Below, one piece after another: positions 1-64,000 of a stretch of 64,000 nt of DNA. Position 1 is the stretch's first letter. The number at the start of each line of letters is the position of its first letter. Position numbers and translations under genes: made by a program. The notes below the pieces were generated by a model. That model was not told the origin of the DNA. It did not search any database and saw only the letters and a program-made list of their open reading frames with translations. The stretch comes from Dyadobacter fermentans (GTDB lineage: Bacteria > Bacteroidota > Bacteroidia > Cytophagales > Spirosomataceae). The stretch covers positions 1-64,000 of the forward strand of contig NZ_JAHXBN010000013.1 of the NCBI RefSeq assembly GCF_019924045.1. Direction: 5' to 3'.

Positions 1-1
1 C

Positions 2-79
2 CTGGCCAACTGGTCGGTCACAGTACAACAGCTAGCAATCTTATACGGTGACCGGATTAAGCAATACATGAAAGTTTGA
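2..79 (+). CDS. Possible 3' end of an upstream gene (partial)
   Basis: The second forward frame is open from the window edge to a TGA at 77-79 and reads LANWSVTVQQLAILYGDRIK, then QYMKV and stop. The other two forward frames close by about position 51. The composition looks protein-like, but 25 residues are too few to name a family. It could be chance. If real, the gene lies upstream of and in the same direction as the two-component genes that follow. Confidence 0.3.
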   Translation: MANWSVTVQQLAILYGDRIKQYMKV

Positions 80-308
80 ATTATGACACACTTAGATGAA
101 CATAACCATATTGTGAGGTATAAACGATTCTATTACAACTCCCATAAATCGTAGCATTCAGCAATTGCCAACCGTACGCGAAAAAAAAGTAAACAATGTA
201 TACATCCGCCATTAATTTTCTCAAAATGTCTGTACATTAACAACCGGACGGAGATATAACCACGGCACTCTTCGTTCGAAGAGCCGAAATGAGTTTAATC
301 GCACTCAA
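80..308. other. Intergenic region upstream of the two-component operon
   Basis: No gene is seen in this AT-rich leader. A short perfect dyad lies at 268-283: arms CTCTTCG and CGAAGAG separated by TT, about 25 bases before the regulator's start codon. It could be an operator (LytTR proteins often autoregulate) or a small leader hairpin. No clear TAnnTTTG promoter hexamer was found; TAATTTTC near 212 is one base off. Confidence 0.4.
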
Positions 309-1037
309 ATGAACCCAGATCCTTCCTCACCGATCCGTTTTATTGCAGTTGACGACGATTTGCTGGATTTGCTCGCCATTTCAGAACTGACCAGAGATTT
401 CCCTTTCTTACAGAATTGCGGAACGTATACCAACGTTCTTGAAGCTTACGAGGCCAGCAAATATATCATACCTGACGTGGTGTTCCTGGATATTGAAATG
501 CCTCAAATCAACGGCTTGGACCTCTTCCGCAAAATCAAGAGCATAGTACCTATTGCCGTTTTTATCACCTCACACCCTGAATTCGCACTCGAAGGTTTTG
601 AACTTTCAGCATTGGACTACATCCTCAAACCCTTAACGGAAGAGCGTTTAGCCATGACGGTCAGGCGGATCAGGGAATTCCGGGAGATGAGGTACAAAGC
701 CCGCGCTTACGAGGTATTGTTCGAACAGGACATTCTCACGATCAAGGATGGATACACGCACATTAAGCTTGCCCAGCGCGATATCGTATACCTGGAAGCG
801 ATGCAGGACTATACGAAGATCGTCACCGTGGAGAAAAGTTATATGACGCTGTCCTCGCTATCCTACTTTATGGATATGCTGCCTTCGGATCGCTTCATAC
901 GCGTGCATCGCAGCTATGGTGTCGCTATCCGCCATATCAAAGAATTCAAGCAATCGGAGGTGCTTTGCAACAACACCATTATTCCGGTAGGCAAAACCTA
1001 CCGCCCCGTCATATCGAAACTCAAATCCGATCAGTAA
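309..1037 (+). CDS. LytTR-family DNA-binding response regulator
   Basis: Two-domain response regulator of 242 residues. Residues 9-125 form a receiver domain: the acidic pocket is in VDDD (15-17), the phospho-acceptor is D61 in VVFLDIEMP, and the conserved lysine is in DYILKPL. Residues 140-240 form a LytTR DNA-binding domain with typical motifs (ILTIKDG, DIVYLEAMQDYTKI, FIRVHRSY, IPVGKTYR). LytTR domains bind DNA through beta strands. A TPR-type sensor kinase follows 43 bp downstream on the same strand and is the likely cognate kinase. Targets are unknown; autoregulation through the dyad at 268-283 is a guess. Confidence 0.93.
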   Translation: MNPDPSSPIRFIAVDDDLLDLLAISELTRDFPFLQNCGTYTNVLEAYEASKYIIPDVVFLDIEMPQINGLDLFRKIKSIVPIAVFITSHPEFALEGFELSALDYILKPLTEERLAMTVRRIREFREMRYKARAYEVLFEQDILTIKDGYTHIKLAQRDIVYLEAMQDYTKIVTVEKSYMTLSSLSYFMDMLPSDRFIRVHRSYGVAIRHIKEFKQSEVLCNNTIIPVGKTYRPVISKLKSDQ

Positions 1038-1080
1038 CACGGTTCCCCTGCGAATTTCCCCTCACCTGAACATTAAACTT

Positions 1081-3165
1081 ATGAAACTGATCATTCTTTT
1101 TTTTACGCTGATTATCCCGCTTCGGGCCTTTGCAGGGGAAAATGAACACATCAGACAGCTCGAAGAAAAGAAGCTGAAATGTGAGGGCATTCTGGCGACC
1201 TTTTCGGGAAAACCGGAGACCCTTGATCTGCTTATCAGGGAGGGCAGGGAAGGCCTGAAAATAGCCGGCGAAAAGGACTACGAATATAGCTATGCGTTTC
1301 ATCAGGCCATCGCAACAGGTTACTATTACAAGCAGGACTTCAAGTCTGCAAAGGAGCAGTTTGAACAGTCATATGCCGTTGCCATGAAAGGTGGTATGAC
1401 TGACAAAAGTTTAAAACCGCTGGGCAACCTGATTTCCGTCAATTATTATATGGGGTTGACCAAAGAAGCCGATCAGGCGGCTGAGCAACTTAAGAATGCG
1501 ATTGAGCCGATTTCAGATCCTAAGCTGAAAGCAGACGCCTACTACAATCTGGGCTTGTATAACCAGCAGCAAAAGTTCTATTATGGGATCGCCCTCGATT
1601 ATTTTCTAAAAAGTGTTGAGACTTATAAACCGATCGCAGACACCACAAAGATCGTCAAGTTAAAAGTCGATTACGGGCTCAGGCTTATGATGGTGGCAGA
1701 AATTTACCTGTATTTAAAACAACCCGAAAAAGCGCTTCAATATCTGAATCAAGCAAAGCCCACCTTGGGCTTATCGCTGATCAGCGACATTAATGCTTAC
1801 GGTAAATTTATTAAATGCTATGAGCTTCTGAAAAATAAAACCGAGGCACTTGCCTATTACAACCTGCTACACGAAGCAGCGGCCAAAACAAGCGGGAACT
1901 GGTCTCAATTGGTTTCCTCCAATCTCGCGATGGCCTCACTTGCTTTGGGAGACAAACAATACAGCCTCGCCAAAATGTATCTGGATAAAGCGGATGTGCA
2001 AGCCAAAAAGGACAATAAGGAGATTATGACATTCAGCGTCAATCTGGTCTACGGAGACTACTACAAGAGCTTAAAGGATTATAAAAATGCATTGAAGTAC
2101 TATAAAATGTCCGAGCACGGTTCGGCTCTTTACAACAAAGAGCAATACCTGGAATTGTTAAAATCACTGACAACCGTTGAAATGCTTGCGGGCAGCCCGT
2201 CAGACGCGGCTGCCTATCACGAGAAGTATGTTGCGCTTTCCGATTCTCTGACAGACAGTAAGGTTTCATTGAACCTGGCTGAAATGGAGGCACGTTTTCA
2301 AAACGAGGAAAAGCAATTGAGAATTGATAATCAAAATACCGAGCTTTCTTATGCGCGAAGCCAACGTTTGTGGTTGGGCGCTGGATTGCTACTTATTTCG
2401 CTGGTCGCTGTATTGCTGACCATCAACTACCGCAACAAAAAACGTACGGCCGACTTGCTGGATAAAAAGAATGAAGAGCTTACCAGGGTTAACAATGAGT
2501 TGGAAGTTGCCAATCAAACCAAGGCTAAACTTTTTGGTATTATCAGCCATGACCTGCGTTCTCCCATCAATCAGGTGTATCAATTTCTCCAGTTACAGCA
2601 ACGCAATCCGCAGCTGCTGAACGATGCGCAAAAAGATGAGCTCAGCAATAAGATACAAAGTGCAACAGGATCACTGCTGGCGACTATGGAAGAACTCCTG
2701 CTTTGGTCGAAGAGCCAGATGAGCCAGTTTAAAACCGATATTCAATCGGTTGATTTAAAAGATGCGACCGAACAAGCCGTGCAGCTGATTCAGCTTCATG
2801 TTGAAGCTAAACGGATCACGGTCAATAACGAAATTTCCGCGGCTGTATGGGTTAAAGCGGACCCGAATTATTTGCAGACAATTATCAGGAATCTGCTTCA
2901 AAATGCTGTTAAATCTTCTCCCGACGGGGGCGTAATTGATATCCGCTGTGTGCGGGTAGAAACCGGAATAGTTCTGGCCATCGGCAACACCGGGAGCGAA
3001 TTCACTTCCGGCCAATACGCAGAGATCCTTGCGAGCGGCCATCACGGCCTGTCCGGTTTGGGGTTGAAGCTGGTCGACGAGCTTTCGCGAAAAACAGGCA
3101 TCGCGGTTAGTTTCGAGAATCCTGAACGGGATTCAACGAGAGTCAGTTTGACATTCGCAACATAA
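1081..3165 (+). CDS. TPR-repeat sensor histidine kinase
   Basis: Membrane sensor kinase of 694 residues. Residues 1-19 are a signal peptide. About 60-400 is an all-helical, TPR-like periplasmic sensor (for example KSAKEQFEQSY, KALQYLNQAK, KNALKYYKMSE). A coiled coil leads into a single membrane segment at about 431-452. A second coiled coil precedes the HisKA dimerisation domain, with phospho-acceptor H490 in ISHDLRSP. The HATPase domain has an N box (NLLQNAVKSSPDGG), a G1-like NTG where Asn replaces the common Asp, and a G2 box GLSGLGLKLV. It should phosphorylate the LytTR regulator encoded just upstream. TPR kinases of this build are common in Bacteroidota; the signal sensed is unknown. Confidence 0.92.
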   Translation: MKLIILFFTLIIPLRAFAGENEHIRQLEEKKLKCEGILATFSGKPETLDLLIREGREGLKIAGEKDYEYSYAFHQAIATGYYYKQDFKSAKEQFEQSYAVAMKGGMTDKSLKPLGNLISVNYYMGLTKEADQAAEQLKNAIEPISDPKLKADAYYNLGLYNQQQKFYYGIALDYFLKSVETYKPIADTTKIVKLKVDYGLRLMMVAEIYLYLKQPEKALQYLNQAKPTLGLSLISDINAYGKFIKCYELLKNKTEALAYYNLLHEAAAKTSGNWSQLVSSNLAMASLALGDKQYSLAKMYLDKADVQAKKDNKEIMTFSVNLVYGDYYKSLKDYKNALKYYKMSEHGSALYNKEQYLELLKSLTTVEMLAGSPSDAAAYHEKYVALSDSLTDSKVSLNLAEMEARFQNEEKQLRIDNQNTELSYARSQRLWLGAGLLLISLVAVLLTINYRNKKRTADLLDKKNEELTRVNNELEVANQTKAKLFGIISHDLRSPINQVYQFLQLQQRNPQLLNDAQKDELSNKIQSATGSLLATMEELLLWSKSQMSQFKTDIQSVDLKDATEQAVQLIQLHVEAKRITVNNEISAAVWVKADPNYLQTIIRNLLQNAVKSSPDGGVIDIRCVRVETGIVLAIGNTGSEFTSGQYAEILASGHHGLSGLGLKLVDELSRKTGIAVSFENPERDSTRVSLTFAT

Positions 3166-3218
3166 TTTCCTGGTACGTTCATCGATTTCGCACGTTCATT
3201 CATCGATTATTCTGACAG

Positions 3219-3244
3219 TTTGGGGTGTTGGGTAGCTAGCTTTG
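3219..3244 (+). promoter_or_regulatory. Possible Bacteroidota promoter of the 154-residue lipoprotein gene
   Basis: TAGCTTTG at 3237-3244 matches the -7 consensus TAnnTTTG. A TTTG lies at 3219-3222, but the 14-base spacer is shorter than the usual 17-23, so only the -7 element is convincing. The start codon is 54 bases downstream. Directly upstream, CGTTCATCGATT and CGTTCATTCATCGATT form an imperfect direct repeat (about 3177-3210). Confidence 0.3.
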
Positions 3245-3297
3245 GTTTGCCGGTAAGCGAGTAAGAATTCAACAATTATCCTAAATTTTCAAAGATC

Positions 3298-3762
3298 ATG
3301 AAAACACTAAACAGTATTCGTTCGATAGCTGCATTATGCCTTTTGCTGGTATTGTCTTCCGCCTGTTCAAAAAAGGAAGCTGATATCGACCCGGGAGAAT
3401 CTGAAAAGACCGGAACGTTTAAAATTGACGGGGTGAGCTACAAAGGGACGACGAGTATCGTTACGATTGGCGGTACATATTCCGTTTCCTGCCAGCAAGA
3501 TACTCCGTTTAAGCTGATCCAGGTACATTTTGGAAGCAAGGAGGAAGCCGAGAAAGGAGGTACATTCAATGTAAGGGATTTTAGCATTAGTGGAATAAAA
3601 GGGGAAGTCGAAGTGGGTGTCGACGGCCTCACTTTCGATCCGGATGGAAGCTATACGGTTACGGTCAAGAACAGGAAAATCGTTATGAATAACGTGAAGC
3701 TGATCGAGACTGGCCAGGGCACTCAAAAACCGGTGATTAACGAGTGTTCCATTGAATTTTGA
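3298..3762 (+). CDS. Small predicted lipoprotein, function unknown
   Basis: This 154-residue protein starts with a lipoprotein signal peptide ending in LSSAC (C23), followed by a charged KKEADIDPGE stretch as in surface-exposed Bacteroidota lipoproteins. The mature part is rich in beta strands (GTFKIDGVSYKG, GGTYSVSCQQD, GSYTVTVKNRKIVMNNVKL) and suggests a single small beta-sandwich or barrel. No family is recognised. It follows the two-component genes by 132 bp with its own likely promoter, so it may be independent or a target of that system. A hairpin terminator follows. Confidence 0.8.
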   Translation: MKTLNSIRSIAALCLLLVLSSACSKKEADIDPGESEKTGTFKIDGVSYKGTTSIVTIGGTYSVSCQQDTPFKLIQVHFGSKEEAEKGGTFNVRDFSISGIKGEVEVGVDGLTFDPDGSYTVTVKNRKIVMNNVKLIETGQGTQKPVINECSIEF

Positions 3763-3785
3763 CAGATCGCTCGACTCTTTTCTTT

Positions 3786-3822
3786 AATGGGTTGTATCTT
3801 GTTCGGATACAGCCCATTTTTA
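3786..3822 (+). terminator. Rho-independent terminator between convergent genes
   Basis: A 13-bp stem (3786-3798 with 3806-3818, one G-T wobble) and a 7-base loop are followed by a T run. AATGGGTTGTATC pairs with GATACAGCCCATT. The A/T-rich flanks mean it may serve both the plus-strand lipoprotein gene and the minus-strand operon that ends at 3844. Confidence 0.75.
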
Positions 3823-3843
3823 GTTTCCCCCCGCTGCTCCACC

Positions 3844-4275
3844 TCACTCCGGCACCAGTTCGTATTCATTCATGCTGTTCCCGGTTTTACGGCTTTCGTT
3901 GGTACGTTTGAGCATGAGCTGCTCAGGGCTGGGAGGCGTTGTTAAATAAAATTCTATGTTCCCGGAAGAGCCGCTGGGCGGTGGTGAGAGGTTTTCGAGG
4001 ATAAGCCGGTTATTGTCCGTTGAAAGTGACCAGATTCCGACAAGCTTGCGGCCGTCGACATCCATAAAAGTGACCTGCTCGCCGGCCGTGAGGTCGAGCC
4101 GAAACCGGGCGTAGCCCGGCTGGGTACTTCCTGAATTCCCCTCCGCGTAAACCACCACGCCATTTTGCCTGACGGATTTGGCTTTCCATACAATATTGAT
4201 AGCTGCCGGCTCAACCTTTTTGGGCTGACAAGCGGCAAGCATGATCACAAAGAGAATGTAAATGCATATTCGCAT
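3844..4275 (-). CDS. Small predicted lipoprotein, last gene of the TANFOR/FnIII operon
   Basis: This 143-residue protein has a short lipoprotein signal peptide ending in LAAC (C16). The mature domain begins IVWKAKSVRQNGVVVYAEGN and contains GIWSLSTDNNRLILENL and FYLTTPPSPEQLMLKR. That pattern of strands and short turns resembles the small lipocalin-like lipoproteins often seen in Bacteroidota, but no family is assigned. It starts 13 bp after the stop of the 866-residue FnIII protein, so it is very likely the fifth and last gene of the minus-strand operon and may be a membrane-anchored accessory of that system. Confidence 0.78.
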   Translation of the reverse strand: MRICIYILFVIMLAACQPKKVEPAAINIVWKAKSVRQNGVVVYAEGNSGSTQPGYARFRLDLTAGEQVTFMDVDGRKLVGIWSLSTDNNRLILENLSPPPSGSSGNIEFYLTTPPSPEQLMLKRTNESRKTGNSMNEYELVPE

Positions 4276-4288
4276 AATCTGCTGGGGT

Positions 4289-6889
4289 TTAATGGATAAG
4301 TACTTTTCGTTTGATTACCTTTTGGTTATTGTCGATCACGACGACATAGATCCCGGGTTCCATCGTTTTCAGGTCAATTTCCATCGTCTGCGATAGCTTC
4401 ATATTCCTGACAACCACACCCCGCATGTCGTATAGCAGCAAGCTGCCCACGCCTGGCTGGCTGAGCCGCACATATAATGTATTACCATATGCGTATGCCA
4501 GATCCTGGTCGGCAACAGGTTCCGTGCCGGTTATAATCGCACTCGCCGACAGTTTTACTACGTCGCTATATGGAGATGCACCCGCGTCGTTAACAGCCTT
4601 GATCCGGTAATAATGGTCGATGACATCCAATATTTTGCGGTCGTCAAACCAGAGCGAGGGGTATGGTGTACGACCTATTTCGACAAAGTTTTTATCGGGG
4701 ATTTCGGATCGTTCGATTACCACTGTCCTGGTATTAGGCGAAACCGCGTCCCAGCTCAGTCGGACCAGGTCAAAATCAACCGCAGTTACTTTCAGGTTTG
4801 CAGGCTTTGCCGGTAACGGAGCTTTGGGGGTAGTTACCACGGCGATATTGGAATAACCTGAATATCCGACAGCATTCAGGGCTCTGACCCGGAAGTAATA
4901 GGTTGTCTCGTCTTTTAAACCTTTATCCGAAAACGCGGTAACATTTCTACCCACGCTGTCGACGTCAACAAAGTTGCTTCCGTCCGTAGATCGTTCGATT
5001 ACAAAACTTCTTTCATTGCCCGAATTATCGGACCAAACCAGCTTTACCGAAAAATAGTCTGTTGCCGATGCCGCAAGGTTGGAAGGGTTATTCGGAGCCA
5101 CGTCCCTGGTCGTCGCGGTAGCTACATTGGTGGGGTCAGATGCTCCCTGTGAGTTTCTCGACCGTACACGGTACCAATATTTTGTCGCTGGGCTCAACCC
5201 TGTGTTCTGAAAGGCGGTGGAATTCGCTGCCGCTTCTCCAACTTTCGAAAAACTGAGGCCATCTGTCGACCTTTCTATATCGAAGACAGATTCATTAGAT
5301 GAATTGTCCTTCCAGGCCAGGTTAATCTGGCTGCTCGAAGCGGTTGTTGCTGTAAGATTAGAAGGGGTAATGGGCGGAACGTCAAAAGTAGTGGCTTCGG
5401 CAATGTTGGAATAATCTGAGTTCCCAATAGCGTTTTTGGCACGAACCCTGTACCAGTATCGCGTTAGTGTCGACAAACCGGTATTTTGATAGCTTGTGAT
5501 ATTGGCCGCTAAATCGGCGATTTTAGAGAAATTAGTGCCATCTGTCGATCGTTCTACTTCAACACCGGTCTCATTTCCCGAATGGTCTGTCCAGTTCAGG
5601 TCAATTTCTTTGTTGGACACCGGCGTGGCTGAGAGGCTTTGAGGAGTATTGGGGACAACATCCCTGGTCGTTGCGGTGGCCACATTAGAATAGCCCGAGT
5701 TCCCACCGTTGTTTTTAGCTCTTACCCGATACCAATATTGGGTGTTAGGAGTCAGCCCGTTATTGGAGTAAGAAGTGGCATTAGTCTCTACATCGGCTAT
5801 TTTTAAAAAGTTAGTTCCATCTTGCGAGCGTTCAATTTCAAAACCGCTTTCGTTTCCGGAATTATCCGTCCAATTCAGGTTGAGCTGACTTTCACTCATT
5901 GTCGTTGCCGACAGATTACCAGGTGCTGCGGGCGGGTTGGCATTCGTCGTGGCATCGGCCACGTTGGTGTAGCCCGATGCCCCCACTTCGTTGAATGCTC
6001 TTACACGATAAAAATAACGCGTCGATGCAGACAGACCGGTGTTGTTGTATTGCGTTACATTGGCAGCTAACGAAGCTATTTGACTAAAATTGACCCCATC
6101 CGTTCCGCGTTCGACAACAAAACCGGTTTCATTGCCGGAACCGTCGATCCAATTCAACCGGATCTGAAAAGTGGGATCGAGTGATTGGGCAATCAGGCCT
6201 GACGGTGCTGCGGGCGCAGCCTGCCGGGTGGTTGCGCAAGCCGTATTGGAATAACCGGAATTGCCCGTTGCGCCCCAGATGCCTCTGATCCGATAACAAT
6301 ATTGGGTCGCCGGTGAAAGGCCGCTATTGTCGGTATATGTACCATATTCTCCCTCAGCGGTGCCAATTTGTGTAAACGGCCCTCCGGATCCCGTCGATCG
6401 CTCAATGGCAACCTTTATGCCACTGTCTTTCCCCCCATAGCTGGCCCAGTTTAGCCGGACACTATTCGCCCCGGTTTCTGTTGCTGCAAGCCCCGAAGGT
6501 ACCGGAAAGGCGTTGGTAGTAGCGCAGGCTTCCTGCGAGTACCCGCTGTACACACCGGCGGAATTTCTGGCCCGGGCCCTGAAACAATAAGGCGTGGAGG
6601 CATTAAGGCCAGCGGCGATAAAGGTCGGGTTCGGTTGAGAAGGTTGTGAGGTAAAAGATCCAATGACGCTGTACGCCCCTCCGTTCTCCGATTTTTCGAT
6701 CAATACGGTGATGTTCGTATTGGCGTTGAGGTCATTCATCGAAAGTATTATGTCACCATATGACTTTGATTCAACCACCAAGGATCTTATTGCAACCGGA
6801 GTTTGCGCAAAGCCTCTTGCGACAAATAATAGCACGGTAAGGGCAATAACCGGGATTACCCGCAGGGAATCATTTATTAGCTTCTTCAT
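4289..6889 (-). CDS. Fibronectin type III repeat protein with T9SS sorting domain
   Basis: An 866-residue exported protein. Residues 1-28 are a signal peptide ending in GFAQ. About eight FnIII domains of roughly 92 residues follow. Five of them (about residues 224-690) are close copies carrying the same landmarks: LNWTDNSGNE, then a VERSTDG-type strand, then YWYRVRAKN, then SGYSN. The last ~75 residues (YAYGNTLYVRLSQPGVGSLL, a YDMRGVVV strand, PGIYVVVIDNNQKVIKRKVL) are a type A T9SS C-terminal sorting domain, so the protein should cross the outer membrane and be surface-attached or released. It is the fourth gene of a five-gene operon with another FnIII protein, a giant TANFOR-like protein and an OM barrel. 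An adhesive or spacer role is inferred from the repeats. Confidence 0.9.
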   Translation of the reverse strand: MKKLINDSLRVIPVIALTVLLFVARGFAQTPVAIRSLVVESKSYGDIILSMNDLNANTNITVLIEKSENGGAYSVIGSFTSQPSQPNPTFIAAGLNASTPYCFRARARNSAGVYSGYSQEACATTNAFPVPSGLAATETGANSVRLNWASYGGKDSGIKVAIERSTGSGGPFTQIGTAEGEYGTYTDNSGLSPATQYCYRIRGIWGATGNSGYSNTACATTRQAAPAAPSGLIAQSLDPTFQIRLNWIDGSGNETGFVVERGTDGVNFSQIASLAANVTQYNNTGLSASTRYFYRVRAFNEVGASGYTNVADATTNANPPAAPGNLSATTMSESQLNLNWTDNSGNESGFEIERSQDGTNFLKIADVETNATSYSNNGLTPNTQYWYRVRAKNNGGNSGYSNVATATTRDVVPNTPQSLSATPVSNKEIDLNWTDHSGNETGVEVERSTDGTNFSKIADLAANITSYQNTGLSTLTRYWYRVRAKNAIGNSDYSNIAEATTFDVPPITPSNLTATTASSSQINLAWKDNSSNESVFDIERSTDGLSFSKVGEAAANSTAFQNTGLSPATKYWYRVRSRNSQGASDPTNVATATTRDVAPNNPSNLAASATDYFSVKLVWSDNSGNERSFVIERSTDGSNFVDVDSVGRNVTAFSDKGLKDETTYYFRVRALNAVGYSGYSNIAVVTTPKAPLPAKPANLKVTAVDFDLVRLSWDAVSPNTRTVVIERSEIPDKNFVEIGRTPYPSLWFDDRKILDVIDHYYRIKAVNDAGASPYSDVVKLSASAIITGTEPVADQDLAYAYGNTLYVRLSQPGVGSLLLYDMRGVVVRNMKLSQTMEIDLKTMEPGIYVVVIDNNQKVIKRKVLIH
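4819..6220 (-). repeat. Tandem ~280-bp repeats encoding five near-identical FnIII domains
   Basis: Five consecutive units of about 93 codons encode FnIII domains 3 to 7 of the 866-residue protein. Each repeats, in order, a proline-rich start (such as APSGL, APGNL, TPQSL, TPSNL, NPSNL), a LNW-D-SGNE strand, an ERSTDG-N-F strand, a WYRVRAKN strand and a YSN-A-ATT end. Similarity is visible in the DNA too. Such repeats can expand or contract by recombination. Confidence 0.85.
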
Positions 6890-6916
6890 TTTACAGGAAT
6901 TTTACGGTCGGATTTG

Positions 6917-8920
6917 TTAGGGCCATTGTACACCCACCGGATCAGTGGCTTCGCTTTGGCGGCTGTCGGTATCCACGGTAACAAGGCTGTAATAATAGCC
7001 GATGCCGGGCGTGGCATATTTATCAAAAAATTCAGCTTGCTCGCCTGTTACACTGCCGATGACCTTGGCGGCAACCGTTTTTTCGGTATATCGGTATACC
7101 ACTATTTTTTCGGGCGCATCCAGAGGCGCATCCCAGGCTATCCGCACCCCCTTGTTGGTCGCCATGACGTTCAACCCGCGCACCGGTAATACGGCAGGGA
7201 GTTCTTTAAAATAGGATGCCTCAGCACTGTATCCGCTTGTTTTACCATTGATGCTGACCGCTCTGACACGGTAACTGTACATTTCACCGTTTTTTACACT
7301 AACATCCTCGTATCCGTTCCTCGACTTATCATCGACCGCCTGCCGGTAAACTTCTTTGAAGTCTTTTTCATTGCCTGCCTTACGTTCTATTATATACGCA
7401 ACGATATAGGGGTCAATACTTTTCATGTCTTCCCACACCAGCAATGCGTGACCTTCGTGATATAGTATTTCCAGATTGATAGGCGTTGCCACATGGTCGG
7501 GGTAGCGGGGTTCCGAGTACACGGGGTCGCTCATCGGGCCTATATTGTAACTGGTGTTAATGGCTGCAACGGCCCATTTATATCCCGTGCCAATGGGCAG
7601 TTTGCTAAGCGCAACCTTGTAATTCAAATCAGCATTTGATGCCGGTATCACCTCAGAATATTGCGTAAGGGAATCGGATTCGTTATTTGCGTAGTACAAA
7701 TAATAGCCGTGCGTATCATAGTCCGCCGGTTGCCAGCGAAAATAAAGGGTGTCGTTGATTTCACTGACGCTCAAATTGGAGGGTTTTATCAAAGCCGGAC
7801 GGCTGGCCTTCAACATGCCTGCGACGCGGACAGATTCTTCGGATCGGTCGTACACGCCGTTCAATTTGATTTGATAATAATATCCGCGCACAGGCTGTAC
7901 TGCCTGATCATAATAAAGGGTGTCCGACGCAGAAGCTGTTCCAATTAACTGATAGCCCGAATCAAAATAATCGCTCCTCCATATCTCGACGGCCCGGAGG
8001 TTTCGGGTGGAAGCGAGTTTCCACGAAATGCCTATGGCGTCATAATTTTCTTCCGATTTTGTGTGGATATCCAGTATGGCCGGAATGTCTTCCTGTGGGC
8101 GTAAATTCGTGATCGTTATCGTGTCGGAAGGGGCGCTTTCGTTACCCAGAAAGTCTTTTAAATATACCACATAGCTGTAAAGCATTTTCCGCCGGGCGTT
8201 ATAGTCTGATATTTCCAAAAACAGGGAATCCTTTTGCCCTTTTCTGAAAGCCCATTCCGCCGGGCAATCGGCGAAAGCCGTTTGGCCATATGAAGCGCGC
8301 ATTACCCGTACGCCGGCAATGTCCGGCCTTACCTTTTTGAGGTAGTATTTGATTTTGACCATTGTGCCGGTACTTGTGTAACTCAACGCTTGGACAGTGG
8401 CGGCGATCTTCGAACCAGGCACGCTCACAGTAGCAGGGTTGTGATAAACCGCTGCCCCGGTCGTTTTCAGTTGGCGAATCCGATAGTCATAGCGCTTTCT
8501 CTGCTGTACATCCGTATCCAGGTAACCCAGCCCGAGCGCTTCCAGGTATTGCGGATTGAATGCGTAAGTTCCCAATGAATCCACAGACGACAAGGTTCGA
8601 TAGCGCGCATATAGCAATGCTGTTAACGAATCATTCGGAATATCGTACAGGGGGTTTTTGCTGGTTAAATTTGTCAGGCGGGCTGCAAGATCGGCGGCAG
8701 TCTGAGGCGGCTTGCTGGTCGTGCAAACGGGTTTCCAGTCAGGTGCCTCAGCATTGCTCCCCACCAGGAGCCTTTCAATGACATATTGCGGTCCATGCAA
8801 CAGCTTTTCAAATTGAATAAAGACGCCATAAGGACCGGCCGTTGCCTGTGCTTGCTGGGCTTTTGTTTCAATTGCCAATAGCGCGAACAACAACGAGGCG
8901 TATTTAGCTAATCGTTTCAT
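6917..8920 (-). CDS. Exported fibronectin type III-like repeat protein
   Basis: This 667-residue protein starts at the ATG whose codon is 8918-8920, which gives a clean signal peptide (MKRLAKYASLLFALLAIETK, cleaved near AQQ). An in-frame ATG at 8953 would add 11 residues without hydrophobic character and overlap the upstream gene. The mature part holds about five divergent FnIII-like modules (for example ISWKLASTRNLRAVEIWRSD, LYFRWQPADYDTHGYYLYYA, ALLVWEDMKSIDPYIVAYII, VRIAWDAPLDAPEKIVVYRY). It ends abruptly after the last module and shows no T9SS sorting domain, unlike the next gene. It starts 11 bp after the giant TANFOR-like gene, so the two are co-transcribed. A binding role within an envelope complex is inferred only. 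Confidence 0.87.
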   Translation of the reverse strand: MKRLAKYASLLFALLAIETKAQQAQATAGPYGVFIQFEKLLHGPQYVIERLLVGSNAEAPDWKPVCTTSKPPQTAADLAARLTNLTSKNPLYDIPNDSLTALLYARYRTLSSVDSLGTYAFNPQYLEALGLGYLDTDVQQRKRYDYRIRQLKTTGAAVYHNPATVSVPGSKIAATVQALSYTSTGTMVKIKYYLKKVRPDIAGVRVMRASYGQTAFADCPAEWAFRKGQKDSLFLEISDYNARRKMLYSYVVYLKDFLGNESAPSDTITITNLRPQEDIPAILDIHTKSEENYDAIGISWKLASTRNLRAVEIWRSDYFDSGYQLIGTASASDTLYYDQAVQPVRGYYYQIKLNGVYDRSEESVRVAGMLKASRPALIKPSNLSVSEINDTLYFRWQPADYDTHGYYLYYANNESDSLTQYSEVIPASNADLNYKVALSKLPIGTGYKWAVAAINTSYNIGPMSDPVYSEPRYPDHVATPINLEILYHEGHALLVWEDMKSIDPYIVAYIIERKAGNEKDFKEVYRQAVDDKSRNGYEDVSVKNGEMYSYRVRAVSINGKTSGYSAEASYFKELPAVLPVRGLNVMATNKGVRIAWDAPLDAPEKIVVYRYTEKTVAAKVIGSVTGEQAEFFDKYATPGIGYYYSLVTVDTDSRQSEATDPVGVQWP

Positions 8921-8931
8921 TGTCTGGTAGA

Positions 8932-11900
8932 TTATGGTGTATTGGAAGTGCAAGTATTACCCCCGGCCGTCCATTTGGGTGTTATATCGAAATTGATATT
9001 GGGCGCGCTTCCTTTCCCAACCGTGGCACTCCCCGTCACGATCAACTGCATATCTGCTTGCAACGGGGGGAGCTCAAATCCTGAAAACGCTTCCGTCAGG
9101 GTAGCTTTAAAGCCCGCCCCGATATTTGACGACAAGGACATGCTGGCACCGGGAGGGCTGGTGTACGCCGTTAGGCGCGTATCGATCCCGCCATTTACGT
9201 AGACTTCACCGCCGGCCCGGATGGATAGGAGCGTTCCATACGCGTACGCCCTTGCCCCAACACCCATCCCCGCGCCAAATGACAGGGCACCGCTTTCGTA
9301 GTTGCCATAGACGTAGCCATCGGCATAAATATCCACCCCTACCTGGGCCTCGGCGCCAGGCACCCCGTAAACATGATTGAAATTGCCGATTCCTGCGGGA
9401 AGATTCATTTCGCCGGTAGCGTATATGCCCTTAAAAGTCGAATTGAATGAGCAGGGGAGGCTTTTCCGATGACTATTGGCAAACAAAACGCTGGTAGCAT
9501 CGCTGAGGTCCGGGCTGTTATAATAGCCTAGCATCAAACCCGCTTTCAGTGTGGTCGGTATGGGCAATGGCACATTTTCCAGGGTTCCGGAAGCAACAAT
9601 ATAGAATCCATTTTTATCAACTCTTACCTGGCCGACTCCGCCTGAGAAAGTCATCGATGGGGGGATGTCCAAGGGAGGCATTTGTAGTGAACCGGTAAGG
9701 CGGCTATTTTTGAAATCATATACAAGGTTCAGCGCTCCCAAACCGCCCGGTGCCGGAATTCCATCCAGTCCTATGTTCTGATTATCAGCAATAATTTCAC
9801 CATGGGCCGTAAATGAAAGGCGGTTTTTCTCTTCTTTTTTCCACATCTCAAAGCCCATCGGCAAACCGGAAAATGTCATCAGTTTCCATTGCTTGCCCTC
9901 CACCCGTTGATGACAATATAGCTCCGATAGCCCGGATTTGCCTTCCAAGGTGATACTCAGTTGATTCTTCGCATAGTCCGTTTTATTACCTGCATCGTCG
10001 TTGGCTGCATATACCGGATTGTCTTTAAGTTTCAGGAGATCCTTTTCCAGATTCAGGTCCAGGTTTCGATTGTGGGTAATGTGGGTGGAATTGGCTGTGT
10101 GGATCAGCAGCACATTGTCTATATGCAGTTTTTCGGGCTCTTCAACAAACCCTTTCATCGCAATGATGCCGTCCGCAAAATAGATCCCGTTGCTCGACCC
10201 GCCGTCGGCGTCTTTCACATTGAGTGCCTCAAAATTGAGATATCCGCTTGTCTCGAACTTATATTGGCCCGGAATCATCGTTTTGAGCTTAATCGCATTA
10301 GTCCCCTTGGGCTTTGAATAGATAAAACGCATCGAAACATCCTTGGGCGCATTCGGGATACCGGTAGATAGTCCCGAATCGAATGCAAACCAGTCGGGGC
10401 CTGTTTCGATGGTGGTGGGGCGTACGTCGATGATATTGAAATACCGGAACGACTTGTTGCCGGCGCCGAAGGTCACAATGTCCTGTCCATTGTCCAGCAG
10501 GGACACAGTTTGAAACTCCAGCGCATCGGTTAGCCCTGGCAGTGAGCGAGCGGGTAACTTTGCTGCCGGGGAATCGCCTTCCGGCACGATGACCATCGAC
10601 CAATGTCCCTTCTTGTCGGAGCCTGTTTGAGCGTCATAACCGAAGTAGGCCTTTCCGCCCAGATTTAATTTGGCCACGCCCGCCAGTTCCAGCTCTTTCG
10701 GCTCGACATTCAATTTTAAAAAGTCGCTTCTCAGGTTGAACTCCTTAATGGGGATATCCACTTTCCCAGTTTTGACAACGCCCGTGGTCGAATAAAATCC
10801 ACCCTTTTTGAAGTCGAGCTCCCATTTCCGGATTTCTACACTCCAATTTCCCGCCAAAGGAAATGTGAGCGGCGTTTCGCCGGATTTTTTATCGATCGTG
10901 TTGTTTTTGATAACCAGATCCCCGATTCTCACTTTAAACTCCGAAGGAATGGCTTCTTTAATGTGGCATTCAATCTCCGGAGAAAGGTGTATTTCGTCTT
11001 GAACTAACCTCGACCCGTTCAACGCACTGGTGGCATTGAAAGCCAGGAATTTAAGCTTTACAGGTGAACCGTCCTTCTGGGAAATGGTAAAATTGGCCCA
11101 TTTGATATGGCTCTTTTCGGAGTTGAAGGCGACCACAGCCGGTTTGCCTGCGCTCAGTGTCGTATCAGATAGGAATAACTGATTTTTACCCGGATTGAAG
11201 AGATTTTCCGAGAAATTGAACGAGTTATCGATCACCTGCACCTGCGCAAGGATTTTCCCTTTCAATGTCCCCGGTGTTCTGGAGATTTTCAATTTGCCGG
11301 CATTGGCAACCGCATCCAGGGAGGTCACCCTGACGTTGTATTTAATATCCTTCACGACGATATTTGGCGTGGCGTGGTAAACGAGCTGATCCAAAACACC
11401 ATCTTCCAGTTCCACCGTTTCGCTCGCCGGGATACCTTCCTGCGGCTTGTCCGGATTCGGTTTGAAGGCTACGTTCTCAAATCTTGCCGTCAGTTTGTCT
11501 TTCAGTGTACCGAAAGGCCCGAATTCGGGATCGGCCAGGTTAACCACACCGGTTGCCTTCATGGTCTTGGGATCTATTTTTTCAATCGTAACCGGAAAGC
11601 CCCATATGGATGCAATGCTGAATTTGTCGAATGTGGTGATCGTCAGTTTCAGTGACTGCCCTTTTGCCTGAGGGATTACCTGGGTTGAACTTACACCGAT
11701 ATACGTAGGGCCTGTTTGTCCCTGATTGTAGCTTGCTTCGATGGTACAAATCGATAGATTTTTATCCACGTCGAGCGAAAAGGAACCGTCTTTTTTGGAT
11801 AGGGTACTGTATTTGACGGAAGCATTTTTGCCGGCGGATACGAACACTAATGCACCTTCCAAAGGAATCTCAGCACCTTGCGCCGATTTGGTAACCACCA

Positions 11901-14900
11901 CGCCATTGACCACCGTCGCCGGTTCCAGCAACACGATTTTGGGCTTCGGGATTTTACTTTCCTCATTTGTTACCGACAAGGTCTGCGTGACATAACCCGG
12001 TGCCGAAATAACGACATAGAGGTTGTCTGTGGATACATTTTTGAATCGAGTTTCGACTACACCTTTCTCATCGCTGGGGCCGAAAACGAAGCCCGGATCA
12101 TTTTTTCCAAAGAGTTTAACGCGGGCTCCCGCCACACTTTTCCCCGTCGGACCTTTTTCGAAGATTTTGAAGGTAATCCGGTGATCGCGTTGGTAGATAT
12201 CGATATCGCCCGCATTGATATTGAATCTTCCTTCCGAAAGGGCTGTCGGTTTCGGTAATTCTGTTTTAATATCCCTCACCTCGTTGAAATAACTGATGTT
12301 GACCGGGATTACTTTCAAGGTTTTGGCGGTAGATGGCGCATCCATATCGAATTTCCACATCCCGTCATGGAACTGTGTTTTGAAAATAGACCCGTCGTCG
12401 GCCTGTACATATGCTTCTATGCTTTGTCCGGGGCCCGGCTCGGGGTTGACCAGCTTCCCTTCCATATTGAGGTTTGCAGCGATGCCGGCCGGTATTTTCG
12501 GTGGCGTATTACCGATGCTTTCGCTTACCGGTTTGCCTGGCGCTGCTGGCTTAGTTTTATCCGAAACTTTGTCGATTTTAGCGCCGCCAGCTCTGGTATC
12601 ATAATCAATCGCCCTGCCCGTAATACGGGTGTTAGGCTGCATCAATACCGCAGGGTTGTTGCTATTTTGGCCCAGCATAAGGTCTCCGATGCATATACAA
12701 TCGGTGCATCCCGGGCAGGGTGACGGAGTTTCCTTGCCGGAAGAGCCGTTAGCATAAAAGTTATATCCCTTTGCGAATATTTTCACCCTGGCATTCTTGC
12801 CCGGTTTGAGTACAAAGGGAGTGACCCTTCCATTTTCGTCGGTCATTTTGTTGATATTACCTAGCGAACCGTCCGCGGGTTCATAGGTCAGCGCTACCAG
12901 GGCACCTTTGATACCCTGTGTCGGATTCGATTGATCAACGACGCGGATGTGGACAGTCGGCAGGCCGGGTTTCAGGTAACGCTGCACGACATCTGACTTG
13001 ATCCATTGATATTGGTCGGCGAAGACAATGTCGGCTTTACCGCCAGCGCCAGCATTAATCCCTCCAGAGGTTGGAGCAACCAAGCTTTCGTCCAATAATA
13101 TTTTCTTGTTGATAGGCGAATCTTGTATTTCATCCCTTATCCAATATTTGTTGGCTTGCTGGCACGACTGTATTGCAATGGGCCACCAATCTTTATTCTT
13201 GAAATATGCTGCGATCTTGATTGCGTCTTCCGGCACATCCAGAAAAAGATCTTCGGTGTAGTCTGTTCCTCCTCCGGCAGGCGTGAACCTGAATTTATAT
13301 CCTTTGCGGCAGTTAACATTTGCTCCGCCTACGATTGTCCTCTTTTTTCCCTCGGGACCAATTTTGTCCGAGGTTTTTATCTGATCGGCACTGAGTTTGT
13401 TCACGTCGGTTTCGTAAACACCCAGCCATGACTCGTTGGTAGTGATCCTTTTCAGCGAGACCAGTTTGTAATTGTTGAGCCCATCGTCCGCCTTTTCCGT
13501 GGCAATGAAGTATAGGTCGTTCTCTACCTTGGCCTTGACCATTCTCGGGAAGGTAATCGTACCGTTTACGTCCGATTTACCCGAAGCAATCTCTCTATAT
13601 GAATTGCCATCTATTTTTCTGATCGACTGAACTCCGCTGCCCTCGTCTTCGGGCGGCCCCGTATGGACTCCCGGAATACCTACCTTCTTGTTAACAGCCC
13701 GTAATACCGAAATCTTTATCCCGAACAAATTCTGTTTGTACCCAGCCTTTTGAATGGCCGTCGTGTCCGACTTCACCTGAACCAACAAACCATAGCTCTT
13801 CACCTTGGCAATCATTGTATTAAAATCGAAAGCCCCCTGGGGATCCATAACCTGGTCGGCGGATATCCCAAAATCCGTTGACGGGCTGGCGTAATACGCG
13901 TTGTCGACGATGACGCGCAGGGTACGTCTGTAAATTCTGCCTCCTCTTTTAAACTCTCCCGTTCCGGTTAGGGGAGTTCTGGGCAATATTCCCAGAGGCA
14001 TCGGTTTGATCATTTTAACTTTGAACTCAAAGGAGCCGTCGGAGCCGGTTACTTTGGTGTCCAGCGTCTGGCTGTAATTTTTATGAAAAGCGGCGATCTC
14101 GTCATCTCCGTTTCCGGGTGTGCCGGCAGTCACGGTACCGTCCGCTAAATCCTGGTACACAACTTGCAAATGAATTCGCGTGTTAGCAAGCGCCTTTGCT
14201 TCCGCACCGTCTTTGCCTGCATCAGCAAACTGATAGGCTAGTTTGCCTTTGAAGGACATTGTCGGTGGCTCGGTGGTTTCTATATTGAAAGTGGTTTTTT
14301 CGACCCGTGCAGTTTGCGGGACCAGCTTGTTTTTCGGGCGTGAGAAAATCACAGCCTGCCCGTCGTCCGGCTTCTGCCCGCAGCCGGGGCAATACACTTT
14401 ATAGTTGTCGTAGGGTTTGTCGGCATATACCAATTTTTCAAAAGTGGCCGAATGGGCATCTCCGCTGGCTTTCAAAGTAGCAGTTCCGATAAACTGATAG
14501 CCAGCCCGTTCGACTTCGGCTTGTAGGGAAGAATTTGTCTGGCTTTTAAGCTGCCCTTCGACGGGAAGCCGGTATTTCTTGTAATACTCCTGCAACCCGG
14601 TGGTTTTACGATAAATGACCACAACCTGACCGTCCAGTTGCGCGTCGGAAGCTCCCGGCCAATTTTTATAGGTTTGTTTGGCGGTCAAATCCAGCGTGTA
14701 ACCCGAAGCCAGCCAGGTAATGCCCTCCACCTGATATACTTTTTCTTCACGGCGTGAAATCTGGAACGTGTTTTCATTCGTGGCCTGATACGATCCGGAA
14801 GTAGTAAAAGGCTGAATAAACGGGTTCACCGGATCTATTACGCAACGTGTGAACATTTGGGTCGTGTCGGAGCTGTGCAGTGCCGACTTCAATACCTTGA

Positions 14901-16404
14901 TTGCATATCTGCCCATCTCGTCGGATGTGCCGTATCCAACTGTCAACAGGTAGTTGCTTGGTTCCATTTTAGACAAAACCACCTTTGTATTAGGCAAAGC
15001 ATGAGCCTTCCCTGCTTCGCCCGGGTATTTGAAAGCCAGAACACCCGTGATGGTGAGCGTATCTTCAGAGCTACCCAGGTCCCTGGCGAATAATGAAAAC
15101 ACGACCGGTTTTGACAACAAAGGCTCATCAGGCAACTGCGCCTGCTTACGAATTAAGTCAGACACGCCCATTAGCTCGACAGACACTTCCAGTTTCTTAT
15201 CGGTGGTGATTCCGGCAGGCAGGTCCTCTTTCGCTATTTGAAAGTAAGGTGTCCTGACCTGGCGGACAAGCAGGGGGGGATCGGATGCCTTAGCCCCTAC
15301 ATTTGCAATCCTGATCTTATAGTTCAGTTCGCCCCGATGATCTAAAATTGATTTCAATTGAGGTGGCACATGATAGGCTTTTCTTAACAGGGCTTCCAGT
15401 TCCTTATCGAGCTCCCATTTAAATGTCAGAGGGTTGTTGCTGCCCACCTGCATACTTTTCGTCCTTAATGGACTGGCTTGATCCGGCGCGGTCATCGTGA
15501 TGTATTCAAGCCCGGGGAGTACTTTCGTAATGCCATACGTGAATACCCCTACCGGGCTTTTTCCCTCATTCATAAAGGCGAGCTTTTGGCTCGTGGGAAT
15601 GGCCTGTACCCGCCAGGCATAACGTTTGCCGAATTGTAAAGCGGGATGCGAGGGGCCGTACAGAAAAGTGGTCGTACGTAAATGCTGTACTTCCAGTCCG
15701 GTCCGCGGCAACGCGATTGCATCGATATACACATTGGGATTCACCTCTGCCGGAAGTTCTGCAATGCGCAGGGTGTACTCCACCTGACTGGGCAGTATGC
15801 CTACTGGTGCCGACCAACTAAAAAGCTGCGTTTGTGGCGTTCTGATACCGATCGCTTCATTGTCGTATGGGGAGATCAGGATCGGAGGTTCCACGATCCG
15901 GACGGGAATTAACCCGCTGCACCCCGTAGGAAACTCCGCCGACAATGGCCTGGTGGTGGCATTGTCGAAGGCCTGTACGCAAAGCTGGTAGTTACCTTCC
16001 GGCAGAGGTAGCCCTCTATACAATTCGTTTTTATTCATTCCTTGTACCTCAATCTGGGCCAGATCAAACAGGCCTTCCAGCTCCGAGCGGGTAAGCATTC
16101 GGTTCACGTCCGTGGCCCGTAGTTCGAGTGGGCGAAGCGGACGATAATTGGGCGATGTACGAATGATAACCCCGTTGTCACCTTCGAGCCTGCCAAGCAG
16201 CCTAACGGACAAATCTTTACCCGACAGGTTAGATATAAAGACCTGTGCACGGCTACCGGTTCCGGGATAATCCTGAATGTAGGGACTGTACGGAGGAAGT
16301 ACGTTGGTCAGGATCCTGACCTGGCTTTGTGCCCGCGACGCGTTGACCAACAATCCGAAAAGTGCCGGAAAGAGGAAACAGAATATAATGTGCGCTGTTT
16401 TCAT
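8932..16404 (-). CDS. Giant exported protein with TANFOR-like N-terminus and carboxypeptidase-regulatory-like domains
   Basis: A 2490-residue exported protein with a signal peptide (about 1-26). Residues 30-170 (TNVLPPYSPYIQDYPG, then LEGDNGVIIRT, then LPEGNYQLCVQAFD) resemble the N-terminal region of Bacteroidota TANFOR-domain proteins as I remember that family. A FnIII-like module (IRTPQTQLFSWSAP) follows. The middle has several carboxypeptidase-regulatory-like beta sandwiches (GVLAFKYPGEAGKAHALPNT, GIKGALVALTYEPADGSLGN, KSVAGARVKLFG, EIPLEGALVFVSAGKNASVK). The last third is long and strand-rich and ends in a glycine/alanine/tyrosine-rich stretch (about 2330-2440) without a recognisable T9SS domain. 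Two CPGC motifs occur (C672-C675 and C1230-C1233, the latter followed by TDCIC). It sits 9 bp after an OM-barrel gene. Function unknown; a surface or envelope scaffold is likely. Confidence 0.88.
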   Translation of the reverse strand: MKTAHIIFCFLFPALFGLLVNASRAQSQVRILTNVLPPYSPYIQDYPGTGSRAQVFISNLSGKDLSVRLLGRLEGDNGVIIRTSPNYRPLRPLELRATDVNRMLTRSELEGLFDLAQIEVQGMNKNELYRGLPLPEGNYQLCVQAFDNATTRPLSAEFPTGCSGLIPVRIVEPPILISPYDNEAIGIRTPQTQLFSWSAPVGILPSQVEYTLRIAELPAEVNPNVYIDAIALPRTGLEVQHLRTTTFLYGPSHPALQFGKRYAWRVQAIPTSQKLAFMNEGKSPVGVFTYGITKVLPGLEYITMTAPDQASPLRTKSMQVGSNNPLTFKWELDKELEALLRKAYHVPPQLKSILDHRGELNYKIRIANVGAKASDPPLLVRQVRTPYFQIAKEDLPAGITTDKKLEVSVELMGVSDLIRKQAQLPDEPLLSKPVVFSLFARDLGSSEDTLTITGVLAFKYPGEAGKAHALPNTKVVLSKMEPSNYLLTVGYGTSDEMGRYAIKVLKSALHSSDTTQMFTRCVIDPVNPFIQPFTTSGSYQATNENTFQISRREEKVYQVEGITWLASGYTLDLTAKQTYKNWPGASDAQLDGQVVVIYRKTTGLQEYYKKYRLPVEGQLKSQTNSSLQAEVERAGYQFIGTATLKASGDAHSATFEKLVYADKPYDNYKVYCPGCGQKPDDGQAVIFSRPKNKLVPQTARVEKTTFNIETTEPPTMSFKGKLAYQFADAGKDGAEAKALANTRIHLQVVYQDLADGTVTAGTPGNGDDEIAAFHKNYSQTLDTKVTGSDGSFEFKVKMIKPMPLGILPRTPLTGTGEFKRGGRIYRRTLRVIVDNAYYASPSTDFGISADQVMDPQGAFDFNTMIAKVKSYGLLVQVKSDTTAIQKAGYKQNLFGIKISVLRAVNKKVGIPGVHTGPPEDEGSGVQSIRKIDGNSYREIASGKSDVNGTITFPRMVKAKVENDLYFIATEKADDGLNNYKLVSLKRITTNESWLGVYETDVNKLSADQIKTSDKIGPEGKKRTIVGGANVNCRKGYKFRFTPAGGGTDYTEDLFLDVPEDAIKIAAYFKNKDWWPIAIQSCQQANKYWIRDEIQDSPINKKILLDESLVAPTSGGINAGAGGKADIVFADQYQWIKSDVVQRYLKPGLPTVHIRVVDQSNPTQGIKGALVALTYEPADGSLGNINKMTDENGRVTPFVLKPGKNARVKIFAKGYNFYANGSSGKETPSPCPGCTDCICIGDLMLGQNSNNPAVLMQPNTRITGRAIDYDTRAGGAKIDKVSDKTKPAAPGKPVSESIGNTPPKIPAGIAANLNMEGKLVNPEPGPGQSIEAYVQADDGSIFKTQFHDGMWKFDMDAPSTAKTLKVIPVNISYFNEVRDIKTELPKPTALSEGRFNINAGDIDIYQRDHRITFKIFEKGPTGKSVAGARVKLFGKNDPGFVFGPSDEKGVVETRFKNVSTDNLYVVISAPGYVTQTLSVTNEESKIPKPKIVLLEPATVVNGVVVTKSAQGAEIPLEGALVFVSAGKNASVKYSTLSKKDGSFSLDVDKNLSICTIEASYNQGQTGPTYIGVSSTQVIPQAKGQSLKLTITTFDKFSIASIWGFPVTIEKIDPKTMKATGVVNLADPEFGPFGTLKDKLTARFENVAFKPNPDKPQEGIPASETVELEDGVLDQLVYHATPNIVVKDIKYNVRVTSLDAVANAGKLKISRTPGTLKGKILAQVQVIDNSFNFSENLFNPGKNQLFLSDTTLSAGKPAVVAFNSEKSHIKWANFTISQKDGSPVKLKFLAFNATSALNGSRLVQDEIHLSPEIECHIKEAIPSEFKVRIGDLVIKNNTIDKKSGETPLTFPLAGNWSVEIRKWELDFKKGGFYSTTGVVKTGKVDIPIKEFNLRSDFLKLNVEPKELELAGVAKLNLGGKAYFGYDAQTGSDKKGHWSMVIVPEGDSPAAKLPARSLPGLTDALEFQTVSLLDNGQDIVTFGAGNKSFRYFNIIDVRPTTIETGPDWFAFDSGLSTGIPNAPKDVSMRFIYSKPKGTNAIKLKTMIPGQYKFETSGYLNFEALNVKDADGGSSNGIYFADGIIAMKGFVEEPEKLHIDNVLLIHTANSTHITHNRNLDLNLEKDLLKLKDNPVYAANDDAGNKTDYAKNQLSITLEGKSGLSELYCHQRVEGKQWKLMTFSGLPMGFEMWKKEEKNRLSFTAHGEIIADNQNIGLDGIPAPGGLGALNLVYDFKNSRLTGSLQMPPLDIPPSMTFSGGVGQVRVDKNGFYIVASGTLENVPLPIPTTLKAGLMLGYYNSPDLSDATSVLFANSHRKSLPCSFNSTFKGIYATGEMNLPAGIGNFNHVYGVPGAEAQVGVDIYADGYVYGNYESGALSFGAGMGVGARAYAYGTLLSIRAGGEVYVNGGIDTRLTAYTSPPGASMSLSSNIGAGFKATLTEAFSGFELPPLQADMQLIVTGSATVGKGSAPNINFDITPKWTAGGNTCTSNTP

Positions 16405-16413
16405 GTTATCGAA

Positions 16414-18111
16414 TTAAAAAGTAATCCCATAGCCAAAGCTTCCCCGGAACTCGTCGAACTTTTCGGATGCCTGGCCCGTGTTGGAATTCAGATAGTTAAG
16501 CGATAAGGTAATGCTCTGTTTTTTGCCTATTTGATAGCCTGCATTCGCCGAAGCCGTCATCACCTTACCTGTTATGCCAAACTGTTGGTTGACCAGGTAA
16601 GAGAAATTAGCCGAAGTGCTCAGTTTCTTCTTGAAAAAGGAATAGTTGGTGCCCAGCGTCGGACCATAGAATTTCACATTGTCCGTCATGGAAGAGTCTC
16701 TGGCCGGAAGGCCCGACTGGGTGTAGGAAAGCATCAGATTTGCTCCGAACCCGGATCGATTGTGCGTCAGGAAATAGCCGATGTTTACATTTTCATTATT
16801 GTTTTCCGTGCTCGAAGCCGTGTTTTCGTTTAAATCGGAAAGTTGCTGATAAGTGCCCGTTGCGTTGAACACGTGGGCCATTTCCTGGTTCAGGATTGAA
16901 TAGCGGAGATTTACCGTCGCCGACAAGTTGTTTTGTGCAATACGCAAGGTATCTATCAGCGGCCTGGTACCCGCCTTTTGATTCAAACCGTAGTTGGACA
17001 GCGAAATGTCAACGCCGAATTCGGGCTGAGGGTTGAGCGAAACCATCAGCGAGCCAATCGTACGGCCGGTGCGGACGTTTTTGTTGTTGGCCAGATTATC
17101 ATATTGAATTCCATAGCTTCCCGCAATTCGTGCTTTTCCTTTCAGTAGGTTGAGTGTGGGAGCCACAGTGTAGCTCTGAATATCACTCTGGAAATAGTAC
17201 GCACCCATTGTCTGAAAATTAGGGTCGATGCGCTTGTACTGTAACTTGACAGAACCCCATTTGCTTTGATAGCCCAGCGCAGCCTGTGTAGCCTGCGTAA
17301 GCTGCGTCGAAAGGCGCGGGGTGATCATTCCGCCCAAAAACTTAGCCAGAAAATTACTCCCCTCGGCGGCGACCTCGGACGAGCGTATGTCGCGTGTGTA
17401 AGAGCTCGCCGCCGCGTCAATCTCCATAGTAATATGTTTTACAAGCAGCAAACGCGCGCTAAGGCCCACTACCAGATTCTCTGCCGGTACAATGCTTTGT
17501 TCTGGTGTTGCAGCTACTCCCGAAATGGAGTTTGTATCGTCCTTGGCGCGCAATACCAGCAAATCGATATAATTATTGGTTTTACCGTAACCTACTTTAA
17601 AAGCATAACCAGTCCTTTTAAACGATGGGATAATATTAGGATCGGCAATGTTTGATGATATCGCTTTATTAAACCTGCCATAAACAGCTCCGATCCTGAG
17701 CAAACCCGGATTGAGCTCGACACCGCCGCCCAAAAAAGTATGGCCGGCCAGCGTGAATGGAGAGAACGTCACGTTTCGGTAGCCGGCGTGCACAGTCGCC
17801 CATTTGTAGGAAGGGCTAAGTCCGAACTGGTTGAACGGCTGGCGGAAACTGGTGCCCTGATTGCCCAAAACACCCGAAAATGGCAATGTAATTCCTCCCG
17901 GAAGAGACACGGTGATAGCACCGCTCAACCCGAAAGGATTCGGTTGGTTGCGCCCTGCGATACCAGCTGACCGGTATAGGCCGGCGTAGGCATTCAGACC
18001 GCCCGACAGTTGTACTACCCTGGACTGGCCGCCGGTGCTTTGGGCAACTGCTACCAGGCAACAAAAGCATTGCATCAACGCGATTCCGAAACATGTAATA
18101 CTCGCTTTCAT
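16414..18111 (-). CDS. Predicted outer-membrane beta-barrel protein, first gene of TANFOR/FnIII operon
   Basis: A 565-residue protein with a signal peptide (about 1-23, ending VAVAQ). Residues 40-110 look like a plug or periplasmic face (SGAITVSLPGGITLPFSGVL, QPFNQFGLSPSYKWATVHAG). The rest alternates polar and aromatic residues in 10-14-residue strands typical of a barrel (KVGYGKTNNYIDLLVLRAKD, ATVNLRYSILNQEM, FGANLMLSYTQSGL, QSITLSLNYLN) and ends in FRGSFGYGITF with a terminal phenylalanine, the usual OM-barrel signal. No TonB box is seen. It heads the five-gene minus-strand operon; an export or anchoring channel for the giant protein encoded 9 bp downstream is a reasonable inference. Confidence 0.82.
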   Translation of the reverse strand: MKASITCFGIALMQCFCCLVAVAQSTGGQSRVVQLSGGLNAYAGLYRSAGIAGRNQPNPFGLSGAITVSLPGGITLPFSGVLGNQGTSFRQPFNQFGLSPSYKWATVHAGYRNVTFSPFTLAGHTFLGGGVELNPGLLRIGAVYGRFNKAISSNIADPNIIPSFKRTGYAFKVGYGKTNNYIDLLVLRAKDDTNSISGVAATPEQSIVPAENLVVGLSARLLLVKHITMEIDAAASSYTRDIRSSEVAAEGSNFLAKFLGGMITPRLSTQLTQATQAALGYQSKWGSVKLQYKRIDPNFQTMGAYYFQSDIQSYTVAPTLNLLKGKARIAGSYGIQYDNLANNKNVRTGRTIGSLMVSLNPQPEFGVDISLSNYGLNQKAGTRPLIDTLRIAQNNLSATVNLRYSILNQEMAHVFNATGTYQQLSDLNENTASSTENNNENVNIGYFLTHNRSGFGANLMLSYTQSGLPARDSSMTDNVKFYGPTLGTNYSFFKKKLSTSANFSYLVNQQFGITGKVMTASANAGYQIGKKQSITLSLNYLNSNTGQASEKFDEFRGSFGYGITF

Positions 18112-19770
<1,659 letters not shown>

Positions 19771-19796
19771 GTAAGGGCTAATCCATATTGAGAATC

Positions 19797-19827
19797 GCGG
19801 GGGGCAATTGATTCAATTGCCCCCCGC
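19797..19827 (+). terminator. Strong hairpin downstream of gdhA
   Basis: A perfect 14-bp stem (19797-19810 with 19814-19827) closed by a 3-base loop: GCGGGGGGCAATTG pairs with CAATTGCCCCCCGC. There is no T run after it, so termination would rest on stem strength. It ends 200 bases before the copper ATPase start codon. Confidence 0.6.
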
Positions 19828-20027
19828 TGCGCATCAGGCGGTATTGGCACTTACTTCGCCTATCGCAGCTGCAATCCCATAATTCTGTAACAGACAGCAG
19901 GAATTGTGTAGCAAAACCTGTTCGCAGAAGGTGATCTTTGTAACTATCCTCATAGTCGGCCAGCCAATGATTCCTTTGTTCTGTGCCGATGCAGCAAACC
20001 TCGCAAGCACCACGAAATTATTTGACC

Positions 20028-22124
20028 ATGGAACATCATCACCACCACAGTCATGCGGACCAAAAGCCGAAAGAGACACATTTGATGAATGCGTCCGCCA
20101 ACAGTCATCAGGCTGCGCACGATAGCGGGGATGGTGAACATGGCGGGCACGATAAACATGCAGGACATCATACATCGGACTTTCTCAAGAGATTCTGGAT
20201 TTGTCTTTTCCTAACACTGCCGATCCTGATGTTATCGCACATGATCCAGGAGTGGGCAGGGTTCCATTTGCGGTTCGCAGGGGATGGGTATGTGCTTTTG
20301 GCACTCAGCAGCATGGTGTACTTCTACGGAGGTTGGCCGTTTCTGAGCGGCTTGGTGGGCGAACTGAAAAGCAGGCGTGCGGGCATGATGACGCTGGTTG
20401 CCGTGGCCATCGCGACGGCCTATGTTTACAGTGTGGCTGTCGTATTCGGGCTTGAAGGGATGGACTTTTTCTGGGAGCTGGCAACGTTGATCGACATCAT
20501 GCTCATCGGCCATTGGTTGGAAATGAAGTCGCAGATGGCCGCTTCGCAAGCCCTGGAATCGCTGGTAGCCCTGCTTCCGTCGGTGGTGCACGTAGAAAAG
20601 GATGGGCAGGTAAGCGACATTGCGTTAAAGGACCTTCGCAAGGATGATATTCTGTTCATCAAGCCCGGTGAGAAGGTTGCAGCCGACGGATTGATTATAG
20701 ACGGCAGTTCCTACGTGAACGAAAGTATGCTTACCGGCGAGAGCGTTCCTGTTCAAAAGCGGAAGGATGATAAGGTAATAGGCGGTGCGATTAACGGGGA
20801 TGGTGTGCTGAAAGTGAGGGTCACCGGCGCAGGCGATGAGAGCTACCTGAACAAGGTAATCCACATGGTGAAGACGGCGCAGAGCACCAAGTCGAACACC
20901 CAGAACCTGGCAGATAAAGTGGCCGGTTGGCTCACATTGGTTTCAATTACTGTCGGTGTGGTCACTTTTATCGTCTGGTATACGGGCGGTCAGTCGCTCG
21001 CATTTGCTTTGGAAAGGATGGTAACCGTGATGGTAACATCCTGCCCGCACGCATTGGGCGTGGCCATTCCGTTGGTCATAGCGATATCGACCACGCTTTC
21101 GGCGACACATGGTCTTTTGATCAGGAACCGTACCGCATTTGAGAATGCCCGCAAACTCACGACAATCATTTTCGATAAAACCGGCACGCTCACCAAGGGA
21201 TCCCATGAAATACAAAAGATTATACCGGTTGATCATGAGCTTTCTTCCGACCAAATCTTGCAGTACGCTGCGGCGGTGCAACAAAACTCCGAGCACCATA
21301 TTGCGCACGGGGTTATCAGAAAGTTGAAGCAAAGGGGCTTGGGACTCTGGAAGTCCACTGATTTTGCTTACATGCAAGGCGTCGGGGTGACTGGCCTGGT
21401 AAATGGCAAGAAGGTTGTCGCCGCGGGCCCCAATTATTTCAGTCAGGAAAATAAACCCGTCCCCAGCATTCCCAAAGAAGTCGATCAGGCTACCGATACC
21501 GTAAATTTCATTCTCGTCGATGACAAACTGGTCGGTCTGATCACGTTGGCGGACAGCATTCGGGAAAGTGCTTCGCGGGCTATTCTGGAATTAAAGAGAA
21601 TGAACATCAAGTCTTTTCTATTGACGGGAGACAATGAAAAAATAGCGGAAGCTGTCAGTCAGAAATTAAATATGGACGGTTACCTGGCTAATGTGTTACC
21701 GCATCAGAAGCAAGACAAGATCCTGGAGTTCCAGCGAAAAGGGGAAATTGTAGCAATGACCGGTGACGGTGTAAACGACGCGCCCGCACTTGCGCAGGCA
21801 GACGTAGGTATCGCTGTGGGCTCCGGAACTGATGTTGCGGCAGAAACAGCTGATATAATCCTCGTCAATAGCGATCCTATGGATGTGGTTCAGATGATCA
21901 CCTTCGGCAAGGCTACGTATCGAAAAATGGCGCAGAATCTTGCGTGGGCAATAGGCTATAACGTTGTTGCGATTCCGCTGGCGGCTGGTCTGTTGTATCC
22001 GTCCTTCATGTTGAGCCCGGCCATGGGGGCCGTCCTGATGAGCGCATCGACGATCGTGGTCGCGATCAACGCGAAACTTCTGCGGGTAACTCAAATCCCG
22101 GACGGATCAGATCGTAATGCTTAA
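20028..22124 (+). CDS. copB: CopB-type (CPH) copper/heavy-metal P-type ATPase
   Basis: An inner-membrane P1B-type ATPase of 698 residues from the chosen ATG. A GTG 15 codons upstream is possible but adds no recognisable sequence. The N-terminus is strongly His-rich (MEHHHHHSHADQ, then GEHGGHDKHAGHH) instead of carrying CxxC metal domains. Membrane helices follow, then the actuator motif LTGES, the metal-site helix with C339-P340-H341 in TSCPHALG, the phosphorylation site D383 in DKTGTLT, the SEHHIAHG motif (HP-like locus written HH) and the hinge TGDGVNDAPAL. CPH plus a His-rich tail marks the CopB subgroup, linked to Cu(II)/Ag export, rather than CopA (CPC). No chaperone, CopA or metal regulator gene is adjacent. 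A perfect hairpin terminator follows. Confidence 0.92.
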   Translation: MEHHHHHSHADQKPKETHLMNASANSHQAAHDSGDGEHGGHDKHAGHHTSDFLKRFWICLFLTLPILMLSHMIQEWAGFHLRFAGDGYVLLALSSMVYFYGGWPFLSGLVGELKSRRAGMMTLVAVAIATAYVYSVAVVFGLEGMDFFWELATLIDIMLIGHWLEMKSQMAASQALESLVALLPSVVHVEKDGQVSDIALKDLRKDDILFIKPGEKVAADGLIIDGSSYVNESMLTGESVPVQKRKDDKVIGGAINGDGVLKVRVTGAGDESYLNKVIHMVKTAQSTKSNTQNLADKVAGWLTLVSITVGVVTFIVWYTGGQSLAFALERMVTVMVTSCPHALGVAIPLVIAISTTLSATHGLLIRNRTAFENARKLTTIIFDKTGTLTKGSHEIQKIIPVDHELSSDQILQYAAAVQQNSEHHIAHGVIRKLKQRGLGLWKSTDFAYMQGVGVTGLVNGKKVVAAGPNYFSQENKPVPSIPKEVDQATDTVNFILVDDKLVGLITLADSIRESASRAILELKRMNIKSFLLTGDNEKIAEAVSQKLNMDGYLANVLPHQKQDKILEFQRKGEIVAMTGDGVNDAPALAQADVGIAVGSGTDVAAETADIILVNSDPMDVVQMITFGKATYRKMAQNLAWAIGYNVVAIPLAAGLLYPSFMLSPAMGAVLMSASTIVVAINAKLLRVTQIPDGSDRNA

Positions 22125-22214
22125 TGCTGGCTGTGGCCGGTACCGCAAGCGGATATCCAGATTAATAAAAGCCTGCTGCCCAATAACCCGGGGTACTAAG
22201 CCGGATGCCCGGTC

Positions 22215-22253
22215 AAACTTATCTTCCACGTTCCGGTGGAAGATAAGTTTTCA
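22215..22253. terminator. Bidirectional terminator, perfect 15-bp stem
   Basis: Arms at 22215-22229 and 22236-22250 are perfectly complementary with the 6-base loop GTTCCG, flanked by AAA on the left and TTTT on the right. It lies between the convergent copper ATPase gene (ends 22124) and the oxidoreductase gene (ends 22265) and probably stops both. Confidence 0.88.
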
Positions 22254-22264
22254 ACCGCGGAGCG

Positions 22265-23287
22265 TTAACGCCACCCGAGTCCGGGTGCGACGTGCTCTAA
22301 AATAGAAGACAATACGTGTACATTGTAGTCAACTCCCAATGTATTTGGTATCGTTAAAAGGATGGTATCGGCTTCCTGAATGGCCTCGTCCTGCGCCAGT
22401 TCCCTGATGAGCTGGTCTGGTTCAGCGGCATAGCTTCTGCCGAAAATAGCACGCTTGTCCTGCTCAATCATTCCAATCTTATCGGTCCGGTTGCTTTCCT
22501 GCCCGAAGTAATAGCGGTCCTGATCGGTGACCAATGCGAAAATGGACCGGCTCACGGAAACTCTTGGCTCACGCTCGTGCCCCGCTTTTTTCCAGGCTTC
22601 TTTGTACAATCTGATCTGTTCCGCCTGCTGCACATGAAAAGGCTTGTCGCTTTCATCGTATTTCAGCGTAGAACTTTGCAGGTGCATTCCGTTTTCGGCC
22701 GCCCATACTGCCGTGGCATTGGAAGCGGCGCCCCACCAGATACGTTCGCGCAGGCCTTCGGAGTGAGGCTCCAACCGCAGCAAACCCGGCGGGTTTGGGA
22801 ACATCGGGTACGGATTGGGCTGTGCAAACCCTACGCCGCTTAGTTTATCCAGAAATTCCAGGGCCTTGCGGCGTCCCATACCGGCGTCGGTTTCCCCTTC
22901 GGCTGGTTCATAGCCAAAGTAGCGCCATCCGTCTATCACCTGTTCCGGCGATCCTCTGCTGATTCCCAGTTGTAATCGCCCTTCCGAAATCAAATCGGCG
23001 GCACCGGCGTCCTCTACCATATACATCGGATTCTCGTAACGCATGTCGATCACACCTGTTCCGATCTCTATTTTGCGTGTTTTGGCGCCTATCGCCGAAA
23101 GCAATGGGAAAGGCGATGCCAGCTGAGCCGCAAAGTGATGCACCCGGAAATATGCACCGTCCAAACCGATTTCTTCGGCAGCGACTGCCAGGTCAATGGA
23201 CTGAAGCAATGTGTCACTCGCGGTCCGGGCGTTGTAGGCCGGGTGGTTAGACCAATGCCCGAACGATAAAAAACCTATCTTCTTCAT
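22265..23287 (-). CDS. LLM-class flavin-dependent oxidoreductase (luciferase-like monooxygenase)
   Basis: A 340-residue cytosolic enzyme with the bacterial-luciferase TIM-barrel pattern: N-terminal GFLSFGHWSNHP, DLAVAAEEIGLDGAYFRVHH, KTRKIEIGTGVIDMRYENPM and EGRLQLGISRGSPEQV. These form the FMN-binding half. The C-terminal half contains GRSYAAEPDQLIRELAQDEA and ends with ADTILLTIPNTLGVDYNVHV. The family oxidises small molecules with reduced flavin and oxygen, and the substrate cannot be read from sequence. It is transcribed in the same direction as the universal stress protein gene 144 bp upstream and may share its mRNA. Confidence 0.9.
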   Translation of the reverse strand: MKKIGFLSFGHWSNHPAYNARTASDTLLQSIDLAVAAEEIGLDGAYFRVHHFAAQLASPFPLLSAIGAKTRKIEIGTGVIDMRYENPMYMVEDAGAADLISEGRLQLGISRGSPEQVIDGWRYFGYEPAEGETDAGMGRRKALEFLDKLSGVGFAQPNPYPMFPNPPGLLRLEPHSEGLRERIWWGAASNATAVWAAENGMHLQSSTLKYDESDKPFHVQQAEQIRLYKEAWKKAGHEREPRVSVSRSIFALVTDQDRYYFGQESNRTDKIGMIEQDKRAIFGRSYAAEPDQLIRELAQDEAIQEADTILLTIPNTLGVDYNVHVLSSILEHVAPGLGWR

Positions 23288-23431
23288 AACACGTATGTCT
23301 TGGTCAAATACCCGATTGGATTTTAAATGGCCTCTTAATCGATATCAAGGTCGGCAATAATACCATTTTTACGACCTTCTTGCAAAGCAAATGCAAAATG
23401 ACAGGGCCGGGCATCCATGGGTTTTTGAGCT

Positions 23432-24277
23432 TTATACGTGCTCGGAGAGCTTGTAGGTCCAGACTGCTTCATGGGTGTGGTTAATGACATTTTCGGCTAC
23501 GCTTCCCAGTACGAGGTGCGTCAGGCCCGTGTAGCCGTGTGTGGCCATGGCGATCATGGAACCGGGCATGCGGGCAGCGAATTTGAGAACGCCTTTTTCT
23601 TCGTTTGGCGCGTGCGTAACGTGCACACTATATTCGGTAAGGGCGTAATATTCGGCGAGGTCGCTGAGCATATGGGTCAATGCCTGATCCGTATCCCTCG
23701 AATCCGGAGTTTTTACATAAAGCAGGTGCAAGTGCGCACCCAGGAATGCTTGCAATGCCCTGATCTGCCATATGAAGCGGTGCTGCTGCAAATCGATGGT
23801 CGTCGGGAAAACGATGTTGCGGATTTGGCTGAGTTTTTGATTTTTATGAATGGAAATAACGGGGACAGGGGCCGTTCTGACAACCTTTTCGGTGTTTGAA
23901 CCTACGATCACTTCCGCGAGCCCGCCACTGCCATTTGTCCCCATCACCACCAAATCGGCCCCGGTTTCATGAATGGTTTTGATGATGATCTGATGGAGCA
24001 ATCCCTGTTCGACGCGGAAGCCAGGCTCCAAGCGCGTTTTCAACTCACTCCTCACCCGCGCAAAGTTCGTGGTGGCCTCGCGTCCCAATTCGGAGAGTAT
24101 TGAAGCGGAACCGATCGCATACCCGGTCGGGTCCAGGCTTTCCAGGTAAACGGGCGTCATATTCACCACATGCAGGGCAATTACCTCACCCCCGGCGGCT
24201 TCTGCCAGCTCAATGGCAAACCTGAGCGCGGACATGGAAAGTGCGGAGAAGTCGAAGGGAACAAGGATCTTTTTCAT
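23432..24277 (-). CDS. Tandem-domain universal stress protein
   Basis: A 281-residue cytosolic protein made of two UspA domains. The first (1-145) opens MKKILVPFDFSALSMSALRF and carries the nucleotide-binding signature GTNGSGGLAEVIVGSNTEKV. The second (about 155-281) ends with ATHGYTGLTHLVLGSVAENV, a matching G-2x-G-9x-G-S loop. ATP-binding Usp proteins accumulate under starvation or stress; the exact role here is unknown. It lies upstream of the luciferase-like oxidoreductase on the same strand. Confidence 0.93.
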   Translation of the reverse strand: MKKILVPFDFSALSMSALRFAIELAEAAGGEVIALHVVNMTPVYLESLDPTGYAIGSASILSELGREATTNFARVRSELKTRLEPGFRVEQGLLHQIIIKTIHETGADLVVMGTNGSGGLAEVIVGSNTEKVVRTAPVPVISIHKNQKLSQIRNIVFPTTIDLQQHRFIWQIRALQAFLGAHLHLLYVKTPDSRDTDQALTHMLSDLAEYYALTEYSVHVTHAPNEEKGVLKFAARMPGSMIAMATHGYTGLTHLVLGSVAENVINHTHEAVWTYKLSEHV

Positions 24278-24658
24278 ATGCAGGTCGCTTAGATCTAATG
24301 GTCATTTGGGAACGCTGCAAGTTATCGGCAAATGAGTGGATCAGGCATGATGAATAGTGCCTTACAGACTGACTTTTCTCATGTTTAGAGCGCCCGTTGT
24401 CATCAAACAAGTTTGTCTTTGTAGAAGTAGAATAGATTCCACTTGCGAATAATAACGATTGGTAATTAAATAAAAGTTAGTAGTTTGCTTACTGGTTGTA
24501 GAATTTTATCTACTATCGATCAGAATTCTAGTGATACCCAAGTGCGGAAGGCTGGTTGAATGCTGGTATTGGTTATACAAAATACACGGTTAGAGGTAAG
24601 TTTTACACCAATTTAAGGCTTTGGGCCTGGATCCGTAAACTCACAAAACCTTGTTGCT
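24278..24658. other. Divergent intergenic region between the stress protein and GH42-like genes
   Basis: No gene is seen in these 381 AT-rich bases. A 12-bp palindrome CAAACAAGTTTG at 24404-24415 is followed by GTAGAAGTAG, a motif that also recurs around 32866-32897. TAAGTTTT at 24597-24604 is one base off the -7 consensus and could be the promoter of the glycosidase gene. Confidence 0.35.
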
Positions 24659-26971
24659 ATGCAGAAAATGTTGCAGACGATTAGGGCCAACAGGAGCCAT
24701 CCTGTGCTGGTCAAAAAGCTTTTTTTAACGATCATTTTTTTCAACGTTATTAATTTTTGGCCGAAGGCGCACGCCCAGCAGCGCTACCTGGGGCTCAGCC
24801 TGGTAAATGAAGGCAACTGGAATAGTATGAAACTGATCGAGCAGGCACACGATGTGGGTTGCAATGCGGTTTTTTTGAGTATGCAGTGGGGGATGGTTAA
24901 TGGATACATCTCCCGGGTTTTGAAACAACAGTACGGAGAAGATTATAATGTATGGCAGATGTACGACGACCAGATCGCCAAGGCAAGGTCGCTGGGCATG
25001 AAGATCGGGATTAACGTCGCTGTCAGTACAGGCGATAATGTCACGCACAGCTATTCCGATCGTTACGGCATTAATACAGGGGACGGCTGGCTGAAAGAGG
25101 AGCGGATCCTGAATGTCGGATATGACGGTACGGAGGCCGTCTTTCAGAAATATGGTGGGCAGATCAACGGCGTCAATGTGCAGTTCGTAATGACTTCGCT
25201 TGCGGCACAGTCAACCCGTGACCGGATCGTCGATTTCACCAACAAAGTGTTAGAGCGGTACGGCTATCTTCAGGACACGGGTGAATTGCTTTATATCGAC
25301 TTGATCTACACGCGTAATGGAGAGGGGGAGTACGAGATCGGAACAGACAAATATCACTACGAACAACCGACGAACCTTCGAGATAACAACAGCCTCTCGG
25401 ATTACTCGCAGCCGATGGTGAGAGGTTACAGGGCCTGGCTTACAGCTAAATATGAAAAGATCCAGTCGCTCAATTTCTTATGGGGGACCAACTACCGTTC
25501 TTTCAACGAGGTGTCGCCCAAAAGACCGTCGGCCACCACCTTCACCCAGCCCGACGGCACCGACTGGTACTTGTACCGCACACAGGTATTGAAGGAGGTG
25601 AATACGATTTTCAAGAATACGGTCAAGGCGCACGACAGCCGGATCAAAGCCATATCGCATCATGGTTCGGTGTTTGATAAATTGTCGTTGGGAAGGACCA
25701 CGTTTTCCTTTGACGAGATTGCCGCCGAAATGGACGGGATCAAGATCAATGACGACTTCCTTTATGATCACCGGTTCGCTATTGATCTGCTGCGCTCGAA
25801 TCTTCCCGGAAAGCTGTACATCAACGAGGCCGGATTCAATGCGAGCCTGGGCATTGCCAATTTCATCGCCTACGCCACCGAGAGTTATTCCCATGGAGCG
25901 CAGATGGTGAGTTGTATGTTTTTTGAAAACCTGCTGAGTTCGGGCGGAGGACCAGCTGTCCGGCAACTGGCCGACACGTGGGTCAATCAGCCGGTTACAA
26001 CCCCGACTCCCAGCAATCAGGATACCTTTACATTATCGAATATCATTCAGCAGAATGGCTGCGTGACCAACCGTGACAGCTATTCGGGGGATTGCGACGC
26101 TTACAAAACCTGGATGGCCGCACGAAATAGCGCCAATGGTGCGCCAGTCAATATATTGCTGAACAATGACCTGAAAGTAGATTGCCAGCTCTCGATCACA
26201 GGATCGCCGAGCGACAGCAACCCACGGGTAGGGACGATGATCAACCTGTCGTCCGCCTGCGCGGGAGACTGTTCGGGGCTCACTTACCGCTGGGAGCTGA
26301 ATGGCACCCAGGTCGGCACGACCGCTAATCTTACCGACGTAAGAGTATCGTCAGTTCCGGGGACGTACATCTATTCGGTCACCGCCGGACAGGGTGGTTG
26401 CGCGAAAACGAGCGAGGTGGTGGTAACCGTCACCGATGTATTGCCCGTAACGCTGATCGCCTTTAAAGCAACCGCGAGAGAGAACCACGTATCACTCAAC
26501 TGGTCGACCGCCGAGGAAACCAATTCGAGCCACTTCGAGATTCAGCGCAGCGCTGCGGGAGATAACTGGTACGTCGTGGGAAGCGTTGAAGCCGCGAATG
26601 CGGGCCGCGAAAAAATCGACTATGAAGCCGTAGATAATGCGCCGCTCATGGGGAGTAATCTCTACCGCCTGAAAATGGTAGACCACGACAGTACATTTTC
26701 ATACAGCAAAATAGCACGCGTAGTTTTTGACAGCCCGGACCTGCTCTCATTTTATCCTAACCCGGCTGCCGACCGGCTGCAACTCACCGAAACAGCGCTG
26801 AAAAATGCCGCGTTTGTGGAGTTGCTGGATCAAAGCGGCAAAACGGTACTGAAAACCTCTAAGCCGGGTTCGGTGATCAGCATCGGTCATTTGCCGGCAG
26901 GAATGTACGTTCTGCAAATCACGGGCCGGGATGATATTGTCACAAGCAGAAAGGTCGCGATTGGCCGGTAA
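24659..26971 (+). CDS. GH42-like beta-galactosidase-type glycosidase with T9SS sorting domain
   Basis: A 770-residue exported protein. Residues 1-40 are a signal peptide with a long basic N-region, ending KAHAQ. About 43-440 look like the TIM barrel of a beta-galactosidase-type glycosidase: GCNAVFLSMQWGMVNGYI, ARSLGMKIGINVAVS, RNGEGEYEIGTDKYHYEQP (possible catalytic Glu), the GH42-like AWLTAKYEKIQSLNFLWGTN, and LYINEAGFN (possible nucleophile). Next comes a PKD/Ig-like module (SPSDSNPRVGTMINLSSACA to VVVTV), then a FnIII-like strand set (VSLNWSTAEETNSSHFEIQR). The end (LLSFYPNPAADRLQL to SRKVAIGR) is a type A T9SS sorting domain, so it acts outside the cell. Family assignment is by pattern; substrate unknown. 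Confidence 0.8.
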   Translation: MQKMLQTIRANRSHPVLVKKLFLTIIFFNVINFWPKAHAQQRYLGLSLVNEGNWNSMKLIEQAHDVGCNAVFLSMQWGMVNGYISRVLKQQYGEDYNVWQMYDDQIAKARSLGMKIGINVAVSTGDNVTHSYSDRYGINTGDGWLKEERILNVGYDGTEAVFQKYGGQINGVNVQFVMTSLAAQSTRDRIVDFTNKVLERYGYLQDTGELLYIDLIYTRNGEGEYEIGTDKYHYEQPTNLRDNNSLSDYSQPMVRGYRAWLTAKYEKIQSLNFLWGTNYRSFNEVSPKRPSATTFTQPDGTDWYLYRTQVLKEVNTIFKNTVKAHDSRIKAISHHGSVFDKLSLGRTTFSFDEIAAEMDGIKINDDFLYDHRFAIDLLRSNLPGKLYINEAGFNASLGIANFIAYATESYSHGAQMVSCMFFENLLSSGGGPAVRQLADTWVNQPVTTPTPSNQDTFTLSNIIQQNGCVTNRDSYSGDCDAYKTWMAARNSANGAPVNILLNNDLKVDCQLSITGSPSDSNPRVGTMINLSSACAGDCSGLTYRWELNGTQVGTTANLTDVRVSSVPGTYIYSVTAGQGGCAKTSEVVVTVTDVLPVTLIAFKATARENHVSLNWSTAEETNSSHFEIQRSAAGDNWYVVGSVEAANAGREKIDYEAVDNAPLMGSNLYRLKMVDHDSTFSYSKIARVVFDSPDLLSFYPNPAADRLQLTETALKNAAFVELLDQSGKTVLKTSKPGSVISIGHLPAGMYVLQITGRDDIVTSRKVAIGR

Positions 26972-26980
26972 ACCACACTG

Positions 26981-27020
26981 TTTGCCCGGTAGCATTTATC
27001 GGTGCTACCGGGGGCAAAAA
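26981..27020 (+). terminator. Terminator downstream of the GH42-like gene
   Basis: TTTGCCC-GGTAGCA pairs with TGCTACC-GG-GGGCAAA across a short loop, leaving a 2-base bulge on the right arm. It lies 9 bases after the stop codon and is flanked by an A run that would make it work in the minus direction as well. Confidence 0.65.
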
Positions 27021-27031
27021 ACGATTCGGTA

Positions 27032-27060
27032 TTGAGTTTTCCTTATAAATGCTAGTTTTG
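27032..27060 (+). promoter_or_regulatory. Bacteroidota-type promoter
   Basis: TTG at 27032-27034, an 18-base spacer and TAGTTTTG at 27053-27060 fit the -33/-7 consensus (TTG, 17-23, TAnnTTTG). The start codon of the 257-residue protein lies 23 bases further on, giving a short leader. Confidence 0.6.
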
Positions 27061-27083
27061 TGGCTTGCATTGATGGTTTTTAG

Positions 27084-27857
27084 ATGGAACGAATTACGCC
27101 ACACCTGTCCGGCAGGTCGCTGAATGATAGCATCCTGCACCAAACACCTTTTGAGAAATCCTTGCGAAGAAGACTGCATAAGGTAGGGTCAGTCCTGGAA
27201 CTGATTGAAACGGAAAATGAATATACCCCCGCTTCGGCGCTGTCTTCTGCCGATGAATTGCGCCGGCTTATTGACGCCTACGAGGTGCTGGACGGCGAGC
27301 TCGCCCGGGTGATCACACAATATATAGATGTATCCCTTGTACGCAAGCGCCTGTTCAAGGGCGAGGAAATGAGTATCAAGCACGTAGCGTATGTGATTAA
27401 GTCCACGGCAGCCAAGGGCAGGGCCGCGAAAGACGGCTATTCGAAAGAGGTGAAAGACATTTATGCTGCGATTTCCGTGCAAAATCCGCTGGCGCCTCCT
27501 TTTGATTTGGCAAGGCCTCATTTTGAAAAAGACCTGGATACGTTCAATTTGTCGTACCAGGTATTGCTCGATAATTTCAAACATCTCGTTGCCAGGGTGG
27601 GCACTGACGATGAGTTGGGCGGCATATCCCCTTATTCAGTGGCAACACTGCGGGCGCTCGTGGCACAGGCTGATAACCTGACCCGCGAGATTGCGGTGAT
27701 TGTTCAGAAAATATTCGTCGTTTACGAAGAGCGGCTGTTGGTTTTCGAGGAAATAAAAGAGAGCTGCCACGCGATCTGCAAACGGTCGCGATTCGTTTTG
27801 GGTTCGCATCATGCTGTTTATAAGGAGCTTATATCCTTGAAGCACGCAATCATGTAG
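27084..27857 (+). CDS. Hypothetical helical protein
   Basis: A 257-residue protein of unknown function with no signal peptide or membrane segment, so probably cytosolic. It is predicted by eye to be almost wholly helical, with heptad-like stretches (DELRRLIDAYEVLDGELARV, VATLRALVAQADNLTREIAV, IVQKIFVVYEERLLVFEEIK). Two short basic clusters (KSLRRRLHK, KGRAAKDGYSKEVK) and a C-terminal Cys-His group (KESCHAICKRSRFVLGSHHAVY) stand out. It has its own promoter and lies between unrelated units. The coding pattern and start are convincing; no family is recognised. Confidence 0.75.
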   Translation: MERITPHLSGRSLNDSILHQTPFEKSLRRRLHKVGSVLELIETENEYTPASALSSADELRRLIDAYEVLDGELARVITQYIDVSLVRKRLFKGEEMSIKHVAYVIKSTAAKGRAAKDGYSKEVKDIYAAISVQNPLAPPFDLARPHFEKDLDTFNLSYQVLLDNFKHLVARVGTDDELGGISPYSVATLRALVAQADNLTREIAVIVQKIFVVYEERLLVFEEIKESCHAICKRSRFVLGSHHAVYKELISLKHAIM

Positions 27858-27913
27858 AACAGGACTTAACAATAACTTAATATTAACGACATATCCGAAT
27901 AATCTTGCCGCCA

Positions 27914-27921
27914 TAGTTTTG
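27914..27921 (+). promoter_or_regulatory. Probable -7 element of the TonB receptor operon
   Basis: TAGTTTTG matches TAnnTTTG exactly, 24 bases before the start codon. No TTG is found at the usual distance upstream, so the promoter may be weak or activator-dependent. Confidence 0.45.
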
Positions 27922-27944
27922 TGTCAAAATATTAGACACTGATT

Positions 27945-30740
27945 ATGAGACATTTGGTTACAGCGATTTCCCTCCTTATTTTAACAACAGGCGCTTGTTT
28001 TGCGCAATTTGGCTCCATAAAGGGCTCGATCAAAGACGGCAAGAACAACGAAGCGATCATCGGGGCGACAGTTCAGTTGATCGGAACGGCTACCCCGTTC
28101 GGCTCCGTGACGGACGTAGAAGGTAACTTCGAAATCCAGAAAGTACCCGCCGGTGCCTACAAAGTACAGATCAGTTATGTATCGTACGCAACAAAAGAAA
28201 TAGACAACGTTCGTGTCGAAGCAGATAAATCGACGCTCATCACCACCGCGCTGGTTGAGGATAACAAAACCTTGCAGGAAGTGGTTGTGAAAGGACAGCG
28301 CCAGACCAATACCGAAGTATCGGTCATCACGGAAATCAAACAGGTACAGCAGATTGCCGTGGGTATTTCAGCACAGCAAATCCAGCGTACCCAAGACCGT
28401 GACGCTTCCGCGGTGATCCGCCGCGTGCCCGGCATCTCCATTTTCGACGACCGTTTTATTGTAGTTCGCGGCTTGAACGAGCGTTATAACACGGTGTTGC
28501 TCAATGATATTATCACTCCTTCTACTGAGGTAGACACTAAATCCTTTTCCTTTGATTTGATTCCTTCTTCGGCGATCGACCGGATGCTGGTTTTCAAGTC
28601 GGCCTCGGCAGACCTCCCGGGTGACGTAAGTGGTGGGGCCATTAAAATCTACACCAAAACAATCCCCGACGGCAACAGCTTGTCGGTGAACTTCTCGACA
28701 GGTTACCGCGCAGGAACTACTTTCAGCTCGGCTACGAGCCACAAGGGCGGTGCACTGGAATTCCTGGGTATCGAGAATGGTACACGTACATTGCCCGACA
28801 ATTTCCCGAACAGAAGAGGGGTGATCCTGAATGCGCAGTCTCCGACCATCATCCAGAAATTTCAGGACCTGCCGGATTACTACGCTCCGAAGCAGATCAA
28901 CGTATCACCGGATTGGAGAGCGGGTGTCAATTTCAGCCGCAGGTTCTACGTCCGCGATATGGAAGTTACCAACACTTCTTATATCAACTATTCTTTCTCA
29001 CGTATAAACAATACCGTTACTCAGAGCCGATACAATTTCTCGGGACAGAAAATCGAGGGTTTCAACGATCAGTTCTTGCAGGAGAATGCACGTTTGGGGA
29101 TCATGTCGAACTGGGCATTTATCCTCAATCCTAAAAACAAAATCGAATTCCGTAACCTGTTCAACCAGATGGGTAACAAGGAAACGGTTGTGCGCGGCGG
29201 TGGAAACCTTGAAAACAACCTGGATTACAGTAACGGCGCATTCCGTTACGAAGCCAGAAGTATCTACTCAGGCCAGTTGAGCGGTACACACGAGCTGACG
29301 GCGAAATCGAAACTCCGCTGGATCGCCGGTGCAGGTTATACTTACCGTAACGAGCCTGATTTCAGAAGATTTACATCGACCCGCCAGACCGGTACCAACC
29401 AGCCGTTCCAGATCAACCTGCAACAATTTGAATCTCCAACCTTGCAGCAGGCAGCACGCTTTTACTCACGCCTCGGAGAGATCGTAGGCACGGGAACCGT
29501 TTCTTACGAGCAGCTGATCGGCTCGAAAAAGGATGAGGCGGAGCAACAGGCGAAACTGAACGTAGGTACTTATGTCGAATACAAAGACCGTAAATATTCT
29601 GCCCGCTGGTTTGGTATCGTAAACCCGAACCGCGTAGGTGACGAAATCCTGACGCAGACTCCGGAGCAGTTCTTCCAGAATTCGAACCTGGCTTCCGATA
29701 AAGTATACTATACCGAAGGGACCAACTTTGATGATAAATACGCGGCACAAAACCTGCTCGCAGCCGGCTACGCATCGTTCTACTGGCCCATCACTGAGCA
29801 TTTGAATGCAACCGTGGGTTTCCGCGGCGAATACAACCGCCAGCAATTGCAAGGTTACGAGCGTGGAGGCGGTATCGAGGTAAATGTTGACCGCCCGGTT
29901 TTCACTCCGCTACCTTCTGTTAACCTGACTTACAAATTCAACGACCGGCATGCGGTAAGAGCGGCATACAGCACGACCGTCAACAGACCGGAGTTCCGCG
30001 AGCTTTCACCAAGCACCTACTACGACTTCAACTTCGACGTGTCGCGTAAAGGAAACCCGAACCTGGTGAATGCGACGATTCAGAACTACGACTTGCGTTA
30101 CGAGTTCTACCCAAGCAAAAGCGAGCTGATTACCCTGTCGTTGTTCAACAAGACATTCAAAGATCCTATCGAAGCAGCGATCTTCTACAATGGTAGCACC
30201 GTGGCGTTTACAGTAGCCAATGCTAAAACGGCTTATGCAAGAGGGGTTGAACTGGAAGTTCGTAAAGCATTGTCGAACCCTGATAACGCCACTTTTCTGA
30301 GCAAAATGCTCGTGACATTGAATGCATCGCTCATCACCAGTAACGTAAAAACGAACGTAACCACCGGCAGCTCGGACCGTTACCTGCAGGGGCAATCACC
30401 TTACCTGATCAACGCCGGTTTGTTCTACAACGACGACGAGCGCGGCTTCCAGGTGAATGCGCTGTACAATGTAATAGGCAAGCGGATATTCATCATCGGC
30501 GACAATCAGATCAGTGCCAATATCTTCGAGATGTCGCGTAACGTGATCGACCTGAACATTATCAAAACCATCGGCAAGCGCCTCGAAATCCGTGCAAGCA
30601 TCCAGGATCTGCTCAACCAGCCATTCCGCTTGTACCAGGATACCAACCATGATAACAAAATCGACACTAAAACAGACGGTTTGTATCAGAGATACCGCAG
30701 AGGAACTTACTCGATGATTGGCTTGCGCTACACACTTTGA
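27945..30740 (+). CDS. TonB-dependent outer-membrane receptor with CarboxypepD-regulatory-like domain
   Basis: A 931-residue outer-membrane active transporter driven by TonB-ExbBD. Residues 1-21 are the signal peptide. About 24-105 are a carboxypeptidase-regulatory-like domain (GSIKGSIKDGKNNEAIIGAT, GSVTDVEGNFEIQKVPAG). The plug (about 125-235) includes DRDASAVIRRVPGISIFDDR, then FIVVRGLNERYNTVLLNDII, then SSAIDRMLVFKSASADLPGD, a layout shared with receptors that use RGL-ERY plugs. The remainder is a barrel ending RGTYSMIGLRYTL. It is not of the SusC type. A beta-helix lipoprotein gene follows after 40 bp and is probably its surface partner. Ligand unknown. Confidence 0.93.
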   Translation: MRHLVTAISLLILTTGACFAQFGSIKGSIKDGKNNEAIIGATVQLIGTATPFGSVTDVEGNFEIQKVPAGAYKVQISYVSYATKEIDNVRVEADKSTLITTALVEDNKTLQEVVVKGQRQTNTEVSVITEIKQVQQIAVGISAQQIQRTQDRDASAVIRRVPGISIFDDRFIVVRGLNERYNTVLLNDIITPSTEVDTKSFSFDLIPSSAIDRMLVFKSASADLPGDVSGGAIKIYTKTIPDGNSLSVNFSTGYRAGTTFSSATSHKGGALEFLGIENGTRTLPDNFPNRRGVILNAQSPTIIQKFQDLPDYYAPKQINVSPDWRAGVNFSRRFYVRDMEVTNTSYINYSFSRINNTVTQSRYNFSGQKIEGFNDQFLQENARLGIMSNWAFILNPKNKIEFRNLFNQMGNKETVVRGGGNLENNLDYSNGAFRYEARSIYSGQLSGTHELTAKSKLRWIAGAGYTYRNEPDFRRFTSTRQTGTNQPFQINLQQFESPTLQQAARFYSRLGEIVGTGTVSYEQLIGSKKDEAEQQAKLNVGTYVEYKDRKYSARWFGIVNPNRVGDEILTQTPEQFFQNSNLASDKVYYTEGTNFDDKYAAQNLLAAGYASFYWPITEHLNATVGFRGEYNRQQLQGYERGGGIEVNVDRPVFTPLPSVNLTYKFNDRHAVRAAYSTTVNRPEFRELSPSTYYDFNFDVSRKGNPNLVNATIQNYDLRYEFYPSKSELITLSLFNKTFKDPIEAAIFYNGSTVAFTVANAKTAYARGVELEVRKALSNPDNATFLSKMLVTLNASLITSNVKTNVTTGSSDRYLQGQSPYLINAGLFYNDDERGFQVNALYNVIGKRIFIIGDNQISANIFEMSRNVIDLNIIKTIGKRLEIRASIQDLLNQPFRLYQDTNHDNKIDTKTDGLYQRYRRGTYSMIGLRYTL

Positions 30741-30780
30741 TCATAAAAATTAAAAACAAATCAATTAAACATCCTGTTAA

Positions 30781-32112
30781 ATGAAAAAGTTAGCAACTTG
30801 GTTATTGGCAATGTCGGTATTATCCGCATCGTTCGTAGTTGTGTCGTGTAAAACTGATGATGATGGTGAAGATCCGGGCCCAACGGCTCCAGTGGGCGAA
30901 ACAATTACCGTAAAAGGAACGATTTCGGCTTCGACAACCTGGAAAGCTGCAAACAAATATATTCTCGAAGGTTTCGTATACGTTGACAACGGTGCTGTGC
31001 TGACGATCGAGCCGGGAACGATCATCAAAGGCGATAAACTGACAAAGGGTACCCTCATCATCAAGCCGGGTGCGAAAATCATGGCGGAAGGTAGCGCTAC
31101 CAAGCCTATCGTATTTACTTCTTCTTCTGCCAAAGGCTCACGTAACTATGGCGACTGGGGTGGTATCATCCTCCTCGGAAAAGCACCGGTGAACAAAACT
31201 CCGGCCACGATCGAGGGAGAGAACGTATCCACTTTCGGGGGAACGGATGCGGCCGACAACTCAGGTACTTTGAAGTATGTTCGTATCGAGTTCGCAGGTA
31301 TCGCTTTTGAAACCGATAAAGAGATCAACGGTCTTACTTTCGGCGGCGTAGGTTCCGGAACTACTATCGATTACGTACAGGTTTCATACAGCGGTGATGA
31401 TGCTTACGAGTGGTTCGGTGGAAGTGTGAATGCAAAACACCTGATCTCTTACCGTACACTGGACGACGATTTCGATACAGACTGGGGTTTCAGCGGGAAC
31501 GTACAGTATGCAATGGCTCTGAGAGATCCGGCTGTTGCTGACCAATGCTCTTGCTCGGATTCAAATGGTTTCGAATCTGACAACGACGCTTCCGGATCAG
31601 GTGCTTCACCTAAAACAAGTGCTAAATTCAGCAACGTAAGTATCTTCATCGGTCCTGGAAGCCCGAATGCAAAATATCGCTCAGCGTTCCGTATCCGCAG
31701 AAACTCAGCTGTTAGCATTTACAACTCGGTAGTTTCAGGTGCTTATCCTAAGGGTGGTCTGGAACTGGAAGGTGACTCTACACAAGCTAACTTCAAGGCA
31801 GGTCGTTCGGATTACCGCGGATTGGTGTTGACAGGAATGACAAAGGCAATCGTATCGGGTGATACAACTTTACTGAAAGATGCAGCCCGCAAAAACACTT
31901 TCGGCGCAGACATCGCTACTTTGAAACTGGATGCGGCATACAACACGCTTGGCGCAGGTTTGAAAGTACTTCCACAGGCAGGCTCTCCTTTGCTGACAGG
32001 CGGTGTTACGTTGCCGGCAGGATTTGAAGCTAACGCTTACATCGGAGCTTTCGGTACCACAGACTGGACAACCGGCTGGACTAACTTCGATCCACAAAAT
32101 ACAGAGTACTAA
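30781..32112 (+). CDS. Beta-helix-like surface lipoprotein paired with the TonB receptor
   Basis: A 443-residue lipoprotein. The signal peptide ends VVVSC (C23) and is followed by KTDDDGED, an acidic stretch like the export tag that sends Bacteroidota lipoproteins to the surface. The mature part has short repeated strands and turns typical of a right-handed beta helix: YILEGFVYVDNGAVLTIEPG, TLIIKPGAKIMAEGSATKPI, DWGGIILLGKAPVNK, GTLKYVRIEFAGIAFETDKE, GTTIDYVQVSYSGDDAYEWF. D/E-rich turns (DDDFDTDWGFSG, SNGFESDNDASGSG) suggest metal binding. It forms an operon with the preceding receptor and may pass it a ligand, as SusD does for SusC, though it is unrelated to SusD. A terminator follows. Confidence 0.85.
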   Translation: MKKLATWLLAMSVLSASFVVVSCKTDDDGEDPGPTAPVGETITVKGTISASTTWKAANKYILEGFVYVDNGAVLTIEPGTIIKGDKLTKGTLIIKPGAKIMAEGSATKPIVFTSSSAKGSRNYGDWGGIILLGKAPVNKTPATIEGENVSTFGGTDAADNSGTLKYVRIEFAGIAFETDKEINGLTFGGVGSGTTIDYVQVSYSGDDAYEWFGGSVNAKHLISYRTLDDDFDTDWGFSGNVQYAMALRDPAVADQCSCSDSNGFESDNDASGSGASPKTSAKFSNVSIFIGPGSPNAKYRSAFRIRRNSAVSIYNSVVSGAYPKGGLELEGDSTQANFKAGRSDYRGLVLTGMTKAIVSGDTTLLKDAARKNTFGADIATLKLDAAYNTLGAGLKVLPQAGSPLLTGGVTLPAGFEANAYIGAFGTTDWTTGWTNFDPQNTEY

Positions 32113-32140
32113 GATCTTATATAATTGGTGTCAGAATTTC

Positions 32141-32174
32141 AAAAAAGCCGGGGGCGTTGCTCCCGGCCTTTTTT
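32141..32174. terminator. Bidirectional terminator
   Basis: AAAAAAGCCGGG and CCCGGCCTTTTTT flank a short GC-rich loop, with an A run on the left and a T run on the right. It lies between the plus-strand beta-helix lipoprotein gene and the minus-strand RhiA-like gene. Confidence 0.8.
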
Positions 32175-32194
32175 GTGGCTGGCATCCGGGCGAT

Positions 32195-32806
32195 TTAATC
32201 CAATCCCTGCGTGATCGTCCAGGTATGGTCCGGATTCAGCGTAGCGTTCATCGAAAAAATGCCGTAGGGGAATTCAATCTTCACAGCATTGATTTCCGCA
32301 GGATCCAGTACCTGGCCTTGCTTCACCTCCATGAACGTTACCCAGTAGTCGAAACGGGGAGAAAACCGGAAATACATATTGGGTTGCGCCTGTACGGCAA
32401 ACGCTACTGCGCCCGACATGCCGATACCCACACTGGCCTGGTTAATGGCAGTGGTATAGTCGGACATGATGTTCAGCGAACCCTGCGGATACGCATTTTT
32501 CTTGTTGACAAATTTGTAATTACCGTCTTCCTTGGTAAGCGTTATGTCATTATTCTCCGTCAAACTGGTAGGAGAATTCTCGCCCGCATTAAAAACAACC
32601 CCGGGCTTTAAAGCGCCGGTCTTGCCCCAGAAGAAATAGAGCTCCATATTCCAGGAAATGGCCAACTGCGAATGCGGACCAGCTTTTTCCACGCGCCACG
32701 CAAGCGGAAAAACATCCGGGTTCGGGCTGTTATGATTTTGCTGGAAAACGCAAAAGCTCCCGGATGAATCGGAATTGTTGACAAAATTGATTGTGAAGGT
32801 AGGCAT
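32195..32806 (-). CDS. RhiA-like protein of unknown function
   Basis: A 203-residue protein without signal peptide or membrane segment. The N-terminal half (FTINFVNNSDSSGSFCVFQQ, PLAWRVEKAGPHSQLAISWN, LYFFWGKTGALKPGVVFNAG) resembles, from memory, RhiA, a rhizosphere-expressed protein of Rhizobium leguminosarum whose biochemical role is unclear. The C-terminal half (ATLNPDHTWTITQGLD at the end) is predicted beta-rich, and a sandwich fold seems likely. It is a single-gene unit facing a bidirectional terminator, with a 324-base upstream region holding an inverted repeat. The RhiA link needs a profile search (RhiA against this protein) to be certain. Confidence 0.75.
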   Translation of the reverse strand: MPTFTINFVNNSDSSGSFCVFQQNHNSPNPDVFPLAWRVEKAGPHSQLAISWNMELYFFWGKTGALKPGVVFNAGENSPTSLTENNDITLTKEDGNYKFVNKKNAYPQGSLNIMSDYTTAINQASVGIGMSGAVAFAVQAQPNMYFRFSPRFDYWVTFMEVKQGQVLDPAEINAVKIEFPYGIFSMNATLNPDHTWTITQGLD

Positions 32807-33130
32807 AAGTAACTGAGAGGTTTAAGGTTAATTCAAAAGCATAAAGTAACCTGCCTGTCAATCTACTTCTACTTCCTATTAAGCGGGTAAGTAGAAGGTT
32901 CTACGTTACGAGGTCGTTTTTTAAACCCGTGTATATTTATCAATTAAACGGTTAACTGATTTGTTGTCAATAATTTGTGATTTGGGTGGGTGGCATAGTT
33001 CGCGCCTTTCCCACAAGTGCCCCGGCAGCCATAGGCATAAAGTCATCTCAAAGTTGTTTCTTTGCAGCAAAAAGCTCCCCGGGTAAACCATCCTATTTTA
33101 TGTTTCTGGCGGGTGATAAAAATCGCATGC
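32807..33130. other. Divergent intergenic region with a 9-bp inverted repeat
   Basis: No gene is seen. CTTCTACTT (32866-32874) and AAGTAGAAG (32889-32897) form a perfect inverted repeat with a 14-base spacer, about 60 bases upstream of the RhiA-like gene. It could be an operator for that gene or a leader hairpin. TAATTTG near 32969 is a near match to a plus-strand -7 element. Confidence 0.4.
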
Positions 33131-34147
33131 ATGAATCAAATTGACGTTTGTATTAATTACTACGGAAAGCCGTACCACACTGCCGTAACCCTGCTGACAC
33201 TTTGGAAACACTCTTCCAGACACATTCATAAGATTTACCTGGTCATTGAGAAAATACAGCCGTATTACCAATACGATGCAATTCCATTGTTAAAGTATTT
33301 TCTCAGAGACTTGCCGATCGAGTACGTCTATCCCCAATACTTTTACTATTCCGGTAATCCCGAGGAGTCGTGGCTTTCTGATCCCGAAAAGCGGTATGGC
33401 CTCAAATACCAGTACGCGCTCGAAAAGTCCGACAAGGAGTTTTTGTTTATGTCCCACAACGATTGTCTTTACGAAGATGATTTGCTGGGGAAAATGCTGA
33501 CGAGGGTGAAAGAGGAGCCAGCTGCTGCCTCAAAGAATGGCGCTGGAACCGTTGCGGGCATAGGGCTGGTGGGGCAATGTTGGAATTGCCCTGCATTTTC
33601 TGCCAAACTCTGCGATGGCAGCCGCTTCGAAACCTTCGTGCCCACCAAAGGAGAACTGAAAGAACTGGTAGATGCCCACAATCCGCCGCGCGCGCACATA
33701 CATTATAAACTCATCGACCGGGAAATTATTCACCCGCTGCCTGAATGCCGGCTGAACGAATATGCCTGTCTTATCAATGTGCCGGTTTACCGGAAAAACG
33801 TAGTTCCGACCGGGGACATCCTGCCTTTTGGCGGAAGCTGGCACGGCACCGACTGGGGCGCAATCTGGTTCCATTCGCTGTTCAACCGGGGCTACAAGTT
33901 TATCAATTTCCCTTTCGAGCCGCACATGCAGCACGCCCCGTTCTCGAACAACGGAAGCGGGCACCGCGCGGATACCGAGTTTGATTTATATAAAAACACG
34001 GAGGAAGGTGCTAAAACCTATCTACTGTCCCACAACCTGATTCCGAAAGATATTCCTTTTACACTGAAATTGGAGCGTCAAGCCATCAGAACCAAACATC
34101 AGATCAGAAACTTATTGATCAAATTGAAGGTGAAATTGGTCGGTTAA
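33131..34147 (+). CDS. Putative glycosyltransferase-like protein
   Basis: A 338-residue cytosolic protein from the ATG at 33131; a TTG 23 codons earlier is in frame but adds an unlikely Cys/Trp-containing leader. The N-terminus (MNQIDVCINYYGKPYHTAVT, then LLTLWKHSSRHIHKIYLVIE) fits the opening strand, helix and second strand of a GT-A nucleotide-binding fold. EKSDKEFLFMSHNDCLYEDD contains a DxD-like acidic pair. Later motifs are GGSWHGTDWGAIWFHSLFNR and FPFEPHMQHAPFSNNGSGHR. No exact family is recognised. It converges on the next gene, and the two stops overlap by 36 bp. Confidence 0.65.
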   Translation: MNQIDVCINYYGKPYHTAVTLLTLWKHSSRHIHKIYLVIEKIQPYYQYDAIPLLKYFLRDLPIEYVYPQYFYYSGNPEESWLSDPEKRYGLKYQYALEKSDKEFLFMSHNDCLYEDDLLGKMLTRVKEEPAAASKNGAGTVAGIGLVGQCWNCPAFSAKLCDGSRFETFVPTKGELKELVDAHNPPRAHIHYKLIDREIIHPLPECRLNEYACLINVPVYRKNVVPTGDILPFGGSWHGTDWGAIWFHSLFNRGYKFINFPFEPHMQHAPFSNNGSGHRADTEFDLYKNTEEGAKTYLLSHNLIPKDIPFTLKLERQAIRTKHQIRNLLIKLKVKLVG

Positions 34148-35425
34148 TGCGGCTACGGATGGGTACTGATCATCAGTACCCCATTGCCGCCCCGTGCTTA
34201 AATCAGTAGTCGTGGTTTCTTTCACCTGCCCCGCGTTGGGAAGGAGTGCCACGAGTATCGGAGGCGCCTCGTCCTGGTTTTGGGGTAGGGGATAGTCGAT
34301 CGGCAGCATATCCGCGAAACCCTCCCGCGCCCACGTGTCATGAATGGTGATCCCGTTCGGAGCTACCAGCCAGCCGTTTTCCGTAAATGTGCAGGAAAAG
34401 TTGGGCAGCACAATCTGCGAGTATTTGAAAGGATAGTCGGAAAACACCGATGCGCTGTTGTACAGCCGCCGTTGAAAAACCAGCACCGGATACCGTGAAT
34501 GCAGCACAAAATATCCCTTATTCTGATCAAAAAAACAGATGGAATCGGCGGTGATGGGCATGAAATTGCCGCTGGTCACCTCGCGTTCGAGCGGGATTTT
34601 GGTGAGGTAAAACTCCCGGGTGGTTTTCATCACAAACATTTCAATGCCGCCTGCTTCGAGGTCCTTCCTGGAAAGTAGGACGAGAAAATTGCGGAATGAG
34701 TCTTTAAATGCAGTTTCTCTGTTGCGGAGCTGCTTTTTCTGTTTGTCAGGATCTTCTGCAAGTAAGGATTCAAAGAATTTATAGCCTGAAAGGAAAGTTT
34801 TCTTTCCATTGGATTCAAACTTGCGCATGTGGAAGCGGATCCGGTAGCCCAGCGCGGAATTCTCGATCACGACCGGCTCGCTGCTTGTCGCAGTCACGCG
34901 CCCGCCGGCTTCGTCGAGTCCGAGCGTGATGGATTCGGGGTTCATGATTTTGCATTGCCTCGCAAATGGGGAGTCGCCGAGGAGCCCGTTTAAAAATATC
35001 CGCCATTTCCGGTTCCAGTGCTTGTCGCGTTTACCTATGACGACCACTTCACGGATCACATTGTTCAGATCGAGCTTGAACACCACGTTCGCGGTGCGCC
35101 CGGGTGTAGCCTGTAACTGTTTTACTTCTGGTTTGTAACCTACAAAAGAGGCAACGAGCTCCACTTTTTGATGCCGCGCAGGTACAGTCAGCTGAAAGTT
35201 GCCGGCTTTGTCGGTAGCAGTGCCAATGGAAGTGTTATTGATGTAAACAGCGACGGATGGCAACCGCTGGCTGTTTTCACCGTAAACGGTACCCGCGATA
35301 CGCCAAGGTTGCTCCTGCGAACGGCACGGCGTGCAAAGGCCGAGTAAAAAGAGGCAAAGCCAGCCCCATGGCAGTCCGGTACCTGACCATACACAGGTAA
35401 TTCGGTAAAATCGGTTATCGAACAT
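34112..35425 (-). CDS. Exported protein with carboxypeptidase-regulatory-like domain
   Basis: A 437-residue protein. Residues 1-37 are a signal peptide with an unusual Cys/Trp-rich core (GWLCLFLLGLCTPCRSQ). About 43-125 are a carboxypeptidase-regulatory-like domain (IAGTVYGENSQRLPSVAVYI, GTATDKAGNFQLTVPARHQK), and IREVVVIGKRD follows as in TonB-receptor N-termini, but no plug or barrel comes after. The rest (about 140-437: GYRIRFHMRKFESNGKKTFL, GIEMFVMKTTREFYLTKI, ITIHDTWAREGFADMLP) is a mixed domain seen in Bacteroidota outer-membrane or periplasmic proteins of unknown function. It is a single-gene unit whose 3' end overlaps the convergent glycosyltransferase-like gene. Confidence 0.82.
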   Translation of the reverse strand: MFDNRFYRITCVWSGTGLPWGWLCLFLLGLCTPCRSQEQPWRIAGTVYGENSQRLPSVAVYINNTSIGTATDKAGNFQLTVPARHQKVELVASFVGYKPEVKQLQATPGRTANVVFKLDLNNVIREVVVIGKRDKHWNRKWRIFLNGLLGDSPFARQCKIMNPESITLGLDEAGGRVTATSSEPVVIENSALGYRIRFHMRKFESNGKKTFLSGYKFFESLLAEDPDKQKKQLRNRETAFKDSFRNFLVLLSRKDLEAGGIEMFVMKTTREFYLTKIPLEREVTSGNFMPITADSICFFDQNKGYFVLHSRYPVLVFQRRLYNSASVFSDYPFKYSQIVLPNFSCTFTENGWLVAPNGITIHDTWAREGFADMLPIDYPLPQNQDEAPPILVALLPNAGQVKETTTTDLSTGRQWGTDDQYPSVAALTDQFHLQFDQ

Positions 35426-35573
35426 GCGCCACCGTTTGAGGATACAACTATTTGGATGTAAAATAGTAAACTTGCGTTACAACTGATAGCATCATCCAGT
35501 TGCATGATGCGTGGTTTCCGTTTTACCGGAATGCCTTGTAATTTCGCTCTCCGAAACTATAAAGAAAGAAGTA

Positions 35574-36164
35574 ATGGATTTAGGTAACGTGCTGAAACAG
35601 ATTGAGTTTATTAAAGAAATAGACAAGCTCAAATACATTCAAAGAAAAACCAAACTTTTAAACAGCGACCGGAACGAAAACGACGCCGAACACAGCTGGC
35701 ACCTGGCGGTAATGGCCGTTGTGCTGGCCGGGCATTCCAATGTGCCGGTGGATGTCCTTAAAGTCGTGAAAATGGTCCTGATCCATGACATCGTGGAGAT
35801 CGACGCGGGCGACACCTTCATTTACGACACCCAAAAAAGCCACACGAATACGGACAACGAACGGCTCGCGGCGAACCGGATTTTCGGAATGCTCCCCGAG
35901 GAGCAAGCCACCGAACTGATCGCCGTTTGGGAAGAGTTCGAAGCGGGCGAGACGAGCGAAGCCAAATTTGCCCGGTCGATGGACCGCCTGGAACCACTCC
36001 TGCAAAACAGCTCCAACAATGGCGGCACGTGGCGCGAGTTCGGGGTGAAATACGAAAAAGTGTACGAGAAGAAGAAGGTAATCAAAGAAGGTTCCGAGGC
36101 GCTGTGGGCATATGCCGAAGGCGTGATCAACGAAAGTGTAGAAAAGGGGATCCTGGAAAAGTAA
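35574..36164 (+). CDS. HD-domain hydrolase, YfbR-like 5'-nucleotidase
   Basis: A 196-residue cytosolic enzyme starting at the ATG 5 bases after an AAAGAAAG stretch. It has the metal-binding HD pattern: H in AEHSWHLAVMA, the HD pair in VLIHDIVEIDAGDTF and a later Asp in FARSMDRLEPLLQN. E. coli YfbR dephosphorylates dNMPs, and YfbR-like HD proteins of this size are usually annotated as nucleotidases or metal-dependent phosphohydrolases. It appears to stand alone between a divergent gene and a weak hairpin. The exact substrate is not readable from the sequence. Confidence 0.88.
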   Translation: MDLGNVLKQIEFIKEIDKLKYIQRKTKLLNSDRNENDAEHSWHLAVMAVVLAGHSNVPVDVLKVVKMVLIHDIVEIDAGDTFIYDTQKSHTNTDNERLAANRIFGMLPEEQATELIAVWEEFEAGETSEAKFARSMDRLEPLLQNSSNNGGTWREFGVKYEKVYEKKKVIKEGSEALWAYAEGVINESVEKGILEK

Positions 36165-36175
36165 CCGGTAGCTTG

Positions 36176-36207
36176 CAACGCGCCGGCGGGCTTCCGGCGG
36201 TGCGTTG
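36176..36207 (+). terminator. Possible terminator after the HD-domain gene
   Basis: CAACGC (36176-36181) pairs with GCGTTG (36202-36207), and the GCCGG/CCGGC core within extends the stem with small bulges. It is 12 bases after the stop codon and has no T run, so this is a weaker call. Confidence 0.4.
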
Positions 36208-36290
36208 GTCTACGTTTTCAACGGTTCGTCTACATTATTTTTCCGGGCGAAGGTATTTGGTTTCCTTTGGGTAACATCAAATGCTTTGTT

Positions 36291-37298
36291 ATGAAAACGC
36301 TCAGAAACTTGCTCATAATCACCGTTCTGGTGTGGGTGCTGGCTTGCTTTACCCACCCTCGCGGGTTCGTTCCGTTCAAGCCCGTGTACACGTGGAAAGA
36401 AATCCTCCCCGCCGGAAATGGCTCGCACCAGTACGAATGGAAATCCGGCACATTCCCGATGGGGCTTGTACCGCACGTCGCATTTAATAATGGTAATCTC
36501 TGGATGGTGGGCCAAAAAGCGTCGTGGTCGTCGGCGGATGGCATTACCTGGATCCGTCACAGCAAAAACGACTGGGGCGAACGCATCTGGTTGACCGGCA
36601 TTTACTTCGCCGGCAAGCTCTGGCAGACCGGCGGGATGCGCTACAAGGAAAGGGAACTCACGGATGAAATCTGGAATTCGGAAAATGGTTCTGATTGGCG
36701 GAAAGTAGCCAACGGCAAATGGGGGCCACGGAAAGGCCATGCATTGATTGTTTTCAAAAACAAATTGTGGCTTTTCGGCGGTACTTCGAAGGTATCGCGG
36801 GATTTCGAATCACTTGAAATGAAGAATGACGTATGGTCGTCGCCGGATGGCCTGCAATGGACGCTGGAAACAGCGCGGGCACCGTGGTCGCCGCGCGATT
36901 TGCCGCACGTGGTCGTCATGCGCGACACCTTGTATATGGTAGGTGCCCAGGGAATTGCCGATGTGTGGCGTTCGGCCGATGGCAAAAACTGGACGCAACT
37001 CACCGCGGAAGCAGGCTGGAAGAGCCGTTACGACATGGGCGTACACGTATTCGACGGCAAGCTCTGGGTATTCGGGGGCCGCGACCCCAATCCCGATCAT
37101 CACAAAGGCGCATTAAATGACGTATGGTTTTCTTCGAACGGTACCGACTGGTTCCGCCACGCCGAACATGCCCCGTGGAGCGTCCGCAGTGGAGGCAACA
37201 GCGTCGTATTCCGAGATCAGTTATGGATTTTCAGCGGCAAGCATACCGGGGCTGATCCGGTTTGGAAAGGCGATGTCTGGGCACTGCAAAAGCGATAG
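36291..37298 (+). CDS. Kelch-like beta-propeller lipoprotein
   Basis: A 335-residue protein from the ATG at 36291 (a TTG 8 codons earlier adds nothing useful). The N-terminus ends in a lipobox-like VLAC (C19). Five blades repeat W-S-A/P-DG---W followed by a G/W-rich KLW-FGG strand: WSSADGITW/KLWQTGG, WNSENGSDW/KLWLFGG, WSSPDGLQW/TLYMVGA, WRSADGKNW/KLWVFGG, WFSSNGTDW/QLWIFSG. It is therefore a Kelch-type propeller, probably on the cell surface or in the periplasm. It lies 129 bp upstream of the cytochrome/DUF1553 gene on the same strand and may belong to that group. Ligand unknown. Confidence 0.85.
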   Translation: MKTLRNLLIITVLVWVLACFTHPRGFVPFKPVYTWKEILPAGNGSHQYEWKSGTFPMGLVPHVAFNNGNLWMVGQKASWSSADGITWIRHSKNDWGERIWLTGIYFAGKLWQTGGMRYKERELTDEIWNSENGSDWRKVANGKWGPRKGHALIVFKNKLWLFGGTSKVSRDFESLEMKNDVWSSPDGLQWTLETARAPWSPRDLPHVVVMRDTLYMVGAQGIADVWRSADGKNWTQLTAEAGWKSRYDMGVHVFDGKLWVFGGRDPNPDHHKGALNDVWFSSNGTDWFRHAEHAPWSVRSGGNSVVFRDQLWIFSGKHTGADPVWKGDVWALQKR

Positions 37299-37427
37299 GG
37301 AAGCGGCGATTGTCGCCTTGTGGTGATATCGGAAAAATTAAATTAAAAACTTTAATCACAATATATGACTAAGAATTAGGGTGTTCCGGCTTTTAACTTC
37401 TGAAAGGTGCGTAAAGACAGGAAATCC

Positions 37428-40400
37428 ATGAAGTTACGAGCGAAGATGTTTGCTTTTTTGAAGTGGGGAAAGTGGGCCGCCGCGGCTTGCGCCGGCATAC
37501 TCGTTCTGGCACGCTGCGGCGTGGATAAGCCGGAAGAGGTGAAACTAGCATTGCAGGAAGTACCCGCGGAGCTGGATTTTAATTATGATGTCAAACCGAT
37601 TCTCTCGGATAAATGCTTCGCCTGCCACGGGCCGGACGCGAAAAAGCAAAAGGGCGGGTTGCGGCTGGATACCGAAGAAGGTGCTTACAAAGCGCTGAAA
37701 AATGCCCAAAACGGACACGGTAGTAAGCGCCACGCGATTGTCCCCGGCGACCTGGCTGCCAGTGAGGTTTACCACAGGCTTATTTCGCAGGACCCGGATT
37801 TAAAGATGCCGCCGCCTGCCTCCAATCTCACATTGTCGACAAAAGAAATAGCGGTGCTCACGCGCTGGATCGAACAGGGGGCGAAATACAAGCCGCATTG
37901 GTCGTTCATCAAACCCGAAAAACCGGTGGTTCCCGAAGCGAAGCAGGCCGGATGGGCCCGCACGCCGATCGATCATTTCATTCTGGCAAAACTGGAAAAA
38001 GAAAAACTTTCACCTTCGTCCGAAGCCGGCCGGGAAGATCTGATCCGCCGGGCGAGTTTCGACCTCACGGGCTTGCCGCCGACACTCGCTGAGATCGACG
38101 CGTTCGTGGCCGATCAGTCGCCCGATGCTTATGCAAAACTGATCGACCGCCTGTTGCAATCACCTGCTTACGGCGAGCGGATGGCCAGCGAATGGATGGA
38201 CGTTTCGCGGTATGCCGACAGTGACGGTTATCTCGACGACAAACACCGCGATTTTTCGCCGTGGCGCGACTGGGTGATCAGCGCATTCAACCGCAACATT
38301 CCCTACAATCGGTTCGTCACCATGCAGTTGGCAGGCGATCTTTTGCCTGATAAAACCAAAGAAACCATTCTTGCTACGGCTTTCAACCGCTTGCATAAGA
38401 AAAGCTCGGAAGCCGGGATCGTTTTTGAAGAATACCGGGTGGAATACAATGCCGACCGCGTGCAGACGCTGGGGCAGGGGATACTGGGGCTCTCGGTGCA
38501 ATGCGCACGCTGCCACGACCACAAGTACGACCCGATCAGTCAGGAAGCCTATTATAAAATGTTCGGGCTTTTCAACAGCACCAACGAAACCGGAAGCCCC
38601 GTTTATGGTCCCGATCAGACGCCCGGCCCTGCATTGCTGCTCACCAGCAAGGAAAATGAAGAAATGCTCCGCTTTTTCGACCGGAAAATCACGGGACTCA
38701 GCAACCGGCTTGCTCATGTCAATGATAATTCGGAGGAAGACTTGCGAAAGTGGCGGAATGCCGGTGTGCTATCGGAAAAGGTGCTCGATCAGAAGCTCCG
38801 CGAGGGAATGGTAGCCTATTACCCATTCGACAAGGCTGTAAAAACCGCTGATGGTAAGACGGTCATGCCCAATGCGCTCAATGCTAAACAGCTGGCGCAA
38901 TGCAACGAAATCATTCTGAAACCCGGCGTGAGGGGCAATGCCTATTTCGTGTCGGACTATAATTCCATCAAATTAGGCAACAATATCGGCTGGCATGAAC
39001 GGACCGAGCCTTTTTCGGTGGAATTGTGGATTAACCCGAACACGGTTTATCCGGACGCCGGTATTTTTTACCATTGCGAAGACCTGCGTCTGGGCTACAA
39101 AGGCTATTCGTTGCGGCTCGCCAACAATAAGTTACAGTTTATCATCGCACATTCTTACCCGCAAAATGCCATCCAGGTAAGCACGCTCGCGCCGGTACCC
39201 GTGAAGCAATGGACAAAAGTTACGGTCACTTACGACGGTTCCAGCAAGGCTTCGGGGGCCAAGATTTATGTGAATGGGGAAGCCGCGAAAACCGGGGTCG
39301 ATTTCGACAACCTGTACAAGGGTATTTTGTATGAAAAGGATATTCATACTTACGGTTTCCAGGGATTTATGGTCGGGCAGCGCAACCTGCTCATTCCTTT
39401 TAAAGATGGTGGGATCGACGAGTTGAAAATTTATGACAAATCATTGACTGCCCTTGAAGTTTTATATAACCATAACCCGAAAAAGGCCGCTGAAATGCTG
39501 AAAATGCAGGTCCCGGCTAATGAGCAAGCGATGGTGAAGGAGTTTTACAATGCACATTTCAATGCAAAAGCGCAAATGCTGCGCGATAGCCTGAAAGTGC
39601 ACATGGATGAGCAAAACAAGCTGATTAACAGTGTACCCGAACTGATGGTGATGGGCGACCTTCCCAAACCGCGGCCAACCTACCTCCTCACGCGCGGGGC
39701 ATACAATGCGCCCGGTAGGCGGGTGACGCCCGGTGCGCTGGATGCGGTAATGCCGTTCGAAGGGAAGTTTCCGCCAAACAGATTGGGCCTCGCGCGCTGG
39801 CTTTTCGACAAAAACAACCCGCTCACCGCACGGGTGTTCGTGAACCGCGTCTGGCAAATGCATTTCGGAAATGGCATTGTACGCTCCTCGGCCGACTTCG
39901 GTAACCAGGGCAACCTGCCGTCGCATCCCGAACTGCTCGATTGGCTGGCTGTCGATTTTATGGAATCCGGTTGGAATATCAAAAGGCTGCACAAGCTCAT
40001 TACGCTTTCGGCCACCTACCAGCAAACGTCCAAAGCTACGCCGCAACTGCTTGAAAAAGATCCGGATAATGTATGGCTGGCAAGAGGCGCCCGGTTCCGT
40101 TTTACAGCCGAAATGATACGGGACAACTCGCTTGCTATCAGTGGATTGCTGGTGAATAAAATTGGCGGCAAAAGCGTTTATCCCTACCAGCCCGCCGGCC
40201 TCTGGGACGAGCTGAGCGATAAGGTATGGCGCTACAAATACCAGCAGGAGCCGGGCGAAGGCCTGTACCGCCGGAGCCTCTACACGATATGGAAACGGAC
40301 TTCCCCGCCGCCGTCGATGCTGATCTTCGATGCGCCCGAACGCGGCGAATGCGTGGTGAAACGTCGGGCTACGGCCACGCCTTTACAGGCATTGGTGCTG

Positions 40401-40724
40401 CTCAATGACCCGCAGTATGTGGAGGCCGCCCGGGCATTGGCAGAGAAAGTGCTGCATTCCTGTAAAAAAGAAGGTCAGGAGGCAACGGGACTGGCATTCA
40501 GGCTGATAACCGGCAGGAAGCCCGACAAGACGGAGCAGCGGATACTCGGTGCGTTTTATGCCGATGAGCTGACACGTTTCCGCGCGAAACCCGCGCAGGC
40601 GCTCGAATACCTGCGTACAGGCGAGCGCAAGTGGGACACAACGCTGCAACCGGCGGAAATAGCCGCCCTCGCGACCGTTTCCAGCTCGATTATGAATACC
40701 GACGAGGGGCATACCCGCAAATAA
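37428..40724 (+). CDS. Cytochrome c / DUF1549 / LamG / DUF1553 protein (PSD1 family)
   Basis: A large 1098-residue exported protein. The ATG at 37428 is preferred over an in-frame GTG at 37407. After a hydrophobic N-terminus, about 45-140 are a Planctomycetes-type cytochrome c with heme site C63-F-A-C66-H67. About 180-370 are DUF1549 (HFILAKLEKEKLSPS, RRASFDLTGLPPT, YADSDGYLDD and a second heme-like C-A-R-C-H site in VQCARCHDHKYDPI). About 459-676 are a LamG/concanavalin-like lectin domain (MVAYYPFDKA, SVELWINPNT). About 777-1025 are DUF1553 (NPLTARVFVNRVWQMHFGNG, RRRSL-like TIWKRTSPPPSML, ATPLQALVLLNDPQYVEAAR). These proteins usually pair with a DUF1501 partner, as here 7 bp downstream. A role in oxidising or processing complex carbohydrates is inferred from context in the literature; the reaction is not established. 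Confidence 0.92.
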   Translation: MKLRAKMFAFLKWGKWAAAACAGILVLARCGVDKPEEVKLALQEVPAELDFNYDVKPILSDKCFACHGPDAKKQKGGLRLDTEEGAYKALKNAQNGHGSKRHAIVPGDLAASEVYHRLISQDPDLKMPPPASNLTLSTKEIAVLTRWIEQGAKYKPHWSFIKPEKPVVPEAKQAGWARTPIDHFILAKLEKEKLSPSSEAGREDLIRRASFDLTGLPPTLAEIDAFVADQSPDAYAKLIDRLLQSPAYGERMASEWMDVSRYADSDGYLDDKHRDFSPWRDWVISAFNRNIPYNRFVTMQLAGDLLPDKTKETILATAFNRLHKKSSEAGIVFEEYRVEYNADRVQTLGQGILGLSVQCARCHDHKYDPISQEAYYKMFGLFNSTNETGSPVYGPDQTPGPALLLTSKENEEMLRFFDRKITGLSNRLAHVNDNSEEDLRKWRNAGVLSEKVLDQKLREGMVAYYPFDKAVKTADGKTVMPNALNAKQLAQCNEIILKPGVRGNAYFVSDYNSIKLGNNIGWHERTEPFSVELWINPNTVYPDAGIFYHCEDLRLGYKGYSLRLANNKLQFIIAHSYPQNAIQVSTLAPVPVKQWTKVTVTYDGSSKASGAKIYVNGEAAKTGVDFDNLYKGILYEKDIHTYGFQGFMVGQRNLLIPFKDGGIDELKIYDKSLTALEVLYNHNPKKAAEMLKMQVPANEQAMVKEFYNAHFNAKAQMLRDSLKVHMDEQNKLINSVPELMVMGDLPKPRPTYLLTRGAYNAPGRRVTPGALDAVMPFEGKFPPNRLGLARWLFDKNNPLTARVFVNRVWQMHFGNGIVRSSADFGNQGNLPSHPELLDWLAVDFMESGWNIKRLHKLITLSATYQQTSKATPQLLEKDPDNVWLARGARFRFTAEMIRDNSLAISGLLVNKIGGKSVYPYQPAGLWDELSDKVWRYKYQQEPGEGLYRRSLYTIWKRTSPPPSMLIFDAPERGECVVKRRATATPLQALVLLNDPQYVEAARALAEKVLHSCKKEGQEATGLAFRLITGRKPDKTEQRILGAFYADELTRFRAKPAQALEYLRTGERKWDTTLQPAEIAALATVSSSIMNTDEGHTRK

Positions 40725-40731
40725 TAAGGTT

Positions 40732-42198
40732 ATGGAAGATCTGAAAAAAGTATTAACGCAACTCAACCGCCGCGACTTTCTCACGAAGGCCGGTCTCGGT
40801 TTCGGTTCCATCGCGCTTTCGAGCATTTTGCAGGCCGGTACCTCGCCTGGCGCACGGGGAGAGGAGGCGGGAGGCGCTGAATCGGCGCCGTTTGTCCGCG
40901 GGCCGCATTTTTCTCCGAAAGCGAAGCGCATTATTTACCTGTTCCAAAGCGGCGGGCCGTCGCAGCTGGAAACATTTGATTACAAGCCTGCATTGGTCAA
41001 ATGGCACGGCCAGGAAATCCCGGATTCGATTAAGTCGACGCAACGGAATTCGGGGATGGTAGCAGGGCAGTCGACTTTCCCGCTCGTTAAATCGATTTAT
41101 GATTTTAAACAATACGGGCAGTCGGGCGCGTGGGTGAGCGAGCTTTTGCCTTATACCGCGGGTGTTGTGGACGATTTGTGCATCGTCAAATCGGTGTTTA
41201 CGGAGGCTATCAACCACGAACCGGCGGTGATGTTCGTGCAAACAGGCTCGCAGCAAAGCGGACGGCCGTCGATGGGCTCATGGCTGAGCTATGGGCTGGG
41301 CTCTGATAATCAGAATCTTCCACATTTTATGGTGTTGATTTCCAAGGGCGTCAGTGGTGACCAGCCGTTGAGCACGGCTGCCTGGGCCAATGGTTTCCTG
41401 GCGTCGCACCACCAGGGCGTGCAACTTAGGGCGGGGAAGGACCCGGTGCTGTATTTGCAAAACCCGTACGGCGTGCATAAAGAAGATCGCCGCCGCGCGC
41501 TCGACCGCATTAAGGAACTGAATGAGCACCAGTTTACGCTTTGGGGCGACCCGGAAATACAGTCGAAGATCAGCCAGTATGAAATGGCTTATAAAATGCA
41601 GACATCCGTGCCCGACGCCGTAGATACCTCCGACGAGCCCGATTATATCTACAAAATGTACGGAGAAGATGCCCGACGGCCGGGAACATTCGCCGCCAAT
41701 TGCCTGCTGGCGCGCCGCATGGCCGAGCGCGATGTGAAATTCATTCAGCTCTATCACATGGGCTGGGACCAGCACGGAGATTTACCCAAAAACATTGCAA
41801 AACAGGCCAGGGACGTCGACCAGGCGTCGGCTGCATTGGTGAAGGACCTCAAACAGCGCGGATTGCTGGAAGATACGCTCGTGGTTTGGGGCGGGGAGTT
41901 CGGCCGCACGAGCTTTTCCCAAGGCAAGCTCACCGCCGATAACTACGGCCGCGATCATCACCCCGGCTGCTTTTCGATGTGGATGACCGGCGGTGGCATT
42001 AAAACCGGACAGGTGTACGGCGAAACCGATGAATTCAGCTACAATGTCGTGAAAGATGGTGTGCATGTCCATGATTTCCAGGCGACGTTGCTGCACCTCT
42101 TCGGACTCGATCATGAGAAACTGGTATTCAAGCATCAGGGACGGCGGTACCGGCTTACCGACGTGCACGGCAAGGTGATCAACGGGTTGATCGCATAG
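40732..42198 (+). CDS. DUF1501 protein (sulfatase-like fold, Tat signal)
   Basis: A 488-residue protein starting 7 bp after the DUF1553 gene, so the two are translated from one mRNA. The N-terminus has a twin-arginine motif (NRRDFLTKAGLGFGSIALSS), implying folded export. The body has family hallmarks: IYLFQSGGPSQLETFDYKPA, FTEAINHEPAVMFVQTGSQQ, GRPSMGSWLSYGLGSDNQNL, FIQLYHMGWDQHGDL, TLVVWGGEFGRTSFSQG, GRDHHPGCFSMWMTGGGIKT. DUF1501 belongs to the alkaline phosphatase-like superfamily and nearly always occurs next to a DUF1553 cytochrome protein. Its substrate is unknown. A GH32 gene follows 67 bp later on the same strand. Confidence 0.92.
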   Translation: MEDLKKVLTQLNRRDFLTKAGLGFGSIALSSILQAGTSPGARGEEAGGAESAPFVRGPHFSPKAKRIIYLFQSGGPSQLETFDYKPALVKWHGQEIPDSIKSTQRNSGMVAGQSTFPLVKSIYDFKQYGQSGAWVSELLPYTAGVVDDLCIVKSVFTEAINHEPAVMFVQTGSQQSGRPSMGSWLSYGLGSDNQNLPHFMVLISKGVSGDQPLSTAAWANGFLASHHQGVQLRAGKDPVLYLQNPYGVHKEDRRRALDRIKELNEHQFTLWGDPEIQSKISQYEMAYKMQTSVPDAVDTSDEPDYIYKMYGEDARRPGTFAANCLLARRMAERDVKFIQLYHMGWDQHGDLPKNIAKQARDVDQASAALVKDLKQRGLLEDTLVVWGGEFGRTSFSQGKLTADNYGRDHHPGCFSMWMTGGGIKTGQVYGETDEFSYNVVKDGVHVHDFQATLLHLFGLDHEKLVFKHQGRRYRLTDVHGKVINGLIA

Positions 42199-42265
42199 CG
42201 AGGTTTGCCGGTTTAAGTAAATATGCTGCCTAAACTGCTTCCAGTTGGTGACTATTGATATTCCC

Positions 42266-43909
42266 ATGAAACCAACATTCCGATTCGTGGCCCTGGCATT
42301 GTTGCTGGGAAGCCATTTGCTTTCCGCGCAGGACCATTCGATCAAGATTACGAAGCGTTACCTCAACCTCCCCGTATCGCAAGCCGAAAACCGTGGTACC
42401 ATGCAGTTCAGGGTGAATGGCAAACTGGAACGCTCGTTCAAAATAAGGCTGGCCTCCGGGAATCCCGACTACTGGGTATTTTGTGATATGGGTGCATTGC
42501 AGGGGCAAACAATTACGATCAGCTACGACGGCAAGGCGGATGGCTTGCCGAAAATCTCGCAGGATGATCATATTGTGGGGGAAGATTCGATGTACCATGA
42601 GCGGAACCGTCCGCAATACCACTTTACCACCCGCCGCGGATGGATCAACGATCCCAACGGGCTGATCTTCTATGAAGGAGAGTACCACCTTTTTTACCAG
42701 CATAACCCGTACGAGCGCGAATGGGAGAACATGTCGTGGGGACATGCAGTGAGCAAGGATATGGTGCACTGGCAGGAACTGCCTACTGCTCTGTCGCCGG
42801 ATTCGATGGGTACGATGTTTTCCGGCTCCACCGTGATCGACTACGAGAATACGGCCGGTTTCAACAAAGGGAATACACCTGCGATGGTCGCTTTTTTTAC
42901 GGTTGATAACCCGGAAAAGCAGGTACAATGCATGGCTTACAGTCTCGACAAAGGCCGTACGTGGACCAAATACAGCAAAAATCCGCTGATCGATTCCAAA
43001 GCCAAATGGAACAGCAAAGACACGCGCGACCCGCGGGTGTTTTGGTACAAGCCTTCGAAGCATTGGGTAATGGTGCTTAATGAACGTGACGGCCACTCCG
43101 TTTATACCTCCGGAAACCTGAAAGACTGGCAGTTTCAAAGCCATCTCACCGGCTTCTGGGAATGCCCCGACCTATTTGAATTGCCTGTGGATGGCAATAA
43201 AAGCAAAACCAAATGGGTGATGTATGGTGCCTCGGCCAGCTACATGATCGGCTCATTTGACGGGAAAACCTTCAAGCCGGAATCGGGTAAGCATTACTAC
43301 ACGACCGGCAGCATTTACGCCGCGCAAACTTTCACCAACATGCCCGAAACGGATCCACGCCGTATTCAGATCGGCTGGGGCCGGGTGTCGCATGCCGGAA
43401 TGCCGTTCAATGGCATGATGCTGCTCCCTACCGAGCTGCAACTAAGGACTACCAAAGATGGTATTCGATTGACCAGCAGACCGGTGAAAGAGATGGAACA
43501 GCTTTTCAGCAGCATCGGAAAATGGTCGTCGCTAACGGAGGCGGAAGCGAATGCGAAACTGCAATCGCTTCCGTCGCCCGATCAATTTCGCATTAAAGCC
43601 ACAATCAAACTCTCGCACGCGACCAGCGCGGGACTTTCGCTCTTCGGCCAGCGAATACTGGATTACGACATGAATTCCAACCTGATCAACGGTGTGTTTT
43701 ACTCGCCTGAGGATATGACCAGTATGGAAATCACTGCCGATATTTATGTAGACCGAACGACCGTCGAGGTGTTTATCGATCATGGAGCATATTCCTACTC
43801 GCTGCAACGCAAACCCGACGCACAGGCAAAAGAGACCCTGAATTTCTGGGGAAACCGTATCGAGGTGAAGAACCTGGAAATTTACAATGCCGAATCGGCC
43901 TGGAAATAG
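42266..43909 (+). CDS. GH32 fructan hydrolase (levanase/inulinase type)
   Basis: A 547-residue secreted enzyme. The ATG at 42266 gives a good signal peptide (MKPTFRFVALALLLGSHLLS, then AQ). Residues about 25-110 form an extra N-terminal beta domain like that of Bacteroides levanases (DUF4980-type). The five-bladed propeller carries the GH32 triad: nucleophile D129 in GWINDPNGLIFYEGEYHLFY, transition-state stabiliser D255 in RDPRVFW, acid/base E299 in GFWECPDLFEL. The C-terminal beta sandwich ends VEVFIDHGAYSYSLQRKP. It should cleave beta-fructosyl links (levan, inulin or sucrose). It sits after the DUF1553/DUF1501 pair. The last 28 bp overlap the end of the convergent ABC transporter gene. 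Confidence 0.94.
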   Translation: MKPTFRFVALALLLGSHLLSAQDHSIKITKRYLNLPVSQAENRGTMQFRVNGKLERSFKIRLASGNPDYWVFCDMGALQGQTITISYDGKADGLPKISQDDHIVGEDSMYHERNRPQYHFTTRRGWINDPNGLIFYEGEYHLFYQHNPYEREWENMSWGHAVSKDMVHWQELPTALSPDSMGTMFSGSTVIDYENTAGFNKGNTPAMVAFFTVDNPEKQVQCMAYSLDKGRTWTKYSKNPLIDSKAKWNSKDTRDPRVFWYKPSKHWVMVLNERDGHSVYTSGNLKDWQFQSHLTGFWECPDLFELPVDGNKSKTKWVMYGASASYMIGSFDGKTFKPESGKHYYTTGSIYAAQTFTNMPETDPRRIQIGWGRVSHAGMPFNGMMLLPTELQLRTTKDGIRLTSRPVKEMEQLFSSIGKWSSLTEAEANAKLQSLPSPDQFRIKATIKLSHATSAGLSLFGQRILDYDMNSNLINGVFYSPEDMTSMEITADIYVDRTTVEVFIDHGAYSYSLQRKPDAQAKETLNFWGNRIEVKNLEIYNAESAWK

Positions 43910-45642
43910 GCGGCCTTACTTTCGATCCGCCAGCCCCCGCTCTGCTGCTGGATTTGATGCAGCCGGTGGTACAGGCCTTGCTTTTCCATAAGTGCCTCAT
44001 GATTGCCCTGTTCTTCAATGCGGCCGTCGTTAAGCACAATGATCTGGTTTGCATGACGGACAGTCGCGAGCTTGTGCGCGACAACGATTACCGTTTTGTC
44101 CTTCACCAATTCCTGGATTGCTTGCTGAATGTAAATTTCGTTCTCCGGGTCCAGCGAGGCGGTGGCCTCGTCGAGCAAAATGATCGGGGCGTTTTTGAGC
44201 AGCGCACGGGCAATGCTGATGCGCTGCTTCTGTCCGCCGGATAGCCGGTTGCCGCCTTCGCCGACGCGCGCATTCAGTCCGTCGGCCATTTCCCAGGCGA
44301 AATCCATTACCCGGGCTTTCTCCGCTGCGTCGAGCACCTCGAGCTCGGTGGCGCCGGGACGGCCGAAGTGGATGTTGTTATAAATTGTGTCATCAAACAA
44401 ATACACCTCCTGGAATACTTCGCTCACGAGCACGCAAACGTCGTCGGGGCGCATGTCCTGCACATTTACGCCGCCTATGCGGATGCAGCCCGATTGTACG
44501 TCCCAGAAGCGGGCGATTAACGAGGTAATCGTCGTCTTCCCGGAACCCGAAGGCCCTACCAGCGCGGTCATACTCTTTTCCGCCACCGAGAACGAGAGGT
44601 TTTGGAGCACATTCCGGCCATCATGGTACGCGAAACCGACATTTTCGAATTGAATATCAAAGCTCACAGGCAGCAACTCCCGCCCGGATGCCTGCACGGG
44701 CGTACGCAGGAGCGTGACGATCCGACCGAGGCTGATATTCATGTAGCGCAGGATCACGTAATCGACCAGCAGTATTTTGATGGGCTCGAACAGCCTGTAA
44801 CCGACGATCAGAAATGTAATGAGTACAGGAACAGGCAGATTCCCGGCCACGAGGTAAGTGATTGCCAGGCTGACCATCAGCAAAAAGCTCAGTTCGAGTA
44901 CCAGACCGGCTGTGAGGACGAATGGGCCCGGGATAGCCTCTGTTTTAATGCTGGCCTTGCGGAAATCGTCCAATGCTTTTTGTAGCGTGGAGAATCGCTC
45001 GCCCGTCATGCCGAACGACTTGATATGCCGGATACCCTGGACGTATTCCAGAAAGCGGGCACCGGTTTCGTTGCGGGCCCGTACGTGATGATGGCCCTGC
45101 TTTACGACCAGGTAGTCCGAAATGCGGATCAGCACCCAGGCCAGGGGCAACGCCGCGAGCAGCACCAGCGCGAGGCGGCAGTCGGTGGCAAGCAAAAAGG
45201 CCGATACGATAATTGTAGCAAACACAGCCCCGGCCATATTGCCGATGGTATGACCGAAAATCAGTTCAAAATTGGCCACATCCTGCAAAACAACCGAGGC
45301 TAGCTCGCCCGGGTCGCGTTGTTTGAAGGTACCCATCGAAATACGCTGCAAATGATTACCCAATGCCATGCGCAGGTTGGTGGAGAGGGTATAGGTCATG
45401 TCGTTGCTGCGGACAATGGTTTTGACCGAGACAAAAAATTGCCCGGCAATGAGTATCACCATGATACCGACATAAGCCCAGAGCTTTTGCGGATCGGGCA
45501 CAGGCGAGAACAGTTCCCGGATAATGAGCAGCAGGAAGCCCGTCGGAACGGCTATGAAGAGGCTGTGTACGAGTTCGAGCAAAATGCTCTTCCGTACAAT
45601 TGCCGGCGCGGTCGTGAATGTATAAATGAGGTTGCGGATCAT
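43882..45642 (-). CDS. ABC exporter half-transporter (YbtQ/IrtB-like), second gene
   Basis: A 586-residue inner-membrane protein with six membrane segments (about 20-310) fused to an ATPase domain: Walker A GPSGSGKTT, signature LSGGQKQR, Walker B IILLDEATASLDPE, H-loop VVAHKLATV. It follows a partner half-transporter by 36 bp, and the two probably form a heterodimer. The pairing, size and the neighbouring PchR-like regulator resemble the siderophore ABC systems YbtPQ and IrtAB; the substrate assignment is inferred. Its 3' end overlaps the convergent GH32 gene by 28 bp. Confidence 0.9.
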   Translation of the reverse strand: MIRNLIYTFTTAPAIVRKSILLELVHSLFIAVPTGFLLLIIRELFSPVPDPQKLWAYVGIMVILIAGQFFVSVKTIVRSNDMTYTLSTNLRMALGNHLQRISMGTFKQRDPGELASVVLQDVANFELIFGHTIGNMAGAVFATIIVSAFLLATDCRLALVLLAALPLAWVLIRISDYLVVKQGHHHVRARNETGARFLEYVQGIRHIKSFGMTGERFSTLQKALDDFRKASIKTEAIPGPFVLTAGLVLELSFLLMVSLAITYLVAGNLPVPVLITFLIVGYRLFEPIKILLVDYVILRYMNISLGRIVTLLRTPVQASGRELLPVSFDIQFENVGFAYHDGRNVLQNLSFSVAEKSMTALVGPSGSGKTTITSLIARFWDVQSGCIRIGGVNVQDMRPDDVCVLVSEVFQEVYLFDDTIYNNIHFGRPGATELEVLDAAEKARVMDFAWEMADGLNARVGEGGNRLSGGQKQRISIARALLKNAPIILLDEATASLDPENEIYIQQAIQELVKDKTVIVVAHKLATVRHANQIIVLNDGRIEEQGNHEALMEKQGLYHRLHQIQQQSGGWRIESKAAYFQADSAL

Positions 45643-45678
45643 CTTTTTGGTATTAGTTTTCTATTTTGGAACGGTCGT

Positions 45679-47436
45679 TCATGAATTCAATGCAAACTCG
45701 CCTGCGCGGGTGTGTGCGTGCCACATACCTGTGTACATAGGGCATTCGGCGAGTAGTTCTTCGTGGGTACCCTTGCCTACTACCGCACCTTGCCGCATCA
45801 CCACGATCTGGTCGCAGGCCGTAATGGTGCTGAGCCGGTGGGCGATTACGATCACCGTTTTGTTGGAAATCAGTTTATTGAGGGCGGCCTGAATGAGGGA
45901 TTCGTTCTCGGGGTCGCTAAACGCCGTGGCTTCGTCGAGTATGAGAATGGGCGCGTCTTTGAGAATGGCCCGCGCGAGCTGGATGCGCTGCTGCTCGCCC
46001 CCGCTAAGGTGTGCACCCGAATGTCCCCAGGGCGTGTAGTAGCCGAATGGCATTTTTTCGATAAAATCGTGGCATTGGGCGGCTTTGGCAGCCTGGATCA
46101 CTTCGTCTTTTGTTTTGTCCATCCCCATACGGATATTCTCAAAAATGCTTTGCTCGAACATAAAGCTGTCCTGGAAGACAAATGCGATGTTTCGCATGAG
46201 CTCGTCCGGGCGGACATTGCTGATATTCTGTCGGCCGATGAGGATTGCACCGCTATCCACATCCCAGAAACGCGCCACCAATTGCGCGGCCGTCGATTTG
46301 CCCGAGCCCGAAGGACCAACCAGCGCAGTGATGGTACCCTGCGGGACGTCGAAACTGACATCGTCCAATGCATACTGGTGTTTTTGATAACCGAATGAAA
46401 CGTTTTTGAACCGTATGCTGAAATCATCATCCAAATATGCCTCACCTTCCGTTTCCTGTTCCTGGCCAAACAGGATTTCATCGAGCCGCTTCACACCGTG
46501 GTTGATAACCGAAATTTGCGGTCCCAGCGTGCTGAGCGCAAAAAGCGGGCGGATATAACCAACGCCGAGAATGAGGAAAAGGAAGAGGGTGGATAGCGTA
46601 ATGCCGTGGGAGAAATACAGGTAGAGTCCAAGGGCAAGTACGGGCAATGTGGCATTGCTGATAAAACTGATAAATATTCCGAATGCGGGGGATGCCGTGC
46701 TGTTGTAGGCAATCACCATTTGCTTGAAGCGGCGCACGACCTGGCTGTACTTATCGAAGCGCTCGGCATTATGCCCGAATATCTTGATCACCGGCATCGC
46801 CCGGACGAACTCGACAATTCCCGCATTCATGGATTCCAGTGAACTGTGATACTCCGTGAGCAAGGCTTTGAATTTCGTGCCGAACATAAAAGGCATCATC
46901 ACGGCCAGCATGATGATGGGGATGCAGCTCGTGAGCGCCAGCTGCCAGTTCACGGTAAATAAATAGCCGAGCGTGACTACCGGCAACGCCACGCCTTTGA
47001 CGAGATCGGGAATGCTGTGGGCGATGAAGTTTTCGATGCGCTCCACATCGTCGGCGAGGATTTTCTTCAATGCCCCCGAATTCGACTGATTGATGAAACC
47101 CAGTGGCAGCTTCCCGAGTTTGTCCGCCATTTGCCGGCGCAGCTCATACAGGATGTTGAATGCCGCCACGTGCGAAACCATTCCCGACGCGTACAGCAGC
47201 ACATAGGCGGCAATCGCCGCAAATACCGACCGGTAAATGTAAAGTTTCACCAACCCGATTTCCATCGGTGTCGACAGCAGCGCATCGATAATGGAATACA
47301 CCAGCGCATAGGGGACGATCGAAAGCAGCGCATGCGCCACCGCCAGCACACCGGCGATGATCAGCAGGTTTCGTTTCGTGCCCGCGATTTCCAAAAGCCG
47401 CGCAATGCCGCTTTTGGGTTGATTTTCATGGCTCAT
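45679..47436 (-). CDS. ABC exporter half-transporter (YbtP/IrtA-like), first gene
   Basis: A 585-residue membrane-ATPase fusion. Six membrane segments span about 20-310 (for example HSIPDLVKGVALPVVTLGYL, FTVNWQLALTSCIPIIMLAV). The ATPase has Walker A GPSGSGKST, a QDSFMFEQSIFENIRMG Q-loop, signature LSGGEQQR and Walker B ILILDEATAFSDPE. The DEATAF-DPE form is, from memory, typical of YbtP/IrtA-type siderophore transporters. It is the first gene of a two-gene operon with a divergently transcribed PchR-like AraC regulator 129 bp away. Import of an iron-siderophore or export of a metabolite are both possible. Confidence 0.9.
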   Translation of the reverse strand: MSHENQPKSGIARLLEIAGTKRNLLIIAGVLAVAHALLSIVPYALVYSIIDALLSTPMEIGLVKLYIYRSVFAAIAAYVLLYASGMVSHVAAFNILYELRRQMADKLGKLPLGFINQSNSGALKKILADDVERIENFIAHSIPDLVKGVALPVVTLGYLFTVNWQLALTSCIPIIMLAVMMPFMFGTKFKALLTEYHSSLESMNAGIVEFVRAMPVIKIFGHNAERFDKYSQVVRRFKQMVIAYNSTASPAFGIFISFISNATLPVLALGLYLYFSHGITLSTLFLFLILGVGYIRPLFALSTLGPQISVINHGVKRLDEILFGQEQETEGEAYLDDDFSIRFKNVSFGYQKHQYALDDVSFDVPQGTITALVGPSGSGKSTAAQLVARFWDVDSGAILIGRQNISNVRPDELMRNIAFVFQDSFMFEQSIFENIRMGMDKTKDEVIQAAKAAQCHDFIEKMPFGYYTPWGHSGAHLSGGEQQRIQLARAILKDAPILILDEATAFSDPENESLIQAALNKLISNKTVIVIAHRLSTITACDQIVVMRQGAVVGKGTHEELLAECPMYTGMWHAHTRAGEFALNS

Positions 47437-47461
47437 AGATTTGAATTAAAATGGAAGCTTG

Positions 47462-47493
47462 TTGATAAAGTGGCTCAAACCATCGTAGTTTTG
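47462..47493 (+). promoter_or_regulatory. Promoter of the PchR-like regulator gene
   Basis: TTG at 47462-47464, a 21-base spacer and TAGTTTTG at 47486-47493 fit the Bacteroidota consensus. The start codon is 72 bases downstream. It lies in the divergent gap with the ABC operon, where the regulator could act on both sides. Confidence 0.55.
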
Positions 47494-47565
47494 GTCAAAG
47501 GTGCAGCCAATCCGCGGAAGCGCTTTTACATAATCCGGATAGCTTTTAACACGAAAGGGATTATT

Positions 47566-48579
47566 ATGGGAATGAGCATTTGTCACAACGAAGGTCCGTG
47601 GGTGGAACTGCGGGCACTGGATGGCGCCGAATATCTGGAGCAACCGGACGTCGGCCCGGCACTCGTTACGGAGCACCGGCAAAAACACAGCTTTTTCTTC
47701 GGTGACGCGGAGATGGTAGAGATCAATCTGCCGGATATTTACATTGTGTACGGGGACATTGCCCTGAAAAAGCACCGCCTCCGGTTCCGGACAACCGACG
47801 CCCCCGATTACGTGGAGTTGCATTTCAGCATTTCAGGTAGCGGACGGCTCGAAAACTTCATCAGCGGACGGTCCTACCGGTTCAGTTCACAGGAACATAA
47901 TATCATCTATGAGCCGGCGTTCGACGGCACGGGGCAATTTAACGAGAGCGGCGGGTACAAATTTCTCGAACTGCATTTCAGGAAAGAGTACTTCATCAGG
48001 GCCCTCTCCGGTAATGGCGAGGTGCTGGACCGGTTCTGCGAGCACGTGGCCGCAGGCCGCTTCGCGACTTTGTCGGAGCATAATATGGCCATCACGCACG
48101 AAATCCGCCAATGCGTGTCGGATATTATCAATTGCAATTTCAAAGGAGGCCTGAAGGCACTTTTCCTCCATGCGAAATGTCTGGAATTGCTCACTTTGCA
48201 GGCCAGGGCGAGCCAGGCGTTTGGCAGGGGGCGGTCGCAATCAGTATTAAAGTCCAGGTACGACATCGATTCCATTCACCACGCAAAGGACCTGCTGCTA
48301 GCCAACACCGATCAACCCATGTCGTTACAGGAGCTGGCCAGGCAAGTGGGGATCAATGAATTTAAGCTCAAAAACGGGTTCAAAGAACTCTTTCAAACCA
48401 CTGTTTTCGGCTACCTGAGCGACGTAAAGTTGCAGAATGCGAAGCAGCAGCTGCTGGAAGGTGTCCCGATCAAAAGCGTGGCGGAAGCACTGGGGTATTC
48501 TTCGGTACAGCATTTCGGCAATGCTTTCCGGAAGAAATTCGGCGTGTCGCCGGGGAAAGTTAGGTATGGTCAGGTGTAG
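47566..48579 (+). CDS. AraC-family regulator, PchR-like
   Basis: A 337-residue regulator. The frame stays open about 550 bp further upstream, but that part is antisense to the ABC gene, so I start at the ATG 72 bp after the promoter; ATG 47572 is equally possible. The N-terminal ligand-sensing half contains LHFSISGSGRLENFISG and YKFLELHFRKEYFIR. The C-terminal double helix-turn-helix (about 240-335) has MSLQELARQVGINEFKLKNG, then FKELFQTTVFGYLSDVKLQN, then VAEALGYSSVQHFGNAFRKK, closely patterned like PchR, which senses siderophore and activates uptake genes. The divergent ABC pair is the probable target. The last residues (MVRYGQV-like end) come from a 10-bp tandem array that runs through the stop codon. 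Confidence 0.9.
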   Translation: MGMSICHNEGPWVELRALDGAEYLEQPDVGPALVTEHRQKHSFFFGDAEMVEINLPDIYIVYGDIALKKHRLRFRTTDAPDYVELHFSISGSGRLENFISGRSYRFSSQEHNIIYEPAFDGTGQFNESGGYKFLELHFRKEYFIRALSGNGEVLDRFCEHVAAGRFATLSEHNMAITHEIRQCVSDIINCNFKGGLKALFLHAKCLELLTLQARASQAFGRGRSQSVLKSRYDIDSIHHAKDLLLANTDQPMSLQELARQVGINEFKLKNGFKELFQTTVFGYLSDVKLQNAKQQLLEGVPIKSVAEALGYSSVQHFGNAFRKKFGVSPGKVRYGQV

Positions 48580-48713
48580 TCAGGTGTGGTCAGGCGTGGT
48601 CAGGTGTAGTCATGTGTAGTCAGGTGTGGTCATGTGTAGTTATGTGTGGTCAGGTATGGCCATGTGTAGTCATGTGTGGTCATGTGTAGTCAGGTATGGT
48701 CAAGTGTGGCCAG
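48561..48713 (+). repeat. 10-bp tandem repeat array (about 15 units)
   Basis: Fifteen consecutive decamers vary around CAGGTGTRGT (variants CATGTGTAGT, CAGGTATGGT, CAGGCGTGGT, TATGTGTGGT). Periodicity is exact, without indels. The first unit and a half lie inside the regulator gene and give its final codons and TAG stop. Inverted units occur at 48951-48970. Confidence 0.92.
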
Positions 48714-48819
48714 AGATTATAGGAGTTAATGGAAGAAAGCACATTCACATAAAAATGCATCGCCGGAATCGCGTAGCGATGAAATGTGGGTAGCAATCGA
48801 TTCGAATGGTGTATTTCGG

Positions 48820-48875
48820 AAATGCCGTCAGGCATGCAACAACAGCGCGTCGTTGTTGCATGCCTGACGGCATTT
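48820..48875. repeat. Perfect 24-bp inverted repeat (REP-like hairpin)
   Basis: Left arm 48820-48843 (begins AAATGCCGTCAGGCATGCAA) and right arm 48852-48875 are fully complementary across 24 bp with the 8-base loop AGCGCGTC. Each arm contains the palindromic core GCATGC. There is no T run after it, so it is not a standard terminator. Confidence 0.9.
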
Positions 48876-48950
48876 GAGGCAATCGGCCCAATTGCGTTTC
48901 CTACCAATATTGCATGCCTAACGGCATTCGTTCACCGATCAATAACAATC

Positions 48951-48970
48951 CCTGACCACGCCTGACTACG
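48951..48970 (-). repeat. Two inverted units of the 10-bp array
   Basis: The 20 bases here are the reverse complement of two array decamers. Read on the minus strand they begin CGTAGTCAGGCGTGG and match 48581-48604 with a single mismatch over 19 bases. Together with the array at 48561-48713 they bracket the hairpin region as terminal inverted repeats. Confidence 0.75.
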
Positions 48971-48979
48971 CATGGCGGC

Positions 48980-50317
48980 CTAGTTCCGATAAACCAGATT
49001 CCCGCGATGCACAAGTGCCTTCACGGGTGAAATACGTGCAACAGCCTCGGCCGAGCAACTCGCATCTACCAACACCACACTCGCTTCGTCACCGGCCTTG
49101 GGCCATTGCTGTTTTCCTTTTTCGTCGAGCGGCAGGATCCCGCATGTAGCCAGTTTGAGGCAGCGCGAGAGGTCCAATTCCGTCGACTGGCCGTAAAGCT
49201 GTGCCATCAGGTTCGATTTCTGCAACACGCTTCCGGACCCGAATGTGTTCCAATGGTCCACAATGCTGTCGTTGCCGGTCATAACGGTTACACCATGGCG
49301 GTAGAGGGTAGGGATGGGCATAATAGTACTGCCAAACGGAATGGTCGAAACCACGCCTACACGTGCATGTGCGAGTTTTTCAGATACTTCTTCCAGTTTC
49401 GGTTTTTCGAGCCGCGCGAGTACGAAACAATGGCTTAGGAATGTTTTGCCGGCCAGTGCAGGGTTCTCAATGACCTTCTGCGTCAGGTACTCGACCGTTT
49501 TCAAACCCGGCTCACCACCTTCATGCAGGTGGATATCAATGCCCTTACCGTGATCAAGCGCGAGTTGAACGATGAAATCGATCTGTTTTTCGACGCTACC
49601 GTCGATGGCATTCGGGTCGAGGCCGCCGATAAAGTCGATATCCATCGCGGCGGCTTCCTTCATCCATTGCTCCGAATGCGAGTAGAAAACCCCGTGCTGC
49701 GGAAAAGCGACGAGCTCTGCCCCGAAACTGTCTTTCTTATTTTCAATCGCTTTTTGCAGGTTCTTCAACGAATCCAGCTTCGAAGTCGGCTCGATATTGA
49801 CGTGGCTGCGCGCGAAATTCGTTCCTTTCGATTGCAGCAGCTCGATGATCTTTTCGGCCCGGTAGGTAGAGGTTTTGAGCATTTCAGGCAACGCTTTCTG
49901 CTCGAACGCGATCATATCCTTCACAGAACGGTTTTTCGCCGACCGCGCTTTCCAGGGGCCGCCGTAATAAGTTTTGTCCAGATGAATATGCATGTCCCTG
50001 AACGCCGGCAGCATCAGCTGGCCTTTGGCGTCGGTCGCATCGGCTTTGGGATCGTTGGGCAGCACGGCCTTAATCTTCCCGCCTTCGATCTCTACCCGGA
50101 AAAGTCCCGTTTCGGTAGCAACCACCTCGTCGTCTTCATACACAAAACCCGTTTCCAGCCGCACGTTTTTCAGCATCCATTTCTTCGCAGGTTTGCTGCC
50201 TGTTTCTGTCGTTTGCGCGGCGCCGGAAGCGAATGCCCCTGCTTTTTTGACGAGTATTTCGCCTGCCAGCAACAGACCGGAACTTTGGATGAACGTTTTG
50301 CGGGAAATGGATTCCAT
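48980..50317 (-). CDS. Amidohydrolase, cytosine deaminase-like
   Basis: A 445-residue metal-dependent hydrolase. The N-terminus (SRKTFIQSSGLLLAGEILV) resembles a Tat signal with RK in place of RR, so periplasmic export is likely but not certain. Family motifs: LPAFRDMHIHLDKTYYGGPW (HxH metal site), ARSHVNIEP, GIDIHLHEGGEPG, TFLSHCFVLARL (metal His), VTVMTGNDSIVDHWNTFGSG (catalytic Asp region). Cytosine deaminase-like amidohydrolases deaminate or hydrolyse cyclic amides; the substrate is unknown. It has its own promoter just upstream and lies downstream of an AraC regulator on the same strand. Confidence 0.9.
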   Translation of the reverse strand: MESISRKTFIQSSGLLLAGEILVKKAGAFASGAAQTTETGSKPAKKWMLKNVRLETGFVYEDDEVVATETGLFRVEIEGGKIKAVLPNDPKADATDAKGQLMLPAFRDMHIHLDKTYYGGPWKARSAKNRSVKDMIAFEQKALPEMLKTSTYRAEKIIELLQSKGTNFARSHVNIEPTSKLDSLKNLQKAIENKKDSFGAELVAFPQHGVFYSHSEQWMKEAAAMDIDFIGGLDPNAIDGSVEKQIDFIVQLALDHGKGIDIHLHEGGEPGLKTVEYLTQKVIENPALAGKTFLSHCFVLARLEKPKLEEVSEKLAHARVGVVSTIPFGSTIMPIPTLYRHGVTVMTGNDSIVDHWNTFGSGSVLQKSNLMAQLYGQSTELDLSRCLKLATCGILPLDEKGKQQWPKAGDEASVVLVDASCSAEAVARISPVKALVHRGNLVYRN

Positions 50318-50339
50318 GTGCCTGGGATTAAGGTTTATG

Positions 50340-50367
50340 CAAAATTAACCCCGGCGGCGCGTTCAAA
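50340..50367 (-). promoter_or_regulatory. Promoter of the amidohydrolase gene
   Basis: On the minus strand, TTTG (50364-50367), a 16-base spacer and TAATTTTG (50340-50347) fit the Bacteroidota consensus with a slightly short spacer. The start codon is 22 bases downstream, so the amidohydrolase can be expressed apart from the AraC gene. Confidence 0.5.
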
Positions 50368-50399
50368 CGATGCGCTATTTATGCCAAAACTTGTAGGAT

Positions 50400-51248
50400 T
50401 TATAACGAATTCCGAAAGGCGCGGGGCGACAAACCCGTCTGGGCCTTGAAGAAGTTGGAAAAATGAGGAAGGTCGCTGAAACCGAGTTCAAAAGCGATCT
50501 CCTTCGCCGATTGCCCCGAAACCAGCAGCAGGCGCTTCGCTTCCAGGCCCACGCGGTTATGGATCAGGAATGTGGCTGGTACGTGTAAATGTCTTTTACA
50601 GAGAATGTTAAGGTAATTTGGGGAGATATTGAGTTGGTCGGCGTAGAATGCGACGGTTTTATGGGTCTTGAAATGGGCATCCACCAGCGCGTGGTATTTG
50701 AATAGGATCGGGTTAGCGCGGTAAGTGCCGATATCCTCGTAAATGCGCTCGGCCTCGCGGCTTACAAGCTGCAAAGCCACCCGGCTGCGAAGTTGTACCA
50801 TATCCCAATCTACCAAAGCGGTATCCAGTTCGCCTTCCAGGGCTTCCAGCTCATAGCATAATGCCTCGAAAACCGCACGCGGCAGATCGATCACCTGGTG
50901 GTTCCGGTAGGATATAAACGACAGCCGCAGAAAGTTGGAAGAAGTCTCGAAAGCACGCCGCCCGACCATCAGCTGAAACCCCGACGTCGCTTCATCGAGC
51001 TCCCAGCGGTGTACCTGGCCGGGAAACAGCAAATGCACCTGTCTATTGGCAACAGGGTAATCGACGAAGTCGATCGAATGCGTTCCGCTGCCGTGCTTGA
51101 CGACAAAAAGCATGAAAAAATCGTGCTTGTGCGGCTTGTCGATCCGGCTTTTACCATCGATCTCATGGCGCAAAAGCTTATAGCCCGACTCCGCAGAGGA
51201 GTCGAAAGCATCGATGCCGAGGGTCGGAAACGCCGGTTTAGTATTCAT
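50400..51248 (-). CDS. AraC-family transcriptional regulator
   Basis: A 282-residue regulator. The N-terminal half (PHKHDFFMLFVVKHGSGTHS, then VHLLFPGQVHRWELDEATSG) is a cupin-like ligand domain. The C-terminal half (about 185-282) has two helix-turn-helix motifs: VAFYADQLNISPNYLNILCK and AKEIAFELGFSDLPHFSNFF, then KAQTGLSPRAFRNSL. The divergent DUF1684 gene starts 254 bp away; between them lies a promoter overlapped by an 11-bp inverted repeat, a likely binding site for this protein. The amidohydrolase gene follows 82 bp downstream. Confidence 0.93.
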   Translation of the reverse strand: MNTKPAFPTLGIDAFDSSAESGYKLLRHEIDGKSRIDKPHKHDFFMLFVVKHGSGTHSIDFVDYPVANRQVHLLFPGQVHRWELDEATSGFQLMVGRRAFETSSNFLRLSFISYRNHQVIDLPRAVFEALCYELEALEGELDTALVDWDMVQLRSRVALQLVSREAERIYEDIGTYRANPILFKYHALVDAHFKTHKTVAFYADQLNISPNYLNILCKRHLHVPATFLIHNRVGLEAKRLLLVSGQSAKEIAFELGFSDLPHFSNFFKAQTGLSPRAFRNSL

Positions 51249-51366
51249 AGGTTGAAATTACAAAAAATGCCGCAAGGGGGTTCCCGGTTCTTATTGTAAG
51301 GTCAAAGAGGCATTTTACAGATGGCATCAATCGCGTGAACTATTTGAAGCTAAAATTTTTTAAAAT

Positions 51367-51402
51367 ATTAAACTATTAAATTGGTAGACTAAATAGTTTA
51401 AT
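51367..51402. promoter_or_regulatory. Operator-like 11-bp inverted repeat
   Basis: ATTAAACTATT (51367-51377) and AATAGTTTAAT (51392-51402) are a perfect inverted repeat with a 14-base spacer. The repeat covers the -33 element and the spacer of the promoter at 51381-51410, which is what a repressor or AraC-type site would do. The adjacent AraC gene is the obvious candidate. Confidence 0.6.
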
Positions 51403-51410
51403 TAATTTTG
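51381..51410 (+). promoter_or_regulatory. Bacteroidota promoter of the DUF1684 gene
   Basis: TTG (51381-51383), a 19-base spacer and TAATTTTG (51403-51410) match the consensus exactly. The start codon is 92 bases downstream. This is the best promoter in the window. Confidence 0.7.
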
Positions 51411-51502
51411 TGCACCAGCCACCACCAAAATTGCGAATCCTGATGCGCCGCGGATAGCCCCGGCGCAGGAAAGGGTATGTGTCACTTAACAAACACCTGA
51501 AA

Positions 51503-52381
51503 ATGAAAAGGCCTATTTATCAACTACTAGGGCTGGCGGCGGCATGGGTGCTGTCGGCATTTGCGGCAACCGACAATACTTACGAAGAGCAAATCCGCGA
51601 CTGGCATCAGAAACGCGTCGAGAGTCTGAAAGCGGAATCGGGCTGGCTGAACCTGGCCGGGCTGTTCTGGCTGAAAGAGGGAAGCAATACTTTCGGCAGC
51701 GCGGAGCAGAATCACATTATCTTTCCGGAAGGCAAAAGCAATGCGGTTTTGGGTGAATTTGTGCTTCAAAACGACAAGATCACGCTCAAAGCGAAGCCCG
51801 ACGCACAAATTTTCAATGGCGACCAGCCTGTGACGGAGCTGGACATTTTCCCCGACGGCAAACCCGTTACCTTGAAACACGGCCCGTTGCGTTGGTTTGT
51901 AATCAAGCGCGGTGAAAAGTATGCGATCCGCTTGCGCGACCTGGAAGGCGAGTACCTGAAAGGTTTTACAGGTATTGAAAGGTACCCCGTGCAGGAAAAA
52001 TGGCGGGTAAAGGCGCGTTTTGTACCCACTCAGGGCCGCACAGTGTCGATAACCGATATTACCGGCCGCACCGACAACCAGGTCTCGCCCGGCAAACTTG
52101 TGTTTACGGTCGATGGCAAGGAGTACAACCTCGACGCCGTGGGCAAGCCCGAAAGCCTGTTCATTATTTTCGCCGACCAGACCAACAAGCACGAGACTTA
52201 TGGCTCGGGCCGCTTCCTGTATTCTTCCGTAGAGGCTGACGGTACCGCATGGCTGGATTTCAATAAGGCCATCAACCCACCCTGTGCATTCTCTCCCTAT
52301 GCTACCTGTCCGCTGCCTCCCAAGCAGAACAAGCTGACCCTGGCCGTTTCGGCAGGTGAGAAGCGCTACGGAGACCACTGA
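51503..52381 (+). CDS. DUF1684 family exported protein
   Basis: A 292-residue protein from the ATG at 51503; a GTG 8 codons earlier lacks a better signal. Residues 1-20 are a signal peptide (MKRPIYQLLGLAAAWVLSAF, then AAT). The family signature is clear: QIRDWHQKRVESLKAESGWL, NLAGLFWLKEGSNTFGSAEQ, and the C-terminal Cys-containing NPPCAFSPYATCPLPPKQNK followed by LAVSAGEKRY. DUF1684 proteins are common in Bacteroidota and of unknown function. It is controlled by the promoter/operator region shared with the divergent AraC gene. A GC-rich hairpin separates it from the SusC gene. Confidence 0.92.
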   Translation: MKRPIYQLLGLAAAWVLSAFAATDNTYEEQIRDWHQKRVESLKAESGWLNLAGLFWLKEGSNTFGSAEQNHIIFPEGKSNAVLGEFVLQNDKITLKAKPDAQIFNGDQPVTELDIFPDGKPVTLKHGPLRWFVIKRGEKYAIRLRDLEGEYLKGFTGIERYPVQEKWRVKARFVPTQGRTVSITDITGRTDNQVSPGKLVFTVDGKEYNLDAVGKPESLFIIFADQTNKHETYGSGRFLYSSVEADGTAWLDFNKAINPPCAFSPYATCPLPPKQNKLTLAVSAGEKRYGDH

Positions 52382-52436
52382 CCTGACTCCGGGTTTTTCA
52401 AACATTACACGCAAACTTTTTTACTGCGACCTTCAA

Positions 52437-52465
52437 CGGGTGCCCTGCTTGCTGCGGGGCACCCG
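52437..52465 (+). terminator. GC-rich hairpin between DUF1684 and susC genes
   Basis: CGGGTGCCC (52437-52445) pairs perfectly with GGGCACCCG (52457-52465) across an 11-base loop. No T run follows directly (a CCTTTTTT stretch comes about 25 bases later). It may terminate the DUF1684 transcript or act as a leader structure of susC; no clear separate promoter was found for susC. Confidence 0.5.
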
Positions 52466-52520
52466 GGCGGGGCGCTGCTGCCTTTGCATCCCTTTTTTCA
52501 CTCCCCAAACACATTACAAC

Positions 52521-55500
52521 ATGATAAAACCTTACTTTACGAACTTACGTATAGATCAATACGGTAATGCCGGGTACGTCGCGTTGGCGGCGCTGATGCT
52601 CGGGCTGGCGACGCCGGAAGAGACGTATGCCGCCCGGCCATTGGCTCCGGTGTTTGCGCGGGCAGATAAGCCCGTGTCGGGCGTGATACGCGATAAGGAT
52701 TCGGGGCAGCCGCTGCCGGGTGTTTCCGTAATTATCAAAGGTTCTTCCAATGGCACTATCACCGATCAGGACGGCAAATACCAATTGATTGCGCCCGAAA
52801 ATGCCACGCTGGTGATCTCTTTCATTGGCTATGCTTCCATTGAAAAGGCGGTTGGCGGGCAGACGCAGATCGCCGTCGAGCTGAGTGCCGATACGCGCCA
52901 GCTCAGCGAGCTCGTGGTGGTGGGTTATGGTACACAAACGAAGTCGGAGTTTACCGGTTCAGCCGTTCGCTTGAAGGGCGAGGCTATTAAAGAGCAACCG
53001 ATCCAGAGCTTCGATCAGGCGCTTGCGGGACGTGCGGCGGGCGTGAGCATTTCCCAACCGAACGGCGTGCTCAACAATCCGCCGGTGATCCGTATCCGGG
53101 GTGTCAATTCCATATCTCTGAGCTCCTATCCGCTGGTGGTCGTGGACGGTATTCCGATCAATACCGGTAACGTTTCCACGAGCACGGCGGTACCGAACAA
53201 CCCGCTGGGCGACATCAACCCGGCCGATATTGAGTCGATAGATGTGCTGAAAGATGCCGCTTCGACCTCCATTTACGGCTCGCGGGCTGCTGCGGGCGTC
53301 CTTTTGATTACTACTAAAAGAGGTAAGACCGGTAAGCCGAGGATTAATCTCGAATCGTGGGCAGGCGTATCGGAAGTGACACGGCTTCCGGAGCTTTTGA
53401 ATGCCGAACAATACATTGCGATCAAGAACGAGGCGGTGCTGAATGCGAAGGTTTTGGGCGGAAATGAAAACAATGACAAGGTGCCTTCCGCATTGTTTTT
53501 CCCAAATACCAACCCCGACGGTAGCCCGATCGACACGCGCTGGTACGACTACATTTACCGCACCGGCGTTTCACAAAACCACAACCTGAGCGTTTCGGGC
53601 GGTACACAAAGCACCAACTACTATTTTTCGGCCAATTACAGCAAGCAGAACGGGTTCCTGCGCGCCAACGAATTCGATCGTAAATCGGCCCGCTTCAATA
53701 TCGATCAGGAGGTGAACCGCTGGCTAAAACTGAACGGTAGTGTTTCCTACAATACGTCCAACAATGCATCGCCTTACGCCGGATCGTTGCCGGGTTCCAA
53801 CTTCTTTCTTGTGGGCCTGGCACGGTTAGCCATTGCATTGCCTCCCAATGTGCCGGCCTACAACCCGGATGGTTCGTACAATATCAGCACCACGAGCCCC
53901 AATACTATCGGGATGGGCAATAACCTGGTCGTCAGCAACTGGGGTAACCCGGTGGCGCAGCTGGATAAAAACCATTATACTTCGTCCAACGACCGCATTA
54001 TCGGTAGTTTCGCCGCGACGGCGCAGATCTTGAAAAACCTGCAATTCCGCACCAGCTATGCGATCGACCGCCTCCATACCGAGACCAAAACCTTCGATAG
54101 CGCCTTGCAGGGCAACGGTTATTCCACCAAAGGGAATGCAGTGAATGTTTCGGCGCTGCGCGACAACTGGAACTGGACCAATACCCTTACTTTCACGCCG
54201 ACAATCGGCAAACATTCGCTGTCGGTACTCGCGGGGTATGATGTGCAGAAATTCAATAATTCGGCCTGGGGCGCGTCGCGTTCGCAGGGGGCCGATCCGT
54301 TTTTCGAGAATTACCAGGGTAACTGGGGTTCCATTACGACTTCCGGGAACGAGCTCGACGAGCGCGCCTACCTTTCCTATTTCTCGCGCGTGAGCTACGA
54401 CCTTGCTAAGAAGTATTTCCTGACCGTTAATTTCCGTCGCGATGGCAACTCGGCGCTGGGTTTTGACAAGAAATACGGGAATTTCGGCGGCGTTTCCGGC
54501 GGCTGGGCATTGTCGGAAGAAGCATTTTATAAAGACCTGAGACTGGCATCGGTACTGAGCTCGGTGAAGCTGCGTGCCAGCTGGGGACGTGTCGGGAACG
54601 GCAATATCAGCAATGCATTCGGCTCGCTGGAACTGTACAACGGCGGTTTATACGGCAGCTCGCCTACATGGGCCATCTCGCAGGCGGGGAACTCGGATCT
54701 TGGCTGGGAAACGAGCCGTCAGACCAACATCGGTGCCGACCTCGGCCTGCTCGACGACCGCATTCAGGTGGATCTCACTTATTTCGACAACAATGTCGAT
54801 GGACTGATCCTCAGTGCGCCGCAGGCTGTTTCAAAAGGTATTCCGGGTAATTCCATTCTCCGTAATGTGGGTGCGATGTTCAACCGCGGGGTGGAACTGG
54901 GTATTTCGGCAAACATCATTCGCTCTGGTGCGTTTTCGTGGAATGCGTCGGTGAATTTTACGAAGTTGAAAAACAAGGTCACGGCATTGTCGGACGGCAA
55001 TACCGACATCGTGGGCACCACGCACGTGTCTTACGAAACCACGAACGTGACGCGTGTGGGGCATTCGGTAGGTAGCTTGTATGGGGCTAAAACCGCGGGA
55101 GTCAATCCTGAAAATGGCCGGAGGCTATTTATTAATGCTAAGGGGGAGAAAGTACAATACAGCCAGATCGTCGGACCGGGCGAAAGCAACTGGACCTACC
55201 TCGACGGCTCCAAAGCGGCGGCCATTACCGGTGCCGACTATTATCTGATCGGTGACGCGCTGCCGAAATGGTATGGCGGCTTTTCCAACACCTTCAAATA
55301 TGGGGCGTTCGATGCTTCGGTCAACTTTACTTTTGCGGGCGGCAACTACGTCATGAACGGCACCCGCGCGACGCTGCTCGACCAGCGAGCATATAACAAC
55401 TCGACCGAAATCCTGAAACGCTGGCAGAAACCCGGTGACATTACCGACATTCCAAGGCTGGTTTACAACGACCAGCTTTCGAGCGGCTCGTCCTTCCCGG

Positions 55501-55766
55501 TGTCGGCCAATGCGGAAAAAGCGGATTTCCTGCGCCTGCAAAACCTTTCGCTGGGTTACCGGTTACCCGCTTCGGCGTTTGGCAACTCCGGTATCGGGCC
55601 GGTACGCATTTACGCGCAGGGCTCGAACCTCTTCCTGCTGACGGGTTACAAGGGTACCGATCCCGAATCCTCGGTGAATGGCAACTCCAACACCACGCCC
55701 GGCGTCGAGAAGAACTCGGTAGGGCAGGCGCGGACGTTTACGCTCGGGGTAAATCTTAGTTTTTAA
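52521..55766 (+). CDS. SusC/RagA-type TonB-linked outer-membrane transporter
   Basis: A 1081-residue outer-membrane glycan importer. Start chosen at the ATG at 52521; the frame continues open upstream across the previous stop, but that part is not protein-like. Residues 1-38 are the signal region. About 50-130 are a carboxypeptidase-regulatory-like domain (SGVIRDKDSGQPLPGVSVII). The SusC signature LSELVVVGYGTQTKSEFTGS leads into the plug (IRIRGVNSISLSSYPLVVVD, then NPADIESIDVLKDAASTSIY, GSRAAAGVLLITTKRGKTGK). The barrel ends FTLGVNLSF. SusD follows 18 bp downstream. With four sulfatases behind, the ligand is probably a sulfated oligosaccharide. Confidence 0.96.
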   Translation: MIKPYFTNLRIDQYGNAGYVALAALMLGLATPEETYAARPLAPVFARADKPVSGVIRDKDSGQPLPGVSVIIKGSSNGTITDQDGKYQLIAPENATLVISFIGYASIEKAVGGQTQIAVELSADTRQLSELVVVGYGTQTKSEFTGSAVRLKGEAIKEQPIQSFDQALAGRAAGVSISQPNGVLNNPPVIRIRGVNSISLSSYPLVVVDGIPINTGNVSTSTAVPNNPLGDINPADIESIDVLKDAASTSIYGSRAAAGVLLITTKRGKTGKPRINLESWAGVSEVTRLPELLNAEQYIAIKNEAVLNAKVLGGNENNDKVPSALFFPNTNPDGSPIDTRWYDYIYRTGVSQNHNLSVSGGTQSTNYYFSANYSKQNGFLRANEFDRKSARFNIDQEVNRWLKLNGSVSYNTSNNASPYAGSLPGSNFFLVGLARLAIALPPNVPAYNPDGSYNISTTSPNTIGMGNNLVVSNWGNPVAQLDKNHYTSSNDRIIGSFAATAQILKNLQFRTSYAIDRLHTETKTFDSALQGNGYSTKGNAVNVSALRDNWNWTNTLTFTPTIGKHSLSVLAGYDVQKFNNSAWGASRSQGADPFFENYQGNWGSITTSGNELDERAYLSYFSRVSYDLAKKYFLTVNFRRDGNSALGFDKKYGNFGGVSGGWALSEEAFYKDLRLASVLSSVKLRASWGRVGNGNISNAFGSLELYNGGLYGSSPTWAISQAGNSDLGWETSRQTNIGADLGLLDDRIQVDLTYFDNNVDGLILSAPQAVSKGIPGNSILRNVGAMFNRGVELGISANIIRSGAFSWNASVNFTKLKNKVTALSDGNTDIVGTTHVSYETTNVTRVGHSVGSLYGAKTAGVNPENGRRLFINAKGEKVQYSQIVGPGESNWTYLDGSKAAAITGADYYLIGDALPKWYGGFSNTFKYGAFDASVNFTFAGGNYVMNGTRATLLDQRAYNNSTEILKRWQKPGDITDIPRLVYNDQLSSGSSFPVSANAEKADFLRLQNLSLGYRLPASAFGNSGIGPVRIYAQGSNLFLLTGYKGTDPESSVNGNSNTTPGVEKNSVGQARTFTLGVNLSF

Positions 55767-55784
55767 TTATCAGGTATTTCAATC

Positions 55785-57242
55785 ATGAAAATATTCAATC
55801 AAATAGGCCGTAAATCGATCGGCTGGGGCTTTTCTGTGGCATTCGCGTTGTTCTTGCCGTCCTGCGATTCCGACAAGCTGCTTCATCCCGTTCCGGAGAC
55901 TTCCATTACCGGGGCCAATGCCTTCGAAACGCCGGAGCGCGTGCTCGGGCTTGTGAATGGTATCTATAAATCGGCCAAAGGCGGTAATTTCTACGGCGGC
56001 AACTACTATACCTATTCGGAAGTACGCGGGGAGGAGTTCATCAACCGTACAAGCAACACCTTTACGGCTTTCGAAGCGTGGAACCATACCCTCAATGCCA
56101 GTTCCAATTTCATCGCGGGTTTCTGGGCGTCGGGTTATGAGACGATCAACAATGCGAATATTCTCATCAAGGGCATCGGGGAGCATCCGGGCGTGGTAAG
56201 CGAAACGCTGGCGAAACAATATGTGGCCGAAGCCAAATTTGTTCGGGCATTGAGCTACTTCGCGCTCGTGACCGCTTATGCGAGACCTTACAATGAGGAC
56301 CAGGGCGCTTCCAAGGCGTTGCCGCTGCGTTTGCAAGCAGAAACCACCACCGCTAACAATGATCTGAAACGGAGCACTGTCGCCGAGATTTACGCGCAGA
56401 TTATCAAGGATCTCGACGAAGCCGAGGCCGGTCTGCCCCTCAATTACAGCACCGCATTGCTCAATACCACCCGCGCACACCGAAATACTGCCATTGCGCT
56501 CAAAACCAGGGTGTATCTCAACAGCGGCCAATACGCGAAAGTCATCGAGGAAGCCCAAAAGATCGTTTCCACCGCGCCGCCATTCGCCGCCGCTACGGGT
56601 GTGAAGCATCAGCTGGGCAACATTGTGGAGATTTTTACGACCAATTATACCAGCACGGAGTCGATTTTGTCGGTACCCATGACCGAGCTGGATAACGTGA
56701 CCGGGCAAACGTCATTCCCTTATGTGATCAACGCCAACTCGGAGTACAATCTCAACCCGACGGGTATTTGGGGTGAGCCCGAATGGCGCACGGCCGATCT
56801 CCGGCGCACATTCGCACGTACGGCGTCGGGTGTGCAGTTTCTCACCAAGTATGCCAAGCCATCGCCTTTCCTGGATTACCTGCCCATTCTCCGCTATTCG
56901 GAAATACTGCTGAACTACGCGGAAGCTGCGGCCCGCACCGGAGACCTCGTCACGGCCACGGCACTCCTCAATGCCGTGCGCAACCGGTCCGACGCGAGCT
57001 ATAAGTTCCCGAAAGAGGCAACCGGCACGCAGCAGGCATTGGTGGCCACGATTCTCAAAGAGCGTCGCATTGAGCTGCTGGGTGAAGGGCTGCGCTCGAT
57101 CGACATTCTGCGTAACCTGGTGCCGTTTCCAGCCAAATCCGGTAACGGATTAGTGGCCCCCGAGGTGCTGCCTTCGCAAACAAACTATGTTTTTCCTTTG
57201 CCTAACACCGAAATCATTACCAACAAACTTCTGCTCGACTAG
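55785..57242 (+). CDS. SusD/RagB-family surface glycan-binding lipoprotein
   Basis: A 485-residue outer-membrane lipoprotein that caps the SusC barrel and binds glycan. The signal peptide ends FLPSC (C27), followed by DSD. Family motifs: ETSITGANAFETPERVLGLV, KQYVAEAKFVRALSYFALVT, YARPYNEDQGASKALPLRLQ, SAEIYAQIIKDLDEAEAGLP-like VAEIYAQIIKDLDEAEAGLP, FLDYLPILRYSEILLNYAEA, and ERRIELLGEGLRSIDILRNL near the end. Co-transcribed with susC (18-bp gap). A small hairpin follows the stop codon. Confidence 0.96.
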   Translation: MKIFNQIGRKSIGWGFSVAFALFLPSCDSDKLLHPVPETSITGANAFETPERVLGLVNGIYKSAKGGNFYGGNYYTYSEVRGEEFINRTSNTFTAFEAWNHTLNASSNFIAGFWASGYETINNANILIKGIGEHPGVVSETLAKQYVAEAKFVRALSYFALVTAYARPYNEDQGASKALPLRLQAETTTANNDLKRSTVAEIYAQIIKDLDEAEAGLPLNYSTALLNTTRAHRNTAIALKTRVYLNSGQYAKVIEEAQKIVSTAPPFAAATGVKHQLGNIVEIFTTNYTSTESILSVPMTELDNVTGQTSFPYVINANSEYNLNPTGIWGEPEWRTADLRRTFARTASGVQFLTKYAKPSPFLDYLPILRYSEILLNYAEAAARTGDLVTATALLNAVRNRSDASYKFPKEATGTQQALVATILKERRIELLGEGLRSIDILRNLVPFPAKSGNGLVAPEVLPSQTNYVFPLPNTEIITNKLLLD

Positions 57243-57250
57243 TGGTACAT

Positions 57251-57267
57251 TCCCGGATCTTTCGGGA
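57251..57267 (+). terminator. Small hairpin after susD
   Basis: TCCCGGA and TTCGGGA pair (one G-T wobble) with a 3-base loop, 8 bases after the susD stop, followed by TTTG. It is a weak but well-placed terminator. Confidence 0.5.
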
Positions 57268-57304
57268 TTTGTATCCTGGCGGAACATCTGCCTAATTATA
57301 TTTG
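57268..57304 (+). promoter_or_regulatory. Probable promoter of the 80-residue protein gene
   Basis: TATATTTG at 57297-57304 matches the -7 consensus. TTTG at 57268-57271 could be the -33 element, though the 25-base spacer is longer than usual. The start codon is 58 bases downstream. Confidence 0.4.
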
Positions 57305-57362
57305 TATATTAAATCTATAAAAATAATAGATTACTATTCATGAACGACTAAACGCAGGCAGT

Positions 57363-57605
57363 ATGAAGACCTATCAACTCAAACTCACATATCCCGAAAC
57401 GTTGAGTGTGCATCACATCACATCGCTGGTGGAATCGGTTAAGGGCGTAAGGATACAGCGATTGAACATCATCGGGCGCGGGCGCGAATTTGTGGGGGTA
57501 TTGGTAGTGGAGGCGGTGGGACTGCTTCATTATGACTCGCTCGTGGAGCGGCTGCGGTCGCGCCAGGAAGTGCTGCTCGATGAACCGGAGGTTGTCCCGC
57601 TCTGA
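57363..57605 (+). CDS. Small hypothetical protein
   Basis: An 80-residue protein of unknown function. The pattern KTYQLKLTYPETLSVHHITS, LVESVKGVRIQRLNIIGRGR, EFVGVLVVEAVGLLHYDSLV, ERLRSRQEVLLDEPEV suggests a beta-alpha-beta-beta-alpha fold like small ACT-type or ferredoxin-like domains, but nothing firm. No signal peptide or cysteines. It has its own -7 element and sits between susD and the first sulfatase, so it may be a small regulator or accessory, or a passenger. Confidence 0.6.
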   Translation: MKTYQLKLTYPETLSVHHITSLVESVKGVRIQRLNIIGRGREFVGVLVVEAVGLLHYDSLVERLRSRQEVLLDEPEVVPL

Positions 57606-57709
57606 CGACTTCTTATCCGCCGCAGATCATTAGAAGGGCTTGGTTATTAGCTTATTGAATCCGGAAATGATTTGTGTCGAACCGGTAACAATGACAACCA
57701 CCCAGGCAT

Positions 57710-59152
57710 ATGTTTAAAGCATTCAAAATTCCCGTTATTCTCAACGTACTACTGTCGCTGTGCGCAATTCTTGGTACATGGTCGATGGCCCATGGTCAAA
57801 AACCATCGATCGGCGGTCAGCCGTCAGCCGTCGGTGGTCAAAAAAACACCGATGCCAAACGCCCCAACGTAATTATCATCATGGCTGACGACCTCGATAG
57901 TCGGCAGCTGAGCTGCTATGGAGGGCAAAATCTCAAAACCACGCATATTGATGCGCTGGCAAAGGATGGATTGAAATTCCATAACCTGTTTACCTCCGAA
58001 GCGATGTGCGTGCCTACACGGGCATCGCTTTTTACCGGTTTGTACCCTGTGCGCCACGGCTCGTTCCAGAACCACAAGCCGGTGTACGATCATTTAAAAA
58101 GCGTAGGCCATTACCTGGCAGACCTCGGCTACCGCGTAGGACTGACGGGAAAAGACCATGTGACGAAACCTAAAAGCGTATTTCCGTTCGATATCGTCCA
58201 AGGCTTTGAACCCAACTGTGTGGCCCCGACGGACGACTACCGCCTCGACGACGTGAAGAAATACATTACCGGCAGCGACAAGCCCTATTGCCTTTTTGTC
58301 ATGAGCATTAACCCCCACGCGCCCTGGACCGTGGGCGACACCACTGAATTCGACGCGGCGAAGCTGAAACTGCCTGCCAACTGGGTGGACACGCCCGTTA
58401 CCCGCAGGCAATTTGTGAAATACCTCGCCGAGGTACGCCGGCTGGACGATCAGGTAGGGGAGATCCGTGCATTGCTGAAAGAGACCGGACAGGAAAAGAA
58501 CACCGTCCTGATCTTCCTTGGCGAGCAGGGGGCGCAGTTTCCGGGAGCGAAGTGGAACCTGTACGATACCGGTCAGCGGAGCTCGATGGTCGTCCGGTGG
58601 CCCGGAAAGGTAAAGCCGTCGACCGAGACTAACGCACTGGTACAATACGAAGATATTACCCCTACGCTCATTGATATTGCTGGCGGAAAGCCCGTTGCCG
58701 GCCTCGACGGACGCAGCTTTTTGCCCGTCATTACGGGTAAAAATAAAGAGGCCAGGGACTACGCCTACGGCATTCATAACAACATTCCGGAAGGCGATCC
58801 TTACCCGATCCGCAGCATCCGCGATCACCGCTATAAGCTGATCCTCAACCTCGCATCCGACAAGCCCTATTACAACCGTTTCATGATGGACCGCAACCGC
58901 AAAGACCGCAATACTGTGTGGTTCTCGTGGGTAGATGACACCGCAGATCCGAAGGCAAAAAAGATCACCGACCGTTTCGAGCATCGCCCGGCCGTAGAGT
59001 TTTATGATACCGAAAAAGACCCCTTTGAACTGAAAAACCTGGCAGCAGACCCGCAATATGCATCACGCATTGCCACCCTGCGCACGGAACTCGAAGCCTG
59101 GATGAAGCAGCAGGGCGACGAAGGTGCTTTGATCGACAGGGTGTATCGCTGA
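57710..59152 (+). CDS. Cys-type sulfatase 1 of 4
   Basis: A 480-residue exported type I sulfatase that should remove sulfate esters (or N-sulfate) from a glycan. Signal peptide about 1-29 (MFKAFKIPVILNVLLSLCAI, ending MAHG). A linker GQKPSIGGQPSAVGGQKN encoded by a repeat family follows. The catalytic domain begins RPNVIIIMADDLDSRQ (metal Asp pair). The active-site motif is C100-VPTRASLFTG, where the Cys becomes formylglycine. Later motifs: SINPHAPW, FLGEQGAQFPGAKWNLYDTG and EDITPTLIDIAGG. The QFPGAKWNLYD segment resembles N-sulfoglucosamine-type sulfatases (family S1_8), a tentative guess. A repeat in reverse complement begins right after its stop codon. Confidence 0.93.
   Translation: MFKAFKIPVILNVLLSLCAILGTWSMAHGQKPSIGGQPSAVGGQKNTDAKRPNVIIIMADDLDSRQLSCYGGQNLKTTHIDALAKDGLKFHNLFTSEAMCVPTRASLFTGLYPVRHGSFQNHKPVYDHLKSVGHYLADLGYRVGLTGKDHVTKPKSVFPFDIVQGFEPNCVAPTDDYRLDDVKKYITGSDKPYCLFVMSINPHAPWTVGDTTEFDAAKLKLPANWVDTPVTRRQFVKYLAEVRRLDDQVGEIRALLKETGQEKNTVLIFLGEQGAQFPGAKWNLYDTGQRSSMVVRWPGKVKPSTETNALVQYEDITPTLIDIAGGKPVAGLDGRSFLPVITGKNKEARDYAYGIHNNIPEGDPYPIRSIRDHRYKLILNLASDKPYYNRFMMDRNRKDRNTVWFSWVDDTADPKAKKITDRFEHRPAVEFYDTEKDPFELKNLAADPQYASRIATLRTELEAWMKQQGDEGALIDRVYR
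57777..57846 (+). repeat. GGTC/ATGGTC repeat encoding sulfatase 1 linker (direct copy)
   Basis: Degenerate short units (CGATGGCCCATGGTC, ACCATCGATCGGCGGTC, AGCCGTCAGCCGTCGG) encode the end of the signal peptide and the following GQKPSIGG-QPSAVGGQ linker. A close copy lies at 59339-59415, and reverse-complement copies lie at 59153-59242. Confidence 0.8.
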
Positions 59153-59242
59153 TGGCTGACCGCCGACGGCGGACGGCCGACCATAGCCAATGGACCATAG
59201 CCCTTCGACCGTGGACCATGGACCGTAGACCATATACCATGG
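59153..59242 (-). repeat. Reverse-complement copy of the repeat, after sulfatase 1
   Basis: It starts directly after the sulfatase 1 stop codon with TGGCTGACCGCCGACGGCGG and continues through GGACCATAG, GACCGTGGACCATGGACCG and TAGACCATATACCATGG units. Read on the minus strand it gives the same GGTC and ATGGTC units as the direct copies. Confidence 0.8.
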
Positions 59243-59278
59243 TTTTGATTGACAGTAATGAAGAGAAGCTTCCATCTG

Positions 59279-61123
59279 ATGCTTAAACTATCCAAGACTT
59301 CAATTTTTTTCAACGTACTATTGTCGCTGTGTGCGATCCATGGTCTATGTTCGATGGGCAATGGTCAAAAACCATCGATCGGTGGTAGGCCGTCAGCCGT
59401 CGGCGGTCAAAAAGACCCCGGCACCAGACCGAACATCCTCCTCATTATGACGGACGATCAGGGATACGGCGATTTCGGCTTTACAGGGAACCCGCACGTT
59501 AAAACACCGAACATCGACCGGCTTGCTGCCCGCTCCACGCGGCTGACGAATTTTCATAATTCTCCCGTATGTGCCCCTACGCGCGCGAGTTTGCTCACGG
59601 GACGTTATCACCAGCGCACGGGCGTGCATGATACCTACAATGGCGGGGCTATCATGGCCGCGGAGGAAGTGACGCTGGCCGAAATACTTTCTAAAAGCGG
59701 TTACCGGACCGGCATTGTCGGTAAATGGCATCTGGGAGACAACTATCCGTTCCGGCCGTCGGACCAGGGGTTTCAATATAGTCTCATTCACGGCGGGGGC
59801 GGGGTAGGGCAGCCGGGTGATTTTTTCGAGAACTTCATCCGAACCGATAGCAGCTATTTCAATACCACATTGTATGAAAACGACCGGAAAGTGCGGCGAC
59901 AGGGCTATTGCACGGATGTTTTTACCGACCAGGCCCTCGAATTTCTGAAAGAAAAGAAGTCCGCCCCGTTCTTCCTTTACGTTTCCTACAACGCCCCGCA
60001 CACCCCGCTGCAACTGCCTGAAAAGTATGAGGATATGTATAAGAACCTCGCATTCGACACGGAAACGGACCGGCAGGAGGGCAAAGCATGGGCCAAGATG
60101 ACCGATAAGGACAAGGCCGATGCCCGGAAAGTGTACGGCATGGCTACCAATATTGATGATAATGTAGGCCGTATTCTGGCGGAAGTCAAAAACCAGGGCC
60201 TCGAAGAAAATACTATCGTCATTTTCCTGACCGACAACGGCAATCAGCAATTGCGTTTCAATGCCGGTTTCCGTGGCTTGAAGGGAAGTGCCTGGGAAGG
60301 CGGCACGCGCGTGCCGTTCCTGATTTCGGGTGCGGGGCTCTTCCAACCGGATAAGGATGTGAATGCATTGCTGGCGCATATCGACGTGCTACCCACGTTG
60401 CTGGAAGCCACCAAAATTCCTTTGCCTGCCAACATTCATACCGATGGCCGCTCCGCATTGAAAACCATTCAGGGAAAGCTGGCGGCGGCTCCGCGCACTT
60501 TCTACAACGCCTGGAACCGCGGCTGGCCGGAACCCTACCGCAATGCAGCTTTTTATGAAAACAACCACAAACTCGTCGCATTCAACTCCGACGGTGACGA
60601 CCTGAATACCTTCGGCCTGTTTGATCTTGATAAGGATCCATATGAACAACATAACCTGGTAGCGTCGGAGCCCACGCTGGCGAAGCGACTTAAAAAGGGC
60701 CTCGACAGTGTCTTCAACGACATTTCAAACAGCCCCAACCTCGCGCCGAGACGCATTATTGCAGGCTCTGCCCACGAGCCGCTTTCGATCCTGACCCGGC
60801 AGGACCTAAGCGGTACCAACATGGGCGCCTGGCTCTCCGACAAGGCCACCGGCTACTGGAACATAACTATTGCGCGGGATGGCTTTTATAACCTCCGTTC
60901 GATCCACACCGGCATTATCCCGAAAGGTACGCGCAGCCTCGTGCGTGTAGGGCATGTACAGCGCAGCGCATTGGCGAAAGGGGAGAGTAATGCGGTGACC
61001 ATTTCAGGTGTGTGGCTCAAAAAGGGCGATTATCTCGTGGAATCTTGGTTTGAGGGCCAGGGAGGCGTAACGGGGCCGTATTATCTGGAAATGGAGCGCG
61101 GGAACGCGACCACCGACCGCTGA
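59279..61123 (+). CDS. Cys-type sulfatase 2 of 4 (arylsulfatase-like)
   Basis: A 614-residue exported sulfatase from the ATG at 59279, which aligns MLKLSKTSIFFNVLLSLCAI with the start of sulfatase 1; ATG 59258 is an alternative. The linker GQKPSIGGRPSAVGGQKD is the same repeat-encoded module. Catalytic domain: RPNILLIMTDDQGYGDFG, C98-APTRASLLTGRYHQRTGV, GKWHLGDNYPFRPSDQGFQ, SYNAPHTPLQ, TIVIFLTDNGN, LKGSAWEGGTRVPFLI. An extra C-terminal beta-rich domain of about 130 residues (GYWNITIARDGFYNLRSIHT) follows. The stop codon lies inside a reverse-complement repeat, which also encodes the last TDR residues. Substrate unknown. Confidence 0.93.
   Translation: MLKLSKTSIFFNVLLSLCAIHGLCSMGNGQKPSIGGRPSAVGGQKDPGTRPNILLIMTDDQGYGDFGFTGNPHVKTPNIDRLAARSTRLTNFHNSPVCAPTRASLLTGRYHQRTGVHDTYNGGAIMAAEEVTLAEILSKSGYRTGIVGKWHLGDNYPFRPSDQGFQYSLIHGGGGVGQPGDFFENFIRTDSSYFNTTLYENDRKVRRQGYCTDVFTDQALEFLKEKKSAPFFLYVSYNAPHTPLQLPEKYEDMYKNLAFDTETDRQEGKAWAKMTDKDKADARKVYGMATNIDDNVGRILAEVKNQGLEENTIVIFLTDNGNQQLRFNAGFRGLKGSAWEGGTRVPFLISGAGLFQPDKDVNALLAHIDVLPTLLEATKIPLPANIHTDGRSALKTIQGKLAAAPRTFYNAWNRGWPEPYRNAAFYENNHKLVAFNSDGDDLNTFGLFDLDKDPYEQHNLVASEPTLAKRLKKGLDSVFNDISNSPNLAPRRIIAGSAHEPLSILTRQDLSGTNMGAWLSDKATGYWNITIARDGFYNLRSIHTGIIPKGTRSLVRVGHVQRSALAKGESNAVTISGVWLKKGDYLVESWFEGQGGVTGPYYLEMERGNATTDR
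59339..59415 (+). repeat. GGTC/ATGGTC repeat encoding sulfatase 2 linker (direct copy)
   Basis: Shares an exact block around ATGGTCAAAAACCATCGATC with the copy at 57777-57846. The similarity extends upstream into the signal-peptide codons (ACGTACTA-TGTCGCTGTG), so the whole export module is duplicated. Confidence 0.82.
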
Positions 61124-61140
61124 CGGCCGACCGCCGAGCC
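61111..61140 (-). repeat. Reverse-complement copy of the repeat, across sulfatase 2 stop codon
   Basis: CACCGACCGCTGACGGCCGA and the following CCGCCGAGCC are GGTCGG units in reverse. They contain the TGA stop of sulfatase 2 at 61121-61123. Confidence 0.7.
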
Positions 61141-61190
61141 ATTTTACACCAATAGATTCAGTATATCCAAACAAAAATAACCCCAAAATC

Positions 61191-61225
61191 GGCGGTCGGC
61201 GGTCCATGGTCGGCGGTCAAAAACC
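61191..61225 (+). repeat. GGTC repeat upstream of sulfatase 3 (direct copy)
   Basis: GGCGGTCGGCGGTCCATGGT and CGGCGGTCAAAAACC repeat the pattern just before the sulfatase 3 start. An ATG inside it (61206) is in frame with the gene but gives no signal peptide by itself. Confidence 0.7.
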
Positions 61226-61235
61226 ACAAGCTCCC

Positions 61236-62663
61236 ATGCTAAAACAACTCCTGTTTGCCGCTGTGCTCTTACACGCCGCCAACCGGCAAGCCTACGCCCA
61301 GAAAAAGAAGGCCCCGCAGCAACAGCCTCCCAACATCGTTCTCATCGTTTCCGACGACCATAGTGCACCTTTTCTGAGCAGCTATGGCTATCCGCAGATC
61401 AAGACACCGAATATCGACCGGCTTGCGCAGGAAGGTATCCGCTTTAACCGCGCCTACACCATGGCGCCGCAATGCGTGCTCTCGCGGGCCGCGATCATGA
61501 CCGGGCGTAATACCCTCGATGTGCAGATGACCCGCTTTTCGGCGCCGCTCGATGCCTCGGTAACGGCCTATCCCGAACTGCTGCGCAAAGGAGGCTACCA
61601 TACCGGTATTCTCGGGCGGAATTTCCACCTCGACGGTAACCGCCGTGTGCCCGAAACGGTGGCAGTTTTAGAAAAATATGGCCTGGAAACCTTCAAAAAC
61701 CGGGTCGATTACCTGAATGCGACCGGTAACCGCGATAGTATTTTTCAGCAATACACTGAGTTTCTGGACAAAGCCCCTAAAAACAAGCCTTTCTTCGTGC
61801 AGGTCGGGTACAGCGATCCGCACCGGATATTCAATGCCAAAAACTTCGAACCCGATCCGCAATCGCTCACATTGCCCGGGCACTGGCCGGATACTAAAGG
61901 GGTACGGGCTGATTTCGCAGCTTATCTTGGCGAGATCCAGCGCCTCGACAGCGATGTGGGCAGGGTGCTGGACGACCTGAAAAAGCGGGGGCTGGAAGAA
62001 AATACGCTCGTCGTGTTTATCGGCGACAACGGCGGGGCATTGCTGCGCGGCAAGGGCACATTGTACGACCTGGGCATTCATGTGCCGCTGATCATCCGTC
62101 ATCCGAAGCTGATCAATGCGGGGCAGGTGAGCGACGTGCTCGTGTCGGGCATCGACATTGCTCCCACATTTCTCACTTTGGCCGGCGTATCCGTGCCGAA
62201 AGAGATCACCGGCAAAAGCCTTACTCCTGCATTCACCGATCCGCAGCAGGGCGGGCACGACTACATTTTCGCCGTCCGCGGTGCGCACGGGCAGGGCTTG
62301 CCTACCAATTCTTCCAATTTTGATTTGGGCAGGACGATTTTCAACAAAAAGTATAAGCTGATCTACAATGCGATCTGGCAGATTCCCTACCATCCCGTCG
62401 ATTTTGCGGGACAACCTTTCTGGCTGGATTTGAAACAGCAGCACGCCGAAGGCAAACTGGCCGAGAAATACGACAAGCTGCTTTTCGCCGACCGCCGCAA
62501 AATGTTTGAAATCTACGACTTGCAGGCCGATCCGGACGAAACCAACAACCTCTCCGGCAATCCCGAGGTTGCCGATGTGGAGCACGACCTCAAAACGCGC
62601 TTGCAGGAATGGATGATTTTGAACCGAGATTATTTGCCACTACCTATTGCCCCCGAGAACTGA
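61236..62663 (+). CDS. Sulfatase 3 of 4, atypical CVLSR active-site motif
   Basis: A 475-residue exported sulfatase. The ATG at 61236 gives a proper signal peptide (MLKQLLFAAVLLHAANRQAY, then AQ); the in-frame ATG at 61206 lies in the repeat. Catalytic features: PPNIVLIVSDDHSAPFLSSY, C80-VLSRAAIMTGRNTLDVQM, GRNFHLDGNRRVPET, VGYSDPHR, TLVVFIGDNGGALLRGKGTL. The motif reads C-V-L-S-R where the consensus is C-x-P/A-x-R, so Leu82 stands in the usual Pro/Ala position. Formylglycine formation may be affected. Its stop codon overlaps the next gene's start by one base (TGATG), implying translational coupling. Confidence 0.92.
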   Translation: MLKQLLFAAVLLHAANRQAYAQKKKAPQQQPPNIVLIVSDDHSAPFLSSYGYPQIKTPNIDRLAQEGIRFNRAYTMAPQCVLSRAAIMTGRNTLDVQMTRFSAPLDASVTAYPELLRKGGYHTGILGRNFHLDGNRRVPETVAVLEKYGLETFKNRVDYLNATGNRDSIFQQYTEFLDKAPKNKPFFVQVGYSDPHRIFNAKNFEPDPQSLTLPGHWPDTKGVRADFAAYLGEIQRLDSDVGRVLDDLKKRGLEENTLVVFIGDNGGALLRGKGTLYDLGIHVPLIIRHPKLINAGQVSDVLVSGIDIAPTFLTLAGVSVPKEITGKSLTPAFTDPQQGGHDYIFAVRGAHGQGLPTNSSNFDLGRTIFNKKYKLIYNAIWQIPYHPVDFAGQPFWLDLKQQHAEGKLAEKYDKLLFADRRKMFEIYDLQADPDETNNLSGNPEVADVEHDLKTRLQEWMILNRDYLPLPIAPEN

Positions 62664-64000
62664 TGAAGACTTTATTTATTAACCTCTTGCTTCTGACGGG
62701 TGGTATCGCCGTTGCACAGCAACCCAAACCCCGCCCGAACATCATCCTCATCTATACCGACGATCAGCGTTTCGATGCGCTGAGCGTGGTGCAAAAAGAA
62801 CAGGGCGACAAGGCACGGTTCCCGTGGTTTACGACGCCTAACCTCGACCGCCTCGCCAGTGAAGGTGTGCGTTTCCGAAATGCATTTGTGATCAACTCGC
62901 TATGCTCGCCCAGTCGCTCGACGATGCTCAACGGGCGGTACAACCATTTGAACGGCATCGCCAACAACCATACCGGCCTCGCTGACACGACCGTCACCTA
63001 CGCTACCGAATTCCACAAAGCCGGTTACCGCACGGCATTCTTCGGTAAATGGCATATGGGCAAGGAAACCGGCAAGCGGCCGGGCTTCGACTATTCGGCT
63101 AGTTTCGTAGGGCAGGGGCAGTATTTCGATTGCCCGATCGAGATCAATGGCAAGCCGGAGCCCAGCAAAGGCTGGGTGGACGACGTTTCGACGAACAATG
63201 CGATCGAATACATCAAGGAACATAAGGGCGAAACCTTCTTAGTAACGCTCGCATTCAAATCAGGTCACGGGCCTTTCCAGCCACCAGCGCGGCATAAGGA
63301 CACTTTTGCCAACGTTAAACTGACCAAACCGGAAACGGAAAATCTCGATTCACCTTACAAAGACCAGATCGAAACCACGCGCCGCCAGAATGTCCAGAAC
63401 AATAATGGCGGACAAAATGCGACTCAGAATGCAGGTACCAGCAAGTCCTGGACCGAAAACAACGACCAGAAGATCCGCAACTACTTCGGGGCGCTCAAAG
63501 GTGTGGACGAGAACGTCGGCCGCGTGCTGCGTACCCTCGATTCATTGAAACTCGACGAAAATACCGTTGTGATCTTTTCGAGTGACAATGGCTTCTTTTT
63601 CGGGGAGCACGGCCTGGGCGACAAACGCGCTGCTTACGAAGAGTCCATACGCATTCCGTTGCTGGTGCGCTATCCCGCCCGTTTTCCCAAAGGCAAGAAG
63701 ATCGACAAGATCGTTCTGAACCTCGACAATGCGCCGACGTTGCTTGACCTTGCGGGTATTCAGGCCCCGGCGTCGTTCCAGGGCAAAAGCTGGGTGCCGC
63801 TGATTGAAGACAAGGCCAAAGATTGGCGCACTTCGTTCCTCTACGAGTACTTCTACGAAATCCCTTACAATACCCCCACGATCAAGGCTATCCGCACCGA
63901 AACCGGTAAGCTGATCCAGTACCCGGGCGAAGAAGGCTGGTCGGAGTTGTACGACCTTTCCAAAGACCCGAACGAGACCACGAACCTGTACCGGACCGCC
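62663..64000 (+). CDS. Cys-type sulfatase 4 of 4 (cut by window end)
   Basis: The frame is open from the ATG at 62663 to the window edge, giving 446 residues without a stop. Signal peptide MKTLFINLLLLTGGIAVAQQ. Catalytic features: PRPNIILIYTDDQRFDALSV, then C81-SPSRSTMLNGRYNHLNGI, TAFFGKWHMGKETGKRPGFD, TLAFKSGHGPFQPPARHK, TVVIFSSDNGFFFGEHGLGD and DLSKDPNETTNLY. An Asn/Gln-rich insertion (about residues 246-262: RRQNVQNNNGGQNATQNAG) interrupts the domain. The CSPSR motif is canonical. It is translationally coupled to sulfatase 3. Little beyond the C-terminal few residues is missing. Confidence 0.93.
   Translation, partial: MKTLFINLLLLTGGIAVAQQPKPRPNIILIYTDDQRFDALSVVQKEQGDKARFPWFTTPNLDRLASEGVRFRNAFVINSLCSPSRSTMLNGRYNHLNGIANNHTGLADTTVTYATEFHKAGYRTAFFGKWHMGKETGKRPGFDYSASFVGQGQYFDCPIEINGKPEPSKGWVDDVSTNNAIEYIKEHKGETFLVTLAFKSGHGPFQPPARHKDTFANVKLTKPETENLDSPYKDQIETTRRQNVQNNNGGQNATQNAGTSKSWTENNDQKIRNYFGALKGVDENVGRVLRTLDSLKLDENTVVIFSSDNGFFFGEHGLGDKRAAYEESIRIPLLVRYPARFPKGKKIDKIVLNLDNAPTLLDLAGIQAPASFQGKSWVPLIEDKAKDWRTSFLYEYFYEIPYNTPTIKAIRTETGKLIQYPGEEGWSELYDLSKDPNETTNLYRTA

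Follow-up and report, generated by a model that had tools for sequence, protein, structure and literature searches.

A TANFOR-headed giant protein with an exchangeable body and its predicted outer-membrane barrel partner in Dyadobacter

Organization of the locus

The window, which is the whole 64,000-nucleotide stretch of DNA analysed here, comes from a host genome of 8.0 Mb in 173 contigs. The barrel protein encoded at the locus is 93% identical to its counterpart in Dyadobacter jiangsuensis and 71-77% identical to those at eight other Dyadobacter loci, and on these values the locus is assigned to Dyadobacter (Spirosomataceae, Cytophagales). We define the "header" of the giant protein as its conserved N-terminal part and the "body" as everything behind it; the two FnIII proteins encoded downstream are called fnA and fnB (Table 1).

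Table 1. Genes and other features of the barrel/giant locus (positions in the window)
Feature	Position	Strand	Description
Response regulator, LytTR DNA-binding domain	309..1037	+	242 aa; Pfam LytTR 3.2e-17, Response_reg 1.1e-13
Sensor histidine kinase with TPR region	1081..3165	+	694 aa; Pfam HATPase_c 2e-10, TPR_12 9.6e-10, HisKA 4.9e-5
Operator-like tandem repeat	3177..3209	+	two copies of approximately GTTCATCGATT, 21-bp period, 88 bp before the 154-aa gene
Lipoprotein-like gene	3298..3762	+	154 aa; possibly same regulon; no Pfam match
Hairpin	3786..3818		14 pairs, between two convergent units, terminator-like by pattern scan only
Lipoprotein gene	3844..4275	-	143 aa; constant part
fnB	4289..6889	-	866 aa; FnIII repeats and T9SS type A sorting domain; constant part; Pfam fn3 3.4e-53
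fnA	6917..8920	-	667-aa FnIII protein, exchanged with the body; Pfam fn3 5.5e-9
Giant gene	8932..16404	-	2490 aa, TANFOR-headed
Giant body	8935..15525	-	exchangeable, type I; residues 1360-2490 mainly beta (predicted); CarboxypepD_reg 1419-1483
Giant header	15526..16404	-	constant; signal peptide, TANFOR match 29-155, conservation up to about residue 293
Barrel gene	16414..18111	-	565-aa outer-membrane barrel, ~25-26 strands (predicted), header partner
Operator-like tandem repeat	18199..18231	-	87 bp before the barrel start codon

Five minus-strand genes separated by 9, 11, 27 and 13 bp make up the operon, an arrangement that a sequence-only reading of the window had described and that the coordinates of the open reading frames confirm. 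That reading had also placed FnIII repeats in both middle proteins and a T9SS sorting domain in one of them; Pfam fn3 matches the two, and the type A sorting domain of fnB scores 38.0 bits against TIGR04183 (cut-off 23). The length given for fnA is counted from an internal ATG (position 8920); the listed open reading frame starts with TTG at 8953. The signal peptides and the lipobox of the 143-amino-acid protein are calls made by eye only. Apart from FnIII-type matches of fnB, scans with phage and PADLOC families returned only weak matches.

Gene order, on whose conservation the sequence-only reading depended, is kept: all five genes occur in unchanged order in D. jiangsuensis. When named genomes were searched with nothing but the window barrel, 26 loci were found, and in all 26 the header gene lies directly downstream of the barrel gene; these loci form one family and are not independent. 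Taken together, the order kept in D. jiangsuensis and this adjacency indicate that the five-gene locus is not a product of chance. Profile searches found a single copy each of header and barrel in the host genome.

The TANFOR header and the barrel

The N-terminus of the giant, which had been described as TANFOR-like, has a significant match to the TANFOR profile TIGR02542 (E 4.9e-6), though its 26.5 bits fall short of the curated cut-off of 67. The same is seen among the relatives: none of 27 selected genomes passes the TIGR02542 cut-off and 11 match below it, while 20 of the 34 aligned headers match at E<=0.001. When the whole giant was used to search the 194 genomes of the order sample, 38 matched at E 1e-10, nearly all of them within the first ~300 residues; one genome matched in the body too.

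Headers are found on proteins of very different size. Three genomes of the phylum sample (G206, G227 and G320) have TANFOR headers in open frames of ~6,400 amino acids, and many other TANFOR frames of that sample are near 4,000 amino acids. Members of one family have similar lengths, a hint that giants of a conserved class exist outside the order. Six loci (L043, L052, L053, L058, L060 and L070) encode short header proteins of 729-786 amino acids. Directly after most of them comes a second, large gene whose product starts with what looks like a signal peptide, and the carrier of the header and its passenger may be encoded separately there. Stop codons interrupt header or barrel genes at L039 (genome G040) and L052 (G192), indicating that the unit also decays.

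The call of an outer-membrane barrel made in the sequence-only reading agrees with the AlphaFold2 model, which is all-beta with ~25-26 strands (mean pLDDT 79.6, pTM 0.67). Profile-based sequence searches of the PDB gave best expect values of 0.97 for the barrel and 0.0037 for the header.

Pairing of barrel and header

Profiles for both partners were built from the fetched loci (25 sequences in the barrel alignment, 34 in the header alignment), and the following counts should be read with the knowledge that the barrel profile was drawn from header loci and is biased towards co-occurrence. In the order sample of 194 genomes the barrel was found in 41 and the header in 47, with both in 41; the corresponding numbers for the phylum sample (395 genomes) are 102, 93 and 88. 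A header is thus present in 41/41 and 88/102 of the barrel genomes, in line with the co-occurrence of barrel and giant on which the earlier interpretation had relied. The 14 phylum-sample genomes with a barrel and no header have weak barrel matches inside longer open reading frames, and no header was seen at the N-terminus of the nine such frames that were compared. A link of all distant barrels to headers was considered and rejected, because in one branch of the barrel superfamily, with ~800-amino-acid proteins (L078, L079, L082, L088, L089 and L090), the TANFOR header is absent and the N-terminal region is unrelated to it. Header genomes without a barrel number 6 of 47 in the order sample and 5 of 93 in the phylum sample, several of them being weak or partial header matches.

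The distribution of the pair varies within genera. In a table of 24 genera compiled by hand, 17 genera vary, with 37 genomes having both partners, 40 neither, five the barrel only and two the header only. This variation within genera means that the match between barrel and header is not explained by common ancestry alone.

The two genes are also close to each other on the chromosome. Of the 67 barrel matches in the order sample (the count after split matches were merged by hand), 33 immediately precede a header gene in the same orientation and 17 are within 30 kb of one; the other 17 are on contigs that have no header, and there was no case of a header on the same contig beyond 30 kb. In seven open reading frames of 863-947 amino acids, header and barrel follow each other in a single frame, and the group profile hits the barrel and the header alignment alike at 99.9%. 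The segment before the first strand of an outer-membrane barrel is usually on the periplasmic side. Since the header precedes the first barrel strand in the fusions, it would be periplasmic there, a position that suits docking or plugging.

From these comparisons of genomes, the barrel is the constant partner of TANFOR headers, and the unit is real and conserved. The earlier proposal that barrel and giant form a complex is therefore well supported as far as a functional pair is concerned, by gene order, co-occurrence and natural fusions, while a surface, secretion or adhesion complex is a plausible form for that pair to take.

Exchange of the giant body and its neighbour

To compare bodies, 67 giants were collected and, with one short broken copy left out, 66 were clustered on the part behind residue 340. 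They fall into clusters of 18 (type II), 14 (type I, which includes the window), 10, 9 (type IV), 7 and 4 (type VI), and four singletons. Types II, IV and VI are distantly related to one another; no convincing relation was found between any of these three and type I. At the window and the 26 named loci the bodies are of type I (11), Ib (2), II (10) and VI (4), and they change type at least nine times on a quick barrel tree and eight times on the header tree. When all body labels were placed on the barrel tree, 11 changes were counted, against a mean of 15.8 in shuffles. Body labels are therefore more clustered than in the shuffles, and exchange is frequent, not free.

The boundaries of the exchange can be seen in two Runella genomes. 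R. limosa and R. defluvii share 88-95% DNA identity over the upstream genes, the barrel and the header as far as about window residue 293; past that point no blastn match (E 1e-5) was found until the first bases of fnB. The exchanged block therefore includes the body and its FnIII neighbour fnA, and fnB and the lipoprotein stay. Identities of the 143-amino-acid lipoprotein in relatives, with the same as well as with other bodies, range from 43% to 84%. Judged from such alignments, body and fnA are swapped as one block between constant parts, with barrel and header in front and fnB and the lipoprotein behind. In some type II loci the exchanged block also includes an extra gene of 334-396 amino acids between the giant and the FnIII gene (L115:17659-18720, L099:17500-18504 and L032:7689-8879), for which no Pfam match was found.

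Within type I, ten relatives share 48-91% identity with residues 1360-2490 of the window giant and three others 23-24%. In 8 of the 13 rows, conservation is lowest over the final 90 residues. A structure model of residues 1360-2490 is mainly beta (mean pLDDT 66.8, pTM 0.39). With this low-confidence model the top Foldseek matches were teneurins and LptD (TM <=0.13), and the one good partial match was to the transthyretin-like carboxypeptidase domain 5aq0_A (TM 0.77 by target).

A regulator pair and two tandem repeats

The sequence-only reading had not noticed the exchange of body and fnA, nor had it picked up the LytTR/kinase pair or the two repeats that resemble operators. A LytTR site is typically a tandem direct repeat, with a spacing of about two helical turns, placed before a gene. 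A LytTR regulator gene and tandem repeats of that spacing are both present at the locus. Ten Dyadobacter loci, the window among them, have a close barrel; in eight of these an orthologue of the regulator is found beside the operon, and in the remaining two it is on a different contig.

The repeat ahead of the barrel, approximately GTTCATCGATTA with a period of exactly 21 bp, occurs at all ten of these loci, and two of the nine outside the window carry type II bodies. Scores for the ten range from 2 to 5 mismatches of 24, against a best of 7 in 540 shuffles; because the consensus was taken from the same sequences this score is partly circular, which is less true of the constant period and the genome search. 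Seventeen loci of other genera have at least 8 mismatches, and no other repeat sites with <=5 mismatches were found in the 26 named loci or in 40 order-sample loci. At <=3 mismatches the host genome holds exactly two repeat sites, both at the locus, and a control search with the reversed pattern found none. Both sites, together with the whole arrangement including the regulator pair, are present in D. jiangsuensis. The 154-amino-acid lipoprotein-like protein, whose gene follows one of the repeats, has 86% identity in D. jiangsuensis and 45% in D. soli. The LytTR regulator may bind the repeats, which we regard as putative operators.

A near-perfect 17-bp palindrome, AAACGTGAGTCACGTTT, lies at 18235-18251 of the window, close to the barrel operon's tandem repeat on its upstream side. 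It was rejected as a conserved operator, as it had no exact match (centre base free) in 117 loci. A second lineage of the unit is present within the genus: at L035 (genome G139) a distant barrel (37% identity) is accompanied by a giant whose body is a singleton and by a gene with weak likeness to fnA, and in the 19.5 kb covered we found no repeat, regulator pair, fnB or lipoprotein.

Function and export of the giant

We think it probable that the locus encodes a regulated envelope unit for the barrel-dependent display or secretion of exchangeable giant proteins. This reading builds on what sequence comparison shows, namely the operon, the co-occurrence, the fusions, the cassette exchange, the T9SS tag on fnB and the pair of repeats. 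The giant would cross into the periplasm by Sec, and its header would dock on the ~26-strand barrel, a partner in the outer membrane that is dedicated to it. The long body would then lie outside the cell as a surface or extracellular protein with fnA as its own FnIII partner, while fnB would reach the surface by T9SS and the lipoprotein would sit at the membrane. The adjacent LytTR regulator and kinase would control the operon, and probably also the 154-amino-acid gene, through the tandem repeats. The two loci with the regulator on another contig, and L035, speak against this reading, as do the barrel genomes without a header, the header genomes without a barrel and the barrel matches on contigs that have no header. 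More broadly, the header/barrel pair may be a platform shared with the TANFOR polymorphic toxins, onto which non-homologous bodies are exchanged. We tentatively extend this to the suggestion, for which the odds are somewhat less than even, that Bacteroidota have in this pair a route of secretion or display across the outer membrane that has not been described before. Such a route would do the work of two-partner secretion with a ~26-strand barrel and no POTRA domain; it would serve both TANFOR toxins and non-toxic giant surface proteins, and its passengers (body and cognate FnIII protein) would be exchanged as cassettes.

The giant could instead be T9SS cargo with an unrecognised signal, in which case the barrel would only collect or anchor it afterwards. 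SprA, the T9SS channel, is present in 102/102 barrel genomes and 93/93 header genomes, against 303 of the 395 genomes in the phylum sample, and T9SS may therefore carry the giant; 14 of the 20 SprA-negative genomes listed (of 92) are from one family, however, so this association weighs little either way. The operon does include a T9SS-tagged protein, fnB, and the authors who described the TANFOR toxins could only propose T9SS for their exit (PMC7073777). Barrels of the PorP/SprF type, with 14 strands, are established shuttles and anchors that collect and anchor type B T9SS cargo (PMC12618676, PMC9143113), and this precedent makes an anchor role for a larger barrel a serious rival. Neither a type A nor a type B sorting domain was found on the giant, however (no TIGR04183 or TIGR04131 match at E 0.1), and the barrel has no Pfam or NCBIfam match above cut-off, to PorP/SprF, PorV or any other family, and is predicted to have ~25-26 strands instead of the 14 of a FadL-type barrel. 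We consider this explanation less likely than not. Docking and surface exposure of the giant are putative, and its route out may lead through the barrel or use T9SS with the barrel as anchor.

TANFOR proteins have been published as a class of polymorphic toxins in Bacteroidota and as proposed T9SS cargo (Jana, Salomon and Bosis 2020, PMC7073777), which corrects the statement of the sequence-only reading that no function is assigned to TANFOR-like proteins, even though no toxin was found in the window giant. A conserved N-terminus in front of an exchanged C-terminal part is what a polymorphic toxin would have, and poor conservation of the last 90 residues would fit a toxin domain not yet described. 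Pfam was run on the last 500 residues of two groups of giants, which were set from gene maps ahead of the scan (one planned row was dropped because of a frame error). Among 14 C-termini from other header loci there were matches to PT-HINT (2), EndoU (1), a VgrG3-like C-terminal domain (1) and an intein-type domain (1), whereas none of 15 giants of the barrel/FnIII type had a match at E 0.001. The window giant, scanned separately, matched no toxin domain in the Pfam, NCBIfam, PADLOC and phage family scans. No immunity gene was found directly downstream of it, the next gene being that of an FnIII protein, and the 143-amino-acid lipoprotein is retained alongside exchanged bodies, on which ground a role in immunity was rejected for it. 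That the window giant is itself a toxin is thus improbable. Still less probable is a barrel that conducts some other substrate, in the manner of a porin, MtrB or an usher, with the giant as an accessory or fibre and not a passenger. It is the best Foldseek matches that point this way, MtrB (6r2q_B, TM 0.52 by query and 0.46 by target) and the FimD/PapC ushers, yet the top match has ~11% identity and an rmsd of 12.7, and none of the five operon proteins matches a Pfam family of cytochromes, chaperones or pilins.

Comparison with known systems

In two-partner secretion, as in CdiB-CdiA, the barrel gene directly precedes the giant gene, and the giant is conserved in its N-terminal region and can have its C-terminal part exchanged. 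The Dyadobacter unit is alike in all of these points. It differs in that neither barrel nor giant has a Pfam match to POTRA, Omp85-type or TPS domains, the marks of type Vb secretion, and in that the exchanged part is most of the giant and the next gene as well. MtrB of the Mtr complex (PDB 6r2q) is likewise a large outer-membrane barrel and the best fold match, but the structural match is weak, no sequence relation is recognisable and the operon has no cytochrome gene.

The PorP/SprF shuttles are similar to the unit described here in that an outer-membrane barrel is dedicated to a large surface protein whose gene is its neighbour (PMC9143113, PMC12618676). Their barrels are of the 14-strand FadL type, are commonly encoded directly downstream of the cargo gene and go with cargo that is marked by a C-terminal domain (PMC9143113, PMC12618676), whereas the Dyadobacter barrel, with its ~25-26 predicted strands, is encoded upstream and is paired with an N-terminal header on a giant that has no sorting domain. 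The closest likeness is to the TANFOR toxins (PMC7073777), which share the signal peptide followed by a TANFOR region, the very large size, the variable part behind a conserved header, and FnIII and T9SS-tagged neighbours; unlike them, the Dyadobacter locus has no toxin or immunity gene that we could find. The words barrel, porin, SprF and two-partner are absent from the main text of that paper, and in its abstract, introduction and most of its results there is no mention of a barrel as partner, of header and barrel fused, of a body exchanged along with its FnIII gene, or of a regulator. No description of a unit of barrel and TANFOR giant was found in the open-access literature, as judged by titles and the starts of abstracts. 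The barrel-header pairing, the fusions, the exchange of the body together with the FnIII gene, and the regulator are thus the new points.

Across the phylum the barrel goes with the header, and some genomes have the two fused; it is a testable candidate partner for the exit of TANFOR toxins. If whole bodies are indeed exchanged with their FnIII partners behind a constant header, free-living Bacteroidota would offer a striking example of surface variation by modules, and the locus points to a little-studied mechanism of export or display that these bacteria may use for giant proteins and toxins. With a LytTR/kinase pair next door and two repeat sites, the control of the unit can be tested as well.

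Elsewhere in the window (24659-26971), a 770-amino-acid protein matches Glyco_hydro_42 and carries a T9SS sorting domain, which makes it another T9SS cargo.
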